A DNA stretch of 53,965 nt, taken from positions 1 to 53,965 of IMG/VR virus record IMGVR_UViG_3300025669_001165; one strand, 5' to 3'. Shown here piece after piece: positions 1 to 53,965 of this stretch (position 1 is its first letter; every line of letters begins with the position of its first letter). The translations under genes were made by a program, and so were the position numbers. Under the pieces are notes generated by a model that was given only the letters and a program-made list of their open reading frames with translations, searched no databases and was not told the origin of the DNA. Origin of the DNA: a virus.

Positions 1-220
1 CTGTCGACACATCCCACTCTGCCTCGTTCGCAGGTGCTCCTATTGCTCGATGAGTATCCATTTCCCGCATCTCTTCTCTCGAAAAGATGTAGTACTTGTC
101 ACTTTCTTTAACGACCTTTACAACGGGAAGTAGCATCTCAGCAACGAACGCGAGGTTACGATACTTAATCGCAAGATTGGTGAGTGGCGTGCTTACATGA
201 ACGTTTGCTCTTTTAGGCAT
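1..220 (-). CDS. Major capsid protein, N-terminal 73 residues (runs off window)
   Basis: The first 73 codons of a gene are cut by the left edge. The protein opens MPKRANVHVSTPLTNLAIKY and continues with a YYIFSREEMRE stretch and a GAPANEAEW stretch. This looks like the N-terminal arm of a family of tailed-phage major capsid proteins (an LTN-IAYRN-FVA-LLPVV pattern). An AGGGAGGTGTTAGGCC ribosome site precedes the ATG. It follows protease, scaffold and decoration genes, the usual place for the capsid gene. Identity rests on this short stretch and on context, because the core of the fold lies outside. Confidence 0.7.
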   Translation of the reverse strand, partial: MPKRANVHVSTPLTNLAIKYRNLAFVAEMLLPVVKVVKESDKYYIFSREEMREMDTHRAIGAPANEAEWDVST

Positions 221-236
221 GGCCTAACACCTCCCT

Positions 237-644
237 TTAGATTTTTTCCTCACGGATGTTTACATAGGCGGTAACTATATCACCACTAGCTGTAGGTGCT
301 TCTTCATAATGGCCAACAACGCCATCTCCAGAAGTCCAAGCCGTAGGTGTAGATACCTGACCGGTCGCATCATGAATGTGCAACATGTCACCGATAGAAC
401 CTGCAATCGCTGCGCGAACGTAGCTCTTACCTATCTGCATAACATTTACAACATCACCTGATGCTGCTGCGTCATCCTGAACGATACCGGCTATGAGATT
501 GTCACCACTGGCGGCGGCATTAGTAACATGCCCTTCCTGACCAGCTGCGCCACTCCCACTGTAAACAACAACCGAGTACTGAGTTAAAGCCTCATCAGCA
601 ATAAAAGAGTCTGCAAGTACTGGTCTATAACCTCTACTTGACAT
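237..644 (-). CDS. Capsid decoration / head-stabilising protein (DUF2190-like)
   Basis: A 135-residue, small-residue-rich beta protein with the layout of the DUF2190/decoration family: an N-terminal RPV segment, then an internal A-x-I-G-D-M-L-H turn and a final V-T-A-Y-V strand. Such proteins bind the outside of the capsid shell. It sits between the protease/scaffold gene and the capsid gene, as is common. The tripeptide SGD occurs four times at predicted turns (see findings). The start has an AAAGGAGGGTTAT ribosome site. The family call comes from pattern recognition, not a search. Confidence 0.7.
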   Translation of the reverse strand: MSSRGYRPVLADSFIADEALTQYSVVVYSGSGAAGQEGHVTNAAASGDNLIAGIVQDDAAASGDVVNVMQIGKSYVRAAIAGSIGDMLHIHDATGQVSTPTAWTSGDGVVGHYEEAPTASGDIVTAYVNIREEKI

Positions 645-729
645 ATAACCCTCCTTTATTTACTAACATTAGACTACATTTAATTAATAACACTACTAAC
701 CGCTTTCCTTTTGTAAAGCACTAACATTA

Positions 730-1428
730 TTAGTCCTCATCGGAAAGTCCCTGCTCCTTGTCCTCTTCTTTGAACGCGGCGCTAACATGTACCAATGCAT
801 CTGTATAAGATACATCCTCATGCTCTTTCATATATTTCTGAACTTCCACTTCTAACTCACCATCAGTAAGTTTGTAAGTGTCGTCCCCTACCTTAACCTC
901 ATCTTTCAATTCACCCTCTCCCTCTTTACCATTAGGAGAAGCTTCCTTAAAGTCAACGAGTTTAGGAAGTTTACTGAGTAGATTCTGGAACGCTTCAAAC
1001 TGAGATAACTCAGTCTCAATACTCTTCCCATCATCGCCTTTCTTCGTAAACGTGCCCAACTTATCCTCTTCATTTAGCTGCAAGAGAATAGCTTTTGCCT
1101 CTGCTTCGAACGCTGGTAGAACTTTACCAGATGTCTTCAGGTCTTTGAGAAAACTCTCAACCTTACTTTCTTTAGCCTGAGCGTGAAGTTTTACGTTCTC
1201 TTTCTCGGCTTCATCAAGTGAAGTTTTCATCTTCTCATAGTCTGTCTTCATCGTCTTAAGACCATCCAACTCTTTCTTGTAAGTATCCAGGTCTCCCTGA
1301 ATCTTAGCCTTAGTTGTCTCGTCCTGTTCCTTAGCGAACTTCGCTTCTGCATCAGACTGCTTCTGCGCTATACCTTCTATAGCACTTGACAGAGTAGCCA
1401 GTTTTTCAACTATGTCTTTGATTTCCAT
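730..1428 (-). CDS. Nested in-frame scaffold protein
   Basis: Inside the protease gene an ATG at 1428 (protein MEIKDIVEKL...) is preceded by AAGAAGGAGGTGAAAGT, a near-perfect ribosome site with good spacing, in the same frame. The 232-residue product is a lysine/glutamate-rich coiled coil ending in an acidic tail. It would be made in excess over the protease, as with Mu I/Z and lambda C/Nu3. The nested product is inferred from the Shine-Dalgarno sequence and the domain boundary. Confidence 0.75.
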   Translation of the reverse strand: MEIKDIVEKLATLSSAIEGIAQKQSDAEAKFAKEQDETTKAKIQGDLDTYKKELDGLKTMKTDYEKMKTSLDEAEKENVKLHAQAKESKVESFLKDLKTSGKVLPAFEAEAKAILLQLNEEDKLGTFTKKGDDGKSIETELSQFEAFQNLLSKLPKLVDFKEASPNGKEGEGELKDEVKVGDDTYKLTDGELEVEVQKYMKEHEDVSYTDALVHVSAAFKEEDKEQGLSDED

Positions 1429-2277
1429 ACTTTCACCTCCTTCTTTGGATTTGTCTTTTCCAACCATCTTTGTCCCGCATTTAGGGCAACTCACTTCAGA
1501 ACAAGGAGTTCCTTTATCATGTTCCTTTTGAAAACTACAACTAGGACAAACACAAACGCTAGAACCCCCATCACCTTGAGAAGGTCCCCCTTGTCCTTTA
1601 CCATCCCCTCTTGCGAAAGAATTTTCAAACTTCATATCCTCTTCACCCTCTAGCGCATAAGTTATTCCTACTAATTCCTTGGTATCCAACAAGTTATCTT
1701 CCTTTGATAACTTAATGGGTTCCATACCTGCAACAGCGGGAATTTCATGCCCTAAGAGAGACACCGCAATGATTACGTCTTTGTATACCGTATCATCTAC
1801 CTTGAAGCCGAGACGCAGTTCAATACTTCTTTCAGCAAATCTCTTATCTCGTATCCACTCTGCTACCTTACTAGGAACGAAATCGACATCTGCAAAGAGT
1901 CTTAAACTACCTCTCGTCTCTCTTGCTTCTATATTAACGATATCACCAAAGGATGCTAATCCTGCTAAAGACTCTTGGTCAGTTCTATGAGTTATCTTTA
2001 GCTTCGGAACAACTTGTTCCTTTAGTGCTTTGAAGTTACTCGCCATTCTCTTTATATCTTCTTCCGTGAACTTACGACCATTCCAGGTACCCACTCGAAA
2101 GATTTCCATTCCCCGAATGTTTACTAATGGCCCATCAAGGAAAGACGCGAGATTGAAATCCTTAACTGCTTTCGTAGCAGCTTCCGGAGATTCGCTATTA
2201 GCTACCTCTACCCAACGTTTCTTTTCTACTGGTGATAGTTTCTTAACGAACTTCTCTACATCGGCAATCTTCCACAT
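730..2277 (-). CDS. Head maturation protease with C-terminal scaffold (Mu GpI-like)
   Basis: A 515-residue protein. Residues about 60-195 resemble the Mu gpI prohead protease. A histidine lies in KITHRTDQ, followed by an LAG glycine segment, an F-A-E-R-S-I-E-L segment (Ser in the SxE position), and LLGHEIPAV near the end of the domain. Residues about 240-275 hold four to six cysteines in CPSC and CPKCG pairs, a zinc ribbon that is not part of the usual family. From residue 284 on it is a charged coiled coil typical of scaffolds, and an internal start there has its own strong ribosome site. It would cleave scaffold and capsid arms during assembly. The catalytic assignment is by analogy. Confidence 0.8.
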   Translation of the reverse strand: MWKIADVEKFVKKLSPVEKKRWVEVANSESPEAATKAVKDFNLASFLDGPLVNIRGMEIFRVGTWNGRKFTEEDIKRMASNFKALKEQVVPKLKITHRTDQESLAGLASFGDIVNIEARETRGSLRLFADVDFVPSKVAEWIRDKRFAERSIELRLGFKVDDTVYKDVIIAVSLLGHEIPAVAGMEPIKLSKEDNLLDTKELVGITYALEGEEDMKFENSFARGDGKGQGGPSQGDGGSSVCVCPSCSFQKEHDKGTPCSEVSCPKCGTKMVGKDKSKEGGESMEIKDIVEKLATLSSAIEGIAQKQSDAEAKFAKEQDETTKAKIQGDLDTYKKELDGLKTMKTDYEKMKTSLDEAEKENVKLHAQAKESKVESFLKDLKTSGKVLPAFEAEAKAILLQLNEEDKLGTFTKKGDDGKSIETELSQFEAFQNLLSKLPKLVDFKEASPNGKEGEGELKDEVKVGDDTYKLTDGELEVEVQKYMKEHEDVSYTDALVHVSAAFKEEDKEQGLSDED

Positions 2278-2286
2278 GTGTACCTC

Positions 2287-2697
2287 CTATTCTGGTTTTT
2301 CTTTCTTTTCTGGTTTTTCTTTCTTTTCCGGTGTTGGTTCATCATCTACAACAAACTCTACTAGATGTGCAACATCATATGCACTTAAGGTACATTTCTC
2401 AAGTGCTGACTGAGGAATCAGTTCTACTGTCAGTTCTATCTCTTCCTCTGTAAACTCTTTCCACATTGCTCCAAACTCTCCTACCTTCTCTTTAGGAATC
2501 TTGAAAGAACCGTTCTCCCCTTCTTCCCCGTGTTTCTTAATCATCTCGTTTCTCGTATTCTCGATATGCTTCATCTCTGCTGTTATCTTTGCTGCCAACT
2601 TAGATAACCGATACGATAACTTGGACGGTAACTCTTTCGCTAGAACCTTATCTAACGCTTCCTTCTTCTCTAGTAACGCTGCAATCTTTATCTTCAT
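2287..2697 (-). CDS. Nested DUF1617-like small head/tail protein
   Basis: The ATG at 2697 follows GGCAAGGAGGAAGAGGT, a very strong ribosome site. In the longer reading this site is translated as part of a GQGGRG linker. The 136-residue product begins MKIKIAALLEKKEALDKVLA and contains the R-N-E-M-I-K-K-H-G, V-E-L-I-P and Y-D-V-A-H-L segments I associate with the DUF1617 family of small phage structural-region proteins. The strong site suggests it is made on its own, with the longer fusion as a minor product or the result of a lost stop codon. Confidence 0.6.
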   Translation of the reverse strand: MKIKIAALLEKKEALDKVLAKELPSKLSYRLSKLAAKITAEMKHIENTRNEMIKKHGEEGENGSFKIPKEKVGEFGAMWKEFTEEEIELTVELIPQSALEKCTLSAYDVAHLVEFVVDDEPTPEKKEKPEKKEKPE

Positions 2698-3069
2698 ACC
2701 TCTTCCTCCTTGCCCCTTTGGGGTCCGTTTGTGTACTTCCTTTTTACTTGGGTATCCATAATGACCGACTTCATATCCGCCATAAGCCTCTACAGGCCAG
2801 CCGGGATTGTTCATCCAAATCGTATCCTTCCCGACTAACCACTCTTTCTTCTCGTCATAATACTTTACCCACATATGTTTGCTAGGCTCGTGATGGTTGT
2901 TGCCCCACCAGCCATGACCGTAGCGGATAGACAGACCCTTGTTCTGGTATCGTTCTCCCCAGAGCAGGGCGTTGTCAACACAAAGACCATTAGCTTCCTT
3001 AAGCTTGCCTCCCGTAAGAAGCAAGCCTATAAGGATTAAGGTTATGAGTATGATGTATCGTTTCTTCAT
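2287..3069 (-). CDS. Membrane-anchored transglutaminase-like domain joined to DUF1617-like domain
   Basis: The ATG at 3069 is chosen because CGGAGTAT lies before it and it avoids a 56-base overlap with the fibre gene. The 260-residue protein starts KKRYIILITLILIGLLL, a signal peptide or anchor. It then has CVDNALLW, a W/G/H-rich stretch, HMWVKYY and WLVGKDT, so Cys, His and Asp stand in the order of a transglutaminase-like catalytic triad. Residues about 125-260 are a helical DUF1617-like domain, with a second start inside (next entry). A KKEKPE repeat closes the protein. The function is unknown; peptidoglycan or protein cross-link chemistry is a guess. Confidence 0.55.
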   Translation of the reverse strand: MKKRYIILITLILIGLLLTGGKLKEANGLCVDNALLWGERYQNKGLSIRYGHGWWGNNHHEPSKHMWVKYYDEKKEWLVGKDTIWMNNPGWPVEAYGGYEVGHYGYPSKKEVHKRTPKGQGGRGMKIKIAALLEKKEALDKVLAKELPSKLSYRLSKLAAKITAEMKHIENTRNEMIKKHGEEGENGSFKIPKEKVGEFGAMWKEFTEEEIELTVELIPQSALEKCTLSAYDVAHLVEFVVDDEPTPEKKEKPEKKEKPE

Positions 3070-3082
3070 TATACTCCGATGT

Positions 3083-5266
3083 TTACATGTTGTAGTAGCC
3101 ACGGGTCTTGGAATATAACTGCCAGACCTGTGCCGCACTCAGTTCTTCTGCCGTTACGAATAGTCTGCCTAGGTCACCTTGGAAATATGCCGTAGAAGTT
3201 TGTTGTTTTCCTATCATTGGAGTTGCAGCAAGATTTTCCATAGCCACATAAGAAGCATCGTTTGTAGCAGTTGATGCTACTGCGACTCCATCTACATAAA
3301 ATGTTATTCCATCGGCAGCTGTTGCTCCACCCGTAGAATCATAAACCATTACTATATGATGCCACCCCTCAGATAAAGCAGCATCCGAAAGACAACTTGG
3401 GTTTTTACTAACACTCTGGTCGTATAATCCTATCCATAACTTTTCATCAGCACCTATGTGAAATAAATATTCTAAGTTACTTGAGTTCCACTTTCCAAGG
3501 ATAGTCTGATTAGTAGCCCCTGCTACAACCTCTACCCATGCACCTATGCTAAACGGATTAGTACCACTATCATCAAAGCTCATGTCGTCTGTATCTGGTG
3601 TAGTTAAATACCCGCCAGCTGTTGCGTTTGGACTATATACATAAGCATTACCTTGAGTAGTCTTACTAGGTGCGTTAGTAGAAGCATAAGTCCATACCCT
3701 ACCAGCACCATTCTCTAATCCTAGTTCAGTCTGTGCCGCTGCCATAGTTGCGTTAGTAAACCCTACAATGGCTACTGGTGCTGTAAGTATGCCTAGAAGG
3801 TCACCTGCTTCGGAATGTGTATTATCAGTAGCATTAAGAGCTGTTGATTTACCCCCAACTATCGAGGCTGTACCGTCACTTATCGTGCCACTAGACATTG
3901 AAGCTGTGCCGTCTGAGAAAGCATCACTAACCACCGTCCCACCATAAGTAATAGTACCACTTGTAGTGTTGTTTACTAGGGTTGTGTCGTAGAGGGTGAC
4001 TACTCCAGATGTTGCTTGCAATACATCATAAGTTGCACCACTCAATACAGTATTATATGTGTTCACTATACAATGTACTGCACCTATACATAACAATGAA
4101 TCTCTTGTTGCCTCTATATTGCTGTTGTATATATTAGTAGTAAAATCTGTGTTGGCAGCAACCCTGCGTATATCTATACCGTCAGAACTTCCAGTACCAG
4201 CATTTTCTATAACAACGTTGCTTATAGTGCCACCAGCGTCATAGAGCGTCATGCCTATAATAGTTGCACCAGTAGCTCCTGTTATCTTAACATTGTCAAC
4301 TATAAGTCCTGAGAGTGGTGTTCCTGCACCAGTAGATACTATACCAATATCAGAAGCTCCAGTCATAGCTATCGTAAGGTTAGCTATACGGACATCATCA
4401 ACTGTTATATCAAACACATTCTTACTAGCAGTAGCACAGGCTATAGTAGTATGACCAATACCCTGACCAACAACATTAATAGATTGAGCTATATCTATAT
4501 CATCAGAGATAACATAGGTATCCGTACCAGCACCAGATGTGTTATCTCCACCCGCAAGAACAACAGTATCACCAGCTGTTGCTGCAGTAATGTAACTTTC
4601 TATAAGTAAGTGGTCATCTGTCCCACTTCCAGCAGGAACATACCATACGTTACCCGTAGTCCAGTTTATTGCTCCAACGGGAGAGAAAACTAAGTTAGTG
4701 GGTGATACTAATACTATGTCTCCTGTATCAGCAGTTATACTAAAGTCTCCTTGGTCATCCGCACTTAAGGCTAGCTCTACTTGAGGGTCTCCTGTATAGG
4801 CACCCTTTATCATACGAAACACATTACAATTACTTGATGCTGAACCCATCTGAAGAACCTGAGCACCATTTACATATACTCCTGCTCCAGAATCGAAGTT
4901 TACTATACCATTAGTTTCTCCGGGTCTTAAATACATATCTCCATTAGCACCATACGCAAGAAAACCTGCTACACTTCCTGCTTGCCATCCCACATTAGAA
5001 TCTGCTGGAGCATTAAATTGAATGGCTCCTAATGCTGTTACTGTAATAGCATCTTCAAACAGTATTCTACTTGAGTCTGAAGCCTTCCCAATAATCTCTC
5101 CATCTGATAATAGTATGTCTCCACTTGCACCTCTTACGAATGTATTCAAACCACTCATAAGGATGTCCTTTGCTGCCCAACTACTACTCTGGTCAGCTAT
5201 CAATAACTTATCCACCGGTAATGGAGTTATTATTGTCTCGGTTGGAAAGTTTATAGTTGTAGCCAC
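3083..5266 (-). CDS. Fibre/appendage protein: beta-helix plus LamG-like C-terminus
   Basis: A 727-residue protein with a GTG start after AAGGAGGTGTTAGA. Residues 1-200 are strand-rich with D-I-L-L-S-D and G-D-M-Y-L-R-P turns, as in virion appendage stems. Residues about 205-450 have repeated V-V-I-E-N-A / I-V-D-N-V-K-I rungs of a right-handed parallel beta-helix. Two near-identical SDGTAS units follow at about 460-480. Residues about 545-720 look like a concanavalin/LamG domain, with F-S-I-G-A-W-V, G-W-H-H-I-V-M-V-Y-D and F-Y-V-D-G-V. Such proteins bind host glycans. It lies among head genes rather than after the tail tip, so a capsid or neck fibre is possible. Confidence 0.75.
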   Translation of the reverse strand: MATTINFPTETIITPLPVDKLLIADQSSSWAAKDILMSGLNTFVRGASGDILLSDGEIIGKASDSSRILFEDAITVTALGAIQFNAPADSNVGWQAGSVAGFLAYGANGDMYLRPGETNGIVNFDSGAGVYVNGAQVLQMGSASSNCNVFRMIKGAYTGDPQVELALSADDQGDFSITADTGDIVLVSPTNLVFSPVGAINWTTGNVWYVPAGSGTDDHLLIESYITAATAGDTVVLAGGDNTSGAGTDTYVISDDIDIAQSINVVGQGIGHTTIACATASKNVFDITVDDVRIANLTIAMTGASDIGIVSTGAGTPLSGLIVDNVKITGATGATIIGMTLYDAGGTISNVVIENAGTGSSDGIDIRRVAANTDFTTNIYNSNIEATRDSLLCIGAVHCIVNTYNTVLSGATYDVLQATSGVVTLYDTTLVNNTTSGTITYGGTVVSDAFSDGTASMSSGTISDGTASIVGGKSTALNATDNTHSEAGDLLGILTAPVAIVGFTNATMAAAQTELGLENGAGRVWTYASTNAPSKTTQGNAYVYSPNATAGGYLTTPDTDDMSFDDSGTNPFSIGAWVEVVAGATNQTILGKWNSSNLEYLFHIGADEKLWIGLYDQSVSKNPSCLSDAALSEGWHHIVMVYDSTGGATAADGITFYVDGVAVASTATNDASYVAMENLAATPMIGKQQTSTAYFQGDLGRLFVTAEELSAAQVWQLYSKTRGYYNM

Positions 5267-5278
5267 TCTAACACCTCC

Positions 5279-5551
5279 TTAAGTCTTCCAAAAATGCATT
5301 GCAACTGCTGTTAGTATTGCTGTTAATATAATCCCCATTAGAAACCATTGTTTGTTAACTGCTCCTACTATGGTTTCGACTTTACCTTTTAATCCTGGAG
5401 TTCCATTTCCAAATATTACCTTATGTACCATATCCTTAAACTCTATCATAGTATCCATCTTAGTATCGATGCTCTCCATCTTTACCTTTATTGCATTCAC
5501 TTCAGTAAATGTCCTGTCCATTACTTCATCATGTTTTGCACATTTATCCAT
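5279..5551 (-). CDS. Small coiled-coil protein with C-terminal membrane segment
   Basis: A 90-residue protein: residues 1-50 form an amphipathic coiled coil (V-N-A-I-K-V-K-M-E-S-I-D), then an I-F-G-N-G-x-P-G-L-K motif, then one hydrophobic helix F-L-M-G-I-I-L-T-A-I-L-T-A-V-A-M. This layout is common in prophages near portal or lysis genes and resembles hemolysin XhlA-type proteins. AAGGAGAAGTAA precedes the ATG. It may help membrane disruption or be a minor membrane protein; no catalytic feature is seen. Confidence 0.65.
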   Translation of the reverse strand: MDKCAKHDEVMDRTFTEVNAIKVKMESIDTKMDTMIEFKDMVHKVIFGNGTPGLKGKVETIVGAVNKQWFLMGIILTAILTAVAMHFWKT

Positions 5552-5561
5552 TTACTTCTCC

Positions 5562-5642
5562 TTATCTTACTTCCACCTTAGCTCCGGCACCAACTCTCAA
5601 GTACAATAAACCAGATAAATCATCATTAATAGTAAGTGTCAT
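5562..5642 (-). CDS. Possible 26-residue micro-gene
   Basis: The ATG comes one base after the portal stop codon (TAAGATG) with GGGGAT in ribosome-site position. It encodes MTLTINDDLSGLLYLRVGAG followed by AKVEVR. It fills the only gap between two tightly packed genes. Nothing identifies its function, and it could be a chance reading frame. Confidence 0.35.
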   Translation of the reverse strand: MTLTINDDLSGLLYLRVGAGAKVEVR

Positions 5643-5643
5643 C

Positions 5644-8394
5644 TTATCCCCAATACCCTGTTAGTACTGTTTGTCTTATCCATTCTTCTTTACCTGGTTC
5701 GAATATGAATAGAACTCCATACTGCGTAACCCTGAACTTCGTTTTACAACTAAGACACAAGAATGTTCTAGTCCCTAATGTGTCAGATAGTTCTATGATG
5801 TCTGTATCACCGCATTGTGCAATAGGACATCTCACTATAGGGTTCATATCCTGGTCATCAATAGGTTCTGTCCTTTGTGCATATGTTGTTATCTTGTTTA
5901 ACCAATCTAATCCAAAGCCTGTTGCTCTTCCTAACTTAGTACTCTCTTTAGCAAAGTCACTTACTTCAACTCCACCCTTCTCTTCTATCTCTGGTTTAGA
6001 TACTGCTGTGACTGAAGACCTACAACTGAAGTGAGCCGGAGGTGGTTCTATCTCGCCTGTCTTGAATATCTTAGCATCCATCCCTTCACAATAGGGACTT
6101 GTACGATTATCCAATACAGAAGTCCACATTAGGTATGGGACAAACTCTTTAACGTCGGGTGATTGAAACATTCTCATTCTACCTTCATTCAATGCTTCAT
6201 TTACATTCGTTCTTACTATAGTCTCTAATCTTGCAGCGTTGAGTAACTTACCGTTCTTTATCTCCCCCTCTGCAATGTACTTCTGAAACAACGTATGAAG
6301 ACTCTTCTGTGTATCCTTTAACAATCCATCTCTTATACCTTTCTCAATAATCAGTTTAGACTGACCTAGTACATACTCACTCTCTATACCAGATATGGTA
6401 AATGCTCTCTTATCATAGTAGTTCATCTCTATACTCTTAGCCAAAGGTATATTCTTCTTTGCTTTACCTTGAGGGTTATACGTTACTATCACTTTCCTGT
6501 TAAAGAAGTCTAATGCCTCTGACGGCGGGATTGGGTCCCATGGTTCGACTGCAAAGTCTACCTTTGAGAGTAATCCGAACTTACGTTTGATGGTTGCTGG
6601 GTAACCTACTGATATGATTTCTTCCATTGCATGTAGCTTCGAATCCAAGAATGTCTTTACTAGTACATCACGCAACTCCGTCTTGAACTCACCTACGTAC
6701 CTTAACTGAAGTTTGTTTACTCCATTGATGTCTTTCTCCCGTACTAACTTATCTGCTTTCTTCATGATGTCATCTCTCCACTTGATACATATGGGAGTTA
6801 ATGCATCTCTCAAAGCACTCTCTAAGAATAGCATCTCTTCTAAGAGTTCATCGTAGTCTGTTTTCTCTTCAAAGGAAGTCAACTCTCTACTAAGTGCCAT
6901 CTTCTTAGGTTCCGCTTCTTCCTCATTAGGTATCTTTCTTCCTGGCTTACCTCCTGGGAGTTTACCTTTACCCTTCTTCTTAGGAAGTTCTTTAGGTTCA
7001 TCTCCTGTCTTACCATCTGCTCCAATAGGTTTACCTGTTATTGGGTCAAACCCTTTATGTGGTAGTATTGGGTCTGGTGCTTTATCAACTTCACCTATTG
7101 CATTCTGATGTGGATACTTCTCTAAGTCTCTTTCTGGTAAGTTCATATATTCTCTTACCCATTCTTCTCTCTTATCTATCAATCCACCATCTGCAAGTAT
7201 CTTTACTACTTTACTTCTTGCATCTGATTGGTCATCCTCTAAACTCTCAAACTTGAACTTCGGTAACAAGTCAATGTCTACCTCTCCAAAGTTCATTGCT
7301 ATAAGAGGTCTTATGATTTGTTCTCCTACTACCATCTCTTCTAAGTCTCTACCCATCATCTCAAGTACAAACATGAATACATCGAAGTGCTTCTTACCTA
7401 ATGCATAACTCCCTACCTCTTGCTGGTCTTGAAACCCTAACAGATTAGGTACTAATACTGCTCTTGCTATCATCCCGTCAAATCTGTTTATGGCTTCTCC
7501 ATATGAGACCTTTCCATTTCTTGTTGCTTCTAACAACTCAAATGTGATGTTATCCGGCGTTCTAAAGCCAGATTTGGCTTGCAGGTTCTTCAGTATGCTG
7601 TCTATTTCATCAATGGCCGTCTTATTCAATCCTTTACCCTTTGCAGGATACTTAGCCATTACTGTAGGCATTCCAAACCTCTCATTGAAGATGTTCCACC
7701 ATTTGATGTTTAACTTCTTACTCCACCAAGCAGCATAGGCGGCCCTTAAGTCAGATGTACCATAAGGATTACCATGTTCACTATTGTACGAGTATATAAC
7801 AAACTTCTCTGGGGGAAATGGATTCTCAGATGACCCGAGGGCTTTACTATCTAATGTTGCTCCCATGTTCTCAAAGACAACTCCTATTACGTTGTTATGA
7901 TTATCACACTTGAAGTCATAACCATATGGTTGTCTACTACCTAACTTCATAAGACCTATCTTACCTTTGTGCTCTCCTTCTTCGTATATACCAAATACCT
8001 TTTCAGATAGAGAATATCCAAACTCTACTGCAGTCAGCAGATTCAACAAGTCATTCTCAAACGTACCTTTCATCTTCTTGAATACATACTCAACAAAGTC
8101 TGCCATCTTTACGCTTTGGTCATTAGTCTCATCACCAGGATGTATTGCCCAACCTGTACTAAGTCTAGCAAACTTCTTAATCGTAAGAGATGCTTTGACT
8201 TGGTCATCAGTCTTCATATCCTGATATATCCTAAGTCCTTTCTTCCCTACTAGACTATCTGGGTTATACTTCTTAAGCATAAATGAAGAGTTCACATTGT
8301 CTTCACTGCTACTAATCTCTTTCCTTAGCTGTCCATCTGTAGCAGGAATCCTCTTAGTAGCAAAAAGGTTCTTAATTGTGTTTACGATTTCCAT
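5644..8394 (-). CDS. Portal (DUF935/Mu gp29-like) fused to MuF head protein and a zinc ribbon
   Basis: A 916-residue protein. Residues 1 to about 480 match the Mu gp29-type portal: a D-D-Q-V-K-A-S-L helix, Y-G-Y-S-L-S-E-K-V-F and P-Y-G-T-S-D-L-R segments. A basic linker with KKGKGKLPGGK follows. Residues about 690-830 are a MuF/SPP1 gp7-type domain, with R-T-N-V-N-E-A-L-N-E-G-R, a D-N-R-T-S-P-Y-C-E-G-M-D core and P-P-A-H-F-S-C-R-S. The last 60 residues hold two cysteine pairs (CPIAQC, CLSC) of a zinc ribbon. In Mu these are separate genes (29 and 30). The portal forms the DNA entry ring and MuF is a minor head protein, often injected. Confidence 0.88.
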   Translation of the reverse strand: MEIVNTIKNLFATKRIPATDGQLRKEISSSEDNVNSSFMLKKYNPDSLVGKKGLRIYQDMKTDDQVKASLTIKKFARLSTGWAIHPGDETNDQSVKMADFVEYVFKKMKGTFENDLLNLLTAVEFGYSLSEKVFGIYEEGEHKGKIGLMKLGSRQPYGYDFKCDNHNNVIGVVFENMGATLDSKALGSSENPFPPEKFVIYSYNSEHGNPYGTSDLRAAYAAWWSKKLNIKWWNIFNERFGMPTVMAKYPAKGKGLNKTAIDEIDSILKNLQAKSGFRTPDNITFELLEATRNGKVSYGEAINRFDGMIARAVLVPNLLGFQDQQEVGSYALGKKHFDVFMFVLEMMGRDLEEMVVGEQIIRPLIAMNFGEVDIDLLPKFKFESLEDDQSDARSKVVKILADGGLIDKREEWVREYMNLPERDLEKYPHQNAIGEVDKAPDPILPHKGFDPITGKPIGADGKTGDEPKELPKKKGKGKLPGGKPGRKIPNEEEAEPKKMALSRELTSFEEKTDYDELLEEMLFLESALRDALTPICIKWRDDIMKKADKLVREKDINGVNKLQLRYVGEFKTELRDVLVKTFLDSKLHAMEEIISVGYPATIKRKFGLLSKVDFAVEPWDPIPPSEALDFFNRKVIVTYNPQGKAKKNIPLAKSIEMNYYDKRAFTISGIESEYVLGQSKLIIEKGIRDGLLKDTQKSLHTLFQKYIAEGEIKNGKLLNAARLETIVRTNVNEALNEGRMRMFQSPDVKEFVPYLMWTSVLDNRTSPYCEGMDAKIFKTGEIEPPPAHFSCRSSVTAVSKPEIEEKGGVEVSDFAKESTKLGRATGFGLDWLNKITTYAQRTEPIDDQDMNPIVRCPIAQCGDTDIIELSDTLGTRTFLCLSCKTKFRVTQYGVLFIFEPGKEEWIRQTVLTGYWG

Positions 8395-8612
8395 AGTTTC
8401 TCCAAGTCCTCTACAGTTTTGAATTCATTGGTTACATTAGTATGTGGCTTATGTTTAATCCCTGAAAGCTTTTCTTTTCTTCTTAAGTCCGCCTGTAGAT
8501 GCTTATACACTAGTCTACCCACCGTAAGGATATCACCAATACTATAAGCATGGAACAACTCTCTCCATCTTCTTTCTGGCATCCTTATAAGTAGTAAAGC
8601 AACATCCACCAT
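8382..8612 (-). CDS. Hypothetical 76-residue protein
   Basis: The gene overlaps the portal start by 13 bases and is preceded by AAAGGAATAATATA. The protein is basic and helical (R-M-P-E-R-R-W-R-E-L-F-H). I do not recognise it. Its position between the terminase block and the portal suggests a small head or packaging accessory. Confidence 0.7.
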   Translation of the reverse strand: MVDVALLLIRMPERRWRELFHAYSIGDILTVGRLVYKHLQADLRRKEKLSGIKHKPHTNVTNEFKTVEDLEKLWKS

Positions 8613-8624
8613 TATATTATTCCT

Positions 8625-9038
8625 TTATATAGTACGTTCCCTAACAAATGTAGTCTTATGACATCTTCCACAAGGCGGTAATCTATCACTCTTATCATCT
8701 AGGAACAAATCTTCATTACACTCTATACATACGTATGCTCCCTTGCCTGGCTTCTTACCTGTCTTGTATAACTTCTTTCTTCCTATCATCTCTTTGGTAA
8801 ACTTAACTACGGGTCTACCTAGTTCTACTTTTCCGCTATCTTCTTTACCAGCATCCATATAAACCCCACCATCAATAATAAGAATATCATCTTTAGAACC
8901 TCTTGTATGTGTAGTGGTACTTGCATCGCCCTTCTCCTTTATATCAGTAAACATACTATCTAATATGTTACCGCACTTTAGACATCGGCAATCCTTTAAC
9001 TTACAAACTGATAAACATTGGTTACATATCTGTCTCAT
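8625..9038 (-). CDS. Double zinc-ribbon protein, unknown function
   Basis: A 137-residue protein with an N-terminal CNQC...CRC..CG cluster and a C-terminal CIEC...PCGRCH cluster, so probably two zinc ribbons joined by a disordered Thr/Ser-rich linker and a K-rich G-R-K-K-L-Y-K-T-G-K-K segment. Nucleic-acid or protein binding is likely. Overlaps the next upstream gene by 4 bases. Confidence 0.7.
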   Translation of the reverse strand: MRQICNQCLSVCKLKDCRCLKCGNILDSMFTDIKEKGDASTTTHTRGSKDDILIIDGGVYMDAGKEDSGKVELGRPVVKFTKEMIGRKKLYKTGKKPGKGAYVCIECNEDLFLDDKSDRLPPCGRCHKTTFVRERTI

Positions 9039-9232
9039 CTCTTACCCCCTCTGGTCTTATCAAAGTTAATCATAGAAGTAAGAGTATGACTGTTTACCTC
9101 TAACTCTCTTACTACTGTTTGTCCTTGTTGTATAATCCCATCTGGATTGGCTCTTAACATTGTTTCTAACTCCTTCGGATGTAACTTATTATCTCTATCA
9201 TGTGCTATAACAAACACTTGACTTATCTTCAT
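9035..9232 (-). CDS. Hypothetical 65-residue protein
   Basis: A small protein beginning MKISQVFVIAHDRDNKLHPK and ending in a basic T-R-G-G-K-R tail. The start has a GGAGGGATATG context and the end overlaps the zinc-ribbon gene by 4 bases. No family recognised. Confidence 0.6.
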   Translation of the reverse strand: MKISQVFVIAHDRDNKLHPKELETMLRANPDGIIQQGQTVVRELEVNSHTLTSMINFDKTRGGKR

Positions 9233-9239
9233 ATCCCTC

Positions 9240-9635
9240 CTATTGATTAGAGGGGCTACTCCATATTATCTTGACTGGCCATGTACGTTTCATCTTATAC
9301 GTCTTACTATCCATCCCAGGGTCGACTATGAAGTTTCCCCTCATCCGAATTCTGACGTGTCTCCCATTTACCCACTTTCCTTCTTTTAGTACCTTAACTG
9401 TTCCTCTCTCATAAACGTAATCCCCTTTGGCTAACAAGGTACCTTTTTCATCAATGAGTTCACAGTCATTAATCAATCCATCTTCTTTCATCTTAGTCAC
9501 CACTATGTCTACCCTTACATCACAATCCCAACTCTCAGGATGGTTCGGTCCATCTAACCATAATGCATGCGACAGTGATTGATACTTCTTAGCAATATCT
9601 CTTAACCTTTTCTTCTCTTTAGATAGACAACACAT
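9240..9635 (-). CDS. Hypothetical 131-residue protein
   Basis: The ATG overlaps the stop codon of the preceding small gene (TAATG), implying translational coupling. The protein opens with a basic KEKKRLRDIAKKY helix, then a predicted beta-rich region with D-E-K-G-T-L-L-A-K-G-D-Y-V-Y. No known family was recognised. It belongs to the packaging/head operon. Confidence 0.65.
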   Translation of the reverse strand: MCCLSKEKKRLRDIAKKYQSLSHALWLDGPNHPESWDCDVRVDIVVTKMKEDGLINDCELIDEKGTLLAKGDYVYERGTVKVLKEGKWVNGRHVRIRMRGNFIVDPGMDSKTYKMKRTWPVKIIWSSPSNQ

Positions 9636-9793
9636 TACGCCTCATCCTTCTCTTCTGTTGTGCTCTTAATACTATTGATACTGAAGTTGTTCCTATCCTT
9701 AAACTCTTCTACTTTACCTTTATTCCATGTTTGAACGGGTCTGAAGAAACCTGTTACTCTACTGAACACTTCTACGTTACATTCTTTACCCAT
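9635..9793 (-). CDS. Small protein resembling the C-terminal end of anaerobic ribonucleotide reductase (NrdD)
   Basis: A 52-residue protein, too short for most gene callers. It reads MGKECNVEVFSRVTGFFRPV, then Q-T-W-N-K-G-K-V-E-E-F-K-D-R. The S-R-V-T-G-[YF]...W-N-x-G-K-x-E-F-x-D-R pattern is the C-terminal signature of class III NrdD, next to its zinc site and glycyl-radical loop. The radical glycine and cysteine pairs are absent, so it cannot be a reductase alone. AGGGGGTAAGTA is the ribosome site; the start overlaps the previous stop (TAATG) and the stop overlaps the next start. Confidence 0.65.
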   Translation of the reverse strand: MGKECNVEVFSRVTGFFRPVQTWNKGKVEEFKDRNNFSINSIKSTTEEKDEA

Positions 9794-9969
9794 TACTTAC
9801 CCCCTGTTATCTTACCAAGTGTGGGTCCCCATAGAGCGCTCTTTGAATGCTCTTTGATATGAGTAATCATATCCCTCATTTTACTAAAGCAACCCTTCTC
9901 TTCCATATCATCTAGGATTCTATCGTGTTCTACTTTTTCTTCTTGTGCTATAGCATCTCCATTATACAT
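9793..9969 (-). CDS. Hypothetical 58-residue protein coupled to terminase
   Basis: The ATG overlaps the terminase stop (TAATG) and the stop overlaps the next start (TAATG). The protein MYNGDAIAQEEKVEHDRILD continues with D-D-M-E-E-K-G-C-F-S-K and is mostly helical and charged. No family recognised. Tight coupling at both ends makes a real gene likely. Confidence 0.6.
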   Translation of the reverse strand: MYNGDAIAQEEKVEHDRILDDMEEKGCFSKMRDMITHIKEHSKSALWGPTLGKITGGK

Positions 9970-11666
9970 TAGAAGTCCTCCATGTTTGATAGTGCAGTAT
10001 CTCTTAACCCATCATCTCTTTCTTCTCTATCATGCCTGTTCTCTGCTACAGATGAGATTGGGACTATCCTTGACATATCTCTATTTGTCCCTTGTGCACT
10101 ATCCTTGAAGAATATCATACTACCTTCTTCGTTTATCTTGTTTGCTATGAAATCGTATATGTCTGCGTGAAAGTAATGGTCAGGTTTACCAAACTCTTTA
10201 TACTTTGCTACTTCATTACCATCGGGTGCTTTCTCTACTACTCTTAGTGGGGCACACATCTGATTGAAGAACTGAGGTATGAACTCTGCATTACTTGGTA
10301 GTGTTATCTGTCTATGTTGATATTGACCTACTACATGGTCACCCGCTTGAGTCCTATTGATGTTAACTGTATCTGCTCCTTCTTCCTCATCTTCTTTTAT
10401 CTCTAGTAAGTCTTTACGTTTATCATCTGAAGGCCAATAGTATGCTAAGTATACCCTACCTATGAATCTCTGTTGGAACTCTTTACACTTCCGTGTTTCA
10501 GGGTTAGCATCTATCACACATACATCTACATTGTACGTTTCCATCAATGGGTCTAACTCTTCGAAGCTAGTCAATGTACAAATATGAACTACCCTTCTCT
10601 TGTTGTCTACCAACTCTGATATCCTAACGTTCAATACTGTTCCTACATCTACTCCCATAGTACAATGGTCTGCTGGAGTTGGGCATTGATATGTTGGGTC
10701 TACACATGCTCGTAAGTCTCCCTTTGCTAATCTGTTACCTTTAGCTGCATATGGTAAACCTAAGTCTGAATTGAAGAACTCTTGTATTTCGAACTGTGCT
10801 ATACTCTGACTGTTCTCTATCATCTTTGCTATATCAGTTCTTGCACATATGAGTTTATTGATATGATATCCATTGATACCTTTCCTCTCTGGATACTTAG
10901 CTACCCATTCTCCCATAGCTAACCTATCTATTTCTTTCTTACAATCCATACATATGACTTTACCTGTTTCACAGTTTACGTTCTTCTCCCATGTCAATGT
11001 TTGCTTTAATCCACAATGATTACAAGGTATGAACCATTGCATCTGATTACTATCATTATACAGTTTGTCTATACCATCATCAGGATACGTAGGTGTACTA
11101 ACTGCTCTACTCCATTTCAAATCACTATGACCTAATCTCTTCTCTCCTCTTGCTAATGTACCTTCTGTTAACTCATCCAACTCATCATATAACATACAAT
11201 CACTATCAATAGTCTTTAGCTTATGAGGTTTACGACTTCCTCTAAAGTATATGAATGCTTTACCTATCTTCTTTAGTCCTATGTTATCTGTTGATGTTAA
11301 TCTCTCTAGTAGATATGGGCAGTCTTGTATTGCAGGGTTTACTCTTCCATGAACAAACGAACTTAACTCAGGGTCAGCAGGTTGTACTATAGTTGAGTTC
11401 ATTCTATAGATATCTGCTAACCAGAATGCAATGTTCATCATCCATTCACTTACTCCACATTGTGCTGATTTCCTAACGACGATGTATGGATGGGTATCTT
11501 CATATATCCCTATGAGATACTTGTGACCATCAAATGATAAAGGTTTACCTCTAATCGTTCGATGCTTGGCCGACCAAAGCGCTAGATTCTCCCTTGTTCT
11601 CTCTTTCAAGAGCTTCGAGGATAACGCCGTCGACTTGCTTGAGTTCATCTTTTGTGAAGCTAACAT
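9969..11666 (-). CDS. terL: Terminase large subunit (GpA-type)
   Basis: A 565-residue packaging motor. ATPase: R-K-S-A-Q-C-G-V-S-E-W (Walker A-like, GpA style) at about residue 66 and M-L-Y-D-E-L-D-E-L (Walker B plus catalytic Glu) at about 160. A CNHCG...CMDC zinc knuckle lies at about 217-245. Nuclease acids sit in M-G-V-D-V-G, V-I-D-A-N-P and H-A-D-I-Y-D. It cuts concatemeric DNA and drives it through the portal. The ATG at 11666 has GGGAG eight bases upstream and lies inside the small-subunit gene, giving a 116-base overlap in another frame. A downstream start is possible but has no ribosome site. Confidence 0.9.
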   Translation of the reverse strand: MLASQKMNSSKSTALSSKLLKERTRENLALWSAKHRTIRGKPLSFDGHKYLIGIYEDTHPYIVVRKSAQCGVSEWMMNIAFWLADIYRMNSTIVQPADPELSSFVHGRVNPAIQDCPYLLERLTSTDNIGLKKIGKAFIYFRGSRKPHKLKTIDSDCMLYDELDELTEGTLARGEKRLGHSDLKWSRAVSTPTYPDDGIDKLYNDSNQMQWFIPCNHCGLKQTLTWEKNVNCETGKVICMDCKKEIDRLAMGEWVAKYPERKGINGYHINKLICARTDIAKMIENSQSIAQFEIQEFFNSDLGLPYAAKGNRLAKGDLRACVDPTYQCPTPADHCTMGVDVGTVLNVRISELVDNKRRVVHICTLTSFEELDPLMETYNVDVCVIDANPETRKCKEFQQRFIGRVYLAYYWPSDDKRKDLLEIKEDEEEGADTVNINRTQAGDHVVGQYQHRQITLPSNAEFIPQFFNQMCAPLRVVEKAPDGNEVAKYKEFGKPDHYFHADIYDFIANKINEEGSMIFFKDSAQGTNRDMSRIVPISSVAENRHDREERDDGLRDTALSNMEDF

Positions 11667-12165
11667 TCAGTTGACTCCCAATCATTGTTTGTGGATTATG
11701 AAGAATGTCACCTGTTCGGATAAGGGGTTCTTTACCTTCAAGTTCGATGCGAACGTCTTCAAGTACTTTCTTCGCATCTGTTAATTGGCCCCGGGCAATC
11801 AGTCTATTGTAGATTGCCTCGTATCTCGCTAGCCTCACAGACTTCTGTGCTATTGGTATATGCACAAAGTCATCTCCGAATATATCTTGCCGTAGTTCTG
11901 TAATCTTCTTTCGGTAAACTGTTTTGATGTTTGCTATTGTAGATTGCTTTACCGCTACCATTGCCAAGTCATATAACTTCTTCTGTATGTCAGAAGTGGT
12001 AAACCCGGCTGCATACCATTTCGCTACTGCCACCTTATGTATAGGTTTAAGTTTAAACGCCATTGTGTCTGTTGGGATGATTGCTGGCAGGGTCTCGTTT
12101 GGATGAGCCTTCTCTATCTCTTTGAGTACTTGTTCAGATATGTCTAGTGGTTGTTTATTGCTCAT
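11551..12165 (-). CDS. terS: Terminase small subunit (DUF2280-like)
   Basis: A 204-residue protein directly upstream of the large subunit. Residues about 38-75 form a helix-turn-helix (L-K-P-I-H-K-V-A-V-A-K-W, then a V-K-Q-S-T-I-A-N-I recognition helix). An I-P-I-A-Q-K-S-V-R-L-A-R-Y oligomerisation helix follows, as in DUF2280-type small terminases. It recognises the packaging site. The last 40 codons overlap terL. Confidence 0.82.
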   Translation of the reverse strand: MSNKQPLDISEQVLKEIEKAHPNETLPAIIPTDTMAFKLKPIHKVAVAKWYAAGFTTSDIQKKLYDLAMVAVKQSTIANIKTVYRKKITELRQDIFGDDFVHIPIAQKSVRLARYEAIYNRLIARGQLTDAKKVLEDVRIELEGKEPLIRTGDILHNPQTMIGSQLNVSFTKDELKQVDGVILEALERENKGESSALVGQASND

Positions 12166-12306
12166 ATATAGATTATATGTTATTAATACGAATAGGACTA
12201 GTTAAATATTATGTATCATACCTACCAGTCATAGTTCATGTATATGTTATATGTTATAATACGTGTATTTGTTCTGTTATAACGTTCTCAAGTTTTTTAA
12301 TAATGT
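12166..12306. other. AT-rich intergenic region upstream of terminase genes
   Basis: This 141-base stretch holds no supported gene. Read on the minus strand it has TTGAGA (a -35-like hexamer), then an AACGTTATAAC repeat and several ATAACATATAAC words. These resemble parts of the two strong promoters at 42.5 and 44.3 kb, but I find no -10 at the right spacing. A promoter or packaging-site role is plausible and unproven. Confidence 0.4.
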
Positions 12307-12567
12307 TTACTTTTTTATACTGGAAAGCGTCACTGCAAGCCATTCCTTAAACAAATCTAAGAACTCTATATCACAGTATCCTTGTTTACCTCTGTTGTAA
12401 ACTTTACCGTCTTTGGTTATCTTAATCCATTCTTTACCATGTAGACGTAATATGAAGTTACCATCTTTGTCTAACATCATAACTGCTACAGGGCCATCTG
12501 TAGTAGGTTGAAAGCTTAGTTCTAACTCTCTATTACTCTCTAGTGTGTTTTTAACATTCTCTTCCAT
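12307..12567 (-). CDS. Hypothetical 86-residue protein
   Basis: The start at 12567 is chosen over an ATG 24 bases upstream because GAGGAGGTAGAG sits just before it. The protein has a V-M-M-L-D-K-D-G-N-F-I-L-R-L turn and a W-I-K-I-T-K-D-G-K-V-Y strand pair. No family recognised. Confidence 0.65.
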   Translation of the reverse strand: MEENVKNTLESNRELELSFQPTTDGPVAVMMLDKDGNFILRLHGKEWIKITKDGKVYNRGKQGYCDIEFLDLFKEWLAVTLSSIKK

Positions 12568-12578
12568 CTCTACCTCCT

Positions 12579-12722
12579 CTAAAATAAACAATCTCCATCA
12601 TACCCAAAATCATCTCTTATCTGTTCTTGCTTACAATGTTCACACATATCTGGCTCACATTCAAATAGGGCATTATCATAATCAAACTCCTCTCCGCAAG
12701 ACTTACATATGTATTTACTCAT
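12579..12722 (-). CDS. 47-residue zinc-ribbon protein
   Basis: Start MSKYICKSCG; four cysteines in CKSC and CEHC pairs make a zinc ribbon with an acidic surface (E-E-F-D-Y-D-N-A). AAGGAGGAGAATG gives the ribosome site, and a second ATG lies one codon earlier. Role unknown; such mini-ribbons often bind host transcription or translation factors. Confidence 0.65.
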   Translation of the reverse strand: MSKYICKSCGEEFDYDNALFECEPDMCEHCKQEQIRDDFGYDGDCLF

Positions 12723-12733
12723 CATTCTCCTCC

Positions 12734-12829
12734 TTATCCTTTTATCCATATAATAAGCAACAACACAATTAGACTAATAATCGGGGCTACTATTCCAACC
12801 CAACTCCTAGCATAAAACATATCAATCAT
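12734..12829 (-). CDS. 31-residue single-pass membrane peptide
   Basis: MIDMFYARSWVGIVAPIISL followed by I-V-L-L-L-I-I-W-I-K-G: almost entirely one hydrophobic helix with a lysine at the C-terminus. GAGGGGGAAG precedes the ATG, which overlaps the upstream gene's stop (ATGATTGA). Probably an inner-membrane peptide, function unknown. Confidence 0.55.
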   Translation of the reverse strand: MIDMFYARSWVGIVAPIISLIVLLLIIWIKG

Positions 12830-13022
12830 CTTCCCCCTCCAACATCATTGTTATAAAATCTACATTAGACAGCCCAGCATACTTAAACTCTTTTATTTGT
12901 TCTTTGGTTATATACTGGAAGCTAAGGTAGTCTGAAAAATCAAGGTCATCAAACTTAGCCCTGTTAATCTTAGCCCTATACTCCAACGCTTCTCTTAGTT
13001 TCTGCTTATCTATTATCATCAT
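12822..13022 (-). CDS. Hypothetical 66-residue protein
   Basis: Helical and charged; contains K-Q-K-L-R-E-A-L-E-Y-R-A-K-I-N-R and an acidic E-G-E-D-D end. GGGAGGAGA precedes tandem ATG codons. No family recognised; part of the small-gene run. Confidence 0.6.
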   Translation of the reverse strand: MMIIDKQKLREALEYRAKINRAKFDDLDFSDYLSFQYITKEQIKEFKYAGLSNVDFITMMLEGEDD

Positions 13023-13038
13023 TCTCCTCCCATAGCTT

Positions 13039-13116
13039 TTAATAAGTCAGACCCAGTTTAATGCTCATCGCCCTCACAATGTTTCTTAGCATCCATCCTA
13101 TAATTTTATCCATCAT
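13039..13116 (-). CDS. Possible 25-residue micro-gene
   Basis: A short frame MMDKIIGWMLRNIVRAMSIK ending L-G-L-T-Y. GGGAGGACA stands before tandem ATGs that overlap the upstream gene's end. The peptide would be a basic amphipathic helix. It fills a gap in a packed gene run, but chance cannot be excluded. Confidence 0.3.
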   Translation of the reverse strand: MMDKIIGWMLRNIVRAMSIKLGLTY

Positions 13117-13318
13117 TGTCCTCCCAAGTTTTAGGCTTAATAATCGGGATAGCTCCACACCCAGCGTAAGTTCCCGTATACTTGTTCTCTATCTCAAACC
13201 CATCAGCAGAACGGATTCCAGAGTCTACTAGGTGGGTTGCCTTTGCAACCATAACATCATTAACATTAGCTTTTCCTGCTAACATTTTAGCTATCTTATC
13301 TATCTCTGCCTGTCTCAT
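13106..13318 (-). CDS. Hypothetical 70-residue protein
   Basis: An N-terminal helical half (MRQAEIDKIAKMLAGKANV) and a C-terminal half with Y-T-G-T-Y-A-G-C-G-A-I-P. AAGGAGAAAGAA is the ribosome site. Function not recognised. Confidence 0.6.
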   Translation of the reverse strand: MRQAEIDKIAKMLAGKANVNDVMVAKATHLVDSGIRSADGFEIENKYTGTYAGCGAIPIIKPKTWEDNDG

Positions 13319-13464
13319 TTCTTTCTCCTTAGGTCTTTTCTTTCCAGGTACTTCTTTGCATCTGCAAGCATTTTCAGAAAGTTCTTGTGCTTTGTGTTTA
13401 AAACAAGAGTTTTCCCTATAGGATACTTCCCTACATACTCTACTATGAGATATTTCTTACTCAC
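13315..13464 (-). CDS. Hypothetical 49-residue protein (GTG start)
   Basis: The GTG at 13464 follows AGGGGGTCCGAAG. The protein begins with a short beta pair (S-K-K-Y-L-I-V-E-Y-V-G-K-Y) and ends in a basic helix with E-R-K-D-L-R-R-K-K. Its stop overlaps the next start by four bases. No family recognised. Confidence 0.5.
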   Translation of the reverse strand: MSKKYLIVEYVGKYPIGKTLVLNTKHKNFLKMLADAKKYLERKDLRRKK

Positions 13465-13475
13465 CTTCGGACCCC

Positions 13476-13724
13476 CTATTCTTTTATTCCAATTACGTAT
13501 ACCTTATCTTCTGGAATCCTTTCTCCTATCTTATAGTAAGAATTAGAAACAAGTTTCTTATCATTAGCCTCATAATGCACACCATTAAGATAGTATTCTT
13601 CTGAGTTACATATATCCCCTGTCTTCAAGATGAAACCTTTATCACTTTTGTACACTCTATAGTCTTCACAACCTACTAACATAACTATCATCAATAACAA
13701 TACTATTAGTGTTATCTTTCTCAT
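13476..13724 (-). CDS. Small lipoprotein
   Basis: Starts RKITLIVLLLMIVMLVGC, a lipoprotein signal with lipobox L-V-G-C; the mature part is about 60 residues with a Y-Y-L-N-G-V-H-Y segment. The ATG at 13724 sits five bases after AGGAGG; a GTG one codon earlier is the other option. Phage lipoproteins at this size can block superinfection or act in lysis (outer spanin), but neither is shown here. Confidence 0.7.
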   Translation of the reverse strand: MRKITLIVLLLMIVMLVGCEDYRVYKSDKGFILKTGDICNSEEYYLNGVHYEANDKKLVSNSYYKIGERIPEDKVYVIGIKE

Positions 13725-13726
13725 CA

Positions 13727-14005
13727 CTACCTCCTCTTAAACATTTCTCTTATCTTTACGTATATATGAACATTCTCTAAATCTTCTTCACATTCTTCTA
13801 CAGTCCACTTCCAGAAGTTCCTTGCATTCACTACCAATGCTGGAATTGCACATATGAGAATACCGTAACTTGTTTTACTAATCAGTACATATGCTATCCA
13901 ACATATCTCTGCAACTACAAACATAGCAAATCCTATTCTGTTCTTATTCCCTACTACGTATGCTGCTGTGATTGCTATAGCTGCTGCTATGTAATCAAAT
14001 CCCAT
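13727..14005 (-). CDS. Small membrane protein (NMN-transporter-like fold)
   Basis: A 92-residue protein with three hydrophobic helices and the pattern A-A-Y-V-V-G-N-K-N-R-I-G-F, W-I-A-Y-V, P-A-L-V-V-N-A-R-N-F-W-K-W. Similar small phage proteins match part of the PnuC (nicotinamide mononucleotide transporter) family. It is only about half a PnuC in length, so transport is not assured; a membrane scaffold is equally possible. Confidence 0.6.
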   Translation of the reverse strand: MGFDYIAAAIAITAAYVVGNKNRIGFAMFVVAEICWIAYVLISKTSYGILICAIPALVVNARNFWKWTVEECEEDLENVHIYVKIREMFKRR

Positions 14006-14010
14006 CTTAC

Positions 14011-14190
14011 CTACCTCCTCTTTATTCTTGCTTGAAAGATGTTACTTATCCTAGTAGATATAGCGATTAGTTTAATAAAACTTTCCTCACTAAGATACTG
14101 AGGTTGCTGTTCTACTGTATCCTCTATGTATATCAACTCATCTTCTATGTTACCTATTCCTCTCTCTATCTTTTCACTTGGTACACCCAT
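14011..14190 (-). CDS. Hypothetical 59-residue protein
   Basis: MGVPSEKIERGIGNIEDELI starts an acidic helical protein ending R-I-K-R-R. AGGGATAGG precedes the ATG, and the frame fits exactly between neighbours. No family recognised. Confidence 0.55.
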   Translation of the reverse strand: MGVPSEKIERGIGNIEDELIYIEDTVEQQPQYLSEESFIKLIAISTRISNIFQARIKRR

Positions 14191-14191
14191 C

Positions 14192-14356
14192 CTATCCCTC
14201 CTTCTTTATTACTACTTCTATTGAACCATCTATATGAGAACCTGCTGTAGTGTGTCCCATAGGATAAGGAAATTCACCAAGTATCTCTCTATCCTCATCT
14301 GTCTCTGGATACAGTCTAATAGAAAACTCATCTGTTGTATCTATCTCTACTTTCAT
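14192..14356 (-). CDS. Hypothetical 54-residue acidic protein
   Basis: MKVEIDTTDEFSIRLYPETD starts a short beta-like protein with H-T-T-A-G-S-H-I-D-G. AAGGAGGTAGT is the ribosome site. Function not recognised. Confidence 0.55.
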   Translation of the reverse strand: MKVEIDTTDEFSIRLYPETDEDREILGEFPYPMGHTTAGSHIDGSIEVVIKKEG

Positions 14357-14357
14357 A

Positions 14358-14543
14358 CTACCTCCTTATGAACTTTCCTTTATGATAAATAGTTTCCTTT
14401 GGTATGTATACCATCTTACCTGTATCTAACCTATCTCCTATGAAGAAGTCTCTATTGTAATCTCCTGATATCAATACAACTCTTATCATAACCTTCTGAT
14501 ATGGGATGTCCCACATGTCTCCTACTTGAGGGTGGTTCTTCAT
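14358..14543 (-). CDS. Hypothetical 61-residue protein
   Basis: A small beta-rich protein (V-M-I-R-V-V-L-I-S-G-D-Y) with an AGGAGGAAGGA ribosome site and a 4-base overlap with the upstream gene. No family recognised. Confidence 0.6.
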   Translation of the reverse strand: MKNHPQVGDMWDIPYQKVMIRVVLISGDYNRDFFIGDRLDTGKMVYIPKETIYHKGKFIRR

Positions 14544-14860
14544 TCCTTCCTCCTATATCTACTCTGTCTTTCATATTCGTATCTTCTTGTAGTTGCAATT
14601 CTCATTGCCTCTCTTATGCTTCTGATAGGAATTCCAAACTCCCTCATAGCCCTTCTAACTGATATGATACTACAGTTATGGATTTCTGCTACTCTTCTCA
14701 TTGGTAGTTGTTTGTCTACATAAAGTTCTATCAATGCTTCTTTCTTTATGAAGACTCTACGAGTTCCTTCTGGACGGCCTTGGGTTTGAATTTGAGTTTC
14801 TCCTTTGCTTCTCTTTCCATTCTTTTCTTCTCTCTCATCATATAAGCTTTCCTTATACAT
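14540..14860 (-). CDS. Helix-turn-helix DNA-binding protein
   Basis: The C-terminal part contains K-K-E-A-L-I-E-L-Y-V-D-K, P-M-R-R-V-A-E-I-H-N-C-S and V-R-R-A-M-R-E-F-G-I-P, a resolvase/homing-nuclease-style HTH with a basic tail. The first 38 codons overlap the next gene in another frame and look less convincing. The true start may be later, perhaps a TTG near 14738, since no strong ribosome site marks 14860. Probably a transcription regulator or a remnant of a homing-nuclease DNA-binding domain. Confidence 0.6.
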   Translation of the reverse strand: MYKESLYDEREEKNGKRSKGETQIQTQGRPEGTRRVFIKKEALIELYVDKQLPMRRVAEIHNCSIISVRRAMREFGIPIRSIREAMRIATTRRYEYERQSRYRRKE

Positions 14861-15030
14861 ACCTTACATAGATATCCCAATGTCTTCTTCTCTACTACTA
14901 CTGGCATTGGAAAGTTCTTCTTAGTGAACTTGCTATTCCTATCACATCTGTAACAACTACATCTTTTCATCGAAAGGTTCTTAACTTTACCAAATGCTCC
15001 TTTAGTTCTGTGCTTTGCTTTGTTCTTCAC
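14746..15030 (-). CDS. Zinc-finger protein, unknown function
   Basis: GTG start after AGGAGGTTACTAG. The 94-residue basic protein has CSCYRC and CKVC pairs about 28 residues apart, then a long lysine/glutamate helix. Nucleic-acid binding is likely. Confidence 0.6.
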   Translation of the reverse strand: MKNKAKHRTKGAFGKVKNLSMKRCSCYRCDRNSKFTKKNFPMPVVVEKKTLGYLCKVCIRKAYMMREKKRMEREAKEKLKFKPKAVQKELVESS

Positions 15031-15199
15031 CTAGTAACCTCCTTTTCAATGCTTTCCTTCCTTCTCTGATAAGTTGATTGCCCATTGCTATTGATACCTT
15101 TGAAGGCATACTCTCTGTATGCTTCACTGCCCCATCATAGAAAGATAGTATTACACTATTCCCCTTTGTCATTACCTCAAACTTTTTACCTTCCTTCAC
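15002..15199 (-). CDS. Hypothetical 65-residue protein
   Basis: GTG start after AGGAGGATAAA. Strand-rich first half (V-I-L-S-F-Y-D-G-A-V) and basic helical second half (R-K-A-L-K-R-R-L). Overlaps the zinc-finger gene by 29 bases. Not recognised. Confidence 0.55.
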   Translation of the reverse strand: MKEGKKFEVMTKGNSVILSFYDGAVKHTESMPSKVSIAMGNQLIREGRKALKRRLLGEEQSKAQN

Positions 15200-15200
15200 T

Positions 15201-16328
15201 TTATCCTCCTACTCTTTGTAATACCTCATGAAGTTTCTTTGCTGCATTATCCCAAGTAAACTCTGATATTGATTCTGTACACTTCTTCTCCATCCAGAGA
15301 TACTTCTCATGGTCATCTCTTATTGCTTCTAACATACTTGTTGCTTTATCTGTATCTGGTATCTTCCAACTACCTCTATCCCCCCTGAACCAGAAGTTAT
15401 CATTTGCTATCTCTTCTCTGCAACTAGGTACTTTTAACTCTTCAGGATAGTCTTGTAAGTATTCTGACATCCCTGTCCAGTCTGTTGTGATTGCAGGAGT
15501 TCCACAAGCAATGCATTCCATCAAAGGTAAGTTCCATCCTTCTGCTTTTGATAACCAAATACCAAAGTCTGCTTCTCTATACATATGTGCCATCTCTCTA
15601 AATGATAGATGCTTTGGAAAATGAGGTATTACTATTCTTGCGCTACCTCTCTCGTATACTAACTCCCCTCTGTTGTTTGCTTCTACGTGTGGTTCAAGGA
15701 ATTGTCTTGCTTCTTTATTCCAGTTTGGGTTGAAGTTGTTACCTATCCAAGCATACAATGTAGCTTTCTTTCTTGCCCCTTCGAATGCTTTAATGAATGC
15801 TGTAAGAACATCTACAGTTCCTTTTCTCTTCTCCCACTTACCTACATGTATGAATGTTAATCCTCTTTCCTCTATCCTTTGCATCTTGAAGTCTTGAGAG
15901 TAGTCTGGATAGAATAGTTCTGGGTCGTAACCTTCTGGAACTACATCTATGTTACTTTGACCTAGTTCACTTTCCAATACTCCCTTCCCCCATTTACTTG
16001 GGGTTAACAAATGGTCACAAGTTCTCATCATTGACTTGGATATCTCATCAAACCTCTCCATTTCAAATACAGGAAACCCTATTCTCTTCCTTCCAGAGAA
16101 CTGACTTAAGAAAGGTTCATTGAATATCATTACTCCCAAGTCACTACTCTGTATGTTCTTCCTATTGTCTAACCATTTCTCTACATCTGTATCTTTCCAT
16201 TGTACGTTACCAAATGGAGGTAGTATACTAACAGGCTCGTCTACGAACTGCTTGCTATACGCCTTTATAAGGTTGTAAGAATGGATGCCATATCCTAAAT
16301 AATTGATTGGAGCATAAAAGTTTATCAT
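15201..16328 (-). CDS. Glycosyltransferase, family GT4-like
   Basis: A 375-residue GT-B glycosyltransferase. The C-terminal half has H-V-G-K-W-E-K-R-K-G-T (donor-loop start) and E-G-W-N-L-P-L-M-E-C, the EX7E motif of retaining GT4 enzymes; P-E-G-Y-D-P-E-L-F sits at the domain junction. It transfers a sugar from a nucleotide donor to an unknown acceptor. The start at 16328 has GGGAGGGACGA and overlaps the previous stop (ATGA). Last gene of a six-gene overlapping block. Confidence 0.85.
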   Translation of the reverse strand: MINFYAPINYLGYGIHSYNLIKAYSKQFVDEPVSILPPFGNVQWKDTDVEKWLDNRKNIQSSDLGVMIFNEPFLSQFSGRKRIGFPVFEMERFDEISKSMMRTCDHLLTPSKWGKGVLESELGQSNIDVVPEGYDPELFYPDYSQDFKMQRIEERGLTFIHVGKWEKRKGTVDVLTAFIKAFEGARKKATLYAWIGNNFNPNWNKEARQFLEPHVEANNRGELVYERGSARIVIPHFPKHLSFREMAHMYREADFGIWLSKAEGWNLPLMECIACGTPAITTDWTGMSEYLQDYPEELKVPSCREEIANDNFWFRGDRGSWKIPDTDKATSMLEAIRDDHEKYLWMEKKCTESISEFTWDNAAKKLHEVLQRVGG

Positions 16329-16972
16329 TCGTCCCTCCCTGTAGGTACTACTATCCATCTATCTGTTTCGTACTGCATTCCTTTATCATCTGCAGGACGT
16401 TCCTTTATATCGTTGTTGATATTGTAGTACAACGCATTGTTGTACAACTGTCTCTTCATAGTATGTTCATGAAACATAGCATACTGCTCGGGTACTTTCA
16501 ATCCCCTCTTACCTCTATCAAAAGTAAAACCCTCATGTACCTTACCTTCCCAATGACCTCCTGTTCTGTGAAGAACTCTCCATTGAAAATCCTTTCCTAC
16601 TACTTGTCCATCGAACTTTGATATACGATGAATATGATAACCAAAACAATCTTTTGCATCAGCAATCAAAGTAGGTAACAAACCAAAGAACTCTTCTGAG
16701 AACCATTCATCAGCATCACAAAAGAGTATCCAAGGAGTCTTACATAACGTCATTGCATAGTTCCTTTGATGAGCGAAGTCATAAGCGAATGGATGAATGT
16801 CTACTCTACACCCTAACTCTTTACATATCTCTACAGTCTTATCTGTACTCCCTCCATCAACTACAATAACTTCTGCAACGTTAGGCATAAGATTCTCTAC
16901 TGCTTTCGATATGTACTTCTCTTCATTCTGTGCCATAATGATAGCACTAATTGGTATGTCTTTCTTATCCAT
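16325..16972 (-). CDS. Glycosyltransferase, family GT2-like
   Basis: A 215-residue GT-A enzyme: I-S-A-I-I-M-A-Q-N-E-E-K-Y-I at the N-terminus, E-V-I-V-V-D-G-G-S-T-D-K-T, and the metal-binding D-A-D-E-W-F motif. This is the WaaE/KdtX-like branch. The start at 16972 is favoured by GGAGGTTGGA. Substrates are unknown. Confidence 0.85.
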   Translation of the reverse strand: MDKKDIPISAIIMAQNEEKYISKAVENLMPNVAEVIVVDGGSTDKTVEICKELGCRVDIHPFAYDFAHQRNYAMTLCKTPWILFCDADEWFSEEFFGLLPTLIADAKDCFGYHIHRISKFDGQVVGKDFQWRVLHRTGGHWEGKVHEGFTFDRGKRGLKVPEQYAMFHEHTMKRQLYNNALYYNINNDIKERPADDKGMQYETDRWIVVPTGRDE

Positions 16973-17672
16973 TCCAACCTCCATATCCTAATATCTTTCC
17001 GTCACTGGAAAGTTTCATCTCGTGGTGTTCGAATAACTCTCTCATTACATTACCTAATGACTCCTCTGTGAAAGTATAGATATGTTCTGCGTTTTCACTT
17101 ATCTCCCTATGAGGAACAAACCCACAAACTACCTTCCCTACTCTACTTTGTTCTTTCAATGCTTCGTAGACTGAAGGGAGATGTTCTAAGACATGTTGAC
17201 AATACACAGTATCGAATTCCTTATCGGCATATGTCATATGCAAGGCGTCACCATGGTCGAACCTTACTCCAGTAATATCAAACTTACAAGTTAACATTCT
17301 AGCATACCCTACTAGCATCATTGAAGCATCCATTCCTACTACCATATCAAAAGCTTTTCTCTTAGCCATTGAGATATCCATATACCCTACATTACTACCT
17401 ACGTTAAGGAACTTCTGTCTTCCTTTCTTATACCAAAACGTTTCTTCTATCCATTTATAGATTTCTCCATCATGGTCTGTGTTACTACTGGGTTCTGTAA
17501 AGACATTCTCTCCCATCTTTGTCCAATCATCTCCGTACAATCCTTTATTGTAAGTCATTACTGATTCTAAGTAACCATACCCATTCAGTTCCAACCAGTT
17601 AAGATATTCTTTTTCTGATTTGATACCATTAGGTAAGTGGTAACTCGTTTTTGATATTCCCCGTAACGTCAT
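16965..17672 (-). CDS. SAM-dependent methyltransferase
   Basis: A 235-residue class I methyltransferase with F-L-N-V-G-S-N-V-G-Y (motif I, SAM loop), a V-V-G-M-D-A-S acidic end of strand 2, G-D-A-L-H-M and F-D-T-V-Y-C-Q-H-V-L-E-H-L (motif IV and after). The type is that of small-molecule or sugar methylases, not DNA methylases (no D/N-PP-Y). The start with GGAGGAATTAG overlaps the preceding gene by 44 bases. Confidence 0.82.
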   Translation of the reverse strand: MTLRGISKTSYHLPNGIKSEKEYLNWLELNGYGYLESVMTYNKGLYGDDWTKMGENVFTEPSSNTDHDGEIYKWIEETFWYKKGRQKFLNVGSNVGYMDISMAKRKAFDMVVGMDASMMLVGYARMLTCKFDITGVRFDHGDALHMTYADKEFDTVYCQHVLEHLPSVYEALKEQSRVGKVVCGFVPHREISENAEHIYTFTEESLGNVMRELFEHHEMKLSSDGKILGYGGWNG

Positions 17673-18342
17673 CTAATTCCTCCCATATCTTTACTGTCTC
17701 TTTCAAATGTTCTACACTCTTAGTACCAAAGACGATTACATCTGGATTGAGAACTCTTAATGCTTCTAAGCATCCTGTTACTGTATACTTAGGGAAACAT
17801 AACCCATCATTGAAAGGCTTGATTGCAAATACAGTACCTCTCTCTTTTAACTTTGCTACATCCTCTACTGTAAACCTACCTTCAATGTGTAGTGGAACCA
17901 TAAACAAGTTACAATCGGGAAACTCTTCTGCAAAGCGATGTGCTAACCTAGGCTCTTCAGTTGTGATACCTAAGTGTAATGAAGGAAAAACTTGCTTAAT
18001 AGCTTGATACATTGCCTTTCCTTTTGAGTACAACTCTTCATTATCCAAGTCTGATACCCATAGTATGTGAACTGTACCTAACAGTCTTACGCTTTTCTCA
18101 AACAATGGTTGCCATTCTGTAAACTGATAAGCAGATACTTTAGTCATCTTTATACAACCATTGAACTTACCTACTATCTCTTCTGCATTACCATATCTGT
18201 GGTGACAGTCAAAGATATTTATACCTTCTCTGATGGCGGCATCTACTAAAAGCATACCATCATCAATAGACATATCTACCATCTTTCCACCACCTAAACA
18301 TAGTTCAGATACTTCCCAACCATCAATCTTTATCTTCTTCAT
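17629..18342 (-). CDS. Aldo/keto reductase-like protein
   Basis: A 237-residue protein, shorter than typical aldo/keto reductases (about 280-320). It keeps the L-C-L-G-G-G start, F-D-C-H-H-R-Y-G-N-A-E-E (Asp and Tyr of the catalytic set), M-T-K-V (Lys), and an F-G-T-K-S-V-E-H-L NADPH-loop region near the end. The position of the usual catalytic His appears as W-V-S-D-L-D, so the fourth residue may be missing. It likely acts on a sugar intermediate; reductase activity is uncertain. Confidence 0.7.
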   Translation of the reverse strand: MKKIKIDGWEVSELCLGGGKMVDMSIDDGMLLVDAAIREGINIFDCHHRYGNAEEIVGKFNGCIKMTKVSAYQFTEWQPLFEKSVRLLGTVHILWVSDLDNEELYSKGKAMYQAIKQVFPSLHLGITTEEPRLAHRFAEEFPDCNLFMVPLHIEGRFTVEDVAKLKERGTVFAIKPFNDGLCFPKYTVTGCLEALRVLNPDVIVFGTKSVEHLKETVKIWEELDDVTGNIKNELPLT

Positions 18343-19558
18343 CTCTACTCCTTATCTGTGGGGCTACTGATATCCTTCCAGCCCATTCTGTTAACTGTTC
18401 TACGCTTCCTGAAGATGTTAATACAAAATCATTGCAACCTTCTAACCAATAGTCATCAGCTATAATACCTTCCTTCTTGCAAATCTCATACAAAACAGTT
18501 CCGGGATACAAGTAGGTTAACCCTACAGCGGGGAGTTCTGCCATAGTAAGCGTTTCCATAAACTCAACTGTCTCTTGTATAGTCTCTTCTGTCTCTCCTG
18601 GAAGACCTACCATCATGAATGCAAAGGTATCAATACCTACCTCATAGCATAATTCAAAACACTTCTGAATCTGTTCTTTGGTTATCCTCTTACCTAGAGT
18701 TTGCATAATAGAATCTGAACCAGTCTCTACTCCAAACCTCATTTCAGTACACCCTGCTTGCTTCATAAGTAGTAACATATCCTTTGATACTGGATGTACT
18801 CTAGCATTGCATTGCCAGGTGATATTCAAATTCCTATCTAATATCTCTTGACTTAGACTTGTTGCTCTTCCTATCGTAAAATTGAAAGTATCATCATGGA
18901 ATAGAAAATCTGATATACCGAACTCTTCCATCAAGTACTCTATCTCATCAACTACTAACTTAGCGCTTCTGAACCTTACCCTACCTCCCCAGAAAGCTCT
19001 TGAAGAACAAAAGATACAGTTACCTGGGCATCCTCTTGATGTAATCAAATGTGCTGTACCATTTTCTTCTATCCATTCCCTAGCATATGAATGGTCTGCA
19101 ATAGGTAATGAATCCATATCTACTAACCTTGAACCTACTCTTATCTTCTCTTTATTATCTAACGTTTCAAGTAGTTCTACAATTGCTATCTCTCCTTCAC
19201 CCCTGATGATGTAATCTATAGGAAAGTTATCCAGCAGTTGGTCGCACATTATAGTAGCGTGTACTCCTCCCAATACTACTACTGTGTCCTTGTTGTAATT
19301 CTTTACCATCTCTATTCCTTTATATGTACCGCATCTGTTTTGTGTAATGCAATTAAAACCTACTACGTCAGGGTTAAATCTTTCCAACACTTCTACTAAT
19401 GACTTCTCTGCTTCATCTGCTTTCATATTGAAGAAGCTAAGCATCTCTACTTCATGCCCTTCTTCCTCTATCACCGTACCCAAGAAACCTAAACTCAGCG
19501 GGTAACAGTGATGAGGGTTAGGTACCTGAGCATTCATACTACTCAGAAGTACTTTCAT
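18323..19558 (-). CDS. B12-binding radical SAM enzyme
   Basis: A 411-residue protein. Residues 1 to about 140 form a cobalamin-binding-like Rossmann domain (P-L-S-L-G-F-L-G, V-V-G-F-N-C-I, V-V-V-L-G-G-V-H-A-T). Then comes the radical SAM core with S-R-G-C-P-G-N-C-I-F-C (C-x3-C-x2-C, 4Fe-4S), a G-V-E-T-G-S-D-S motif and M-V-G-L-P-G-E-T. Such enzymes methylate or rearrange unactivated carbons. The ATG at 19558 lies within the last codons of the upstream gene; a GTG 45 bases earlier is less likely. Confidence 0.88.
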   Translation of the reverse strand: MKVLLSSMNAQVPNPHHCYPLSLGFLGTVIEEEGHEVEMLSFFNMKADEAEKSLVEVLERFNPDVVGFNCITQNRCGTYKGIEMVKNYNKDTVVVLGGVHATIMCDQLLDNFPIDYIIRGEGEIAIVELLETLDNKEKIRVGSRLVDMDSLPIADHSYAREWIEENGTAHLITSRGCPGNCIFCSSRAFWGGRVRFRSAKLVVDEIEYLMEEFGISDFLFHDDTFNFTIGRATSLSQEILDRNLNITWQCNARVHPVSKDMLLLMKQAGCTEMRFGVETGSDSIMQTLGKRITKEQIQKCFELCYEVGIDTFAFMMVGLPGETEETIQETVEFMETLTMAELPAVGLTYLYPGTVLYEICKKEGIIADDYWLEGCNDFVLTSSGSVEQLTEWAGRISVAPQIRSRDEEDKD

Positions 19559-20486
19559 ACTTGGGCCACCAGTCGGGTGCAATGAAGCTTTCCATGTAGT
19601 CACAATCTTTACAAAAGGGCAAGTTCTCTTGCTTCATAGCAAGATGCAATTGTCTAACAGTTTCGAACTTCTTACCTTGCCATATCTCTTTGACGCTTTC
19701 TGTATTGGAATCTCCTACAACTAACTTCGCTAGAACATCCTGACAACATACTACGGCTTGACCGTCCGAACAGATGCTCAAGTCTAAAAAAACTCTCCAG
19801 CAAGGGTTCTTCATATGCCCTCCTATGTACTGTCCTCCGAGTCTCATCTTCTTTGAATCTATCAATCCACCTATGTTGTTGACTCCACTTCCTCCTACAT
19901 CATCTATCCCCAATCCTTGAAACAGTTTATAGTATTCTGGAAGCGAGCGTTCATTTGTCTTACAAGGAATGAATGCAGTCTGTGTAGGAATGTTACTACC
20001 TAGTTCCTTTCTTATCTCCATAAAGGCAGCTATGTTACCTACTACTGTCTCCCACTTCAATCCCTTTCTCATAGCTTCAAACGCTTCCTTGTTGCCTCCA
20101 TCTACACTAAAGACTATCTTATCTATCTTTGATTCCAACAACTTCCGAGATACATCTCTGTTCATAAGGGAAGCATTCGTAAAGAAACATATGATAGGTG
20201 TACCAGGTAGGTTCTCTTTTGCATAATTGATTCTATATACAAATTCTCCTATTGGTAGATGTAAGGGCTCACCATTGAGATGCAGATGAAAATAATCCAA
20301 TCTCCATCCAGCTTCCTTAATCTCATCTACTATCTTGATGTATAAACTTTCCTTCATGTCTCCGTTTCTCTCCATTCCTTCTCTGGGACAAGTAATACAT
20401 CCTCCATTGCACCAAGAACTACTCTCTACATGTATTTCCTTAGGTGCCGTAAAACTACTAGCTACAAAGTCTTTCAAGTTCTCCAT
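19539..20486 (-). CDS. Radical SAM/SPASM-domain enzyme
   Basis: A 315-residue protein: S-W-C-N-G-G-C-I-T-C-P-R near the N-terminus (C-x3-C-x2-C cluster), an S-V-D-G-G segment, and a C-terminal SPASM region with C-W-R-V-F, A-V-V-C-C-Q-D, a V-K-E-I-W-Q-G-K-K spacer and C-K-D-C for auxiliary iron-sulfur clusters. SPASM enzymes modify peptides, sugars or cofactors. AACAGGAGGAACA gives the start. First gene of the block ending at 15201. Confidence 0.85.
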   Translation of the reverse strand: MENLKDFVASSFTAPKEIHVESSSWCNGGCITCPREGMERNGDMKESLYIKIVDEIKEAGWRLDYFHLHLNGEPLHLPIGEFVYRINYAKENLPGTPIICFFTNASLMNRDVSRKLLESKIDKIVFSVDGGNKEAFEAMRKGLKWETVVGNIAAFMEIRKELGSNIPTQTAFIPCKTNERSLPEYYKLFQGLGIDDVGGSGVNNIGGLIDSKKMRLGGQYIGGHMKNPCWRVFLDLSICSDGQAVVCCQDVLAKLVVGDSNTESVKEIWQGKKFETVRQLHLAMKQENLPFCKDCDYMESFIAPDWWPKYESTSE

Positions 20487-20497
20487 TGTTCCTCCTG

Positions 20498-20917
20498 TTA
20501 AGTCGTTACTCTATCTACCATAATGTCTCCATCTACAACCCAAAACTTACTCTCCATAGTACTATTATCTGGAACCATAGCCAAAGCAGCTAGTATAGGG
20601 GGATTTATTATATCAACCCTCTCCTGTATTTCACCCTCTATTATTCCGCCAGTTCTATATTCTGGTGCTACTGCATATATTCGGTTTTCTATCACCATAA
20701 AATTAATCCAGAACCCCCCATCCACTATGGCTGCTGCGTATGCGGCAGTCAATGCTCTATTACCAGGGCCTGCTGCTGCAGCTACTTCTTTCTTTTTATA
20801 CTTCTGTACCCTTACCGAAACAGGTCCTAGTTTTGTAATTACTCTACATACAAAACCCTTCCACATAACATCATACCCTACTAATAAATCACTTACCTTT
20901 GTTTGAATGTAATCCAT
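20498..20917 (-). CDS. Hypothetical 139-residue protein
   Basis: Starts MDYIQTKVSDLLVGYDVMWK with AAAGGAGGATT before the ATG. It is beta-rich, with an alanine-rich A-A-A-A-G-P-G-N-R middle. No family recognised. It lies between the recombination operon and the radical SAM block. Confidence 0.6.
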   Translation of the reverse strand: MDYIQTKVSDLLVGYDVMWKGFVCRVITKLGPVSVRVQKYKKKEVAAAAGPGNRALTAAYAAAIVDGGFWINFMVIENRIYAVAPEYRTGGIIEGEIQERVDIINPPILAALAMVPDNSTMESKFWVVDGDIMVDRVTT

Positions 20918-20932
20918 AATCCTCCTTTAGTT

Positions 20933-20986
20933 ACCCAAGTGCGGGGACTTGAACCCCGCCCCCTCATGCGTGAGCTGGACTTGGGT
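20933..20986 (-). other. tRNA-like folded element (acceptor stem plus T-arm)
   Basis: On the minus strand ACCCAAGT (at 20986) pairs perfectly with ACTTGGGT (ending at 20933). Inside are a small CTCA/TGAG hairpin and a CGGGG-TTCAAGT-CCCCG arm, which is a canonical tRNA T-arm. The span is only 54 bases, too short for a full tRNA, and no anticodon arm fits. It overlaps the end of the Rad50-like gene and precedes the AAAGGAGG of the next gene. Confidence 0.5.
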
Positions 20987-22676
20987 TTATTGTAATTGTA
21001 CTTGCTCCATTCTCTTTGCTTATATACATCTTCTCTCCTAGAGAGTCCTGTACATCTGTAGCATGAGTTATCAAGAAGCATTTCTTGAAGGAGAACATTC
21101 TAAACACTTGCTGTACTGCTAGAGCGAACTTCCTTCTGTTAACATCATCCAAGCTACCTAATCCCTCATCTATAATCAAAGTCTGCACTCGAGCATTGTG
21201 CCTGTTGCTAAGGATTACAGATAACGCTACCCTTAAACAAAAGTCTACAAGGAACTTCTCTCCCCCACTGTAACCTATATAGGGTCGTTCATAGACTCCG
21301 TTCGATATCATTATGTCTAAAGTATCTTTACTCTTACCTGACTTCAGTTCCTTCTCTGTTGCGATACTTACTTTGAACTCACCATCAGTTAGAGTACCAA
21401 GCAACATATTCGTTACCTCTTCTATCTCTGGCTTGGCGTTCTCTATGATGAATGCTGGTATTCCATTCTTCCCAAATGCTTCTACCAACTTCTCATATGT
21501 GCCTTGTCTCTTTGTCTCAATTACTAACTCTTCTGATATCTTCGCTGCTTTCTCTTTACCCTTTGCCATTTGAGCTAGTATACCTTCGTCTCTACCAATG
21601 TTCGAGTTGGCCTCTGCAATGTTAGGTAGCAGAGCTTTCTGCATCTTCTCTTTCAACTTGTTGTATGTGTTAGTAACTGCTCCGGGTGGAACACTTGCTT
21701 CCATATCTAATCTCTTCGAAGCAGCATCTGCTTGAAAGTTCTTTAGTATACCTTCCCCCTTCATCTTCCTAGCTCCTAACTCAGATAGAAGTTTCTCGAT
21801 ATGCTCCTTATTCAGTTCCTGTTGGCACGTGGGACAAGGATGACCTATCTCCAACAGCTTGTACCTAGTTATTTGTCTTTGCACATCCCCTAACCTGGTC
21901 TCTACAGGAGTTACTTTCTCTCTTGTAAAAATGTTCAAAGCCTCTTTTAACCTTACGCGTTCTGTATCATACTTTGTTATCTCCAAATCCAAATCTAATA
22001 TCTCTTTCTCCATAGCTACTCTTCTCTTCTCTTCTGCAACTATGTACTCCCTAGCTTGTTCTACTCTCTTCCTTACTACCACCTCATCCTCTTCAGAGTC
22101 AGTTGACTCTAGTATTTCTTTCTGTCCTGCAAGAGTAGATACCCTAGTGTTGATTGCTCTTAACTTCTCTTTTGCTCTATCACAAGCCTTCTCATATACT
22201 CCTAACTGTAGTAAACTTAAGAGTACTTCCTTTGCTTCCTTTGGAGTTAACTTTGAGAATGAATCGGCTCCACCTTGTTCAAAGCAAGCAGTGTTCTTGA
22301 AGACATTGTAATCCATACCTAATAATTCGTATATGTATTGCTGTGTCTCCTTCATTGTCTGTCCTTGATACTGATTGCATTCTAACTTGGTAACCTTTCC
22401 TCTTCCTCTCTTCCTGGTGAGTTCATATTCTATACCCTCATCCTCCATCTGGAAACGTATAGTTGATTCACAGGAGTCTTCTCCATCTTTGATAACTGCA
22501 TCAGGTTTGTTACCATATCGAGACTCTCCAAACAAACACCAAGTTACACCCTCTCTAAACGCCGATTTACCCACGCCATTCTTTCCGAGCAACAGATATA
22601 GTCCACTGCTTTCTAATGGTAGCTCTACCTTCTCATAACTGAACAGATTCTTAAAGCCAACGTATGTCAGATTCAT
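20964..22676 (-). CDS. SbcC/Rad50-like ATPase (T4 gp46-like)
   Basis: A 570-residue SMC-type ATPase: G-K-N-G-V-G-K-S-A-F (Walker A) at about residue 31, a coiled coil with a zinc hook CPTC at about 278-281, Y-S-G-G-E-K-F (ABC signature) and L-I-I-D-E-G-L-G-S-L-D (Walker B and D-loop) near the C-terminus. Works with the adjacent Mre11-like nuclease to resect DNA ends during recombination. The coiled coil is short, as in phage versions. Confidence 0.9.
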   Translation of the reverse strand: MNLTYVGFKNLFSYEKVELPLESSGLYLLLGKNGVGKSAFREGVTWCLFGESRYGNKPDAVIKDGEDSCESTIRFQMEDEGIEYELTRKRGRGKVTKLECNQYQGQTMKETQQYIYELLGMDYNVFKNTACFEQGGADSFSKLTPKEAKEVLLSLLQLGVYEKACDRAKEKLRAINTRVSTLAGQKEILESTDSEEDEVVVRKRVEQAREYIVAEEKRRVAMEKEILDLDLEITKYDTERVRLKEALNIFTREKVTPVETRLGDVQRQITRYKLLEIGHPCPTCQQELNKEHIEKLLSELGARKMKGEGILKNFQADAASKRLDMEASVPPGAVTNTYNKLKEKMQKALLPNIAEANSNIGRDEGILAQMAKGKEKAAKISEELVIETKRQGTYEKLVEAFGKNGIPAFIIENAKPEIEEVTNMLLGTLTDGEFKVSIATEKELKSGKSKDTLDIMISNGVYERPYIGYSGGEKFLVDFCLRVALSVILSNRHNARVQTLIIDEGLGSLDDVNRRKFALAVQQVFRMFSFKKCFLITHATDVQDSLGEKMYISKENGASTITINPSPAHA

Positions 22677-23620
22677 TTTACCTCCTCGAGTATCTTCTTA
22701 CCCTCGTTTATGACTTCTGAACCAAAGTCTTCTTGTGCTGCATATTCTGCAAAGCAGTCCAGAGGAGTCTTACTCTCATTGATGCGCTCGTTTCTCTTCT
22801 TCTGGACCTCAATTACGTTGTACTCAATACCTACAAGTTCATAGGCATCCTTGAACAACTCTTGTATCTTCTTCTGGTCAACCTCTTTTAACTTCTCTCT
22901 TGTTACCTTCACTACTACCTTTACGATAGCGTCTTTCGTATCAACTTCATCGTATGGTAAGTCAGTAGTCATATCTATCACTACTTGTACCATCTTGCGT
23001 GCTGGTGTGGGAATGAATTCCCATCCCCCATCTGTAACATGTAGGAAGCCTTTCATCTCTTCTCGTTCTCCAAAGTTCTCTCGTTCTGGGGAACCTACGT
23101 AGACAACATTATCGATGACCTCTTGGAACTTATGTACGTCCCCAAGCAGGAACAGATTACAGTCTGGGTTGTTCAGTTTCAATTCCTCTGCGGTCATGCC
23201 CAAGTCGTAAACGTAGTTGATTGGGCCCATCTTTGCTCCCTTCAACATAAAGTGTCCATAGTAGATACCTTTCTCTTTGTAGCCTGAATCTACTACCTTC
23301 ACTCCTTTGAAGTCTAAGTTGTGAAACTCTCCAAAGGTATAGTACGTTCCCTTCTTCAACTTAGTCGTAACTGTATCATGATTACCTACCACCAAGAGTA
23401 CTTCCATCCCTGCATCTACTATGGACTTAACCCACTGTTGGAATATCTTTTGCTCTTCTGGTTTGGGATTCCTATACTCATATATGTCTCCTGCTACAAC
23501 TACCCTCTCAGCATGCACTTCCTTTGCATACTCTCTTGCATACTTCAACACATTGATAAGGTCCATAGGACGATTGTTCAAGTTGATTTGCAAGTCTGCT
23601 AACACTACTTCGTTTACCAT
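22673..23620 (-). CDS. SbcD/Mre11-like metallophosphoesterase (T4 gp47-like)
   Basis: A 315-residue protein with the metal motifs V-V-A-G-D-I-Y-E, V-V-G-N-H-D, G-H-F-M-L and L-L-G-D-V-H-K. The first motif, usually DxH, reads A-D-L-Q, so the first histidine is replaced by glutamine. It overlaps the Rad50-like gene by four bases. It is expected to be the nuclease of the pair; the substitution may change metal binding or activity. Confidence 0.87.
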   Translation of the reverse strand: MVNEVVLADLQINLNNRPMDLINVLKYAREYAKEVHAERVVVAGDIYEYRNPKPEEQKIFQQWVKSIVDAGMEVLLVVGNHDTVTTKLKKGTYYTFGEFHNLDFKGVKVVDSGYKEKGIYYGHFMLKGAKMGPINYVYDLGMTAEELKLNNPDCNLFLLGDVHKFQEVIDNVVYVGSPERENFGEREEMKGFLHVTDGGWEFIPTPARKMVQVVIDMTTDLPYDEVDTKDAIVKVVVKVTREKLKEVDQKKIQELFKDAYELVGIEYNVIEVQKKRNERINESKTPLDCFAEYAAQEDFGSEVINEGKKILEEVK

Positions 23621-24576
23621 ATCTCCTCCTGTCGTTCTGCTATATCTTCTAGTTTCTTATTCTCTCCCTTTAGTATAGCGCACTTCTCGCCATCTCTAAA
23701 GCCATCATCAAACCAGAAAGGTAAAGCAACTTCAGTTCCTTCCATAGCCGCTCGTGTGCTTCTCTTCTTGTCTAACTGAATGACGCATCTGAATCCTACT
23801 ACGGTTTCTCTCTTCTTCTCTTTTCCGTGACCATCTATATATGGGACTTGTGTCTTAGGAGCATATTCTTTAGCTCCTCTCCTTACTCTTAACCTCATAC
23901 TACAGTAATGCTTAAGAGCATTCCCCCCAGGTATCTCTTCAAAGCTTCCAAAGCTCATAGGGTCTATTCTTATTTGTGCTATAAGTATCATAGCGCATTC
24001 TGCCTTCTTAACTAACCCTACCGACACTCTAAAGAACTGAGCAATCTTTCTTGCCTGTAGTGCTATAGTATCCTTCGCCAAACTTCTTATCCCCTCTTTG
24101 TCTTTCATCTCTTTCATACTACCCAATGCAGTTATAGAATCTACTACCATTATATCTACTGCTTTACTATCTAGTAACTCTCTTACCCTATCCAGTGCAG
24201 GTTCTAAGAAAGAGTCATCCACCACGAACAACTCTTCCATATTAACTCCTTGCTTCTCCATCCACAAAGGGTCAAGTTGTCCCTCTGCATCAACAAATGC
24301 TGCTACTCCTCCTGACCTCTGAACGTTAGCAATCGCTCTTGCAACTAAGGTACTCTTGCCTCCCTTCTCTGGACCTGCTACAACACTAAACTGTCCTGCA
24401 GGGATACCACCAGTTACATCATCCAGTATAGGGATATCAAAGTAAGCCCATTTCTTAACCCCTACATCCATATCACTAGCGAAACCTATGACAGCATCCT
24501 CTCCCGCCTTGGTTGCTCTCATCTTATGCTTATTGGCTATCTTCTTTAGCAGTTCAATCTTTTCGGTCTTGTCCAT
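23614..24576 (-). CDS. RecA/UvsX-like recombinase
   Basis: A 320-residue strand-exchange ATPase: G-P-E-K-G-G-K-S-T (Walker A) at about 68, A-A-F-V-D-A-E-G-Q, I-M-V-V-D-S-I-T-A-L-G (Walker B), and a P-G-G-N-A-L-K-H-Y DNA-binding-loop end. It is close to UvsX/RecA in layout. GGAGAGGTTTC precedes the ATG. It probably acts with the SSB and Mre11/Rad50-like proteins encoded nearby. Confidence 0.88.
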   Translation of the reverse strand: MDKTEKIELLKKIANKHKMRATKAGEDAVIGFASDMDVGVKKWAYFDIPILDDVTGGIPAGQFSVVAGPEKGGKSTLVARAIANVQRSGGVAAFVDAEGQLDPLWMEKQGVNMEELFVVDDSFLEPALDRVRELLDSKAVDIMVVDSITALGSMKEMKDKEGIRSLAKDTIALQARKIAQFFRVSVGLVKKAECAMILIAQIRIDPMSFGSFEEIPGGNALKHYCSMRLRVRRGAKEYAPKTQVPYIDGHGKEKKRETVVGFRCVIQLDKKRSTRAAMEGTEVALPFWFDDGFRDGEKCAILKGENKKLEDIAERQEEIW

Positions 24577-24877
24577 GAAACCTCTCCATTAAGTATACGA
24601 AATCTTCAAAGTTCATCGTTATAGAAACTCTGCCTGTACGGTTCTTCCTAACGTATGCGGGCATCCTACCTAGTGCATAAGCACGTCTCTCTATCTTCTC
24701 CATGTGGTCTTCATCTATAGTGATGCTCTTCGTATTGAAATTCTTACACTCGATTATGTGGTCTTCGCATAGCACATCTCCATCTTCCTTAGGAGCTTTT
24801 CGGGCTGTGTTGTCATACAGTAGCACATTTTGTATGACGTGTTGCTCTAGTTCATTCCCCTTGTCCGTCGTACTCAT
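24554..24877 (-). CDS. PD-(D/E)xK nuclease, Hjc-like
   Basis: A 107-residue protein with K-G-N-E-L-E at the N-terminus, then G-D-V-L-C-E-D-H-I-I-E-C-K, fitting the E...D...ExK set of archaeal-type Holliday-junction resolvases (Hjc) and related small nucleases. It lies between a RecA-like and a RuvC-like gene. Could also be a restriction-like repair nuclease. Confidence 0.7.
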   Translation of the reverse strand: MSTTDKGNELEQHVIQNVLLYDNTARKAPKEDGDVLCEDHIIECKNFNTKSITIDEDHMEKIERRAYALGRMPAYVRKNRTGRVSITMNFEDFVYLMERFHGQDRKD

Positions 24878-25334
24878 GGTTCCCCTCTATCACATCTTCG
24901 TAGTACTTCATAAGTCCATACGAGTCTGCTGCGTTGTTGTTAGAAAATTCAACTCCCCACTTCTTGTATATCTTAAGGAGCATCTCTTCTTTCTTAGCGT
25001 TACCCTTTCCAACTATGTGTTTCTTAAGCGTTGATGGTGGTATAGTATGAAGGTCTATTCCTCTATCCTTAAACATTAACTTCAGTATTCCTCCTAGTTC
25101 TCCTAAGTTAAACACCGACATACCCTGTGAACCGAATGAGTACCCTTCCATTACTACCACTTGTATCTCGTACCTCTCTAATAACGCTGCTACTTCGTTT
25201 CTAATGTATTGTAATCTTGCCAACCCTATTAGCTTGCCTGACTTAAGAGTAGAAGTTTCTATACCATTCGTCTCTTCTCCTCTTACAGATATGCCTGACT
25301 CTACTAAAGATTGGTCTATTGCTAATATGTTCAT
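24852..25334 (-). CDS. RuvC-like Holliday junction nuclease
   Basis: A 160-residue RNase H-fold protein: L-A-I-D-Q-S-L (first Asp), V-V-V-M-E-G-Y-S-F-G (Glu) and N-N-A-A-D-S-Y-G-L (Asp). RuvC-type enzymes cut four-way junctions and help clear branched DNA before packaging. The start at 25334 has AAGGAGGGGT; another in-frame ATG at 25385 with AAGAGGCTC would add 17 residues (ATAVKKSSTPVSARRG) and cannot be excluded. Confidence 0.82.
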   Translation of the reverse strand: MNILAIDQSLVESGISVRGEETNGIETSTLKSGKLIGLARLQYIRNEVAALLERYEIQVVVMEGYSFGSQGMSVFNLGELGGILKLMFKDRGIDLHTIPPSTLKKHIVGKGNAKKEEMLLKIYKKWGVEFSNNNAADSYGLMKYYEDVIEGNHEYDGQGE

Positions 25335-25442
25335 ACCCCTCCTTGCGGAAACGGGTGTGGAAGATTTCTTAACAGCTGTCGCCATGAGCCTCTTCAAGCC
25401 TTATTTTCCGACAGCTCGCACACCCTTCATCATCCGCTTAGT

Positions 25443-26171
25443 TTAGAACAACGTATCGTCTGCTGCATCTGCTACCGGAGCAGCTGCTTTCGCCGCTGGA
25501 GCTGCTTTCGCTACTGGTGCTGCTTTCGCCGCTGGTTCTGCCTTAGGCACTGCTGCTGGAGCTGCTCCCGCTGGGAAGAGTTCCTTCAAGGTAGTAAGGT
25601 CTGTTGGAACATAAACCTTATCCAAATCCTGAACGCCTTCCTTCACAAGTTCAACATCCTCAGGAGTCAACTCAGTAGGTTGATTAGCAATCTTGAACTC
25701 ATACTTTGTATCTATACCCGCCCCCTTTCGAGTTATCCTTATCTCGAACTTCGCAAGAGGACTGTCGGCATTAATATCATTCCTGTTTGCGATGATAGAA
25801 TGCAACTGTTGCTTCGTCTGTGGTGCAAAATCCCATTGCTTTATAGTACCATCCCTCCTATCGAGGACATTTATGTAACACCTCCACTTTGCCTTCGTGT
25901 CACTATCTCCTATGCGCTCCACATAGTCACAGATAGGACATTCTGCTTTTGGGTCATCCTGTCTTGCACATACAAGCATCTTCTTCTCTGGATGTGCGTT
26001 CCAGTGAATGAGTGTTTCCTTTCTCTTGCCCAAGAACCTTACTTGAACTGTCTCTTTGTCCACTAGCTTAAGCGAAGTGAGATTGCCTCGAGCCGACTCC
26101 TTGTCCGCTCTTGTTTCTCCCCATTCGTTCTCAGCATAGTCTGTACCAAACGCTCCTTTGTCTTCTACCAT
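25443..26171 (-). CDS. Single-stranded DNA-binding protein (gp32-like)
   Basis: A 242-residue protein. The core holds a zinc-like C-A-R-Q-D...C-P-I-C set and an R-C-Y-I-N-V-L-D-R-R-D-G strand, as in T4 gp32-type SSBs. Residues about 205-235 are a low-complexity Ala/Pro/Lys stretch (repeats of A-A-P-x-A-K), and the end is the acidic A-D-D-T-L-F tail used to bind partner proteins. Located beside the recombination genes. Confidence 0.8.
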   Translation of the reverse strand: MVEDKGAFGTDYAENEWGETRADKESARGNLTSLKLVDKETVQVRFLGKRKETLIHWNAHPEKKMLVCARQDDPKAECPICDYVERIGDSDTKAKWRCYINVLDRRDGTIKQWDFAPQTKQQLHSIIANRNDINADSPLAKFEIRITRKGAGIDTKYEFKIANQPTELTPEDVELVKEGVQDLDKVYVPTDLTTLKELFPAGAAPAAVPKAEPAAKAAPVAKAAPAAKAAAPVADAADDTLF

Positions 26172-26195
26172 TGTGTTACCTCCTGTTTAGTGTAC

Positions 26196-26639
26196 TTAAA
26201 ATTCTCCCTCTTTACTACCTTTGTATTCGTCGCTCCCTTCCCTTCTCAAGTCCTTACACATGAAGTGTCCTTCAGTTAAGTCAATCCTCTTCATGTTCAA
26301 GAACTCTTGAACTAACACTGCTGCATCATATGCTTCCACTGCTGCTTGATAACCTTCATCAGCACTTGCATACCTATTCTTACCTGCATCAGTCTTCTCC
26401 TCACACTCAGTCTTCAAGACTAAATGTATCTTCTCCATCGCTCTCTTCCTGGCAAGAGTCAAACGTTTGCTCTTGGTAATCCATTCAGATGTAGTAGACT
26501 TCATAGCCCACATCTTAGTCATTAGTATCTTGGCTGCATCGAAAGGAATGTCATAAGTATATTCCTTGACTTCCTGTTCTAATGCAGTTAGTTGACTAAC
26601 GTCTAATCCTAACTCTTCGATAACTGCTTTGGTATCCAT
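26196..26639 (-). CDS. Hypothetical 147-residue recombination-region protein
   Basis: An all-helical charged protein (L-T-A-L-E-Q-E-V-K-E-Y-T-Y) directly upstream of SSB, with GAGGAGGTGAGAA before the ATG. The position suggests a recombination or replication accessory. No family recognised. Confidence 0.65.
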   Translation of the reverse strand: MDTKAVIEELGLDVSQLTALEQEVKEYTYDIPFDAAKILMTKMWAMKSTTSEWITKSKRLTLARKRAMEKIHLVLKTECEEKTDAGKNRYASADEGYQAAVEAYDAAVLVQEFLNMKRIDLTEGHFMCKDLRREGSDEYKGSKEGEF

Positions 26640-26642
26640 TTC

Positions 26643-26961
26643 TCACCTCCTCTCGTGTGCTTTAGTATTGTGGCACAAGTAACACAATACTTGTAGGTTC
26701 TCTTTTCTATTGTTTCTGGGGTTGCCGTCCTTGTGGTGAATAGCTAATCTCTTCTCCTTGGTACCACACATTTCACAATGCGTCTTCTTAACTACTCTTT
26801 CAGACCACCCTCGGGATACTCCACCCTTCCAATTCCAATGCTTCTCGCCAATATGGCCAATCTTCCGTAGAGAAGCGAGAGCCCAATCTACTATTGGGTC
26901 CTCCAGGAAGTGCTAACTCCCTCATCTTTTGTTTAAACACTTCGGTCACTGCCATCATCAT
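26643..26961 (-). pseudogene. HNH homing endonuclease, frameshifted
   Basis: In the frame ending at 26643 there is an open stretch back to a TAG at 26913. It encodes I-G-H-I-G-E-K-H-W-N-W-K-G-G, then H-C-E-M-C-G, A-I-H-H-K-D-G-N-P-R-N-N and L-C-Y-L-C-H-N, a full HNH domain. There is no start codon in that stretch. A start with GGGAGGATGATG exists at 26955-26961 in a neighbouring frame (MMMAVTEVFKQKMRELA), and a one-base shift near 26905 would join them. Either a decayed gene, a sequencing error or a frameshift. Confidence 0.55.
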
Positions 26962-27322
26962 CCTCCCAGGGGAAAATAATCCATTCGTTAATAGTTCTGA
27001 CACAAAAGTCTGGTTCCACTTCTGTACCATCCTTCCTATATAGAGTAGCAATTCTTCTCTTACCATCCTTGAACGCCTTCAAAGTCTTACCAGTGTCCGA
27101 TACATCATCCACAACTATAAGATACTCCGAAGAGCAATACAAATTCCCAGCTACTGGAGCACCCAAGTGATAAGATAATCCTGCAGCAATATACAACCCT
27201 CCACGAGGAATAGGAAAGAGAGAATGATTTGTGATATCTTTTACATCATTCAGTTTATCCGCCAGTTCCTTTACATCCTTCAAATACTGCTCCCACGTAA
27301 TTATGTGTTTAGACTGTTTCAT
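26933..27322 (-). CDS. Phosphoribosyltransferase
   Basis: A 129-residue type I phosphoribosyltransferase: F-P-I-P-R-G-G-L-Y-I-A strand/loop and the PRPP-binding motif Y-L-I-V-V-D-D-V-S-D-T-G-K-T. It is short, like xanthine/guanine or orphan PRTases. The start at 27322 has AGGAGAGTT; longer frames upstream cover the HNH gene. Next to the preQ0 genes, it may act on purine or 7-deazapurine bases, but no residue proves the substrate. Confidence 0.78.
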   Translation of the reverse strand: MKQSKHIITWEQYLKDVKELADKLNDVKDITNHSLFPIPRGGLYIAAGLSYHLGAPVAGNLYCSSEYLIVVDDVSDTGKTLKAFKDGKRRIATLYRKDGTEVEPDFCVRTINEWIIFPWEDDDGSDRSV

Positions 27323-27752
27323 AACTCTCCTCGTGGCACTTAAAGGTATTCTCACAAAAACGACACTTATCCCTATGTATACTATCATGACATATAGTAC
27401 ACACAGCAGCAAAATTACCTTTGTTATTATTCTCCCTATTCCAATCTTTATGATGAACATATCTAGTTTTTCTCTTTTTACACACCTCACAAGTAGGGTG
27501 TGCTTCTCTATACTCCGTAATCTTTCTAGCCATGCCATCCTTATAGAAGGGGTGTTCCTCCCCTCTCCTAACATTCTTCTTTATCTTTTCTTTAACGTCT
27601 TCTCTTCTAGCTGGATTTTTATCTCCAGAAATATCTTCTCTCACTAGTCCTTTCAGAGGATTTACGTAACCTTTCTTATACTTCTTTTTCCAAGAAACGC
27701 TTAATTTCTTTCGAGTCTCCTCTGAATGTTTGTGTCCCTTAAAATAGCCCAT
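27309..27752 (-). CDS. HNH homing endonuclease with NUMOD3-like motif
   Basis: A 147-residue protein: G-H-K-H-S-E-E-T-R-K-K-L-S (NUMOD3-type DNA-binding motif) near the N-terminus, then C-E-V-C, V-H-H-K-D-W-N-R-E-N-N-N, C-T-I-C-H and C-R-F-C. Free-standing homing endonuclease inserted between queC and the phosphoribosyltransferase; its end overlaps the PRTase start. Confidence 0.85.
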   Translation of the reverse strand: MGYFKGHKHSEETRKKLSVSWKKKYKKGYVNPLKGLVREDISGDKNPARREDVKEKIKKNVRRGEEHPFYKDGMARKITEYREAHPTCEVCKKRKTRYVHHKDWNRENNNKGNFAAVCTICHDSIHRDKCRFCENTFKCHEESYETV

Positions 27753-28420
27753 TACACCTCCTCGTAGATAAGGGGGTCAGTCATATCTGCTTTACCAAAC
27801 GCTTCTAGTCTCTCTCTACAGCTACCACATACCCCACATGCCTTCTCTTCTCCCTTGTAACACGTCCAAGTAAGCTGATAGGGAACCTTTAATGCTTTAC
27901 CCATGCACGCTATGTCTCCTTTGTCAAGTCCAACAAACGGAGCAAGTATCTGTAATTCCTTGATATCATTACCGCTAAGTACTATGTTGATATCCTCTAA
28001 AAAGTCCTGACGGCAGTCCCAATAGATTGCATGGTCACCACTATGGGCTCCATAGTAGATATGCTCTACGTACTTCAGAGTCTCTGCTAAGGCTGCTGCA
28101 AGACTAAGCATTATCATATTGCGATTAGGTACTACTGTTGCCTTCATGCTCTCTTCATCGTAGTTACCCTCTGGAACTGCTATACCCTCATCTGTCAAAG
28201 CACTTCCTCCAAAGGAAGGAAACTGTACGATATGGTGTGTTGCAGAGTCCCCACTGTAATACTTTACTAGTTCCTTCGCACATTCAATCTCTTTACTATG
28301 TCTCTGCCCATAGTCAAATGTTACACAGTGTACGAACTTCCCTTCTTCTACTAGCTTACCTAGTAGTGTGGCACTATCCATTCCGCCACTCAATACCAAT
28401 AATACTTCTTCAGGTCCCAT
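27752..28420 (-). CDS. queC: 7-cyano-7-deazaguanine synthase
   Basis: A 222-residue PP-loop ATPase: V-L-L-V-L-S-G-G-M-D-S-A-T (ATP loop), F-D-Y-G-Q-R-H and the zinc site C-Y...C-G-V-C-G-S-C. Converts 7-carboxy-7-deazaguanine to preQ0 with ATP and ammonia. No glutamine amidotransferase (Gat) domain is attached, unlike the Gat-QueC of some archaeosine-making phages. The start at 28420 has AAAGGAGTGTGAT. Confidence 0.92.
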   Translation of the reverse strand: MGPEEVLLVLSGGMDSATLLGKLVEEGKFVHCVTFDYGQRHSKEIECAKELVKYYSGDSATHHIVQFPSFGGSALTDEGIAVPEGNYDEESMKATVVPNRNMIMLSLAAALAETLKYVEHIYYGAHSGDHAIYWDCRQDFLEDINIVLSGNDIKELQILAPFVGLDKGDIACMGKALKVPYQLTWTCYKGEEKACGVCGSCRERLEAFGKADMTDPLIYEEV

Positions 28421-28421
28421 A

Positions 28422-29024
28422 TCACACTCCTTTTTTTGTACCCCAAACATCTACATGAAGTCTAGGGGAATATCTTAGTTTTTTTCTCCAACAATAATTC
28501 CAAACCTTCTTCTTTATCATCAGGTCCTTCTTTGGATTACCAGTAGTCAAAGGCATCAGCATAGTTGCATATGGTAACATATCTGCTCCTACTGTTTCGA
28601 AGTCTGTAACTACCTTTATATCCCAAGTGGCTATTCCTTCCTTCTGCATTGCGAATACTCTTCTGGCGGTTATCAACTCCTTGGGACTTATGGAGATATG
28701 GTCAAACATCTGAAAGTCTTCTTCCATTAACAAATCTCCATTCGTCTCTATATGTACATCTGTAGTGAACACTTCCATCATATACTCTTCTACTGCTGCT
28801 CTCTGTACCAAAGGTTCTCCTCCAGTTAAGCATACGTATCCAGCATCCTGAACGAGATTGTTGAACTTACTCTTACTCAAGTACGTACCACTCGTATGGT
28901 AAGAAGTATCGCACCAAGGACAATCTCTATTACATCCTGACAGACGTATGAACTGCATAGGGACTCCTGCGAACCTTCCCTCTCCTTGTATACCTACGAA
29001 TTCCTCGTTAACTCTTAGCTTCAT
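28422..29024 (-). CDS. queE: 7-carboxy-7-deazaguanine synthase
   Basis: A 200-residue radical SAM enzyme: G-I-Q-G-E-G-R-F-A-G, then C-N-R-D-C-P-W-C-D (C-x3-C-x2-C) and L-T-G-G-E-P-L. Converts 6-carboxy-tetrahydropterin to CDG. The start at 29024 has AAGGATGGCAAG and overlaps the queD stop (ATGA). Confidence 0.92.
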   Translation of the reverse strand: MKLRVNEEFVGIQGEGRFAGVPMQFIRLSGCNRDCPWCDTSYHTSGTYLSKSKFNNLVQDAGYVCLTGGEPLVQRAAVEEYMMEVFTTDVHIETNGDLLMEEDFQMFDHISISPKELITARRVFAMQKEGIATWDIKVVTDFETVGADMLPYATMLMPLTTGNPKKDLMIKKKVWNYCWRKKLRYSPRLHVDVWGTKKGV

Positions 29025-29419
29025 CTTGCCATCCTTGCATAACTTGTTGGGGTCTCCCAAAGAGTAAGCGAGTGGAGAGAACACTTCAGTTCCAAAACCT
29101 TCGGTTCAAGAATCTCCCAAAAGGCTCTTACCATATTCTCCGCGGTACAGATACAGCCTCCAAATATCTCTACATCATTCAAAAACTGATGGTCTACCTT
29201 ATCTATGATTTGCGCATTAACAAGTTCCTTCAGGTCTACGAAGTTCATCAGCATCCCGTCATCTGTACTAACTCCACCACCTATTTCAACCCTTAACTTG
29301 TAGGTGTGCCCGTGTATGTCATTGCACTTCCCAAACATCTGTCTATTCCACGCCTCTCCGTGTTCGTGATTGAGCAACTTATGTGCGGAATCAAATACGA
29401 AATCCTTACCAATTATCAT
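29021..29419 (-). CDS. queD: 6-carboxy-5,6,7,8-tetrahydropterin synthase
   Basis: A 132-residue T-fold enzyme: F-D-S-A-H-K-L, C-N-D-I-H-G-H-T-Y (zinc histidines and catalytic Cys), V-D-H-Q-F-L-N-D and W-E-T-P-T-S-Y. Converts dihydroneopterin triphosphate to CPH4. Its start overlaps the primase-helicase stop (TAATG) after AAAGGAGGGTTC. Confidence 0.92.
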   Translation of the reverse strand: MIIGKDFVFDSAHKLLNHEHGEAWNRQMFGKCNDIHGHTYKLRVEIGGGVSTDDGMLMNFVDLKELVNAQIIDKVDHQFLNDVEIFGGCICTAENMVRAFWEILEPKVLELKCSLHSLTLWETPTSYARMAR

Positions 29420-31734
29420 TAGAACCCTCCTTTGTTGTTATCCCCTACCCTATCATATGCTACTCTTTCCTGCTCATTACACTCTTCCACTCTTGCTAAA
29501 GAAGGGTAGAATTTGTAGTAGGTTCTTCCTTTAAACTCTGACAGTTTATTCTTCCTCGCCCACAAACCAATCACGGGCAAGACTATTCCTTCATCTGTTA
29601 CATGGTACAATTTAGTCTTCGTACTATCCTCTAACATCGTATGTTCGTTATGCAAACAGAAGACTGCATCTGCATCATAAGTTAAATCAATAGTCTCTTT
29701 GATGTCTTCTTCTGTAGGCCAAGTTAACCTATCCTGCATCTTTCTTATCTCTGCTGTTGCAACTAAAGGTACATCGTATGTATTGATTATCCTCTTCAGT
29801 CCTTCACTAATGTGAGTGAACTTATCTCTCGTTTCCTTTCCTCCAGTCTCTGTAGTCATCTTATGTAGGTTGTCGATGAAGACCACCAACTGCTTATCCT
29901 TTGCGATAGTCTTATACATTCGTATAACCTTCTCCATGTACTCAAGTGACCTACCCTCTCCTACATCTTTCACTACCCACTGGTTGGATAACCATCGTAG
30001 ATGATGTACTGCTTCATCTCTTTTCTGTTCTAACATCGCACTTTGCTCGGTTGTGATAGCATCATTGTTTCGTATCTTATGTATGGGATTCGATAAAACG
30101 TTTATCTCTATCCCTGAATGGCTGGCTAATATCCTCGGTAGCACCTTGTTCGTATTGTCATCAATACTAAAGTACAGCACGAATACCTTATCTGGGTTGT
30201 GCATTATAACGTTGTGTGCCATCTCTAAACAGAACGTAGACTTACCTATGTTTGACCTTCCTGCTACCAAATACAAAGCGTTCTGTAGTCCTTCCATCTT
30301 TGCTGTGAGTGTAGGCCAACCCATATGTAACCCTAGTAGTTCTCCTCTACTCCAAGACCATTCCTCGAATGTGTTTATGGCTGACTCCATCTTCTCCATC
30401 TCTCCTAACACATCCTCTAACAATACCCCCTTAGTCGCCTCCCCATCAAACCCATGTAACTCTTGTGTGATAGCACTCTCACTAAGATTCATCGTCTCCG
30501 ACATCCTCCTAATGAGCCTCTCTTGCGCAATCGCACTTTCCTCATTAGCGATTACATTCAGACATTCATCCTTGTAGATATCTTCATCTGGACTGTCTGC
30601 GTACTTCTCCAATTGGTATTCAAAGATGGTCTGTTCTGGTAACGCTAAGAACTTATCTTTCCCGTGCTTCTGTATGTACTCATCTGGGTCTTTAGTATCG
30701 GATAACTTCTTCACAAACACTTCTAGGTCTGTCTTCTCAGTAACCAGGGTGTGTAGTATCTTATCCAAACTTGTAAACGCTCCTGCTTCGTTATCCAAAC
30801 AGAAGACTATTTGATGTATCCCGCATTTCAATAATGCTGCGTATTGTGCTGGAGTGAAGTTCTTACCACACAGGGCTACTACATTCTTTATTCCTGCAAG
30901 GTGTAACGTAAATGCATCAGCATATCCTTCTACCAGGTACAACTTATGTCCTTCTGCTCTTGCCTTGTCTAGGTTGAACAGTATGCTTCCTTTCGTGTAC
31001 ACTGAAGAGTTTCCAAAGTTCAAATAGCGTATAGCATTCTTCTGTCCTCTGTAGTCTCTAGATGCAAAGCCTACCACTCTACCGAAGTGATTCTTTATAG
31101 GAAACACTAATCTATCATCAAATAGGAACTTTTGAAAGCCTTTCTTCTTTTGGTCCTCTCCTGCTAAAAGCCCTGCTCGTATCATTACCTCGTTTGTAAA
31201 CTTCTGTCCCCGTAGTTTGTTTATCAATTTGTCGTAACTGCACCAACCAAAGCCAAACTCATCAACGAGATGTTCCCAACCTCTCTTCTTAATGTAAGTT
31301 TTGATATCCTTAGTGACAGGGTTCTCTGCCTTCATAGTGTTGCATAGCAACTGTGCTGCGTATTCCAACACCTTATGTATCTCTGTCTTATCTTCCTCTG
31401 GTCCCTCGTTACCTACTTCTGTTTCGTACTCTATGTTATACTTGTCAGCCAGATACGCTACATTCTCCGTAATGAACTCAATACCATGCGTGGGTCTTCC
31501 CTCTATAAGCGAAACCGCTTTGAATATGTCTCCTGCTGAACTGCAAGAGAAACAATGAAAGTGTTCCTCATCTGGATAGAAACTACAACTGGGTGTTTCA
31601 TCTTCATTACTGTGTGCTTGGGAGTTGGGACACTGAAAGTGTGTACCACTTAAGTCCCTACCTTGTTCTTCTAAGTAAGTGAAGAGCATAGGTCGTATCT
31701 GAGACATGACTGTCTCAAGATTCTTTATCCTCAT
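29419..31734 (-). CDS. DNA primase-helicase
   Basis: A 771-residue T7 gp4-like fusion. N-terminal CHC2-type zinc domain (C-P-N-S...F-H-C-F-S-C); TOPRIM primase core with Y-L-V-E-G-Y-A-D-A and V-F-C-L-D-N-E-A-G; a DnaB/RecA-type helicase with V-A-G-R-S-N-I-G-K-S-T (Walker A) and V-V-F-I-D-N-L-H-K (Walker B). Synthesises primers and unwinds the fork. The start at 31734 with GGAGGATT is chosen over longer frames inside the polymerase gene. Confidence 0.92.
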   Translation of the reverse strand: MRIKNLETVMSQIRPMLFTYLEEQGRDLSGTHFQCPNSQAHSNEDETPSCSFYPDEEHFHCFSCSSAGDIFKAVSLIEGRPTHGIEFITENVAYLADKYNIEYETEVGNEGPEEDKTEIHKVLEYAAQLLCNTMKAENPVTKDIKTYIKKRGWEHLVDEFGFGWCSYDKLINKLRGQKFTNEVMIRAGLLAGEDQKKKGFQKFLFDDRLVFPIKNHFGRVVGFASRDYRGQKNAIRYLNFGNSSVYTKGSILFNLDKARAEGHKLYLVEGYADAFTLHLAGIKNVVALCGKNFTPAQYAALLKCGIHQIVFCLDNEAGAFTSLDKILHTLVTEKTDLEVFVKKLSDTKDPDEYIQKHGKDKFLALPEQTIFEYQLEKYADSPDEDIYKDECLNVIANEESAIAQERLIRRMSETMNLSESAITQELHGFDGEATKGVLLEDVLGEMEKMESAINTFEEWSWSRGELLGLHMGWPTLTAKMEGLQNALYLVAGRSNIGKSTFCLEMAHNVIMHNPDKVFVLYFSIDDNTNKVLPRILASHSGIEINVLSNPIHKIRNNDAITTEQSAMLEQKRDEAVHHLRWLSNQWVVKDVGEGRSLEYMEKVIRMYKTIAKDKQLVVFIDNLHKMTTETGGKETRDKFTHISEGLKRIINTYDVPLVATAEIRKMQDRLTWPTEEDIKETIDLTYDADAVFCLHNEHTMLEDSTKTKLYHVTDEGIVLPVIGLWARKNKLSEFKGRTYYKFYPSLARVEECNEQERVAYDRVGDNNKGGF

Positions 31735-34270
31735 AATCCTCCATCTCTGACCACCTTTTACCATAAGATATATCAATCCGCATCGGAATGTTCATCCCTG
31801 CGATTGGCCGTTCCATTTCCTCGTATAATATTTTCACGAATCTTTTTAACTCTTCATCTGGAGTCTCCCACAAACCAGCATCATGTATATCCATTAAAGT
31901 AGAAGTCTTCAGTTTCTCTTCCTTTAACCGTACCCCTACTCTTATCATAACGATTGCTAAACAATCATGTGCGAACCCTTGAATAGGAGAGTTCACTGCC
32001 TGAGCTAAAGCATGAGATTCAATTTCCGTAGAGGAGTGAAACATAAGTTGTCCTGCCTCCCCAGTAAAAGAAGTTGCTACTCCCATTGCTACTGGTATGC
32101 GTCTCTTACGACCAAAGTAGTTTACTACGTACCCATTATCAACAGCAAACTTCTTCGTCTCATCCAACCACCTCTCTCCTACTGGAAACTTATCCAGAAA
32201 ATGCCTAATTGTTTTCGTCGCTGCAAGTACAGGTATATCATATTCTTCTGCTACGCTCTTAGGTCCCCTTCCATACATGACTCCAAATACTGTCATCTTA
32301 GCTACAAACCTATCCCACTTCGTAACCTCCTCCTCTGGTTTCTTAAATAGGAAAGCTCCCATCTCTGCGTGAATGTCTTTACCAGATTTGATATACGCAA
32401 TCATATCGGGACACTGAGACATCTGTGCCCAACATCTAAACTCTGCTTGTTTAAAGTCGGCCTCTATTAACCAACTGCCTTCTGCTGCAACGAAGTAACT
32501 CCGAATGTCTTGCGCCTCTTCTCCTCTCTTTGGTTGGTTTTGAAGATTAGGGTTCGCAGAAGATAGTCTACCTGTTTCTGTACCATGTTGTTTATAAGTA
32601 GTATGTAACCTACCGTCTGCATGTATCAGCTCTGGTACGTTCTTCAAATAGGTACCATAAAACTTAGACAGAGTACCAGTACGTTGTAAATACTTCGCTC
32701 CTTCGTGTTTGGTAGAAAGGCTTTCCAAAGCATCCTTATTAGTACTCCTATCTGAATAGGGGTCTCCATATAGCAACGCTCTTTTGTGTTGTACGCTATT
32801 GGGATTGAATACTACTGGGGGTACTTCCTTGGGTGTCTTCCTTACCTCATCGCTCTTCTTCTGGGCGAGAGTAGTCATCAGTTTTTCTACTACCTTAACG
32901 CTAGGGAGTTCCTGCAACCCCACAGAAAGCTTTTCCAGTTCAGTTCCGTACTTCTCTATTAACTTCTGGAGTATGGATTGGTCTATCCTCACGCCTCTCA
33001 TCTCCATCTTCTGAAGCAGTTTGTTGTAGGGCATTACTATCTTACTGAACAGTACCCACAGACCTTCATCTATCAACCTCTGTTTGAATATGTTGTACAG
33101 TCTTATGGTAGCATCAACATCCATTCCTGCGTATTGCCAAAGTACCTCCTCGGGAATAACCGCATAGGACGTCTTTGAGTTCAATAAATACTTTTTCAGT
33201 CCCTTATCATACTGACCCATATCAGTATATTCCATTGCTAAACTCTTCAAGTCGTGTGCACCAGTTTCCTGTAACAGATGATGAGCGAGCATCGTATCGA
33301 ACTTAAAATCTACCATCTGTACATTCGCTTGCATAAGAAACTTGTTATCAAACTTACCATTCTGAGCAATCATTGTCTTACCGTACGGCTCATTGAACAT
33401 ATCTCTCAGCATCCTACAGATGAACCCAAAGTCACTCTTATCCCAGAAGGGTTCTAACTTACCATCTGTCATGTAATTCTTATTGCTATGGTAGAATGGA
33501 ATAATTGCTCCTGTTCTCTCTTTCCAAGAGAACGCAAGACACAGTACCTTATCTACACCACTCCACCCAAAACCCGACGTTTCAATATCATAAGATACCT
33601 CTTTCTCTCCTTCTATATGTTTGAACAACGTCTGAACCTTATCCAAATCAGTACAGGGTACATACTTGCAAGGTTCTGGTTTGCCTATTCCTTTACCCTC
33701 CAATGCCTGATATACTGCTTCCCACCCCTTACGAAACAAATCGTTAGCTCTGTCTCCCTGGTTCCTCAAAACATATGACGGATGAACGATTGGTATACAA
33801 ACAGCATCATATTGTTCATTCCAGAAGGGCTTTCCCGTAAGACGAATGATACCTTTGGAAAACCCCAACACCGTGTTCATAGCGACGGCCCCCAGTAGAA
33901 CTATAATCTTTGGCTTCACTTCTTCTATTTCCAAGTACAACTTGGTTTTGCATACAGCCACCTCCTTTTTAGTCGGCGCTCTATTCCCTGGGGGTCGACA
34001 CTTTACAACATTCGTAATATACATATTCTCTCTAACTAAACCCTGCATCTTAAGAAAATGGTTCATTAACTGACCTTGTTTTCCTACGAGGGGTTCCTGC
34101 TTGACTACTTCTTCGCCTCCGAGTGCTTCTCCTATTACCATTATCGAGGCATCCTTAGGTCCTACTCCCATCAATCCAGCAGTTCTACATACTAGACCTG
34201 AGTAACCGTAAGTGCTACCTTCCCATAACTTGCACTCTTTACAATTAACGACATCACAATCAAACTGCAT
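31715..34270 (-). CDS. Uracil-DNA glycosylase-family 4 domain fused to family A DNA polymerase
   Basis: An 851-residue protein. Residues 1 to about 190: 4Fe-4S-type UDG with C-K-E-C, G-E-A-L-G-G-E-E, N-V-V-K-C-R-P-P-G-N-R and H-P-S-Y-V-L-R-N. Then a 3'-5' exonuclease starting V-S-Y-D-I-E-T, and a PolA domain with motif A A-D-F-K-Q-A-E-F-R, motif B K-M-T-V-F-G-V-M-Y-G-R and motif C M-D-I-H-D-A-G. The usual HDE of motif C is HDA; the key Asp is kept. Replicative polymerase; a similar UDG-Pol arrangement is known in SPO1-like phages. Confidence 0.92.
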   Translation of the reverse strand: MQFDCDVVNCKECKLWEGSTYGYSGLVCRTAGLMGVGPKDASIMVIGEALGGEEVVKQEPLVGKQGQLMNHFLKMQGLVRENMYITNVVKCRPPGNRAPTKKEVAVCKTKLYLEIEEVKPKIIVLLGAVAMNTVLGFSKGIIRLTGKPFWNEQYDAVCIPIVHPSYVLRNQGDRANDLFRKGWEAVYQALEGKGIGKPEPCKYVPCTDLDKVQTLFKHIEGEKEVSYDIETSGFGWSGVDKVLCLAFSWKERTGAIIPFYHSNKNYMTDGKLEPFWDKSDFGFICRMLRDMFNEPYGKTMIAQNGKFDNKFLMQANVQMVDFKFDTMLAHHLLQETGAHDLKSLAMEYTDMGQYDKGLKKYLLNSKTSYAVIPEEVLWQYAGMDVDATIRLYNIFKQRLIDEGLWVLFSKIVMPYNKLLQKMEMRGVRIDQSILQKLIEKYGTELEKLSVGLQELPSVKVVEKLMTTLAQKKSDEVRKTPKEVPPVVFNPNSVQHKRALLYGDPYSDRSTNKDALESLSTKHEGAKYLQRTGTLSKFYGTYLKNVPELIHADGRLHTTYKQHGTETGRLSSANPNLQNQPKRGEEAQDIRSYFVAAEGSWLIEADFKQAEFRCWAQMSQCPDMIAYIKSGKDIHAEMGAFLFKKPEEEVTKWDRFVAKMTVFGVMYGRGPKSVAEEYDIPVLAATKTIRHFLDKFPVGERWLDETKKFAVDNGYVVNYFGRKRRIPVAMGVATSFTGEAGQLMFHSSTEIESHALAQAVNSPIQGFAHDCLAIVMIRVGVRLKEEKLKTSTLMDIHDAGLWETPDEELKRFVKILYEEMERPIAGMNIPMRIDISYGKRWSEMEDYEDKES

Positions 34271-35036
34271 TCTTGTCCCTTTTGTATAATTCGTTGTAGG
34301 TTTTACCGTTTAGGTATCTCCAATGATAGGTTTCAAAGCCTAACTTGATTCCTGTATCCTTGTACTTCTCTTTCATATACTCTCTACACTCTCTCCAATC
34401 ATCTTTACTGATGACTCTAAACTTGTTCGTCTTCCATAACTCTTCGTAGAACTGGCTACCTCTCATTGGTACATATGTGAGTGCTACTATCTCCTGCACG
34501 TAAGTCTTCCTCTCGTACAACCAATCGACCGTATGAAAGAAATCCTGGTTACCTGTAGTGAATGGTAACCCCGACATTATGTATACGAGATTGTTAACTC
34601 CCTTCTTAAACGACTGCTCTAAAACTTCTTCCATCTGGGCAACTACGATACCTTTCCCTAACCAACTCAGTATCTCATCGTCTGCTATCTCAAAGCCCCA
34701 ACTGATAGTGAGGTCGAATAGTTCTACTACTCTGGATACCTCATCCCAGTCTACCTTGTCTATCCTGTTCTCTACTCTCAGAGCAGTTACTCCATTGTCA
34801 CTTAGATAGTCATAAACGAAGTTTCTTATCTCTGGTGTTAAGTCATCATCGCTGAACCAACTACCACCATTGAATATCTTAAAGTATCTTCCTTCCTTCT
34901 TACACTTCACCAATTCCTCATCTAACATATCCTTCAAGTCTTCCCTAGTGGGCATAGCAAACTTCTGCATTTGATTGTAACCGCAGAACTTACACTTCCC
35001 CCAACTACAGGGTCCTATGTTTAAGTAAACAGACAC
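34260..35036 (-). CDS. Radical SAM protein resembling archaeosine enzyme RaSEA
   Basis: A 258-residue protein with a GTG start after AAAGGAGGAAGT, coupled to the ArcS-like gene. The cluster motif is G-P-C-S-W-G-K-C-K-F-C-G-Y (C10, C15, C18; C-x4-C-x2-C), followed by a G-G-S-W-F segment and a radical SAM barrel with S-W-G-F-E-I and M-S-G-L-P-F. The G-C-x-W...C-x-x-C-G-Y form is that of the archaeal RaSEA/Elp3-type group, which finishes archaeosine by cleaving a lysine adduct. It could be another Elp3-like enzyme; substrate here is inferred from neighbours. Confidence 0.72.
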   Translation of the reverse strand: MSVYLNIGPCSWGKCKFCGYNQMQKFAMPTREDLKDMLDEELVKCKKEGRYFKIFNGGSWFSDDDLTPEIRNFVYDYLSDNGVTALRVENRIDKVDWDEVSRVVELFDLTISWGFEIADDEILSWLGKGIVVAQMEEVLEQSFKKGVNNLVYIMSGLPFTTGNQDFFHTVDWLYERKTYVQEIVALTYVPMRGSQFYEELWKTNKFRVISKDDWRECREYMKEKYKDTGIKLGFETYHWRYLNGKTYNELYKRDKNAV

Positions 35037-35818
35037 ACTTCCTCCTTTGCTTTCCTAAGCTCTTCTAGGAACATCTCCTTTGTACGTTTAAGGCCCAGCA
35101 TCCTAAACTTTAACAGACCTGTGCTACCTTTAAACCTATCTATATATTCGTCATTTATTTTTCGTATATTTTCGTCGGTAAAAACAGTGAACTTCTTCTG
35201 TTCGATAGGGCAATCGATAAGTGCATCGTAAGTTTCCCCCGGTCTAACCATGTTCACTATCGCTTTGTATTTGAACTGAGTAAACCATCTGTATATCCTA
35301 GCGCGGGTAACTGCTGTGTACTTCGCCTTTATCTCTTCTGTCTCTTCTGTTTCGTTCCATTCGTAATACCTATATGGGTAGTGCCCATCGTAATCTATTG
35401 GTATCACTCCTGGATTGGATAGTATGAAGAAGTCTACTCCCTCTTTCTGACATATGGTATAGTACTGTTTGATATACTGCTGTGTTCGGTAGGGCTTCTT
35501 ATTGGCACATAACATTACCACAGCAATGTTTGACTTGGGTTTGAAGTTCTCCTCTAAGTGTTTCCTCATAGTTGTATATGAGAAATGCTCGAGTTGCTTA
35601 CTTGTTGCTCCTACGAGCCCATCTAAGTCCCACTGGTCTCTTGGAATTACTTCATCTTCTTCTGATAGGAATGGAGCGAGTTTATCTTTGCCCCACTTGG
35701 TTATGTCTTCTCTATTCTGTTCACTATGGAGTTTCTTATATTCGGGTCCCCAACTTTGTCTCCAAGCAATAATGTTCTTCGCAACCTTGTAATACAAATC
35801 TTCGTTCGTAATCACCAC
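35021..35818 (-). CDS. ArcS-core (DUF5591)-like protein
   Basis: A 265-residue protein. Residues 99-110 read A-V-V-M-L-C-A-N-K-K-P-Y, matching the C-x3-KPY signature of the archaeosine synthase ArcS core, which joins lysine to preQ0; the Ser and His that follow in archaeal ArcS are Gln and Ile here. F-F-I-L-S-N-P-G-V-I-P and Y-P-Y-R-Y-Y-E-W follow. It lacks the PUA and TGT-like parts of full archaeal ArcS. GTG start after AAGGAGGCT. Between the DpdA-like and radical SAM genes it probably modifies preQ0 placed in DNA. Confidence 0.7.
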   Translation of the reverse strand: MVITNEDLYYKVAKNIIAWRQSWGPEYKKLHSEQNREDITKWGKDKLAPFLSEEDEVIPRDQWDLDGLVGATSKQLEHFSYTTMRKHLEENFKPKSNIAVVMLCANKKPYRTQQYIKQYYTICQKEGVDFFILSNPGVIPIDYDGHYPYRYYEWNETEETEEIKAKYTAVTRARIYRWFTQFKYKAIVNMVRPGETYDALIDCPIEQKKFTVFTDENIRKINDEYIDRFKGSTGLLKFRMLGLKRTKEMFLEELRKAKEEVCLFT

Positions 35819-35825
35819 AGCCTCC

Positions 35826-36593
35826 TTATTTTACCATTTGCATAGTAACTAAAATATTTTGTAGGGCTTGTTGAAACACCTCCTTATCGTAGCCACCATC
35901 GAAGTCCAGTAGACCATCTACCTTATCCGCACATCCTTCAACTGTAAAAGCTATGTCGTTCATAGCGTACTTCACCTGCTTGGTAGTATCGTTACTACGT
36001 ATCCAAGAATACTTCTTCTGGAAGAACAATTCAAGTACGTTACCCAGTCCTAGCAGATGATGTTCCTTCTGCGGGTCCATTTTGTCTAGTAGATTTGTTA
36101 GATACACTCGGTTCGGCATCACCCCAGGCAGATTAGTCTCACTCTTAAAGCACTTTTCTACTACCCTGAACGCTAAACCTATAACATCTACTTCTGACCA
36201 TCTACATAACTCTTCATAACACTCCATATACTCTTGATAAGTACTACCTTGGGGAACCGCCTGAATCTTTAAACCTCTTGCACCATCAGAACGAGACAGT
36301 ATATCTAGTGCTGCCATAGAATCTTGTAGCGTTTTCTTCATATCGAACTTATGGTCGGGCAATACTATTTCATCGCACTCTAACCTTATTGCTTCTTCTA
36401 TTACCTGCCCGAATGGTAATGAAGAACCTAACTCATGTGCACTGTTATCCATTATCTTATACTTCTTCGTTCCTTTGAAGAAAGCGCTGTACTCAGCATC
36501 TAACTGAGACACGTGTGGAAGCAGAAGATAGAAGTCCTGCATATCATGTAGTGCTTCACAATACGACTCTGGACATATGAAAGATAGTTTCAT
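35826..36593 (-). CDS. dpdA: DpdA-like DNA guanine transglycosylase
   Basis: A 255-residue TIM-barrel protein of the phage TGT-like group: K-I-M-D-N-S-A-H-E (Asp49), E-I-V-L-P-D (Asp80), A-V-P-Q-G-S-T, I-G-L-A-F-R, L-L-G-L-G-N and I-R-S-N-D-T-T (Asp202, the likely nucleophile region). DpdA swaps guanine in DNA for a 7-deazaguanine base. The length and D-N-S-x-x-E pattern suggest a phage DpdA (DpdA2-like) rather than tRNA TGT; the zinc-binding cysteines of tRNA TGTs are absent. The start overlaps the previous stop (ATGA). Confidence 0.8.
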   Translation of the reverse strand: MKLSFICPESYCEALHDMQDFYLLLPHVSQLDAEYSAFFKGTKKYKIMDNSAHELGSSLPFGQVIEEAIRLECDEIVLPDHKFDMKKTLQDSMAALDILSRSDGARGLKIQAVPQGSTYQEYMECYEELCRWSEVDVIGLAFRVVEKCFKSETNLPGVMPNRVYLTNLLDKMDPQKEHHLLGLGNVLELFFQKKYSWIRSNDTTKQVKYAMNDIAFTVEGCADKVDGLLDFDGGYDKEVFQQALQNILVTMQMVK

Positions 36594-36907
36594 TCGAACA
36601 GCTCCTTTTCTTTAAGTGCTTCCTCTTTAAGGTCTTCGTACTTCTGTTCCAACTTCGCTACCTCTTGGTATTGAAAAAAAGCATAGCACGCTACATCTCT
36701 TAACTCTGACCTCATCTCGAAGAAAAGGTCACTATCCTTATGCTGTTCCTCTCCATACACTTTCGCGCCTAACTTGAATCCCTCTACCATATCACTTATG
36801 AACTTTGATAATGTGGTAGGGTCTACGTCCCTTGGTAGAGATAAAAACTCTGCCAGTGTTCCTTTGTACTCTTCCTTTGGTGCTTCTTTCTTTTCTTCAT
36901 CAGCCAT
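36590..36907 (-). CDS. Hypothetical 105-residue helical protein in the deazaguanine operon
   Basis: Acidic N-terminus (E-E-K-K-E-A-P-K-E-E), then helices with K-L-G-A-K-V-Y-G and M-R-S-E-L-R-D-V-A-C-Y-A-F-F-Q-Y. Such E-x-x-D-x-x-x-Y helices recall small MazG-like or DUF proteins, but the match is weak. It sits between folE and dpdA with 2-base and overlapping junctions, so a role in modification is possible. Confidence 0.6.
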   Translation of the reverse strand: MADEEKKEAPKEEYKGTLAEFLSLPRDVDPTTLSKFISDMVEGFKLGAKVYGEEQHKDSDLFFEMRSELRDVACYAFFQYQEVAKLEQKYEDLKEEALKEKELFE

Positions 36908-36909
36908 TG

Positions 36910-37743
36910 TTACCTCCTTATTAAGGTTAAGAACTCTTCTCTTGCTTGCTTGGTAGGGTCTAAAAACACTCCCCTCATTGCGGAGGTTGTCATAACACTA
37001 CTTTGTTTTCGTACTCCTCTAATAGCAGTACACATATGCTGCGCTTCGATTACAACTCCTAGTCCTTTCGGCTTGAGATGCTTTTCTATCGCGTCTGCTA
37101 TCTGTCTCGTCATCCTTTCTTGTATCTGAGGTCTCCTAGCATAAATGTCTACCACCCTAGCAAGTTTGGATACTCCTACCACCCTTCCACCATCTTCTGG
37201 AATGTAAGCCACATGCGCTTTACCCAAGAAGGGAAGAAAATGATGCGAACACATGGATTGGAATTCTATATCCTTTAGAATCACCATCTCGTTATAACCG
37301 TCAGAGGGAAACGAAGTACCTAGTACATCGTCTGCATTTTCATCCAACCCCGCGAACAACTCTATCCAAGCTCGTGCAATCCTATGTGGGGTACCTTGAA
37401 GATTTTCATCTTCCAAATCAAGCCCCCGGAACTTCTTAGAGAGCCCTCTTAACATTAGAGCAGCGCCGGTAGCTATTTCATTGACCCCCCAATTCTCTCT
37501 CTTCCAGGTTCCTAACTCGTTGTGAAGCTTCTGATGGCACTTACGACACAATATTTCCACATCCTCTTCCTTATTGAACGCAGTATTAGTAGAAACCCCA
37601 TAGGGAATATGTACCCCATTGAGGTGATGTCTTTCTATATTATCTGTGCTCCCACAGCGACTACAGCACTCATTTGGTAGTATCCCTGAGGCCTCTTTAG
37701 CCCAATCTAGCGTATCCCCCTTGGTTTTCTTGCTCTTTTCCAT
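36910..37743 (-). CDS. folE: HNH-type zinc domain fused to GTP cyclohydrolase I
   Basis: A 277-residue protein (start AAGGAGGGGATACATG). Residues 24-76: [24 protein letters not shown], an HNH-nuclease-like zinc fold. Residues about 88-277: GTP cyclohydrolase I with Q-S-M-C-S-H-H (C165, H168), V-S-K-L-A-R-V-V-D and H-M-C-T-A-I-R-G-V (C238). The usual CEHH is CSHH. GCH I turns GTP to dihydroneopterin triphosphate, the first step of preQ0 synthesis. I know no such fusion. Confidence 0.88.
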
Positions 37744-37759
37744 GTATCCCCTCCTTGTT

Positions 37760-38056
37760 TTAGTCGAATAAATCATTATCCTGTATAACCACCCCAGAGC
37801 TGGAAGCAAGGGGCTGCGTCCTCACTTCCGTGGACTCGACAGGGTGTCTCGTCCGCTCTAATGACTCTGGGATAGTATTTTTCTTTCCGTACACCACCAG
37901 GATATCATTTTTCTGTAGGTTTAATTTTGTCATTGATACGAGAGCGCTAGCGTTGTCATAAGTAGCAGCAGGGAACACTTCCATTATCTTCTCTGCTATT
38001 GCTTTATGCACCAATCCCGCTCTGAATCCTTCTTTCGCTACTTCTGTCTTGTTCAT
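37760..38056 (-). CDS. Hypothetical 98-residue protein
   Basis: A helical first half ([13 protein letters not shown]) and a Ser/Thr-rich, probably disordered tail ending D-N-D-L-F-D, which could bind a partner protein. It lies between the replication protein and folE. Not recognised. Confidence 0.6.
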
Positions 38057-38058
38057 AT

Positions 38059-38847
38059 TTACCTCACTCTTACTTGTCCATCTGCATCTCTTACGAAGCC
38101 ATCTTCGCCTGATGCAGTCCTGGGCAGTTGTGTTAAAAACAGTTCAAAATCTTCTGCCACATACTTTATCAACATTGGATGTACCATATCAAGTCTTCGT
38201 TGATACGCAAAATCTATAAAACTAAAGATACTCTGGTCATCCGCATTTCTGTCTCTCAACAGTTCTATCATCTTCATAAACTCTTTCATACTGCCTGCGT
38301 TGCAACTATACTTCGTTCTGTACTTCGCAACAAACTTCGTACAGAAGTAGTCAAGTGCTTTCTTAGCCATTGAACCTACGCTCTGGAAGTCTCCATCCTT
38401 TGCCTTGCCTTTCTCTACCGTGAACTTCTTTACCTTTGCAAGTACTGGAACATCTTTTGCATACAACCATGAATCCCATCTATAGTTAAGGCAGAAGAAA
38501 AGCTCAGCGGATACATCATATAACGCACCGTACACCGGAACATCAACGACACTCTCTAGTATTGGTATGGAGTGAAGCTTCTCCCCTGCCCGCTCTGTAA
38601 CTGCTTCGGATGCCTTAACTCTAAGGATTATGTTTTTCATAATCAAGTCATCAAGACCTTGTGATAGTTGGGCAGCTCCTAACGCAGAAAGTTTTGCAGC
38701 TTGTGCTAATGTTATCTTTGAACGTTTATTATGTTGTATATAGAATCCATGTAACTGAAAGAACACATCAAGTATTTTATTCTCTCTGGCGTTCATTCCC
38801 AAATGTGATTTTGCAATTATGAACTCTAAGTAATTTTTATCAGCCAC
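38059..38847 (-). CDS. Winged-helix replication-initiation-like protein
   Basis: A 262-residue protein (GTG start after AGGAGTGCT). The N-terminal 80 residues have an HTH/winged-helix pattern (N-A-R-E-N-K-I-L-D-V-F-F, I-T-L-A-Q-A-A-K-L-S, L-I-M-K-N-I-I-L-R), like phage O/DnaD-type replication proteins. The rest is unassigned. First gene of the long replication/modification operon behind a clear promoter. A transcription regulator is the main alternative. Confidence 0.55.
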   Translation of the reverse strand: MADKNYLEFIIAKSHLGMNARENKILDVFFQLHGFYIQHNKRSKITLAQAAKLSALGAAQLSQGLDDLIMKNIILRVKASEAVTERAGEKLHSIPILESVVDVPVYGALYDVSAELFFCLNYRWDSWLYAKDVPVLAKVKKFTVEKGKAKDGDFQSVGSMAKKALDYFCTKFVAKYRTKYSCNAGSMKEFMKMIELLRDRNADDQSIFSFIDFAYQRRLDMVHPMLIKYVAEDFELFLTQLPRTASGEDGFVRDADGQVRVR

Positions 38848-38882
38848 AGCACTCCTAAGATTGTAATTTGTAACACTCTTTT

Positions 38883-38911
38883 ATTATATGATACTTTTCA
38901 AAATAAATCAA
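38883..38911 (-). promoter_or_regulatory. Sigma-70-like promoter for the replication operon
   Basis: On the minus strand, TTGATT (38911-38906), a 17-base spacer and TATAAT (38888-38883) lie about 36 bases before the GTG at 38847. The -10 is perfect and the -35 matches four of six. It would drive the run of overlapping genes down to at least 20498. Confidence 0.65.
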
Positions 38912-38914
38912 TGT

Positions 38915-39313
38915 TTATTTTTGTCTGTTATAACCCGTGCTCTTGTTGGGTTTCCTCAGTTCGTACTTATTACTATATGGGTTATGCTGAAGAGCACTAT
39001 CGGGACTCGCATAAACGTACTTCCCATTCATTTGATTATATTGTATTGTAGCATCATTGTCTACCAGCTCGTACTTGTTAGAGTACGGGTTGTGTTTTAT
39101 TGTTGCTGCAAATGCACTACTACATATTAACGAAATAATAATCATTGCCGCTACTCTCTTCTTACTTCTCGCTCTGCATCGTTCTTTTGCAACCGCCTTA
39201 CACTTGTCCCCACAATACCTCGAGTTGGGTGAAAGTGGTTTGTACGTCTTGCAACATATCCCACATGACCTTGGTTTGTCGTTAAACTGATAGTTCCAAC
39301 TCTTGCCTATCAT
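38915..39313 (-). CDS. Zinc-ribbon plus secreted repeat protein
   Basis: A 132-residue protein with two unlike halves. Residues 1-45: C-G-I-C-C-K-T-Y, R-Y-C-G-D-K-C-K, a zinc ribbon. Residues about 57-72: a signal-like hydrophobic segment with S-S-A-F-A-A, then three repeats of about 18 residues with the core H-N-P-Y-S-N-K-Y-E-L (first and third copies identical over ten residues). A second in-frame ATG stands at the hydrophobic segment, so a separate secreted product is possible. Confidence 0.55.
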   Translation of the reverse strand: MIGKSWNYQFNDKPRSCGICCKTYKPLSPNSRYCGDKCKAVAKERCRARSKKRVAAMIIISLICSSAFAATIKHNPYSNKYELVDNDATIQYNQMNGKYVYASPDSALQHNPYSNKYELRKPNKSTGYNRQK

Positions 39314-39504
39314 TTCTCCTCCCTTCCTAGTTGTTTTCTTGCTTTAAATTCCAAGTCTTCCCATTCCATGTCATGATATTTCTTCCTATGTAACAACCCT
39401 ATACAGAGTAACCCTCTAATCATTCCTCCTTTACTAACCTCTCCACATAACCCATTCAGCCAATCATCTAACCATACTGGGATTAACATTTGTGTTCTGT
39501 GCAT
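39310..39504 (-). CDS. Hypothetical 64-residue protein
   Basis: Contains P-V-W-L-D-D-W-L-N-G-L-C-G and a G-G-M-I-R-G-L-L ribbon-helix-helix-like segment. Overlaps both neighbours by 1-4 bases. A small ribbon-helix-helix regulator is possible. Confidence 0.55.
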   Translation of the reverse strand: MHRTQMLIPVWLDDWLNGLCGEVSKGGMIRGLLCIGLLHRKKYHDMEWEDLEFKARKQLGREEK

Positions 39505-39731
39505 TATTTCCCCTCCTTTAACAATAGGTGCCTTAATGATTTAACGGTTACTGAATCAACCTTCTTACGAAACGTACGACAGCTCATCTCATGCAACCCC
39601 GTAGCCAATCTACCACAAAAACAAAACATAGCATTTCCTTGAGACACCCTATCTTCTGTCTCTTGTCTCTTTTTAAGAAACTCAGACAAATGATTATCTT
39701 TCAAATACTCTAACTTCTCTTGTAGTTTCAT
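39504..39731 (-). CDS. Hypothetical 75-residue cysteine-containing protein
   Basis: An amphipathic N-terminal helix, then C-F-C-G-R-L-A-T-G-L-H-E-M-S-C-R with three cysteines and a histidine, a likely metal site. AAGGAGGAGAA precedes the ATG. Not recognised. Confidence 0.55.
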   Translation of the reverse strand: MKLQEKLEYLKDNHLSEFLKKRQETEDRVSQGNAMFCFCGRLATGLHEMSCRTFRKKVDSVTVKSLRHLLLKEGK

Positions 39732-39801
39732 TTCTCCTCCTTAATAGTTGTAGGGACAAGACTGTCTGCCCTGCCTTGTCCCGGAGTACGTTTCGAGTCA
39801 T
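39694..39801 (-). CDS. Possible 35-residue leader peptide or micro-gene
   Basis: The ATG at 39801 follows ACAAGGAGGTGCGTT, one of the strongest ribosome sites in the window. The peptide MTRNVLRDKAGQTVLSLQLL is basic. It contains an 8-base inverted repeat (39753-39782) and overlaps the next gene by 38 bases, which suggests a coupled leader. Confidence 0.35.
   Translation of the reverse strand: MTRNVLRDKAGQTVLSLQLLRRRNETTREVRVFER
39753..39782 (-). repeat. Inverted repeat (hairpin) upstream of a small gene
   Basis: GGGACAAG and CTTGTCCC, 8 of 8 paired, flank a 14-base loop and stand about 22 bases before the next start. There is no T-run, so it is more likely a leader hairpin than a terminator. 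Confidence 0.45.
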
Positions 39802-39827
39802 AACGCACCTCCTTGTTTGTGTCAAAT

Positions 39828-39929
39828 TCATCTCCCCTCCCTGAATACTATACAAGCTTGAAAATCTTCATCCTCTCTACAGAATGGGCACGTATCTTTT
39901 AATTCACATCTTTCACAAATACTCTTCAC
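39828..39929 (-). CDS. 33-residue cysteine-rich protein (GTG start)
   Basis: GTG after AGGGGGACGCA. The peptide MKSICERCELKDTCPFCRED has five cysteines in 26 residues (C-x2-C, C-x2-C, one more later), so a small zinc-binding protein. First reading frame after the regulatory region at 39.9-40.1 kb. Confidence 0.55.
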   Translation of the reverse strand: MKSICERCELKDTCPFCREDEDFQACIVFREGR

Positions 39930-40097
39930 TGCGTCCCCCTATTATAATATACGTATAACAATTCATATTCTTATATAAATAGAAGCTATAAACAGCTTCT
40001 ATCATAATCATATATATCTATTTCTATAAATAGATAGGACAGGGGTTTAAAAAAAGAACGTCCCCTTGTCTTATCTGTTGTTTCATGGAGAGAGGTT
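39930..40097 (-). promoter_or_regulatory. AT-rich control region with three inverted repeats
   Basis: A 168-base gap. It holds a terminator-like GACA-A-GGGG/CCCC-TGTC hairpin with a T7 run in its loop (40038-40070), a perfect 9-base repeat TATCTATTT-N4-AAATAGATA (40015-40036) and a 7-base hairpin AGAAGCT-N6-AGCTTCT (39981-40000). A TATAAT at 39946-39941 is too close to the gene start to be a normal -10. The 9-base palindrome resembles the operators at 42.46 and 44.26 kb. Confidence 0.5.
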
Positions 40098-40298
40098 TTA
40101 TTCAATGTTTCCCTCCAGGGTATTGCTCTTTACATAGTTTTCTAGCTGAGGGATGGTAAATAGTATCTTACGCCCGTCCCGGACACATGAGAGTCGACCT
40201 TCCTTCATTCGGGTACGAATAGTCTGGTCCGATATCTTTAGGTAGTCGGATGCTTCTTTCAGTGTCAATAACCCCTCTGTCTGTTTGTAATCTTCCAT
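40098..40298 (-). CDS. Excisionase-family helix-turn-helix protein
   Basis: A 66-residue protein: L-T-L-K-E-A-S-D-Y-L-K-I-S-D-Q-T-I-R-T-R-M, then R-D-G-R-K-I-L-F wing. This is the MerR-like HTH_17/excisionase fold. GAGGAGATACTAC is the ribosome site. With no integrase in view it is more likely a transcription regulator; the palindromes just downstream are candidate sites. Confidence 0.75.
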   Translation of the reverse strand: MEDYKQTEGLLTLKEASDYLKISDQTIRTRMKEGRLSCVRDGRKILFTIPQLENYVKSNTLEGNIE

Positions 40299-40446
40299 GT
40301 AGTATCTCCTCTGTTATTATAACGCCCTCAATTGATAGTGTATCTTGTTCGTAATGGTCGGCCACTACTACGAGTGCTTCAACCCTTGTTCTTCCCTCAC
40401 TTAATTCACTTAAGAACTCCCTCATTATTACTTCTGCTTGTATCAT
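40168..40446 (-). CDS. Hypothetical protein overlapping the HTH gene
   Basis: ATG after GAGGGGGGTTGCG. The first 45 residues (MIQAEVIMREFLSELSEGRT, then R-V-E-A-L-V-V-V-A) look like real helical protein. The rest is a shifted reading of the HTH gene and is unconvincing. Either a real long overlap of 131 bases or a gene whose end has been overrun. Confidence 0.4.
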   Translation of the reverse strand: MIQAEVIMREFLSELSEGRTRVEALVVVADHYEQDTLSIEGVIITEEILHGRLQTDRGVIDTERSIRLPKDIGPDYSYPNEGRSTLMCPGRA

Positions 40447-40570
40447 CGCAACCCCCCTCAACCTTTAGTAAACCTTTACGTAAACTGTCTGCTGTCCTGC
40501 GGGGATACCCTGTTTTCCCGTTTACTCCATCCATGGTACCAAATATCCGAAAAAGCCTCTCTCCCTGCAT
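40406..40570 (-). CDS. Hypothetical 54-residue protein coupled to the RlpA-like gene
   Basis: The ATG overlaps the previous stop (TAATG) with GAAGG upstream. The protein MQGERLFRIFGTMDGVNGKT is basic with Y-P-R-R-T-A-D-S-L-R-K. Its end overlaps the next start by 41 bases. Not recognised. Confidence 0.42.
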   Translation of the reverse strand: MQGERLFRIFGTMDGVNGKTGYPRRTADSLRKGLLKVEGGCDDTSRSNNEGVLK

Positions 40571-40986
40571 TAGGAGACCTTCTCAACGGTTACTCTAAGT
40601 ATGCCCTTTCTTAGATTTCCTATCTTTTCGAATGCTCCTTTCGACAAATCAACTATGCGACCTTTGTTGTAAAGTTTCTTATTCGGTCCGAAATCGTTGT
40701 GTCTTACTACGACTGACTTGCCATTGTCTATATTTGTTACCTTATACACACCTCCCCAATCTCTCCTTCTCATAGCACACGTCATATCATTCTCGTCGTA
40801 ACGTTCTCCTGATGCTGTCCATACTCCTGAGGTACCTTCCCTCTTACAGCTCTCGTAAGTGTAATAAGAAGCGGTCCCTGTCCTCGTTCCAGAGTTGATT
40901 GTTTTGATAGCTGCGCTGCCTGGAAAGGCTTCCGCGGTGCTTGCAAATATGAATGCCAATACTAAAACGAGACTTAACACCTTCAT
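40570..40986 (-). CDS. Exported RlpA-like double-psi beta-barrel protein
   Basis: A 138-residue protein with a signal peptide (K-V-L-S-L-V-L-V-L-A-F-I-F-A, cut after A-E-A). The mature part has G-T-A-S-Y-Y, W-T-A-S-G-E-R-Y-D, V-V-V-R-H-N-D-F-G-P and R-I-V-D-L-S-K-G-A-F, the RlpA/expansin-like barrel. RlpA is a periplasmic lytic transglycosylase; the H-N-D...D-L-S acids are kept. In a phage it could loosen peptidoglycan, so it is the best lysis-enzyme candidate seen here. Confidence 0.75.
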   Translation of the reverse strand: MKVLSLVLVLAFIFASTAEAFPGSAAIKTINSGTRTGTASYYTYESCKREGTSGVWTASGERYDENDMTCAMRRRDWGGVYKVTNIDNGKSVVVRHNDFGPNKKLYNKGRIVDLSKGAFEKIGNLRKGILRVTVEKVS

Positions 40987-41053
40987 TACTCCTCCTTATT
41001 CGTTAGTAATCCAACGTATACGCACAGTTCGTACTGTACGTGTGATACTTAGG

Positions 41054-41395
41054 CTACCCTGTGTAGCTAACTCCAACTGCTCCTGATGCCCTTGCGATTA
41101 TTGTCTCAAGTCCTCCACGTTCTCTCGTTTTCTTTCCTAGTCCTGTCCATCCTCTTTTGAACCCTAACTCTTCCAATCCTACTGTGTACAGTGTTGCTCT
41201 TTTCTCGTATTTCGCTGGTAGTTCTTTGCAACCTAGTTTTGTACATCCTATACTGAAACGTAGGAAATACGCTAGCATTAGTACTGCTTCATCCTGAGTA
41301 GGTAACCCGTCTTTTATGTACCCTTCTCTTAAAGCTATCATAAAACTGTCCTCTGAATCTTTCCATCTCTGTAGCACGTTGTCTGGCAGCCCCAT
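41054..41395 (-). CDS. Hypothetical 113-residue protein
   Basis: Helical (E-A-V-L-M-L-A-Y-F-L-R-F-S) with two cysteines in C-T-K-L-G-C. No family recognised. It lies in the regulatory gene cluster, 2 bases from its neighbour. The 67 bases after it hold no gene. Confidence 0.6.
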   Translation of the reverse strand: MGLPDNVLQRWKDSEDSFMIALREGYIKDGLPTQDEAVLMLAYFLRFSIGCTKLGCKELPAKYEKRATLYTVGLEELGFKRGWTGLGKKTRERGGLETIIARASGAVGVSYTG

Positions 41396-41396
41396 C

Positions 41397-41546
41397 TTAA
41401 TACCTCCCTGTTTTCTTTACCCATTCAGCCTCTGTCATTCCTTCTGGTCGTGCTCCTATCTTAAACGACCTGCCCATTGCGTAAACTATCTCTGTGTGTT
41501 CCTTCATGAATGGAAACAACAACTGTCCGTTTTTGTCTACTAACAT
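41397..41546 (-). CDS. Hypothetical 49-residue protein
   Basis: The ATG at 41546 overlaps the upstream stop (TAATG) after AGGGAGGAAG. The protein MLVDKNGQLLFPFMKEHTEI has a K-N-G-Q-L turn and ends W-V-K-K-T-G-R-Y. A longer frame upstream lies inside the protease-like gene and is rejected. Confidence 0.55.
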   Translation of the reverse strand: MLVDKNGQLLFPFMKEHTEIVYAMGRSFKIGARPEGMTEAEWVKKTGRY

Positions 41547-41968
41547 TACTTCCTCCCTATGAGTTCTTTGTTTGAGTAACCTGTCACGTCTCTTAACTTC
41601 TCTGGAATAGTTCTTAATCCTCTGCGCGTGGCTTTTCTTACTGAGTACCTTAAACTGGATACCATTCTGTCCTGGACTCTCTTCTTCCATGGTATACCTA
41701 TCTCTCTGTAACACTGTCTAGCGAATGTCCAAGCTTCATACTCTTCTACACATCTTAACTTGCCGCTCTCAGCCTTATCGCAATGGCCCAGCACTATATG
41801 TCCCGCCTCATGACAGAACACTGCAAACCCCAAATAACCGAGAGACGCTGGAACAGTTATCTCCCTGGTACCAATGTATGCACATCCTGAAGCGTCGTCC
41901 CTAGTGCTTCGTACTGTACAGTTGTGCTTCCTTAACAGCTCCATTCCATATTCGTCAAATGGTTGCAT
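41546..41968 (-). CDS. ImmA/IrrE-like metallopeptidase
   Basis: A 140-residue protein: V-F-C-H-E-A-G-H-I-V-L-G-H (HExxH zinc site) and a downstream E-E-Y-E-A-W-T-F-A (third ligand Glu), the M78/ImmA-IrrE pattern. Such proteases cleave repressors to start induction or a stress response. A basic C-terminal extension (R-K-A-T-R-R-G) is added. No CI-like repressor is seen beside it. Confidence 0.72.
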   Translation of the reverse strand: MQPFDEYGMELLRKHNCTVRSTRDDASGCAYIGTREITVPASLGYLGFAVFCHEAGHIVLGHCDKAESGKLRCVEEYEAWTFARQCYREIGIPWKKRVQDRMVSSLRYSVRKATRRGLRTIPEKLRDVTGYSNKELIGRK

Positions 41969-42426
41969 TAGTTTTCCTCCCGAGTGGCATTGTTCTCTTT
42001 ATCCTCAAGTGAGTCTATTCCTTCTACCTCTGCCTGCTCTTCATGCATCCTATCCTCTATCTCTTTCTCATCCATCTCTTCTACTGCTCGTTCCTTATTA
42101 TACTCTGACTTCGGATTATGAATGTCTGCAGCAGGCCCTGTAAGAACCAGCAACGCCTCTTTCTTCTTACACTCAGGACATTCCCAAAGTTCATCAGTGC
42201 GTACAACTTCGAGGCGATGACCACAGTACTCACATTTGACCTCTTCTGTTTGATACATTGCCGTCAGCGTCTCTTCTATGTTCTCTCTCACGAACTCTTT
42301 AACATCCTCTGAATCGAATCCCTCATGTCTCATATCAACTACAACACCTATCACTGCTCTCTGTATTACTTCCATTGGCTGACCTTCTATCAACCCCTCC
42401 ATCTTTTCCCTTAGTTCCTTTCTCAC
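41968..42426 (-). CDS. Zinc-ribbon protein expressed from promoter P2
   Basis: A 152-residue protein with GTG start after AAGGGAGGCTGCA. The middle has C-E-Y-C-G-H...C-P-E-C-K; both flanks are acidic helices. Directly behind one of the two near-identical promoters. Role unknown. Confidence 0.65.
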   Translation of the reverse strand: MRKELREKMEGLIEGQPMEVIQRAVIGVVVDMRHEGFDSEDVKEFVRENIEETLTAMYQTEEVKCEYCGHRLEVVRTDELWECPECKKKEALLVLTGPAADIHNPKSEYNKERAVEEMDEKEIEDRMHEEQAEVEGIDSLEDKENNATREEN

Positions 42427-42457
42427 TGCAGCCTCCCTTGTTATTATTTATTAGTAC

Positions 42458-42505
42458 TATTTATATCTATAAATAAATTATATGTTATGAATCGAGTTTC
42501 GTCAA
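42458..42505 (-). promoter_or_regulatory. Promoter P2 with overlapping palindromic operator
   Basis: Minus strand: TTGACG (42505-42500), 17-base spacer, TATAAT (42482-42477), then a palindrome TATTTAT-N4-ATAAATA (42475-42458) at the start point. Near-identical to the promoter at 44.3 kb. The palindrome position suggests repression by a dimeric DNA-binding protein. Confidence 0.82.
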
Positions 42506-42532
42506 GTTTTTTTTTGGTTATTTTTATTCAGT

Positions 42533-42546
42533 GGTAAACGTTTACC
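42533..42546. promoter_or_regulatory. Perfect 14-base palindrome
   Basis: GGTAAACGTTTACC lies about 30 bases upstream of promoter P2's -35 box. Perfect symmetry without loop suggests a protein-binding site. It is not present in the sister region at 44.3 kb. Confidence 0.4.
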
Positions 42547-42553
42547 TTCTCAG

Positions 42554-42613
42554 AACGTTAAACCCCGTATGTTTGTTGCACTATAACGTTATTGGAAAAG
42601 TTATTACTTTTGT
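42554..42613 (-). promoter_or_regulatory. Conserved hairpin element, copy 1
   Basis: Minus strand: an AAAAGT-N4-ACTTTT hairpin, then AACGTTA...TAACGTT enclosing AACAAACATACGGGGT. It matches copy 2 at 44347-44408 in order and loop sequence, with changed but still paired stem bases. This copy has no T-run after the stem. Between here and 42767 (about 150 bases) I see a lone TATAAT at 42665-42660 and nothing else convincing. Confidence 0.55.
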
Positions 42614-42766
42614 TACGGTACCAAAATAATTCTTGTTTTTTCATGAAGTAATATTATTTATTATAAAGTAGTAGTGCGTAATACACTGTAATAAAGGGTG
42701 TGACTAATATGCTGCTCCACTATCGAACTGGTTGTATACGAAGGATTTACCGTACCTAATATCCAT

Positions 42767-42800
42767 GAAAAAGGGAGAGATTAACGATTCTCCCCCTTTC
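42767..42800 (-). terminator. Rho-independent terminator after the DUF932 gene
   Basis: On the minus strand GGGGAGA pairs with TCTCTCCC around an 8-base loop and is followed by TTTTTC, about 20 bases after the stop at 42817. Confidence 0.78.
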
Positions 42801-42816
42801 TCTGTTTCTTTGTTTG

Positions 42817-43623
42817 TTATCCTTGTTTTGCAAAGCCCCAGTTGAACTTGTAGAACCTGTTAAGTATCTCTGTCTCTTTGTTCCTCTGAGCAAGTACCCT
42901 ATTCTCTGCCAGTCTTGATTTAGTCTCGTGAGTCGTATAAGCAGTCATCACATTGAAGACTCCCCACATTCCCATCTTGTCATTTTCCCTCAGCGAGGCT
43001 TCGTACAGTTTGTTCCTCGTCTTTTCACCTAAGGTATCAAGACTCTCACAGAACTCTTTCACCTTATCTTCCTTTGCTGCTTTCTCTGTCCACTCCCTCC
43101 ATATCTGAGTTACCTCTTTCGCACCTTCCATCTTCTGGAAGATTATCTCAGTTAAGGTATTCATGTTCAATCCCTCAACGTGTTTGAATGACAGTCTTGC
43201 AACTCCCCTGGGCACTGTTAACCCATTTGTGCATACGAGTCTCAATGCTCTGATTTCGAATCCTACACCGAACTCCATATTGTAACTATTGAACGCCCTT
43301 ACCTGATAGCTAACTGTATCCCCCTTTCTAACCTCTGCTAGCAACGTTTCGTTACCTTCTTGTATAGTATAGTCAGCGAACATTATCGCACCGTTCTTAC
43401 ACAGGCTTAAACGGTCTTGTTTGAGATTCGGCATTTCATCGAACGCTTCAACCACTCTATTGTGAGGCACTATCTTATAGTTGTCGCTCACTATCCCGAG
43501 AGGTTCCATCGTGTCCTCTCTCAGCACTACCTTTCTGTTAGGTACATCGAACGACTCCCCAGCGGAGTCGAATCTCAGTTGTTCCTTCTTTACCCCAAAG
43601 TCTAAATCTTTTATTGTTACCAT
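42817..43623 (-). CDS. DUF932 family protein
   Basis: A 268-residue protein with the DUF932 (phage/plasmid-like) pattern: V-S-D-N-Y-K-I-V-P-H-N, V-S-Y-Q-V-R-A-F-N-S-Y, R-L-V-C-T-N-G-L and a helical C-terminal half. Common in phages and plasmids, molecular role unsettled. Between a hairpin and a terminator. Confidence 0.82.
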   Translation of the reverse strand: MVTIKDLDFGVKKEQLRFDSAGESFDVPNRKVVLREDTMEPLGIVSDNYKIVPHNRVVEAFDEMPNLKQDRLSLCKNGAIMFADYTIQEGNETLLAEVRKGDTVSYQVRAFNSYNMEFGVGFEIRALRLVCTNGLTVPRGVARLSFKHVEGLNMNTLTEIIFQKMEGAKEVTQIWREWTEKAAKEDKVKEFCESLDTLGEKTRNKLYEASLRENDKMGMWGVFNVMTAYTTHETKSRLAENRVLAQRNKETEILNRFYKFNWGFAKQG

Positions 43624-43644
43624 CTTGCAGCCCTCCTTGTTAGC

Positions 43645-43666
43645 GTGGGGGCTATTACACCCCCAC
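43645..43666 (-). repeat. GC-rich hairpin upstream of the DUF932 gene
   Basis: GTGGGGG and CCCCCAC (7 of 7) around an 8-base loop, 22 bases before the DUF932 start and just ahead of its AAGGAGGG site. No T-run follows. Possibly an mRNA-processing or stability element, or weak attenuator. Confidence 0.5.
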
Positions 43667-43679
43667 AGTTTAGTTTTCC

Positions 43680-44219
43680 TTAGCAGTTTATCAACACCAT
43701 GTTCGAAAGTTTCATGTCCGTGTATTTTTTCTCGTCCGCATAGCTTTCCCTCAGTTCTTCTATCTTCTCCTTTAACGCTACCTCATTCCATCCCTCTCTT
43801 CCAATGTTCATCTGCATAAAGTTTTCTACCAGTACGTTTATGTTCCCCTGTCTCGCATCCAGTCGTGCTATTTCTTTCTCCCCCTCGTATGAGTTCACCC
43901 ATGTGATGTCTCCACTGCGATGAGTAGTAAATAAATACTTCTTCACTGAATCTAAGTTTTCCATATCACCTAAGCGACCTACGCCTATTTGACCTCCTGG
44001 CGAATCACTATTTTTATCCTTAGGATAGATTGTTATAAGACCTTTCCTCTGCAGCATCGCTAAGTATCCACTCATCTGAGCTTTTGTCATCTCTACCTTG
44101 TATGACTCTAATACTACTTCATCGCTCCAAGTAAATTGCCCACCCGTACCTTTCTCTGCCATTTGAATTACTAACCTGAGCGCTTTCTTTTCCCTATCGT
44201 TTAGTTTTACTTCTCTCAT
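43680..44219 (-). CDS. Winged-helix protein expressed from promoter P1
   Basis: A 179-residue protein. Residues 1-70 look like a winged helix (E-K-K-A-L-R-L-V-I-Q-M, K-A-Q-M-S-G-Y-L-A-M-L-Q-R-K-G-L-I-T-I); the rest is charged and unassigned. Directly behind promoter P1, so it may be an autoregulator of the palindromes there. Confidence 0.6.
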   Translation of the reverse strand: MREVKLNDREKKALRLVIQMAEKGTGGQFTWSDEVVLESYKVEMTKAQMSGYLAMLQRKGLITIYPKDKNSDSPGGQIGVGRLGDMENLDSVKKYLFTTHRSGDITWVNSYEGEKEIARLDARQGNINVLVENFMQMNIGREGWNEVALKEKIEELRESYADEKKYTDMKLSNMVLINC

Positions 44220-44254
44220 CGCAGCCTCCCTTGTTTGTTATAACTTATTAGTTC

Positions 44255-44302
44255 TATTTATATCTATAAATAAATTATATGTTATAAATCCGATTTCGTC
44301 AA
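44255..44302 (-). promoter_or_regulatory. Promoter P1 with overlapping palindromic operator
   Basis: Minus strand: TTGACG (44302-44297), 17-base spacer, TATAAT (44279-44274), then TATTTAT-N4-ATAAATA (44272-44255). Consensus-strength sigma-70 promoter; sister of the one at 42.5 kb, including the leader ACTAATAA and an AAGGGAGGCTGC ribosome site. Confidence 0.85.
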
Positions 44303-44346
44303 GAAAATAATTAAAATAATTCTACCTAAGGAAGAATTCTTTTAAC

Positions 44347-44387
44347 AAAAAACGCTATACCCCGTATGTTTATTGAGGGATAGCGTT
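44347..44387 (-). terminator. Hairpin with T-run (conserved element, copy 2)
   Basis: Minus strand: AACGCTAT pairs with ATAGCGTT, with CCC/GGG extending the stem, followed by six T. It ends the tail/lysis transcript after 44416. The loop AATAAACATACGGGGT is shared with copy 1, and an AAAAGT-N4-ACTTTT hairpin stands just before it. Confidence 0.7.
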
Positions 44388-44415
44388 ATTCGCAAAAGTT
44401 TTAACTTTTTATTCG

Positions 44416-44655
44416 TTAGTCCAAATCATTGAACTTACTCTTGAGTTTTTTATATTTTCTTTTTACCTTCTCAGGCAATGCGTTCTGATGTTCATCAATC
44501 AGTTCACAGATGTCCTCTGCTACATCCAAAGCCTTCTTCCAATTCTTCTTCAGACCCACATTGAAGTTCTTATCCTTCTTATCTGGGTCTGTAGCATTAC
44601 GAACTATCGCAAGACCTTGATGTAGTATCCCGAGAATGGCACTGATGCTAAACAT
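44416..44655 (-). CDS. Hypothetical 79-residue protein after the holin-like gene
   Basis: A weakly hydrophobic start (MFSISAILGILHQGLAIVRN), then a charged helix with L-D-V-A-E-D-I-C-E-L-I-D. It overlaps the holin-like gene by 8 bases and ends the late transcript. Possibly a lysis accessory. Confidence 0.6.
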   Translation of the reverse strand: MFSISAILGILHQGLAIVRNATDPDKKDKNFNVGLKKNWKKALDVAEDICELIDEHQNALPEKVKRKYKKLKSKFNDLD

Positions 44656-44839
44656 CTTCGTTCTTCGCTTTGCCTAAGTTTGCACCTAGGAAGTTGATAA
44701 CATCCAGTATGACCTGGAGTATCTTATCATCTACCTTATTCGGTGTCTTAGTTGCGATAAGAGCAAACGTACCTACAACTGTTAACGCTATAGGTATATA
44801 CGCTATTATCATGTCCACTATTGCTTGAATCTGTTCCAT
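44648..44839 (-). CDS. Holin-like single-pass membrane protein
   Basis: A 63-residue protein, start at 44839 with CAAGGAGGTAGAG. One hydrophobic helix (I-A-Y-I-P-I-A-L-T-V-V-G-T-F-A-L-I-A) and a charged end. The size and place after the tail genes suit a holin or similar lysis protein; no endolysin is adjacent. Confidence 0.6.
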   Translation of the reverse strand: MEQIQAIVDMIIAYIPIALTVVGTFALIATKTPNKVDDKILQVILDVINFLGANLGKAKNEDV

Positions 44840-44856
44840 CTCTACCTCCTTGTTTG

Positions 44857-45351
44857 TTATAACATATGGTGGTAGCCCCCAGCAGGGGCCCCCCAAGCTT
44901 GCATTTCATAAATATAAGCGTACCCCTGAGAAGTGCTATAGGGAATTTGCAAATCCCTACCCAGACCCACTACAATCGCTTTCATTCCTGTAACTCCTGA
45001 CCATCCAGTATCATCTGATATCCACGTTGCTGTAGTTGTCCCCTGAGTTGTTTCAACATATATTATGTCTTGCCAATCACCATTAAAGTATAATTGTATG
45101 CCCCATTGTCGATACCCCCCACTTCTTCCTCCTCCAACTGAAGTAAACTTTAGTTTCACCTCTTGTATCTTACTACGGGGAAACCAACATATTGAGGATA
45201 TAGACCCTCCAGCAGTCACCCCAAGAGCGTCCCACTTGCCCCGATAAGACGCATCGTTAGCATCATTCATATCAGCGATTGCCCCTATAGTAAAAGAACC
45301 TCCTTCTACTACTACTAGGTCTTGATTATAAACAAGGTCTTTTGAAGGCAT
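44857..45351 (-). CDS. Tail-tip-associated protein, possible receptor binder
   Basis: A 164-residue beta-rich protein starting on the tip gene's stop (TAATG). G-G-S-F-T-I-G-A, W-F-P-R-S-K-I-Q-E-V-K-L-K-F and W-G-I-Q-L-Y-F-N-G-D-W suggest a jelly-roll-like (discoidin/galactose-binding type) fold. Last gene of the tail module, a common place for host-recognition proteins. Confidence 0.5.
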   Translation of the reverse strand: MPSKDLVYNQDLVVVEGGSFTIGAIADMNDANDASYRGKWDALGVTAGGSISSICWFPRSKIQEVKLKFTSVGGGRSGGYRQWGIQLYFNGDWQDIIYVETTQGTTTATWISDDTGWSGVTGMKAIVVGLGRDLQIPYSTSQGYAYIYEMQAWGAPAGGYHHML

Positions 45352-48300
45352 TATGCTATCTCCACGTCGAGTTGAATTGAAATATCTTCACCCTCATAGA
45401 GCGAACCTATCTGGTCTACTCCTATAGTCACTTCATCCCCGGATGCGATAGTCGTTGTATCAAATACTTCTCTGATAACCGTTTCGGGGGTTTCATCTCC
45501 TGATGGAAGTATTATTCTGTTCCACTGACTGGACGCCCAGATAGATGAACCATTAACGTCTACGTCTACTATGACTGAGTCTCCTGAAGAAGGTTTCTCT
45601 ATATAACCTCTTGCACTCTTTATAGTAGCGTCGAAAGGCATTATGAAAGTTCCACTGGCGTTGTCCCCAGACTCGGGAGACCCTGGAAGATACCAAAATA
45701 GTGACCTTCCTACTACGTCTGAAACTCCTGCTCCGTATATCGTTCCCGAGTTAATCTCTAACCCGTCTGTACCGTCTAATTTGAATCCAGTAACTCCCTC
45801 CACATAATTGTCACTTCTTATGTCTCCCGATTCGTTTATGACTATCGAGCCTGCAGCTAAGGTACCTGCTATTAGTTTCGTAACTGAAAGGTTAATGATA
45901 TGAGCGTTGTTTATGATAGCATCTCTGATTTGAGCAGACAGTGTTAGTATCTCCCCGGCATAGAGATTTCTGGCTTTTATGACTTCATCGCCAAACATGT
46001 CTGCTGTTAGCGTCTTATATTCGACGGATACAACGTTTGAAGCATCTCCGCTACCATAAGTATCCACCCCGTAAACTCTGTACCATCTCTTATCGGTCAG
46101 CAACCATTCTGAGGTAGCATCTGGATTAGTATCCCAAACAGTGTCTCCTGTTATTGTTCCTGCGACTGCATCGTATCCTATAACCTGTCTAGTTTGTCCT
46201 CTTCCAGTACCTCTTGTTATAGCTAACTGGTCTCCCTCAAACCTCCTATCTCCAGAACCTACTAACTCTGTTGCAGTTAGAGTGTCATTTGTTCCACTAT
46301 CCCCACTACCAGCAACTGGAGGGTCTCCTAGGATTGTTGCTCTGGTTCCTACTACCTTTGACTCTAACCAGTCATCCCCACTCCCCCATGTGTTATTTCT
46401 CGATACGTAGATGTCGTAACTTACAAGGTCAGGGTCTGTAACGTCTACCCAGTTTAGTTCTGCAAACCCAAACCACACTAGTGGTTCTATAACGGGCGCA
46501 GCAGGAGCAGCATTGGTAGGTGTAGTACTGGCCGAAGAGACCGAGTAGTTACCACTCCTGTCTATCGCCCTACAATAATAAGTACCAGGAGCGCGAGAAC
46601 CTGGACTTATTATTGTGTACGTATCCGCCTGACCCCTAAATACGAGATTAGAAACATCACCAGAGGCCCAAGTCACATCAGTAGTACGTATTTCATATCC
46701 CCACAGGTCTACATCTGTATTGGGAGTCCAAGCCAGTGTTATCTCGTTCGTAAATGTATTCGTAAGTCCCTGAACAACTGCTGGGGCACCTTGTTTACCT
46801 AAAGTGATGATGTTAGCAGAATACGCACCATCGGAAATATAGTCTCTCGTGGAGACTGTCTTAACTCTGATTATATAGGTTGCCTGACTTTCCACATCTG
46901 GAATAGTCATATACTCATCTTTCGTATACCCTACCACTGTATATCCATCATCTCCTGATGTCCATACATTGATGAATAAACCTAGGTTGAGGATTGGGTC
47001 ATCTTTGTAATCCTCTAACCTTGCTAATTCACTATCTCCTACCTTCCTTAACTCCACTTGGTAGTAATCGAAGTATTCAAATCCTTGCTTTATCCCATCC
47101 CAAGTAACTTCCAAATCTGAAATAGCTGCACCATCGTGATTGAAATAAACAGTCTCTTTAGCATCCACGTCTGTTGGATTTGGAAGAGGTTGCGTTTCAT
47201 AATCTGTTAATGGTAGAACTGGACGGGTGTAGTTGGATAAGTCCCCTCCATAACTGTCAGTATAGAGAGTACCATAGTGCTCCCTACATTCTATCAACCT
47301 ATTGTCATCATCCATTTCGGCTATAGACAGTATTCTGAATTGCTTCTTATCCCAATTGTAATCGGGTAAAGTTACAGATATGACATCTCCGGGTTCACAA
47401 TGTACAGCTAGGATAGACGTTTTGAATGTTAGGTTAACCCCAACGACCCGGGACATTCGCAGAAAGAAGTTTGCTACTCTGAGTGCTTGACTCTGTCTGG
47501 TGATTCCCATAAGTTGGACTTCTGTACCTACTACTCCTCGTCCTCCCTCTAAGTCGTTTCTCAAGACCTGGTCATTCAAGTCTTCTGCAATGGCGTAAAC
47601 TTTCGTATATTCATTCTCGGGGTCTAAGAAGAGAACCTTTATCCTATTGTAGAACTCATCCTTACCCGTCATTGAGAACTTCGCACTATCCTGTATGATA
47701 GTATCTTCATCAAAGTCCTGAGTTGATACTTCTTCCTTCTCTACGTTAAGAAACAGTTTACCTTGGGCCCACACTAGGAACCCTCCAAAGGTAGCAAGTA
47801 TCTCACCTAGGATATCTAACTGAGACCTCTGAGAGTCAATTACCATATCCAGTTCGAATCTATTCTCTAACCCTCCATCCCCATCTTCTACTTGACCATC
47901 ACAGTAAAGGTATGAATTGTAGAAACTGGTGAAGTCGATTACATCGTCACCCAATCCACATCCATATCTTTGATTAGTCAGAAAATCCAATACGCAAGCG
48001 GATGGATTATTGGAGTACTTTGTATTGGTCCAATTGAGTGCTGCATAAGGAGTTCGTACTTTCGTTCCCGCTACAGTTGAGGATACAACGGGGTTACCAC
48101 CTTTTAGTTTGCTCCCAGCAGTAAGAGTAACCGCTAGATAAGCGAACCTTCTCATACCGTATAACTTACCCGCGAACCTCTCATCTTGGTCTTGGGTTTC
48201 AGTTCCTAGGTACGCAGTATAGGAACAACTTCCAATATCCTCTATTGGAGTGTCGTTTACTTTAACATCTGTTATACTTGTAACTTCTCCCATACAGATA

Positions 48301-48584
48301 CAAATCGCTCTCTTTACTGAAGCACCAGGTTCACTTTGGTAAACATTGTTACCATACATCTTCAGTGTGCCGTATAGAATCGGAAGAGGTAACTCTGAAG
48401 TAGTTGTATTCTGAAGAGCACCAAATCCATATCGTGGAGAAGAACCACCCGCACCAATAAGGTTACCGCCACCAACTGCTCCAGACTTCGGAGCAGTCAT
48501 CATACCGTAAACTACAGCGGCTCCGGCAGCGACAATTACCCAACCTATAATGGCATATGTTACAGCGGTGGCTGTTACAGGCAT
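45351..48584 (-). CDS. Tail tip / central fibre protein (lambda J-like) with fibronectin domains
   Basis: A 1077-residue protein. It has an N-terminal hydrophobic segment (A-I-I-G-W-V-I-V-A-A-G-A-A-V-V-Y-G-M-M), then a tip-core with P-L-P-I-L-Y-G, V-K-V-N-D-T-P-I-E and E-P-G-D-V-I-S-V-T-L-P. Fibronectin-III-like domains follow around 500-700, then a C-terminal sheath domain. It initiates tail assembly and contacts the host envelope. SGD occurs eleven times, all in the second half. Confidence 0.87.
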   Translation of the reverse strand: MPVTATAVTYAIIGWVIVAAGAAVVYGMMTAPKSGAVGGGNLIGAGGSSPRYGFGALQNTTTSELPLPILYGTLKMYGNNVYQSEPGASVKRAICICMGEVTSITDVKVNDTPIEDIGSCSYTAYLGTETQDQDERFAGKLYGMRRFAYLAVTLTAGSKLKGGNPVVSSTVAGTKVRTPYAALNWTNTKYSNNPSACVLDFLTNQRYGCGLGDDVIDFTSFYNSYLYCDGQVEDGDGGLENRFELDMVIDSQRSQLDILGEILATFGGFLVWAQGKLFLNVEKEEVSTQDFDEDTIIQDSAKFSMTGKDEFYNRIKVLFLDPENEYTKVYAIAEDLNDQVLRNDLEGGRGVVGTEVQLMGITRQSQALRVANFFLRMSRVVGVNLTFKTSILAVHCEPGDVISVTLPDYNWDKKQFRILSIAEMDDDNRLIECREHYGTLYTDSYGGDLSNYTRPVLPLTDYETQPLPNPTDVDAKETVYFNHDGAAISDLEVTWDGIKQGFEYFDYYQVELRKVGDSELARLEDYKDDPILNLGLFINVWTSGDDGYTVVGYTKDEYMTIPDVESQATYIIRVKTVSTRDYISDGAYSANIITLGKQGAPAVVQGLTNTFTNEITLAWTPNTDVDLWGYEIRTTDVTWASGDVSNLVFRGQADTYTIISPGSRAPGTYYCRAIDRSGNYSVSSASTTPTNAAPAAPVIEPLVWFGFAELNWVDVTDPDLVSYDIYVSRNNTWGSGDDWLESKVVGTRATILGDPPVAGSGDSGTNDTLTATELVGSGDRRFEGDQLAITRGTGRGQTRQVIGYDAVAGTITGDTVWDTNPDATSEWLLTDKRWYRVYGVDTYGSGDASNVVSVEYKTLTADMFGDEVIKARNLYAGEILTLSAQIRDAIINNAHIINLSVTKLIAGTLAAGSIVINESGDIRSDNYVEGVTGFKLDGTDGLEINSGTIYGAGVSDVVGRSLFWYLPGSPESGDNASGTFIMPFDATIKSARGYIEKPSSGDSVIVDVDVNGSSIWASSQWNRIILPSGDETPETVIREVFDTTTIASGDEVTIGVDQIGSLYEGEDISIQLDVEIA

Positions 48585-49006
48585 CCTACCACCTCCAGGC
48601 CGTATCTAAACTTCCCCGTCCAATAGTCACTGAGGGAAGATATACAACTCTTTCCTACGTGAGGCATATACAAGAACTTATTATCCCCCAGATAGGCAGC
48701 GGCCAACTCTATTCTATCCTTCCCACTTATGGAGAAGAATATTAAGTCGTTTTCCTTTAGGTCTTCTATCCTATCTCTCCTATGTCCTCCGGCGGTAAGT
48801 TTTGCAATCTCATCATTGAATTTTCTTGCTGTGGTAAGTATAAAATGTCCGTCAAACTCATAATCGGGAAACTGCTCTTGTGCCTGGGTTCCCAATTCTC
48901 TATAATAGGCTATCAATAGAGTTACGCAATCCATGCCCTCCTCTAGTGTTTCCCCTTTGAGTTTATACTTAACTCCTACATACTTCTGCACTCTGTCATT
49001 TATCAT
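48575..49006 (-). CDS. NlpC/P60-like tail assembly protein (lambda K-like)
   Basis: A 143-residue protein with G-M-D-C-V-T-L-L-I-A-Y-Y (catalytic Cys position) and G-D-N-K-F-L-Y-M-P-H. Where the catalytic histidine of the H-V-G-I-Y-L-G strand is expected the sequence reads L-A-A-A-Y-L-G, so the peptidase may be inactive or rewired. Overlaps both neighbours, as in the lambda L-K-I-J order. Confidence 0.78.
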   Translation of the reverse strand: MINDRVQKYVGVKYKLKGETLEEGMDCVTLLIAYYRELGTQAQEQFPDYEFDGHFILTTARKFNDEIAKLTAGGHRRDRIEDLKENDLIFFSISGKDRIELAAAYLGDNKFLYMPHVGKSCISSLSDYWTGKFRYGLEVVGCL

Positions 49007-49854
49007 TTTATCACCATATTCTCAGGGATGGTATGAAAGCCCCCGAAGTTTGCTTCGTTGCCATAATCGCCACTGCACATGAATAACGTCTTATCGCAAC
49101 CAGTCCGCACCGTGTATGTATCTCCCACTGCTGGTGCATAAGGCATAGGGTTGTCTAAAGTAATCTGTCCTACTATACTTGTATCTACTGTTTGTCTGTA
49201 CCCGTCATTCTGACCCGATGTGAATCTTACGTAACCTCTTCTCCAATACCTATCTGCCTCCGTTACATCAACTCCTTTAAGTTCAGTTGTAGTACAATCA
49301 GCGTCACATGTCTTACTTTTGCTGTACGCAGCATCTGCTACATTTACTCCACACTCCTCTCCCCCGAACCTCCAATTGCAAGGTAACTGATACCATATGT
49401 GAGGGGCTTTCTTCTTCAACGAACTTATCCTTGGAACTACATTTATGGATAACCATTTATCGTCTACCGCTGGAGAATCCATTAGACCATCGAATATAGT
49501 AACAGCATCTCCTGAGGACCCCAATACGTTAGTGAATACCTGTCGGATAACTATTCGTCTACCTCTGAACTCATTAGCCTGTAAGTATCCTACCAAACTC
49601 TTATCTACATTGGATATTCCTACTCTCACTCTGTCTATGTCTAATCCCAAAGAAGACTTCGCAGAACTTCTCGAACCTGGTACTGGTTGATAAACTGCAG
49701 CATCTCCCGAAGCAGCATTGAAGAAGCTAATACTCTCCGTGTTGTTAGCCACGAAGTAATATGTAGTTGTGTCCAGATAGAGGTCAATCAATTCGACTGG
49801 TCTATTGTGGTCACCTGATGCAGTTGTCTTAAAATCTTGAGTTAAGTTTCTCAT
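49003..49854 (-). CDS. DUF2163 tail protein (lambda L-like)
   Basis: A 283-residue protein with the family's conserved cysteines: L-P-C-N-W-R-F-G-G-E-E-C-G, G-C-D-K-T-L-F-M-C-S-G-D, and N-F-G-G-F-H-T-I-P-E near the end. Lambda gpL holds an iron-sulfur cluster with such cysteines. Four SGD tripeptides. Confidence 0.87.
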   Translation of the reverse strand: MRNLTQDFKTTASGDHNRPVELIDLYLDTTTYYFVANNTESISFFNAASGDAAVYQPVPGSRSSAKSSLGLDIDRVRVGISNVDKSLVGYLQANEFRGRRIVIRQVFTNVLGSSGDAVTIFDGLMDSPAVDDKWLSINVVPRISSLKKKAPHIWYQLPCNWRFGGEECGVNVADAAYSKSKTCDADCTTTELKGVDVTEADRYWRRGYVRFTSGQNDGYRQTVDTSIVGQITLDNPMPYAPAVGDTYTVRTGCDKTLFMCSGDYGNEANFGGFHTIPENMVIK

Positions 49855-50417
49855 AACACCTCTACCAAGTCAATGTCAAAATTCCAAAGTTTGTAGGCGA
49901 ATTGTTCTCGCGACAACTCATCCCCACCAAACCTAACTTGATAGTAGAATCTATAATCTGTTGCCATTACAAGTTCAGCACTTCCTGGAGCTACAGAGAA
50001 CTCTATTGCGCCCGTAGTATAGTTCACCGTATAATCAGAAGCCTCTGTTACTGGAGTACCATCTACGGTTAAATCACAATCACCACTCTTAACTGGATAC
50101 CTATCGAACTGAAAGGATTTCTCCGAACCTGTTCCAGTTCCTACATGTTCATCTCCACTTTGGGAGATAGGACTTTCATCTGTAGCCTCCCAATAGAAGC
50201 TTTCTCCCTTTCCTGACTTTCCATTGAAGAAGTTGTATAGGTAATCAGACTGCTCTGTGTTCCTTCCAGTTGCTCCCCATTTGAATCTATGTTTCGGACG
50301 AGTCCACTTAGAACGTCTTTGCTCCTTACCACTCATAAATGGAGAGACTAACGTTCGATATATCTTTGTTTTCTCATACGATAATACAATATCTCCTGTA
50401 AAGATTTCTGCACTCAT
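49851..50417 (-). CDS. DUF2460 distal tail protein
   Basis: A 188-residue protein with S-G-K-E-Q-R-R-S-K-W, Y-L-Y-N-F-F-N-G-K-S-G-K and F-Y-W-E-A-T-D at the family positions. It lies between the tape measure and the L-like protein. Two SGD tripeptides. Confidence 0.82.
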   Translation of the reverse strand: MSAEIFTGDIVLSYEKTKIYRTLVSPFMSGKEQRRSKWTRPKHRFKWGATGRNTEQSDYLYNFFNGKSGKGESFYWEATDESPISQSGDEHVGTGTGSEKSFQFDRYPVKSGDCDLTVDGTPVTEASDYTVNYTTGAIEFSVAPGSAELVMATDYRFYYQVRFGGDELSREQFAYKLWNFDIDLVEVL

Positions 50418-52618
50418 TATATTAAGTTCTCCCTCATTGCACCTCTAAGCGGTGTATTGTTCATAACTGCCCTTCCAACGACTATTTCTATAGCTTCTGG
50501 ATTCGATTGAACCAGATTAGCAAAACTAGGCGCGTCTACCGCTTGGATGTAATAGTTGTGGTTCACAACATTTCCTGAACCTGCTCCTGTTGACTCCCCT
50601 CCACCTGAGGGTCCTCCTAGAGTTAAGTTTCCCGCTCTTATCGCAGATGCGAAACTCTTAGGAACTACCATCTCTCCTGGGGTTAGACTTGCAGGGACAC
50701 TATCTGTACCTGCTGCAAATCCTTGTGACATAATAGTTGCTACCTGTACTGCTCCAGCAGCTCCTGCAGATATTACGCCCATCATATTGAGAGGCCATCC
50801 AGGTGGTGCTGCTAATGCAGCAGTAACTGCAACCGCTGTATTTATTATAGCCTCTCCTACCCTGAGAGCTTTTATGACCATTGCATACTTCTTACTCTCT
50901 CCCTGGGCTATTTCAAATAGAGACGCTACTGAACCCATTGTTTGAGCAGTGGAGCTCATAATTGCTTGAGCATTCGCTAAAGCTACCTTCTTTACCATTT
51001 CCTGTTGTGCTGCTAGCAACTCCATATATCTATCACCTGCGGCCTCTCGAATTTCTTGAATCTGTGTCTCCGCCAACCAAATAGCTGCGACCTTATCCAT
51101 CTCTCCTTGAAGTATTGCTATTTTTTCTTGTTCTTTCATATACGCAGTCTTCTCATGAGCCTCTTCCATTATAGCAGCAATTGCTGTGGTTCCTTCTAAG
51201 ACTAACTCAGCTTCTTTTGTGTTCGAAACTCTTAGTATCTCAAGTTTCTTATTAGCTGCAAACTCCTCTTGACTTTGGCCCTCCCAAGGGTCCCCTCCTG
51301 AAACAATTGGAGTTGTTGGTGTTGGAGCTCCTCCAGTATCTTTTTTTACTCCACTTACTTTATCTATAGCGTTATTGACGAAAGCAACCGCTCTGCTTCC
51401 TACTTCTGCGCCTCCTGGAAAGATTGCATCTAGGATACCATCCTTAACTGATGTAAATAGTCCCCCCCTTATCATATCTGGTAACTTCCTCATAGCCAAT
51501 GCTATATTTTGCATAGCGCTAATTAAGGGAGTTTCCTTTGCGATGAACCCTCCTACTTCTATATTCATCATATGCCAAGAAGCAGCTACTTTATCCAATT
51601 TCTTCTTAGTCGTCTCCATCTGAACCTTTAACGCCTCTTCCGTGATACCCTGCCTATTCGCAAACTCTATAGCAAACTTTCTCGTCTCATTCATCTCTTT
51701 AGTTGCTGCTATCAATCCCTTCAAGGCTCTAACCCTAGGTAACATACGTCCTAATTCTTCTTTCCGTACCTTGCCCATCTCTTCTAAGATGTCTAAAAAC
51801 TTACCTTGTTTTAAGGCCTCTTGAGTAGTCATATCGAACCAATCTTGAGACTTCGCTTGTAACTCTTCGGTAGGTTTCAACAGACCCTGCATAATACCTG
51901 TCATCGCTGTAGCGGCTTCATTATAGTTACCCATCGAGACAGTCATCTTAGCATACGCGGCCATTGTATCTTCAGCAGAAATCTCTAAGTCACTTGCCAT
52001 TGGTAAAAACCTACCAGCAGCAGATGATAACTCACCTATAGTCGCTCTGGCTCTAACCTGTGCTTTAAATAACAAGTCTGCAGCGTCAGCAGCACCGTTA
52101 AGAGAACTCCCGTACGCCTCCATTAGAGTTACCAACCCCTGAGTCGTTGCTTCCATATCCGAACCACCAGCGACAGCTAGTTTAGAAGCAGCAGCTAAGA
52201 TGTTCAAAGACTCTGCAGTATTTCCTACAGCAGAATGTATGTCAAAACTAGACTTAAGGAGCGATTTAGTAGTCAGTCCATAGGTTACCGATAATTCCTT
52301 AATAGCCTTCTCAAACTGTTTCACATCTCCAGTATTACTACCCATTAGAATAGCTATGTTGGCCAATCCCTTTTCGAAGTCTGCAAAAGCATTCAATGAT
52401 TTCATAGCCGCCATAGCCACACCAGTAATAACTGCGGCTACCGCCATCCAATGAGTCTTTAGGAACTTTGCTGCTTTACCTCCGGCTCGTCCTGCTCCCC
52501 TCATAGCATTTCCTGCCCTCGTGGAGAAGTTTCGGATTGACCTCTGAGCGGAAGCTAATCCTGCTGCAGTAGCATTCCTGGCTTTGACAACTAATTCTAA
52601 CGCTCTTTGATTCAACAT
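50417..52618 (-). CDS. Tail tape measure protein
   Basis: A 733-residue helical protein: a basic N-terminus, L-N-A-F-A-D-F-E-K-G-L-A-N-I-A (TP901-type core), then V-T-Y-G-L-T-T and a hydrophobic region about 600-650 with A-A-P-P-G-W-P-L-N. It ends with A-A-G-T-D-S-V-P-A-S-L-T-P-G-E, a common tape-measure C-terminal motif. It sets tail length; the modest size predicts a rather short siphovirus tail. Confidence 0.9.
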   Translation of the reverse strand: MLNQRALELVVKARNATAAGLASAQRSIRNFSTRAGNAMRGAGRAGGKAAKFLKTHWMAVAAVITGVAMAAMKSLNAFADFEKGLANIAILMGSNTGDVKQFEKAIKELSVTYGLTTKSLLKSSFDIHSAVGNTAESLNILAAASKLAVAGGSDMEATTQGLVTLMEAYGSSLNGAADAADLLFKAQVRARATIGELSSAAGRFLPMASDLEISAEDTMAAYAKMTVSMGNYNEAATAMTGIMQGLLKPTEELQAKSQDWFDMTTQEALKQGKFLDILEEMGKVRKEELGRMLPRVRALKGLIAATKEMNETRKFAIEFANRQGITEEALKVQMETTKKKLDKVAASWHMMNIEVGGFIAKETPLISAMQNIALAMRKLPDMIRGGLFTSVKDGILDAIFPGGAEVGSRAVAFVNNAIDKVSGVKKDTGGAPTPTTPIVSGGDPWEGQSQEEFAANKKLEILRVSNTKEAELVLEGTTAIAAIMEEAHEKTAYMKEQEKIAILQGEMDKVAAIWLAETQIQEIREAAGDRYMELLAAQQEMVKKVALANAQAIMSSTAQTMGSVASLFEIAQGESKKYAMVIKALRVGEAIINTAVAVTAALAAPPGWPLNMMGVISAGAAGAVQVATIMSQGFAAGTDSVPASLTPGEMVVPKSFASAIRAGNLTLGGPSGGGESTGAGSGNVVNHNYYIQAVDAPSFANLVQSNPEAIEIVVGRAVMNNTPLRGAMRENLI

Positions 52619-52620
52619 AT

Positions 52621-52944
52621 TTACAAGTCCTTCTCAGCTACAGTTACTGTCTTTATTGGTCCTTGACCACTAGGTCCTTTGTGCTTCATCGCCATCCTTT
52701 GCTTTTCGAACTCTCTACTCATGTGGTCAAATACTCTACTCTCAATTATTCGAAAGTCTACCATATCTTTTTGGTCTTGGTCATAATACCCACCCGACCT
52801 AGGTAAACATCTTAACTCTCCATCAAGTGTAGGGCTACAAAACAAGTAAGTCACTAGAGCCTGGGGAAGCTTCTTCAATTGCAACTGTTCACAAACAGCT
52901 TGAGAAGACATCCCCGACAGCAGTAACTCAGTAGCCCTTACGAG
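52621..52944 (-). CDS. Tail assembly chaperone, T part (made by -1 frameshift)
   Basis: An open frame of 107 residues that joins the G gene by -1 shift at 52950-52944; an internal ATG at 52911 also exists. C-E-Q-L-Q-L-K-K-L-P-Q-A-L and E-K-Q-R-M-A-M-K follow. As in lambda G-T, the fusion (about 230 residues) would bind the tape measure, whose gene starts 2 bases further on. Confidence 0.8.
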   Translation of the reverse strand, partial: LVRATELLLSGMSSQAVCEQLQLKKLPQALVTYLFCSPTLDGELRCLPRSGGYYDQDQKDMVDFRIIESRVFDHMSREFEKQRMAMKHKGPSGQGPIKTVTVAEKDL

Positions 52945-53312
52945 TTTTTTTCTTCCTCGCTCCTCTTAGATGTCTTCCGGAGACCGTTATCTTCATCAAT
53001 CCTCTTCGCGAGGAACTGTTGAACAATAGAAGGAAGAAGTTCCTTGTTAGCTGAATTACAAGTAGCATCCTTTCCTTCTACCAACTCCACGTTTCTCCAA
53101 CTTACAATGGCCAAGTCAATCTTCAACCTAGTTGCTGTTCCACCAAGATAAGCAAAAGTTTCATCTCCCCTACTGACAGTTATCTCATCATCAATAGAGT
53201 TAACTTCTCCTGCACTTAGTTTCCTCAGCATAAACACTGGTTGCTTATCCTTAGCTACATCTTTCTCCTGATACACTACCTCATATGACTCTTTTACATT
53301 TACTAACTTCAT
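52938..53312 (-). CDS. Tail assembly chaperone (G-like)
   Basis: A 124-residue protein between the tail tube and tape measure genes, with F-M-L-R-K-L-S-A-G-E-V and a charged K-R-S-E-E-E-K-N-S end. The G gene of siphoviruses keeps the tape measure soluble. Its last codons carry the slippery site. Confidence 0.8.
   Translation of the reverse strand: MKLVNVKESYEVVYQEKDVAKDKQPVFMLRKLSAGEVNSIDDEITVSRGDETFAYLGGTATRLKIDLAIVSWRNVELVEGKDATCNSANKELLPSIVQQFLAKRIDEDNGLRKTSKRSEEEKNS
52944..52950 (-). promoter_or_regulatory. Programmed -1 ribosomal frameshift site (A AAA AAC)
   Basis: In the G frame the codons GAA AAA AAC give the classic slippery heptamer, 3 bases before the G stop. A -1 slip continues L-V-R-A-T-E-L-L-L-S-G into the T frame without any stop. 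Confidence 0.85.
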
Positions 53313-53349
53313 ATCTCTCCTCCTGTGCGCCCTTTTAGGTTTGCGCCCG

Positions 53350-53965
53350 TTATACTACTGTCAAAGTTAACACATCGTTATCTGTGTCATCGATGTAAGC
53401 AGTAAAGTTAAATGTTTCTGCAACGTAATCTGTCTGACTAGACAACGGTGACGATGAATTGTCAAACAATACCTTGTTCATTTGGAGCTTGAATGAGCTC
53501 GAATCTCTGGAGTATGTTGCTTCCAGTTTCGTGGGAAGTTCACTTAAGAACTTATCCAACTCATCAGTATCCTGAAACAGCTTCGTAAAGCTTCCTGTTA
53601 TTACAACTTTAGTTGCTGGTATGCTTACTCTCTCTTTACCTGTGGTATAGAGGTCCGTAACGAGATTGTTGTTTATCGAAAGCGAGAACGAAGTTATATC
53701 TGTGTTCGCTACGTCATCGAATTCGAAAACAGCATCGTTATGTAGATACGGGTCATCCCCAGAAGTAAATGATGCTGAACTACCCTGAGTAAGCTTCTGA
53801 TAACCTTTACCTTCTAGTGTGGCTACACACTGGAGAGGATTAGATTGCGAAGAAGTAAACTCAAGAGAACTCACCATGTCTCCTGAAGTATAGATATCTG
53901 CTGTCTCTCTATCAACGTGTAAGACCAAAGAACTTAAAGGTCTATCCGGTGCGTAAGGAGATGCT
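53350..53965 (-). CDS. Major tail (tube) protein, C-terminal part
   Basis: The frame is open to the right edge (A-S-P-Y-A-P-D-R-P-L-S-S-L before a TTG that could be mistaken for a start), so the gene is truncated. The 205 residues seen are beta-rich with F-S-L-S-I-N-N-N-L and F-N-F-T-A-Y-I-D-D-T, fitting a tail tube protein, in the right place before the chaperones. Two SGD tripeptides. Confidence 0.7.
   Translation of the reverse strand, partial: ASPYAPDRPLSSLVLHVDRETADIYTSGDMVSSLEFTSSQSNPLQCVATLEGKGYQKLTQGSSASFTSGDDPYLHNDAVFEFDDVANTDITSFSLSINNNLVTDLYTTGKERVSIPATKVVITGSFTKLFQDTDELDKFLSELPTKLEATYSRDSSSFKLQMNKVLFDNSSSPLSSQTDYVAETFNFTAYIDDTDNDVLTLTVV

Follow-up and report, generated by a model that had tools for sequence, protein, structure and literature searches.

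An ArcS-type and RaSEA-like gene pair beside dpdA in a tailed phage and a predicted lysine-dependent route to deoxyarchaeosine in DNA

Introduction

The presence of 2'-deoxyarchaeosine (dG+) in phage DNA was established for Enterobacteria phage 9g (PMC6884629). The previously known route to dG+ in phages is the Gat-QueC route, in which the nitrogen is provided via a glutamine amidotransferase fused to QueC. In archaea such as Thermococcus kodakarensis, the pathway combines the DUF5591 protein ArcS with the radical SAM protein RaSEA, so that lysine is added onto the nitrile of preQ0 and the adduct is then cleaved by radical chemistry. The ArcS of T. kodakarensis is active only in complex with RaSEA and accepts the preQ0 nucleoside and nucleotide, not the free base; furthermore, the lysine adduct prevents reverse exchange by the transglycosylase (PMC11298593). 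Vibrio phage nt-1 is already known to have an ArcS-like (DUF5591) gene, and its DNA contains mainly dPreQ0, with dG+ at about 0.02% of G. The role of phage ArcS homologues was considered "less clear" in 2019, and RaSEA was unmentioned (PMC6884629).

In this work, a gene pair resembling the archaeal one is described from the IMG/VR record IMGVR_UViG_3300025669_001165, of which a whole stretch of 53,965 nucleotides was analysed (the window). The preliminary description of this DNA proposed an ArcS-like and a RaSEA-like protein acting after DpdA, and the proposal is supported here by profile, fold, gene-order and gene-fusion evidence. Its suggestion that the combination may be undescribed has to be narrowed. 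The ArcS-like gene was known from nt-1, so what is new is RaSEA as its partner and the pair as a whole.

Results

Gene order and preQ0 genes

The DUF5591 gene (P0002, 265 aa, 35021..35818(-)) and the radical SAM gene (P0001, 258 aa, 34260..35036(-)) overlap by 16 nt at 35021..35036(-). The overlap contains the GTG start of the radical SAM gene with AAAGGAGG before it, and this start has its own Shine-Dalgarno sequence, gcAAAGGAGGaagt ahead of GTG, within the upstream DUF5591 gene. The signature of translational coupling claimed for the pair was thus recovered, and so was its position beside dpdA. The adjoining gene directly upstream of the DUF5591 gene (35826..36593(-), 255 aa) encodes a DpdA relative of the DNA-guanine transglycosylase type, whose action on DNA is inferred from the family. 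It has a TGT fold (AlphaFold model with pLDDT 93, TGTs being the 13 best PDB matches) and belongs to the phage DpdA family, which comprises 79 IMG/VR loci, mostly adjoining que genes. A homologue carries the DpdA annotation in Flavobacterium phage immuto, and relatives in other phages have que-operon neighbours. Residues D49 and D202 are invariant in 31 sequences; these are candidate catalytic aspartates, which were not superposed on the Asp pair of TGT.

Between folE and dpdA lies a gene for a 105-aa protein without assigned function (36590..36907(-)), which has no match in Pfam, NCBIfam or PHROG. The FolE (GTP cyclohydrolase I, 36910..37809(-)) matches PF01227 at 2.2e-64 over residues 129-297 and carries an HNH-like N-terminal extension, the HNH match being 0.001 and below the cut-off. 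QueD, QueE and QueC are all encoded within 8 kb of the pair. The QueD-like 6-carboxytetrahydropterin synthase (29021..29419(-)) was assigned by PF01242 (6.6e-34) and TIGR03367 (6.2e-23, narrowly under the cut-off), and the QueE-like radical SAM 7-carboxy-7-deazaguanine synthase (28422..29084(-)) by phrog_2076 (3.3e-35) and TIGR03963 (1.9e-18, below the cut-off). The preQ0 synthase QueC (27752..28450(-)) matches PF06508 at 5e-61 over residues 16-220 and TIGR00364 above the cut-off. Since this protein of 232 aa has matches to QueC-type domains only, it lacks a Gat domain, in agreement with the earlier claim. No Gat or QueF relative was detected in the window, where the Gat search was made with single-sequence queries (L148 and the nt-1 Gat-like proteins) and not by comparing all ORFs with the whole Pfam database.

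The ArcS-type protein

The C-x3-KPY motif pointed out before is present in P0002 as C-A-N-K-K-P-Y at residues 104-110 (motif residues C104, K108, P109 and Y110). The DUF5591 domain of P0002 is the catalytic-type domain of archaeosine synthase ArcS and matches PF17884 at 1.4e-9 and 38.4 bits, above the Pfam gathering score of 26; the transfer of lysine to preQ0 is itself only inferred from sequence. The score of a full-length ArcS equivalog was not reached with either NCBIfam NF040592 (2.8e-5, 22.9 bits, cut-off 440) or NF053620 (18.1 bits, cut-off 600), and these profiles cover only ~110 residues of P0002. With Pfam, no match to the TGT-like N-terminal and PUA C-terminal regions was found in the 265 aa, and P0002 is a minimal ArcS without these parts of the full-length enzyme. 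The fold evidence also supports the ArcS domain, the sole significant PDB fold match of the predicted model being AF0587 (2q07). The model has a confident core, and its first ~65 residues are poorly modelled. Among viral proteins, the most similar fold is that of the nt-1 DUF5591 protein (2e-10).

The RaSEA-like protein

The sequence G-P-C-S-W-G-K-C-K-F-C-G-Y, likewise noted before, occupies residues 8-20 of P0001 and includes the C-x4-C-x2-C cluster motif. The best NCBIfam family of P0001 is TIGR01210 (RaSEA) with 1.1e-16 and 61 bits, below the equivalog cut-off of 212.15, followed by TIGR01212 with 1.2e-8. The Radical_SAM family PF04055 was matched at 1.3e-6, narrowly under the cut-off. For the pair, DUF5591 passes the Pfam cut-off and RaSEA is the best family, but both proteins stay below the equivalog cut-offs. 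The matches to PF17884, TIGR01210 and NF040592 are nevertheless much stronger than chance would give. The invariant columns of P0001 are C9, W11, G12, C14, C17, G18, Y19, G57, S58, E88, G113, E115, K127 and Y151 (start residue not counted). P0001 is RaSEA-like, and its function as a lyase which cleaves the preQ0-lysine adduct to G+ is a prediction.

In trees, P0001 pairs with one deltaproteobacterial protein (support 58/62), and P0002 groups with other phage DUF5591 proteins, with support of 87/91 only. The terminal branches of both are long (2.5-3.0 changes per column), and a named donor of the two genes was not resolved by the trees.

The nearest solved sequence to P0001 is the queuine lyase QueL (PDB 6p78), a radical SAM relative. 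QueL cuts a C-N bond on the side chain of 7-deazaguanine and salvages free queuine; we know of no DUF5591 partner of it. With such a relative, and with P0001 below the RaSEA cut-off, the pair could, instead of making plain dG+, hypermodify a 7-deazaguanine in DNA, by linking lysine to it or in another manner. The DUF5591 protein would then add an amine, either lysine or a different one, and the radical SAM protein would rearrange the adduct or cut it elsewhere in a queuine lyase-like manner. Moreover, in two other phage lineages the partners of DUF5591 are a class-III PLP aminotransferase and, as a third member, another conserved protein, and not RaSEA. These alternative partners suggest that phages process the products of DUF5591 in various ways, so the product need not be dG+. 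However, the E-value of TIGR01210 is about eight orders of magnitude better than that of any other radical SAM family. In addition, almost the whole length of P0001 can be aligned with the RaSEA part of archaeal fusions having the same DUF5591 domain, and a product other than dG+ is considered unlikely.

Archaeal fusions of both proteins

The strongest single support for reading the two genes as an ArcS-RaSEA pair is the archaeal fusion of both phage proteins in one protein. In MAGs of DPANN, Altiarchaeota and related archaea, 18 ORFs of about 380-550 aa were identified, in which the N-terminal part is similar to P0001 and the C-terminal part to P0002. The alignment of P0001 with the RaSEA part retains the cluster cysteines (C-x4-C-x2-C) and the other invariant columns, i.e., the conserved W, G, GY, G-S and E residues of RaSEA. 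P0002 aligns to the C-terminal part with the near-invariant residues kept, and the C-x3-KPY motif is invariant. The phage therefore has the two-domain unit of these archaea, divided between two genes. The fusions leave no room for TGT-like or PUA regions, and in both systems the same two parts occur without these domains. The archaeal protein is one polypeptide with RaSEA first, whereas the phage has two overlapping genes in the reversed order. The 15 fusion genomes searched contain mostly one TGT and no separate ArcS, and thus the fusion looks like the archaeosine enzyme of those archaea.

Distribution and host

No RaSEA was found in other viral records among those searched. When IMG/VR was searched with P0001, either as a single protein or as a profile, only the phage's own contig was returned, the tblastn search of INPHARED gave no match at E 0.01, and RaSEA is absent from the whole genome of nt-1. 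Matches to CSWGxCxxCGY or CxWGxCxxCGY in IMG/VR beyond the own contig were located in structural or out-of-frame ORFs and were rejected as chance. In plasmids, only weak radical SAM matches were observed and DUF5591 was absent. The phage probably uses the pair to place archaeosine in its own DNA by a lysine and radical route, and no second phage with this route was found.

Both this phage and nt-1 have a DUF5591 protein inside the DpdA/que cluster, but nt-1 differs in its DpdA2 subfamily, the lack of RaSEA and a small separate MCG-starting protein after QueC. The same final base, dG+, is predicted as in 9g, but without a Gat domain and with lysine as the predicted nitrogen donor. Compared with the archaeal pathway, the phage has a DUF5591-only ArcS, a shorter RaSEA, DpdA instead of arcTGT, and DNA as the predicted target.

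DUF5591 is found in archaea, and none was detected in 398 genomes of the bacterial phylum holding Lutispora (a second draw largely repeated the same genomes) or in 198 genomes of a second bacterial phylum. The supply of DUF5591 by the host was thus rejected as far as these ~600 bacterial genomes, drawn with partial repetition, can tell. The same distribution would fit an archaeal host, in which case the virus would be an archaeal one and the pair simply a set of archaeal genes. However, the portal, terminase, polymerase A and DpdA all have their relatives in phages of bacteria, and the portal and terminase are nearest to those of Bacillota phages, so the virus looks like a tailed phage of bacterial type and an archaeal host is quite improbable.

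Discussion

We hypothesize, with a rough probability of 0.7, that the phage uses DpdA together with the ArcS-type and RaSEA-like proteins in a lysine and radical route to dG+ in DNA. In this pathway, FolE, QueD, QueE and QueC of the phage would produce preQ0, and DpdA would exchange selected guanines of the phage DNA for it. The minimal ArcS would then join the side-chain amine of L-lysine to the preQ0 nitrile within the DNA, perhaps via a thioimidate on the invariant Cys104. Finally, P0001 in complex with P0002 would cleave the lysine C-N bond, so that the amidine remains and the base in DNA is dG+. The properties of the T. kodakarensis ArcS agree with an enzyme that follows DpdA on nearly any nucleic acid.

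The families, the DpdA and ArcS-domain folds, the operon structure, the intact signature residues and the archaeal fusion were computed. The pathway is supported by the profiles, folds and fusions, by the overlapping genes directly after dpdA, and by the lack of a detected Gat or QueF. On the other hand, P0001 and P0002 are divergent and do not reach the equivalog cut-offs of RaSEA and ArcS, P0002 has no TGT-like and PUA parts and ~65 poorly modelled N-terminal residues, and RaSEA relatives with other 7-deazaguanine reactions exist, such as queuine lyase. The order of steps, the DNA substrate, the dG+ product, the chemistry on DNA and restriction protection as its purpose are inferred, with neither biochemistry nor virion DNA behind the dG+ proposal. 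The pair itself is real and belongs to a variant of phage 7-deazaguanine DNA modification whose biochemistry is untested.

Archaeal ArcS and RaSEA are tRNA enzymes (PMC11298593), and the pair might act on tRNA of the host or phage, making archaeosine at position 15 or at a comparable site, and not on DNA. However, no arcTGT-type gene was seen, no tRNA genes occur in the window, and the adjacent transglycosylase is of the phage DpdA family. In a bacterial host, preQ0-tRNA would be available as a substrate only if tRNA were a target of DpdA, so a tRNA target of the pair is very unlikely. The two genes could also be relics that have decayed or lost activity, in a phage with plain dPreQ0 like Rosebush and CAjan. 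This would agree with the high divergence of both proteins and with the mainly dPreQ0 of nt-1 despite its ArcS-like gene (PMC6884629), but it is hardly compatible with two intact ORFs having start sites and Shine-Dalgarno signals, likewise present in a second contig (IMGVR_UViG_3300035698_005145, a 99.99% match over 20.8 kb, which argues against an assembly chimera), and with the retained cluster-binding cysteines and near-invariant residues.

Returning to the lysine and radical route, we put forward only tentatively that the archaeal pair which makes archaeosine in tRNA was redirected to DNA in the phage, with a radical SAM lyase acting on lysine-adducted 7-deazaguanine in polymeric DNA to give dG+ independently of glutamine amidotransferases. 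DUF5591 would then be an exchangeable preQ0-activating module across phages, with RaSEA here and the PLP enzyme and third conserved protein in two lineages, leading to several lysine-derived DNA bases. Because the two archaeal partners occur together in this phage, in which neither Gat nor QueF was found, the route on DNA is directly testable. If it works, it would be a radical SAM step on a phage DNA base and an adaptation of archaeal tRNA enzymes to DNA, and dpdA with the two genes would form a three-gene set transferable to E. coli. The archaeal fusions are a natural minimal ArcS-RaSEA for structural studies. Outside the pathway, the operon context continues with DNA polymerase A (31715..34270(-)), which has an N-terminal UDG domain fused to it according to Pfam and whose start overlaps the stop of the RaSEA-like gene by 11 nt.

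Organization of the gene pair

The preliminary description had placed a C-x3-KPY motif and a radical SAM cluster motif in two neighboring genes with an overlapping stop and start, and both motifs and both genes were located there. The end of the DUF5591 gene (35021-35818, minus strand; P0002, 265 aa) lies at 35021 and the GTG start of the radical SAM gene (34260-35036, minus strand; P0001, 258 aa) at 35036, an overlap of 16 nt, and AAAGGAGG is located 4 bases 5' of this GTG. The stop of the dpdA-like gene (35826-36593, minus strand) is only 7 nt from the start of the DUF5591 gene. At the other end of the pair, 11 nt are shared between the radical SAM gene and the beginning of the polymerase gene, which makes the whole run tightly packed. 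A second IMG/VR contig agreed with the window across the locus at 99.99%. The polymerase, which belongs to family A, carries a fused N-terminal uracil-DNA glycosylase domain (31715-34270).

Identity of P0001 and P0002

P0001 matched the RaSEA family TIGR01210 with 1.1e-16 over residues 3-207, the second-best radical SAM family trailing by eight orders of magnitude, although the score was below the equivalog cut-off. The nearest solved sequence was the queuine lyase 6p78. The predicted RaSEA-like identity is well supported as a family assignment, but it rests on sequence alone, without a fold model. By score, the closest relative was found in a deltaproteobacterial MAG, which contains two RaSEA-like genes (L011:4186-4971, minus strand, and L070:598-1404, plus strand, the second broken by a stop) adjoining a conserved 162-aa gene, and no DUF5591 in that genome.

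P0002 scored above the Pfam gathering threshold for DUF5591, and among NCBIfam models ArcS matched it best (2.8e-5). In its AlphaFold model the core is confident (pLDDT of at least 90 for 102 residues) and the N-terminus poor. Its sole significant PDB fold match was AF0587 (2q07; E 6.6e-6, probability 1.00, TM-score just 0.38), which is also related to P0002 by sequence, and among viral folds the DUF5591 protein encoded by Vibrio phage nt-1 matched best (2e-10). As a family assignment, the ArcS-like identity of P0002 is likewise well supported.

Archaeal fusion proteins

A cluster-motif scan of 84,980 species genomes retrieved many archaeal relatives, which gave the decisive comparison. In 18 ORFs, the first ~240 residues matched P0001 and the rest matched P0002 (best E of 1e-26 and 1e-18, respectively, with the ORFs of the retrieved loci as the search set). 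They originate from MAGs of DPANN, Altiarchaeota, Nanohaloarchaea, Aenigmatarchaeota, and related archaea (for example L037:1644-2948, minus strand; L042:2983-4299 and L043:4522-5838, plus strand; DPANN/Altiarchaeota MAGs). In the alignment, P0001 keeps every cluster cysteine and the RaSEA CGY, GS, and E positions, and P0002 keeps C104, K108, P109, Y110, S134, G137, P140, P148, Y152, W154, and E159. No additional DUF5591 match was present in 13 of 15 fusion-bearing genomes; the remaining two had three, two of them within a TGT ORF. Exactly one tRNA-guanine transglycosylase (TGT) match occurred in 13 of the 15, and none was found in two, whose MAGs are perhaps incomplete. It therefore appears that in some archaea a DUF5591-only ArcS fused to RaSEA is the entire archaeosine synthase, which answers the obvious criticism of the phage ArcS, its short length. 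The archaea have one protein, whereas in the phage it is split in two with the gene order reversed. No description of such fusions was found in the literature, the coverage of which was incomplete.

DpdA and preQ0 supply

As the preliminary description had noted, the pair lies beside a dpdA-like gene. Pfam gave no match for this adjacent upstream gene. Its relatives in phages of Flavobacterium, Weizmannia, Cellulophaga, and Bacillus nevertheless lie within que operons, and one of these carries a DpdA annotation. QueE, QueC, FolE, or QueF adjoin in most of the 79 IMG/VR loci with relatives. The model (pLDDT 93) has a TGT-like fold, the 13 best PDB matches being all TGTs, and D49 and D202 are invariant in the family alignment.

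The window encodes FolE (36910-37809), QueD (29021-29419), QueE (28422-29084), and QueC (27752-28450), all on the minus strand. Pfam, NCBIfam, and PHROG matches confirmed that QueC lacks a glutamine amidotransferase (Gat) domain, and a single-sequence search of the window found no Gat-like or QueF relatives. The FolE ORF has an HNH-like N-terminal extension (residues ~46-99) ahead of the GTP cyclohydrolase domain; a later start codon is possible. A phosphoribosyltransferase (26933-27574) adjoins QueC, and others recur at que loci (L114:2840-3235; L207:6903-7400 by eye); perhaps they salvage guanine freed by DpdA.

Proposed pathway and its alternative

In T. kodakarensis, ArcS is active only in complex with RaSEA and adds lysine to preQ0 that is part of RNA, a nucleotide, or a nucleoside; it does not accept the free base, and once formed, the adduct prevents transglycosylase reversal (PMC11298593). 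By analogy, we hypothesize that DpdA would insert preQ0 in DNA, lysine would be added to it there, and radical cleavage would yield 2'-deoxyarchaeosine (dG+); this order is likely, and the chemistry is untested. Because ArcS is undemanding about its substrate, a shift from tRNA to DNA is plausible; losing the TGT-like and PUA regions, taken as tRNA-related, would fit a DNA target. By analogy with QueF, C104 is inferred to be the nucleophile on the preQ0 nitrile.

A product other than dG+ remains a rival, because phage DUF5591 is coupled to different enzymes. In two other phage lineages from IMG/VR (L148:4386-6936, L156/L205/L206 and L207:9995-12633, L208), the genes after DUF5591 encode a class-III PLP aminotransferase and a third, conserved protein (~200 aa, PHP-like by eye, no Pfam match), with FolE2-like, QueE, and polymerase A genes nearby; RaSEA was not found in the L148 and L156 records. 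These lineages possibly place another base, derived from lysine or an amine, in their DNA.

Rarity and novelty

P0001 had no match in INPHARED (50,697 phages) at E 0.01, and DUF5591 occurred there only in nt-1, which has no RaSEA, and its relative CZ01. Of the IMG/VR viruses, this phage alone yielded the RaSEA-like protein, although the searches depended on exact motifs and seeds and the records are fragmentary, so that others may exist; among 43 DpdA-bearing virus records, only this phage's contig matched TIGR01210. ArcS of nt-1 was already described, with dG+ at ~0.02% of G, and the phage ArcS function was termed "less clear," without any mention of RaSEA (Hutinet et al., 2019; PMC6884629). 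A literature search of partial coverage found nothing on RaSEA in phages. The observation is real and the combination, suggested to be undescribed, is new on that basis; its ArcS component is not. In nt-1, a 202-aa protein starting MCG follows QueC (L002:9534-10142) and resembles a stand-alone class-II amidotransferase, without a Pfam match, and proteins like it come after QueC in L157, L164, L181, L186, and L196. The nt-1 protein could account for the dG+ traces in nt-1.

Host

The portal and terminase are nearest to those of Bacillota phages, the polymerase belongs to family A, and strong Shine-Dalgarno sites precede many genes. DUF5591 was detected in none of 398 genomes of the Lutispora phylum (a second draw of 398 largely overlapped the first) and none of 198 of another bacterial phylum. 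The host is likely bacterial, which is not proven. The four radical SAM genes (QueE, the RaSEA-like gene, and two at 18323-20486) suggest an anaerobic host. The region 15201-20486, with GT4-type and GT2 glycosyltransferases, a SAM methyltransferase, an unknown protein, a B12-binding radical SAM gene, and a radical SAM-SPASM gene, forms a second, unusual modification-type gene set in the phage.
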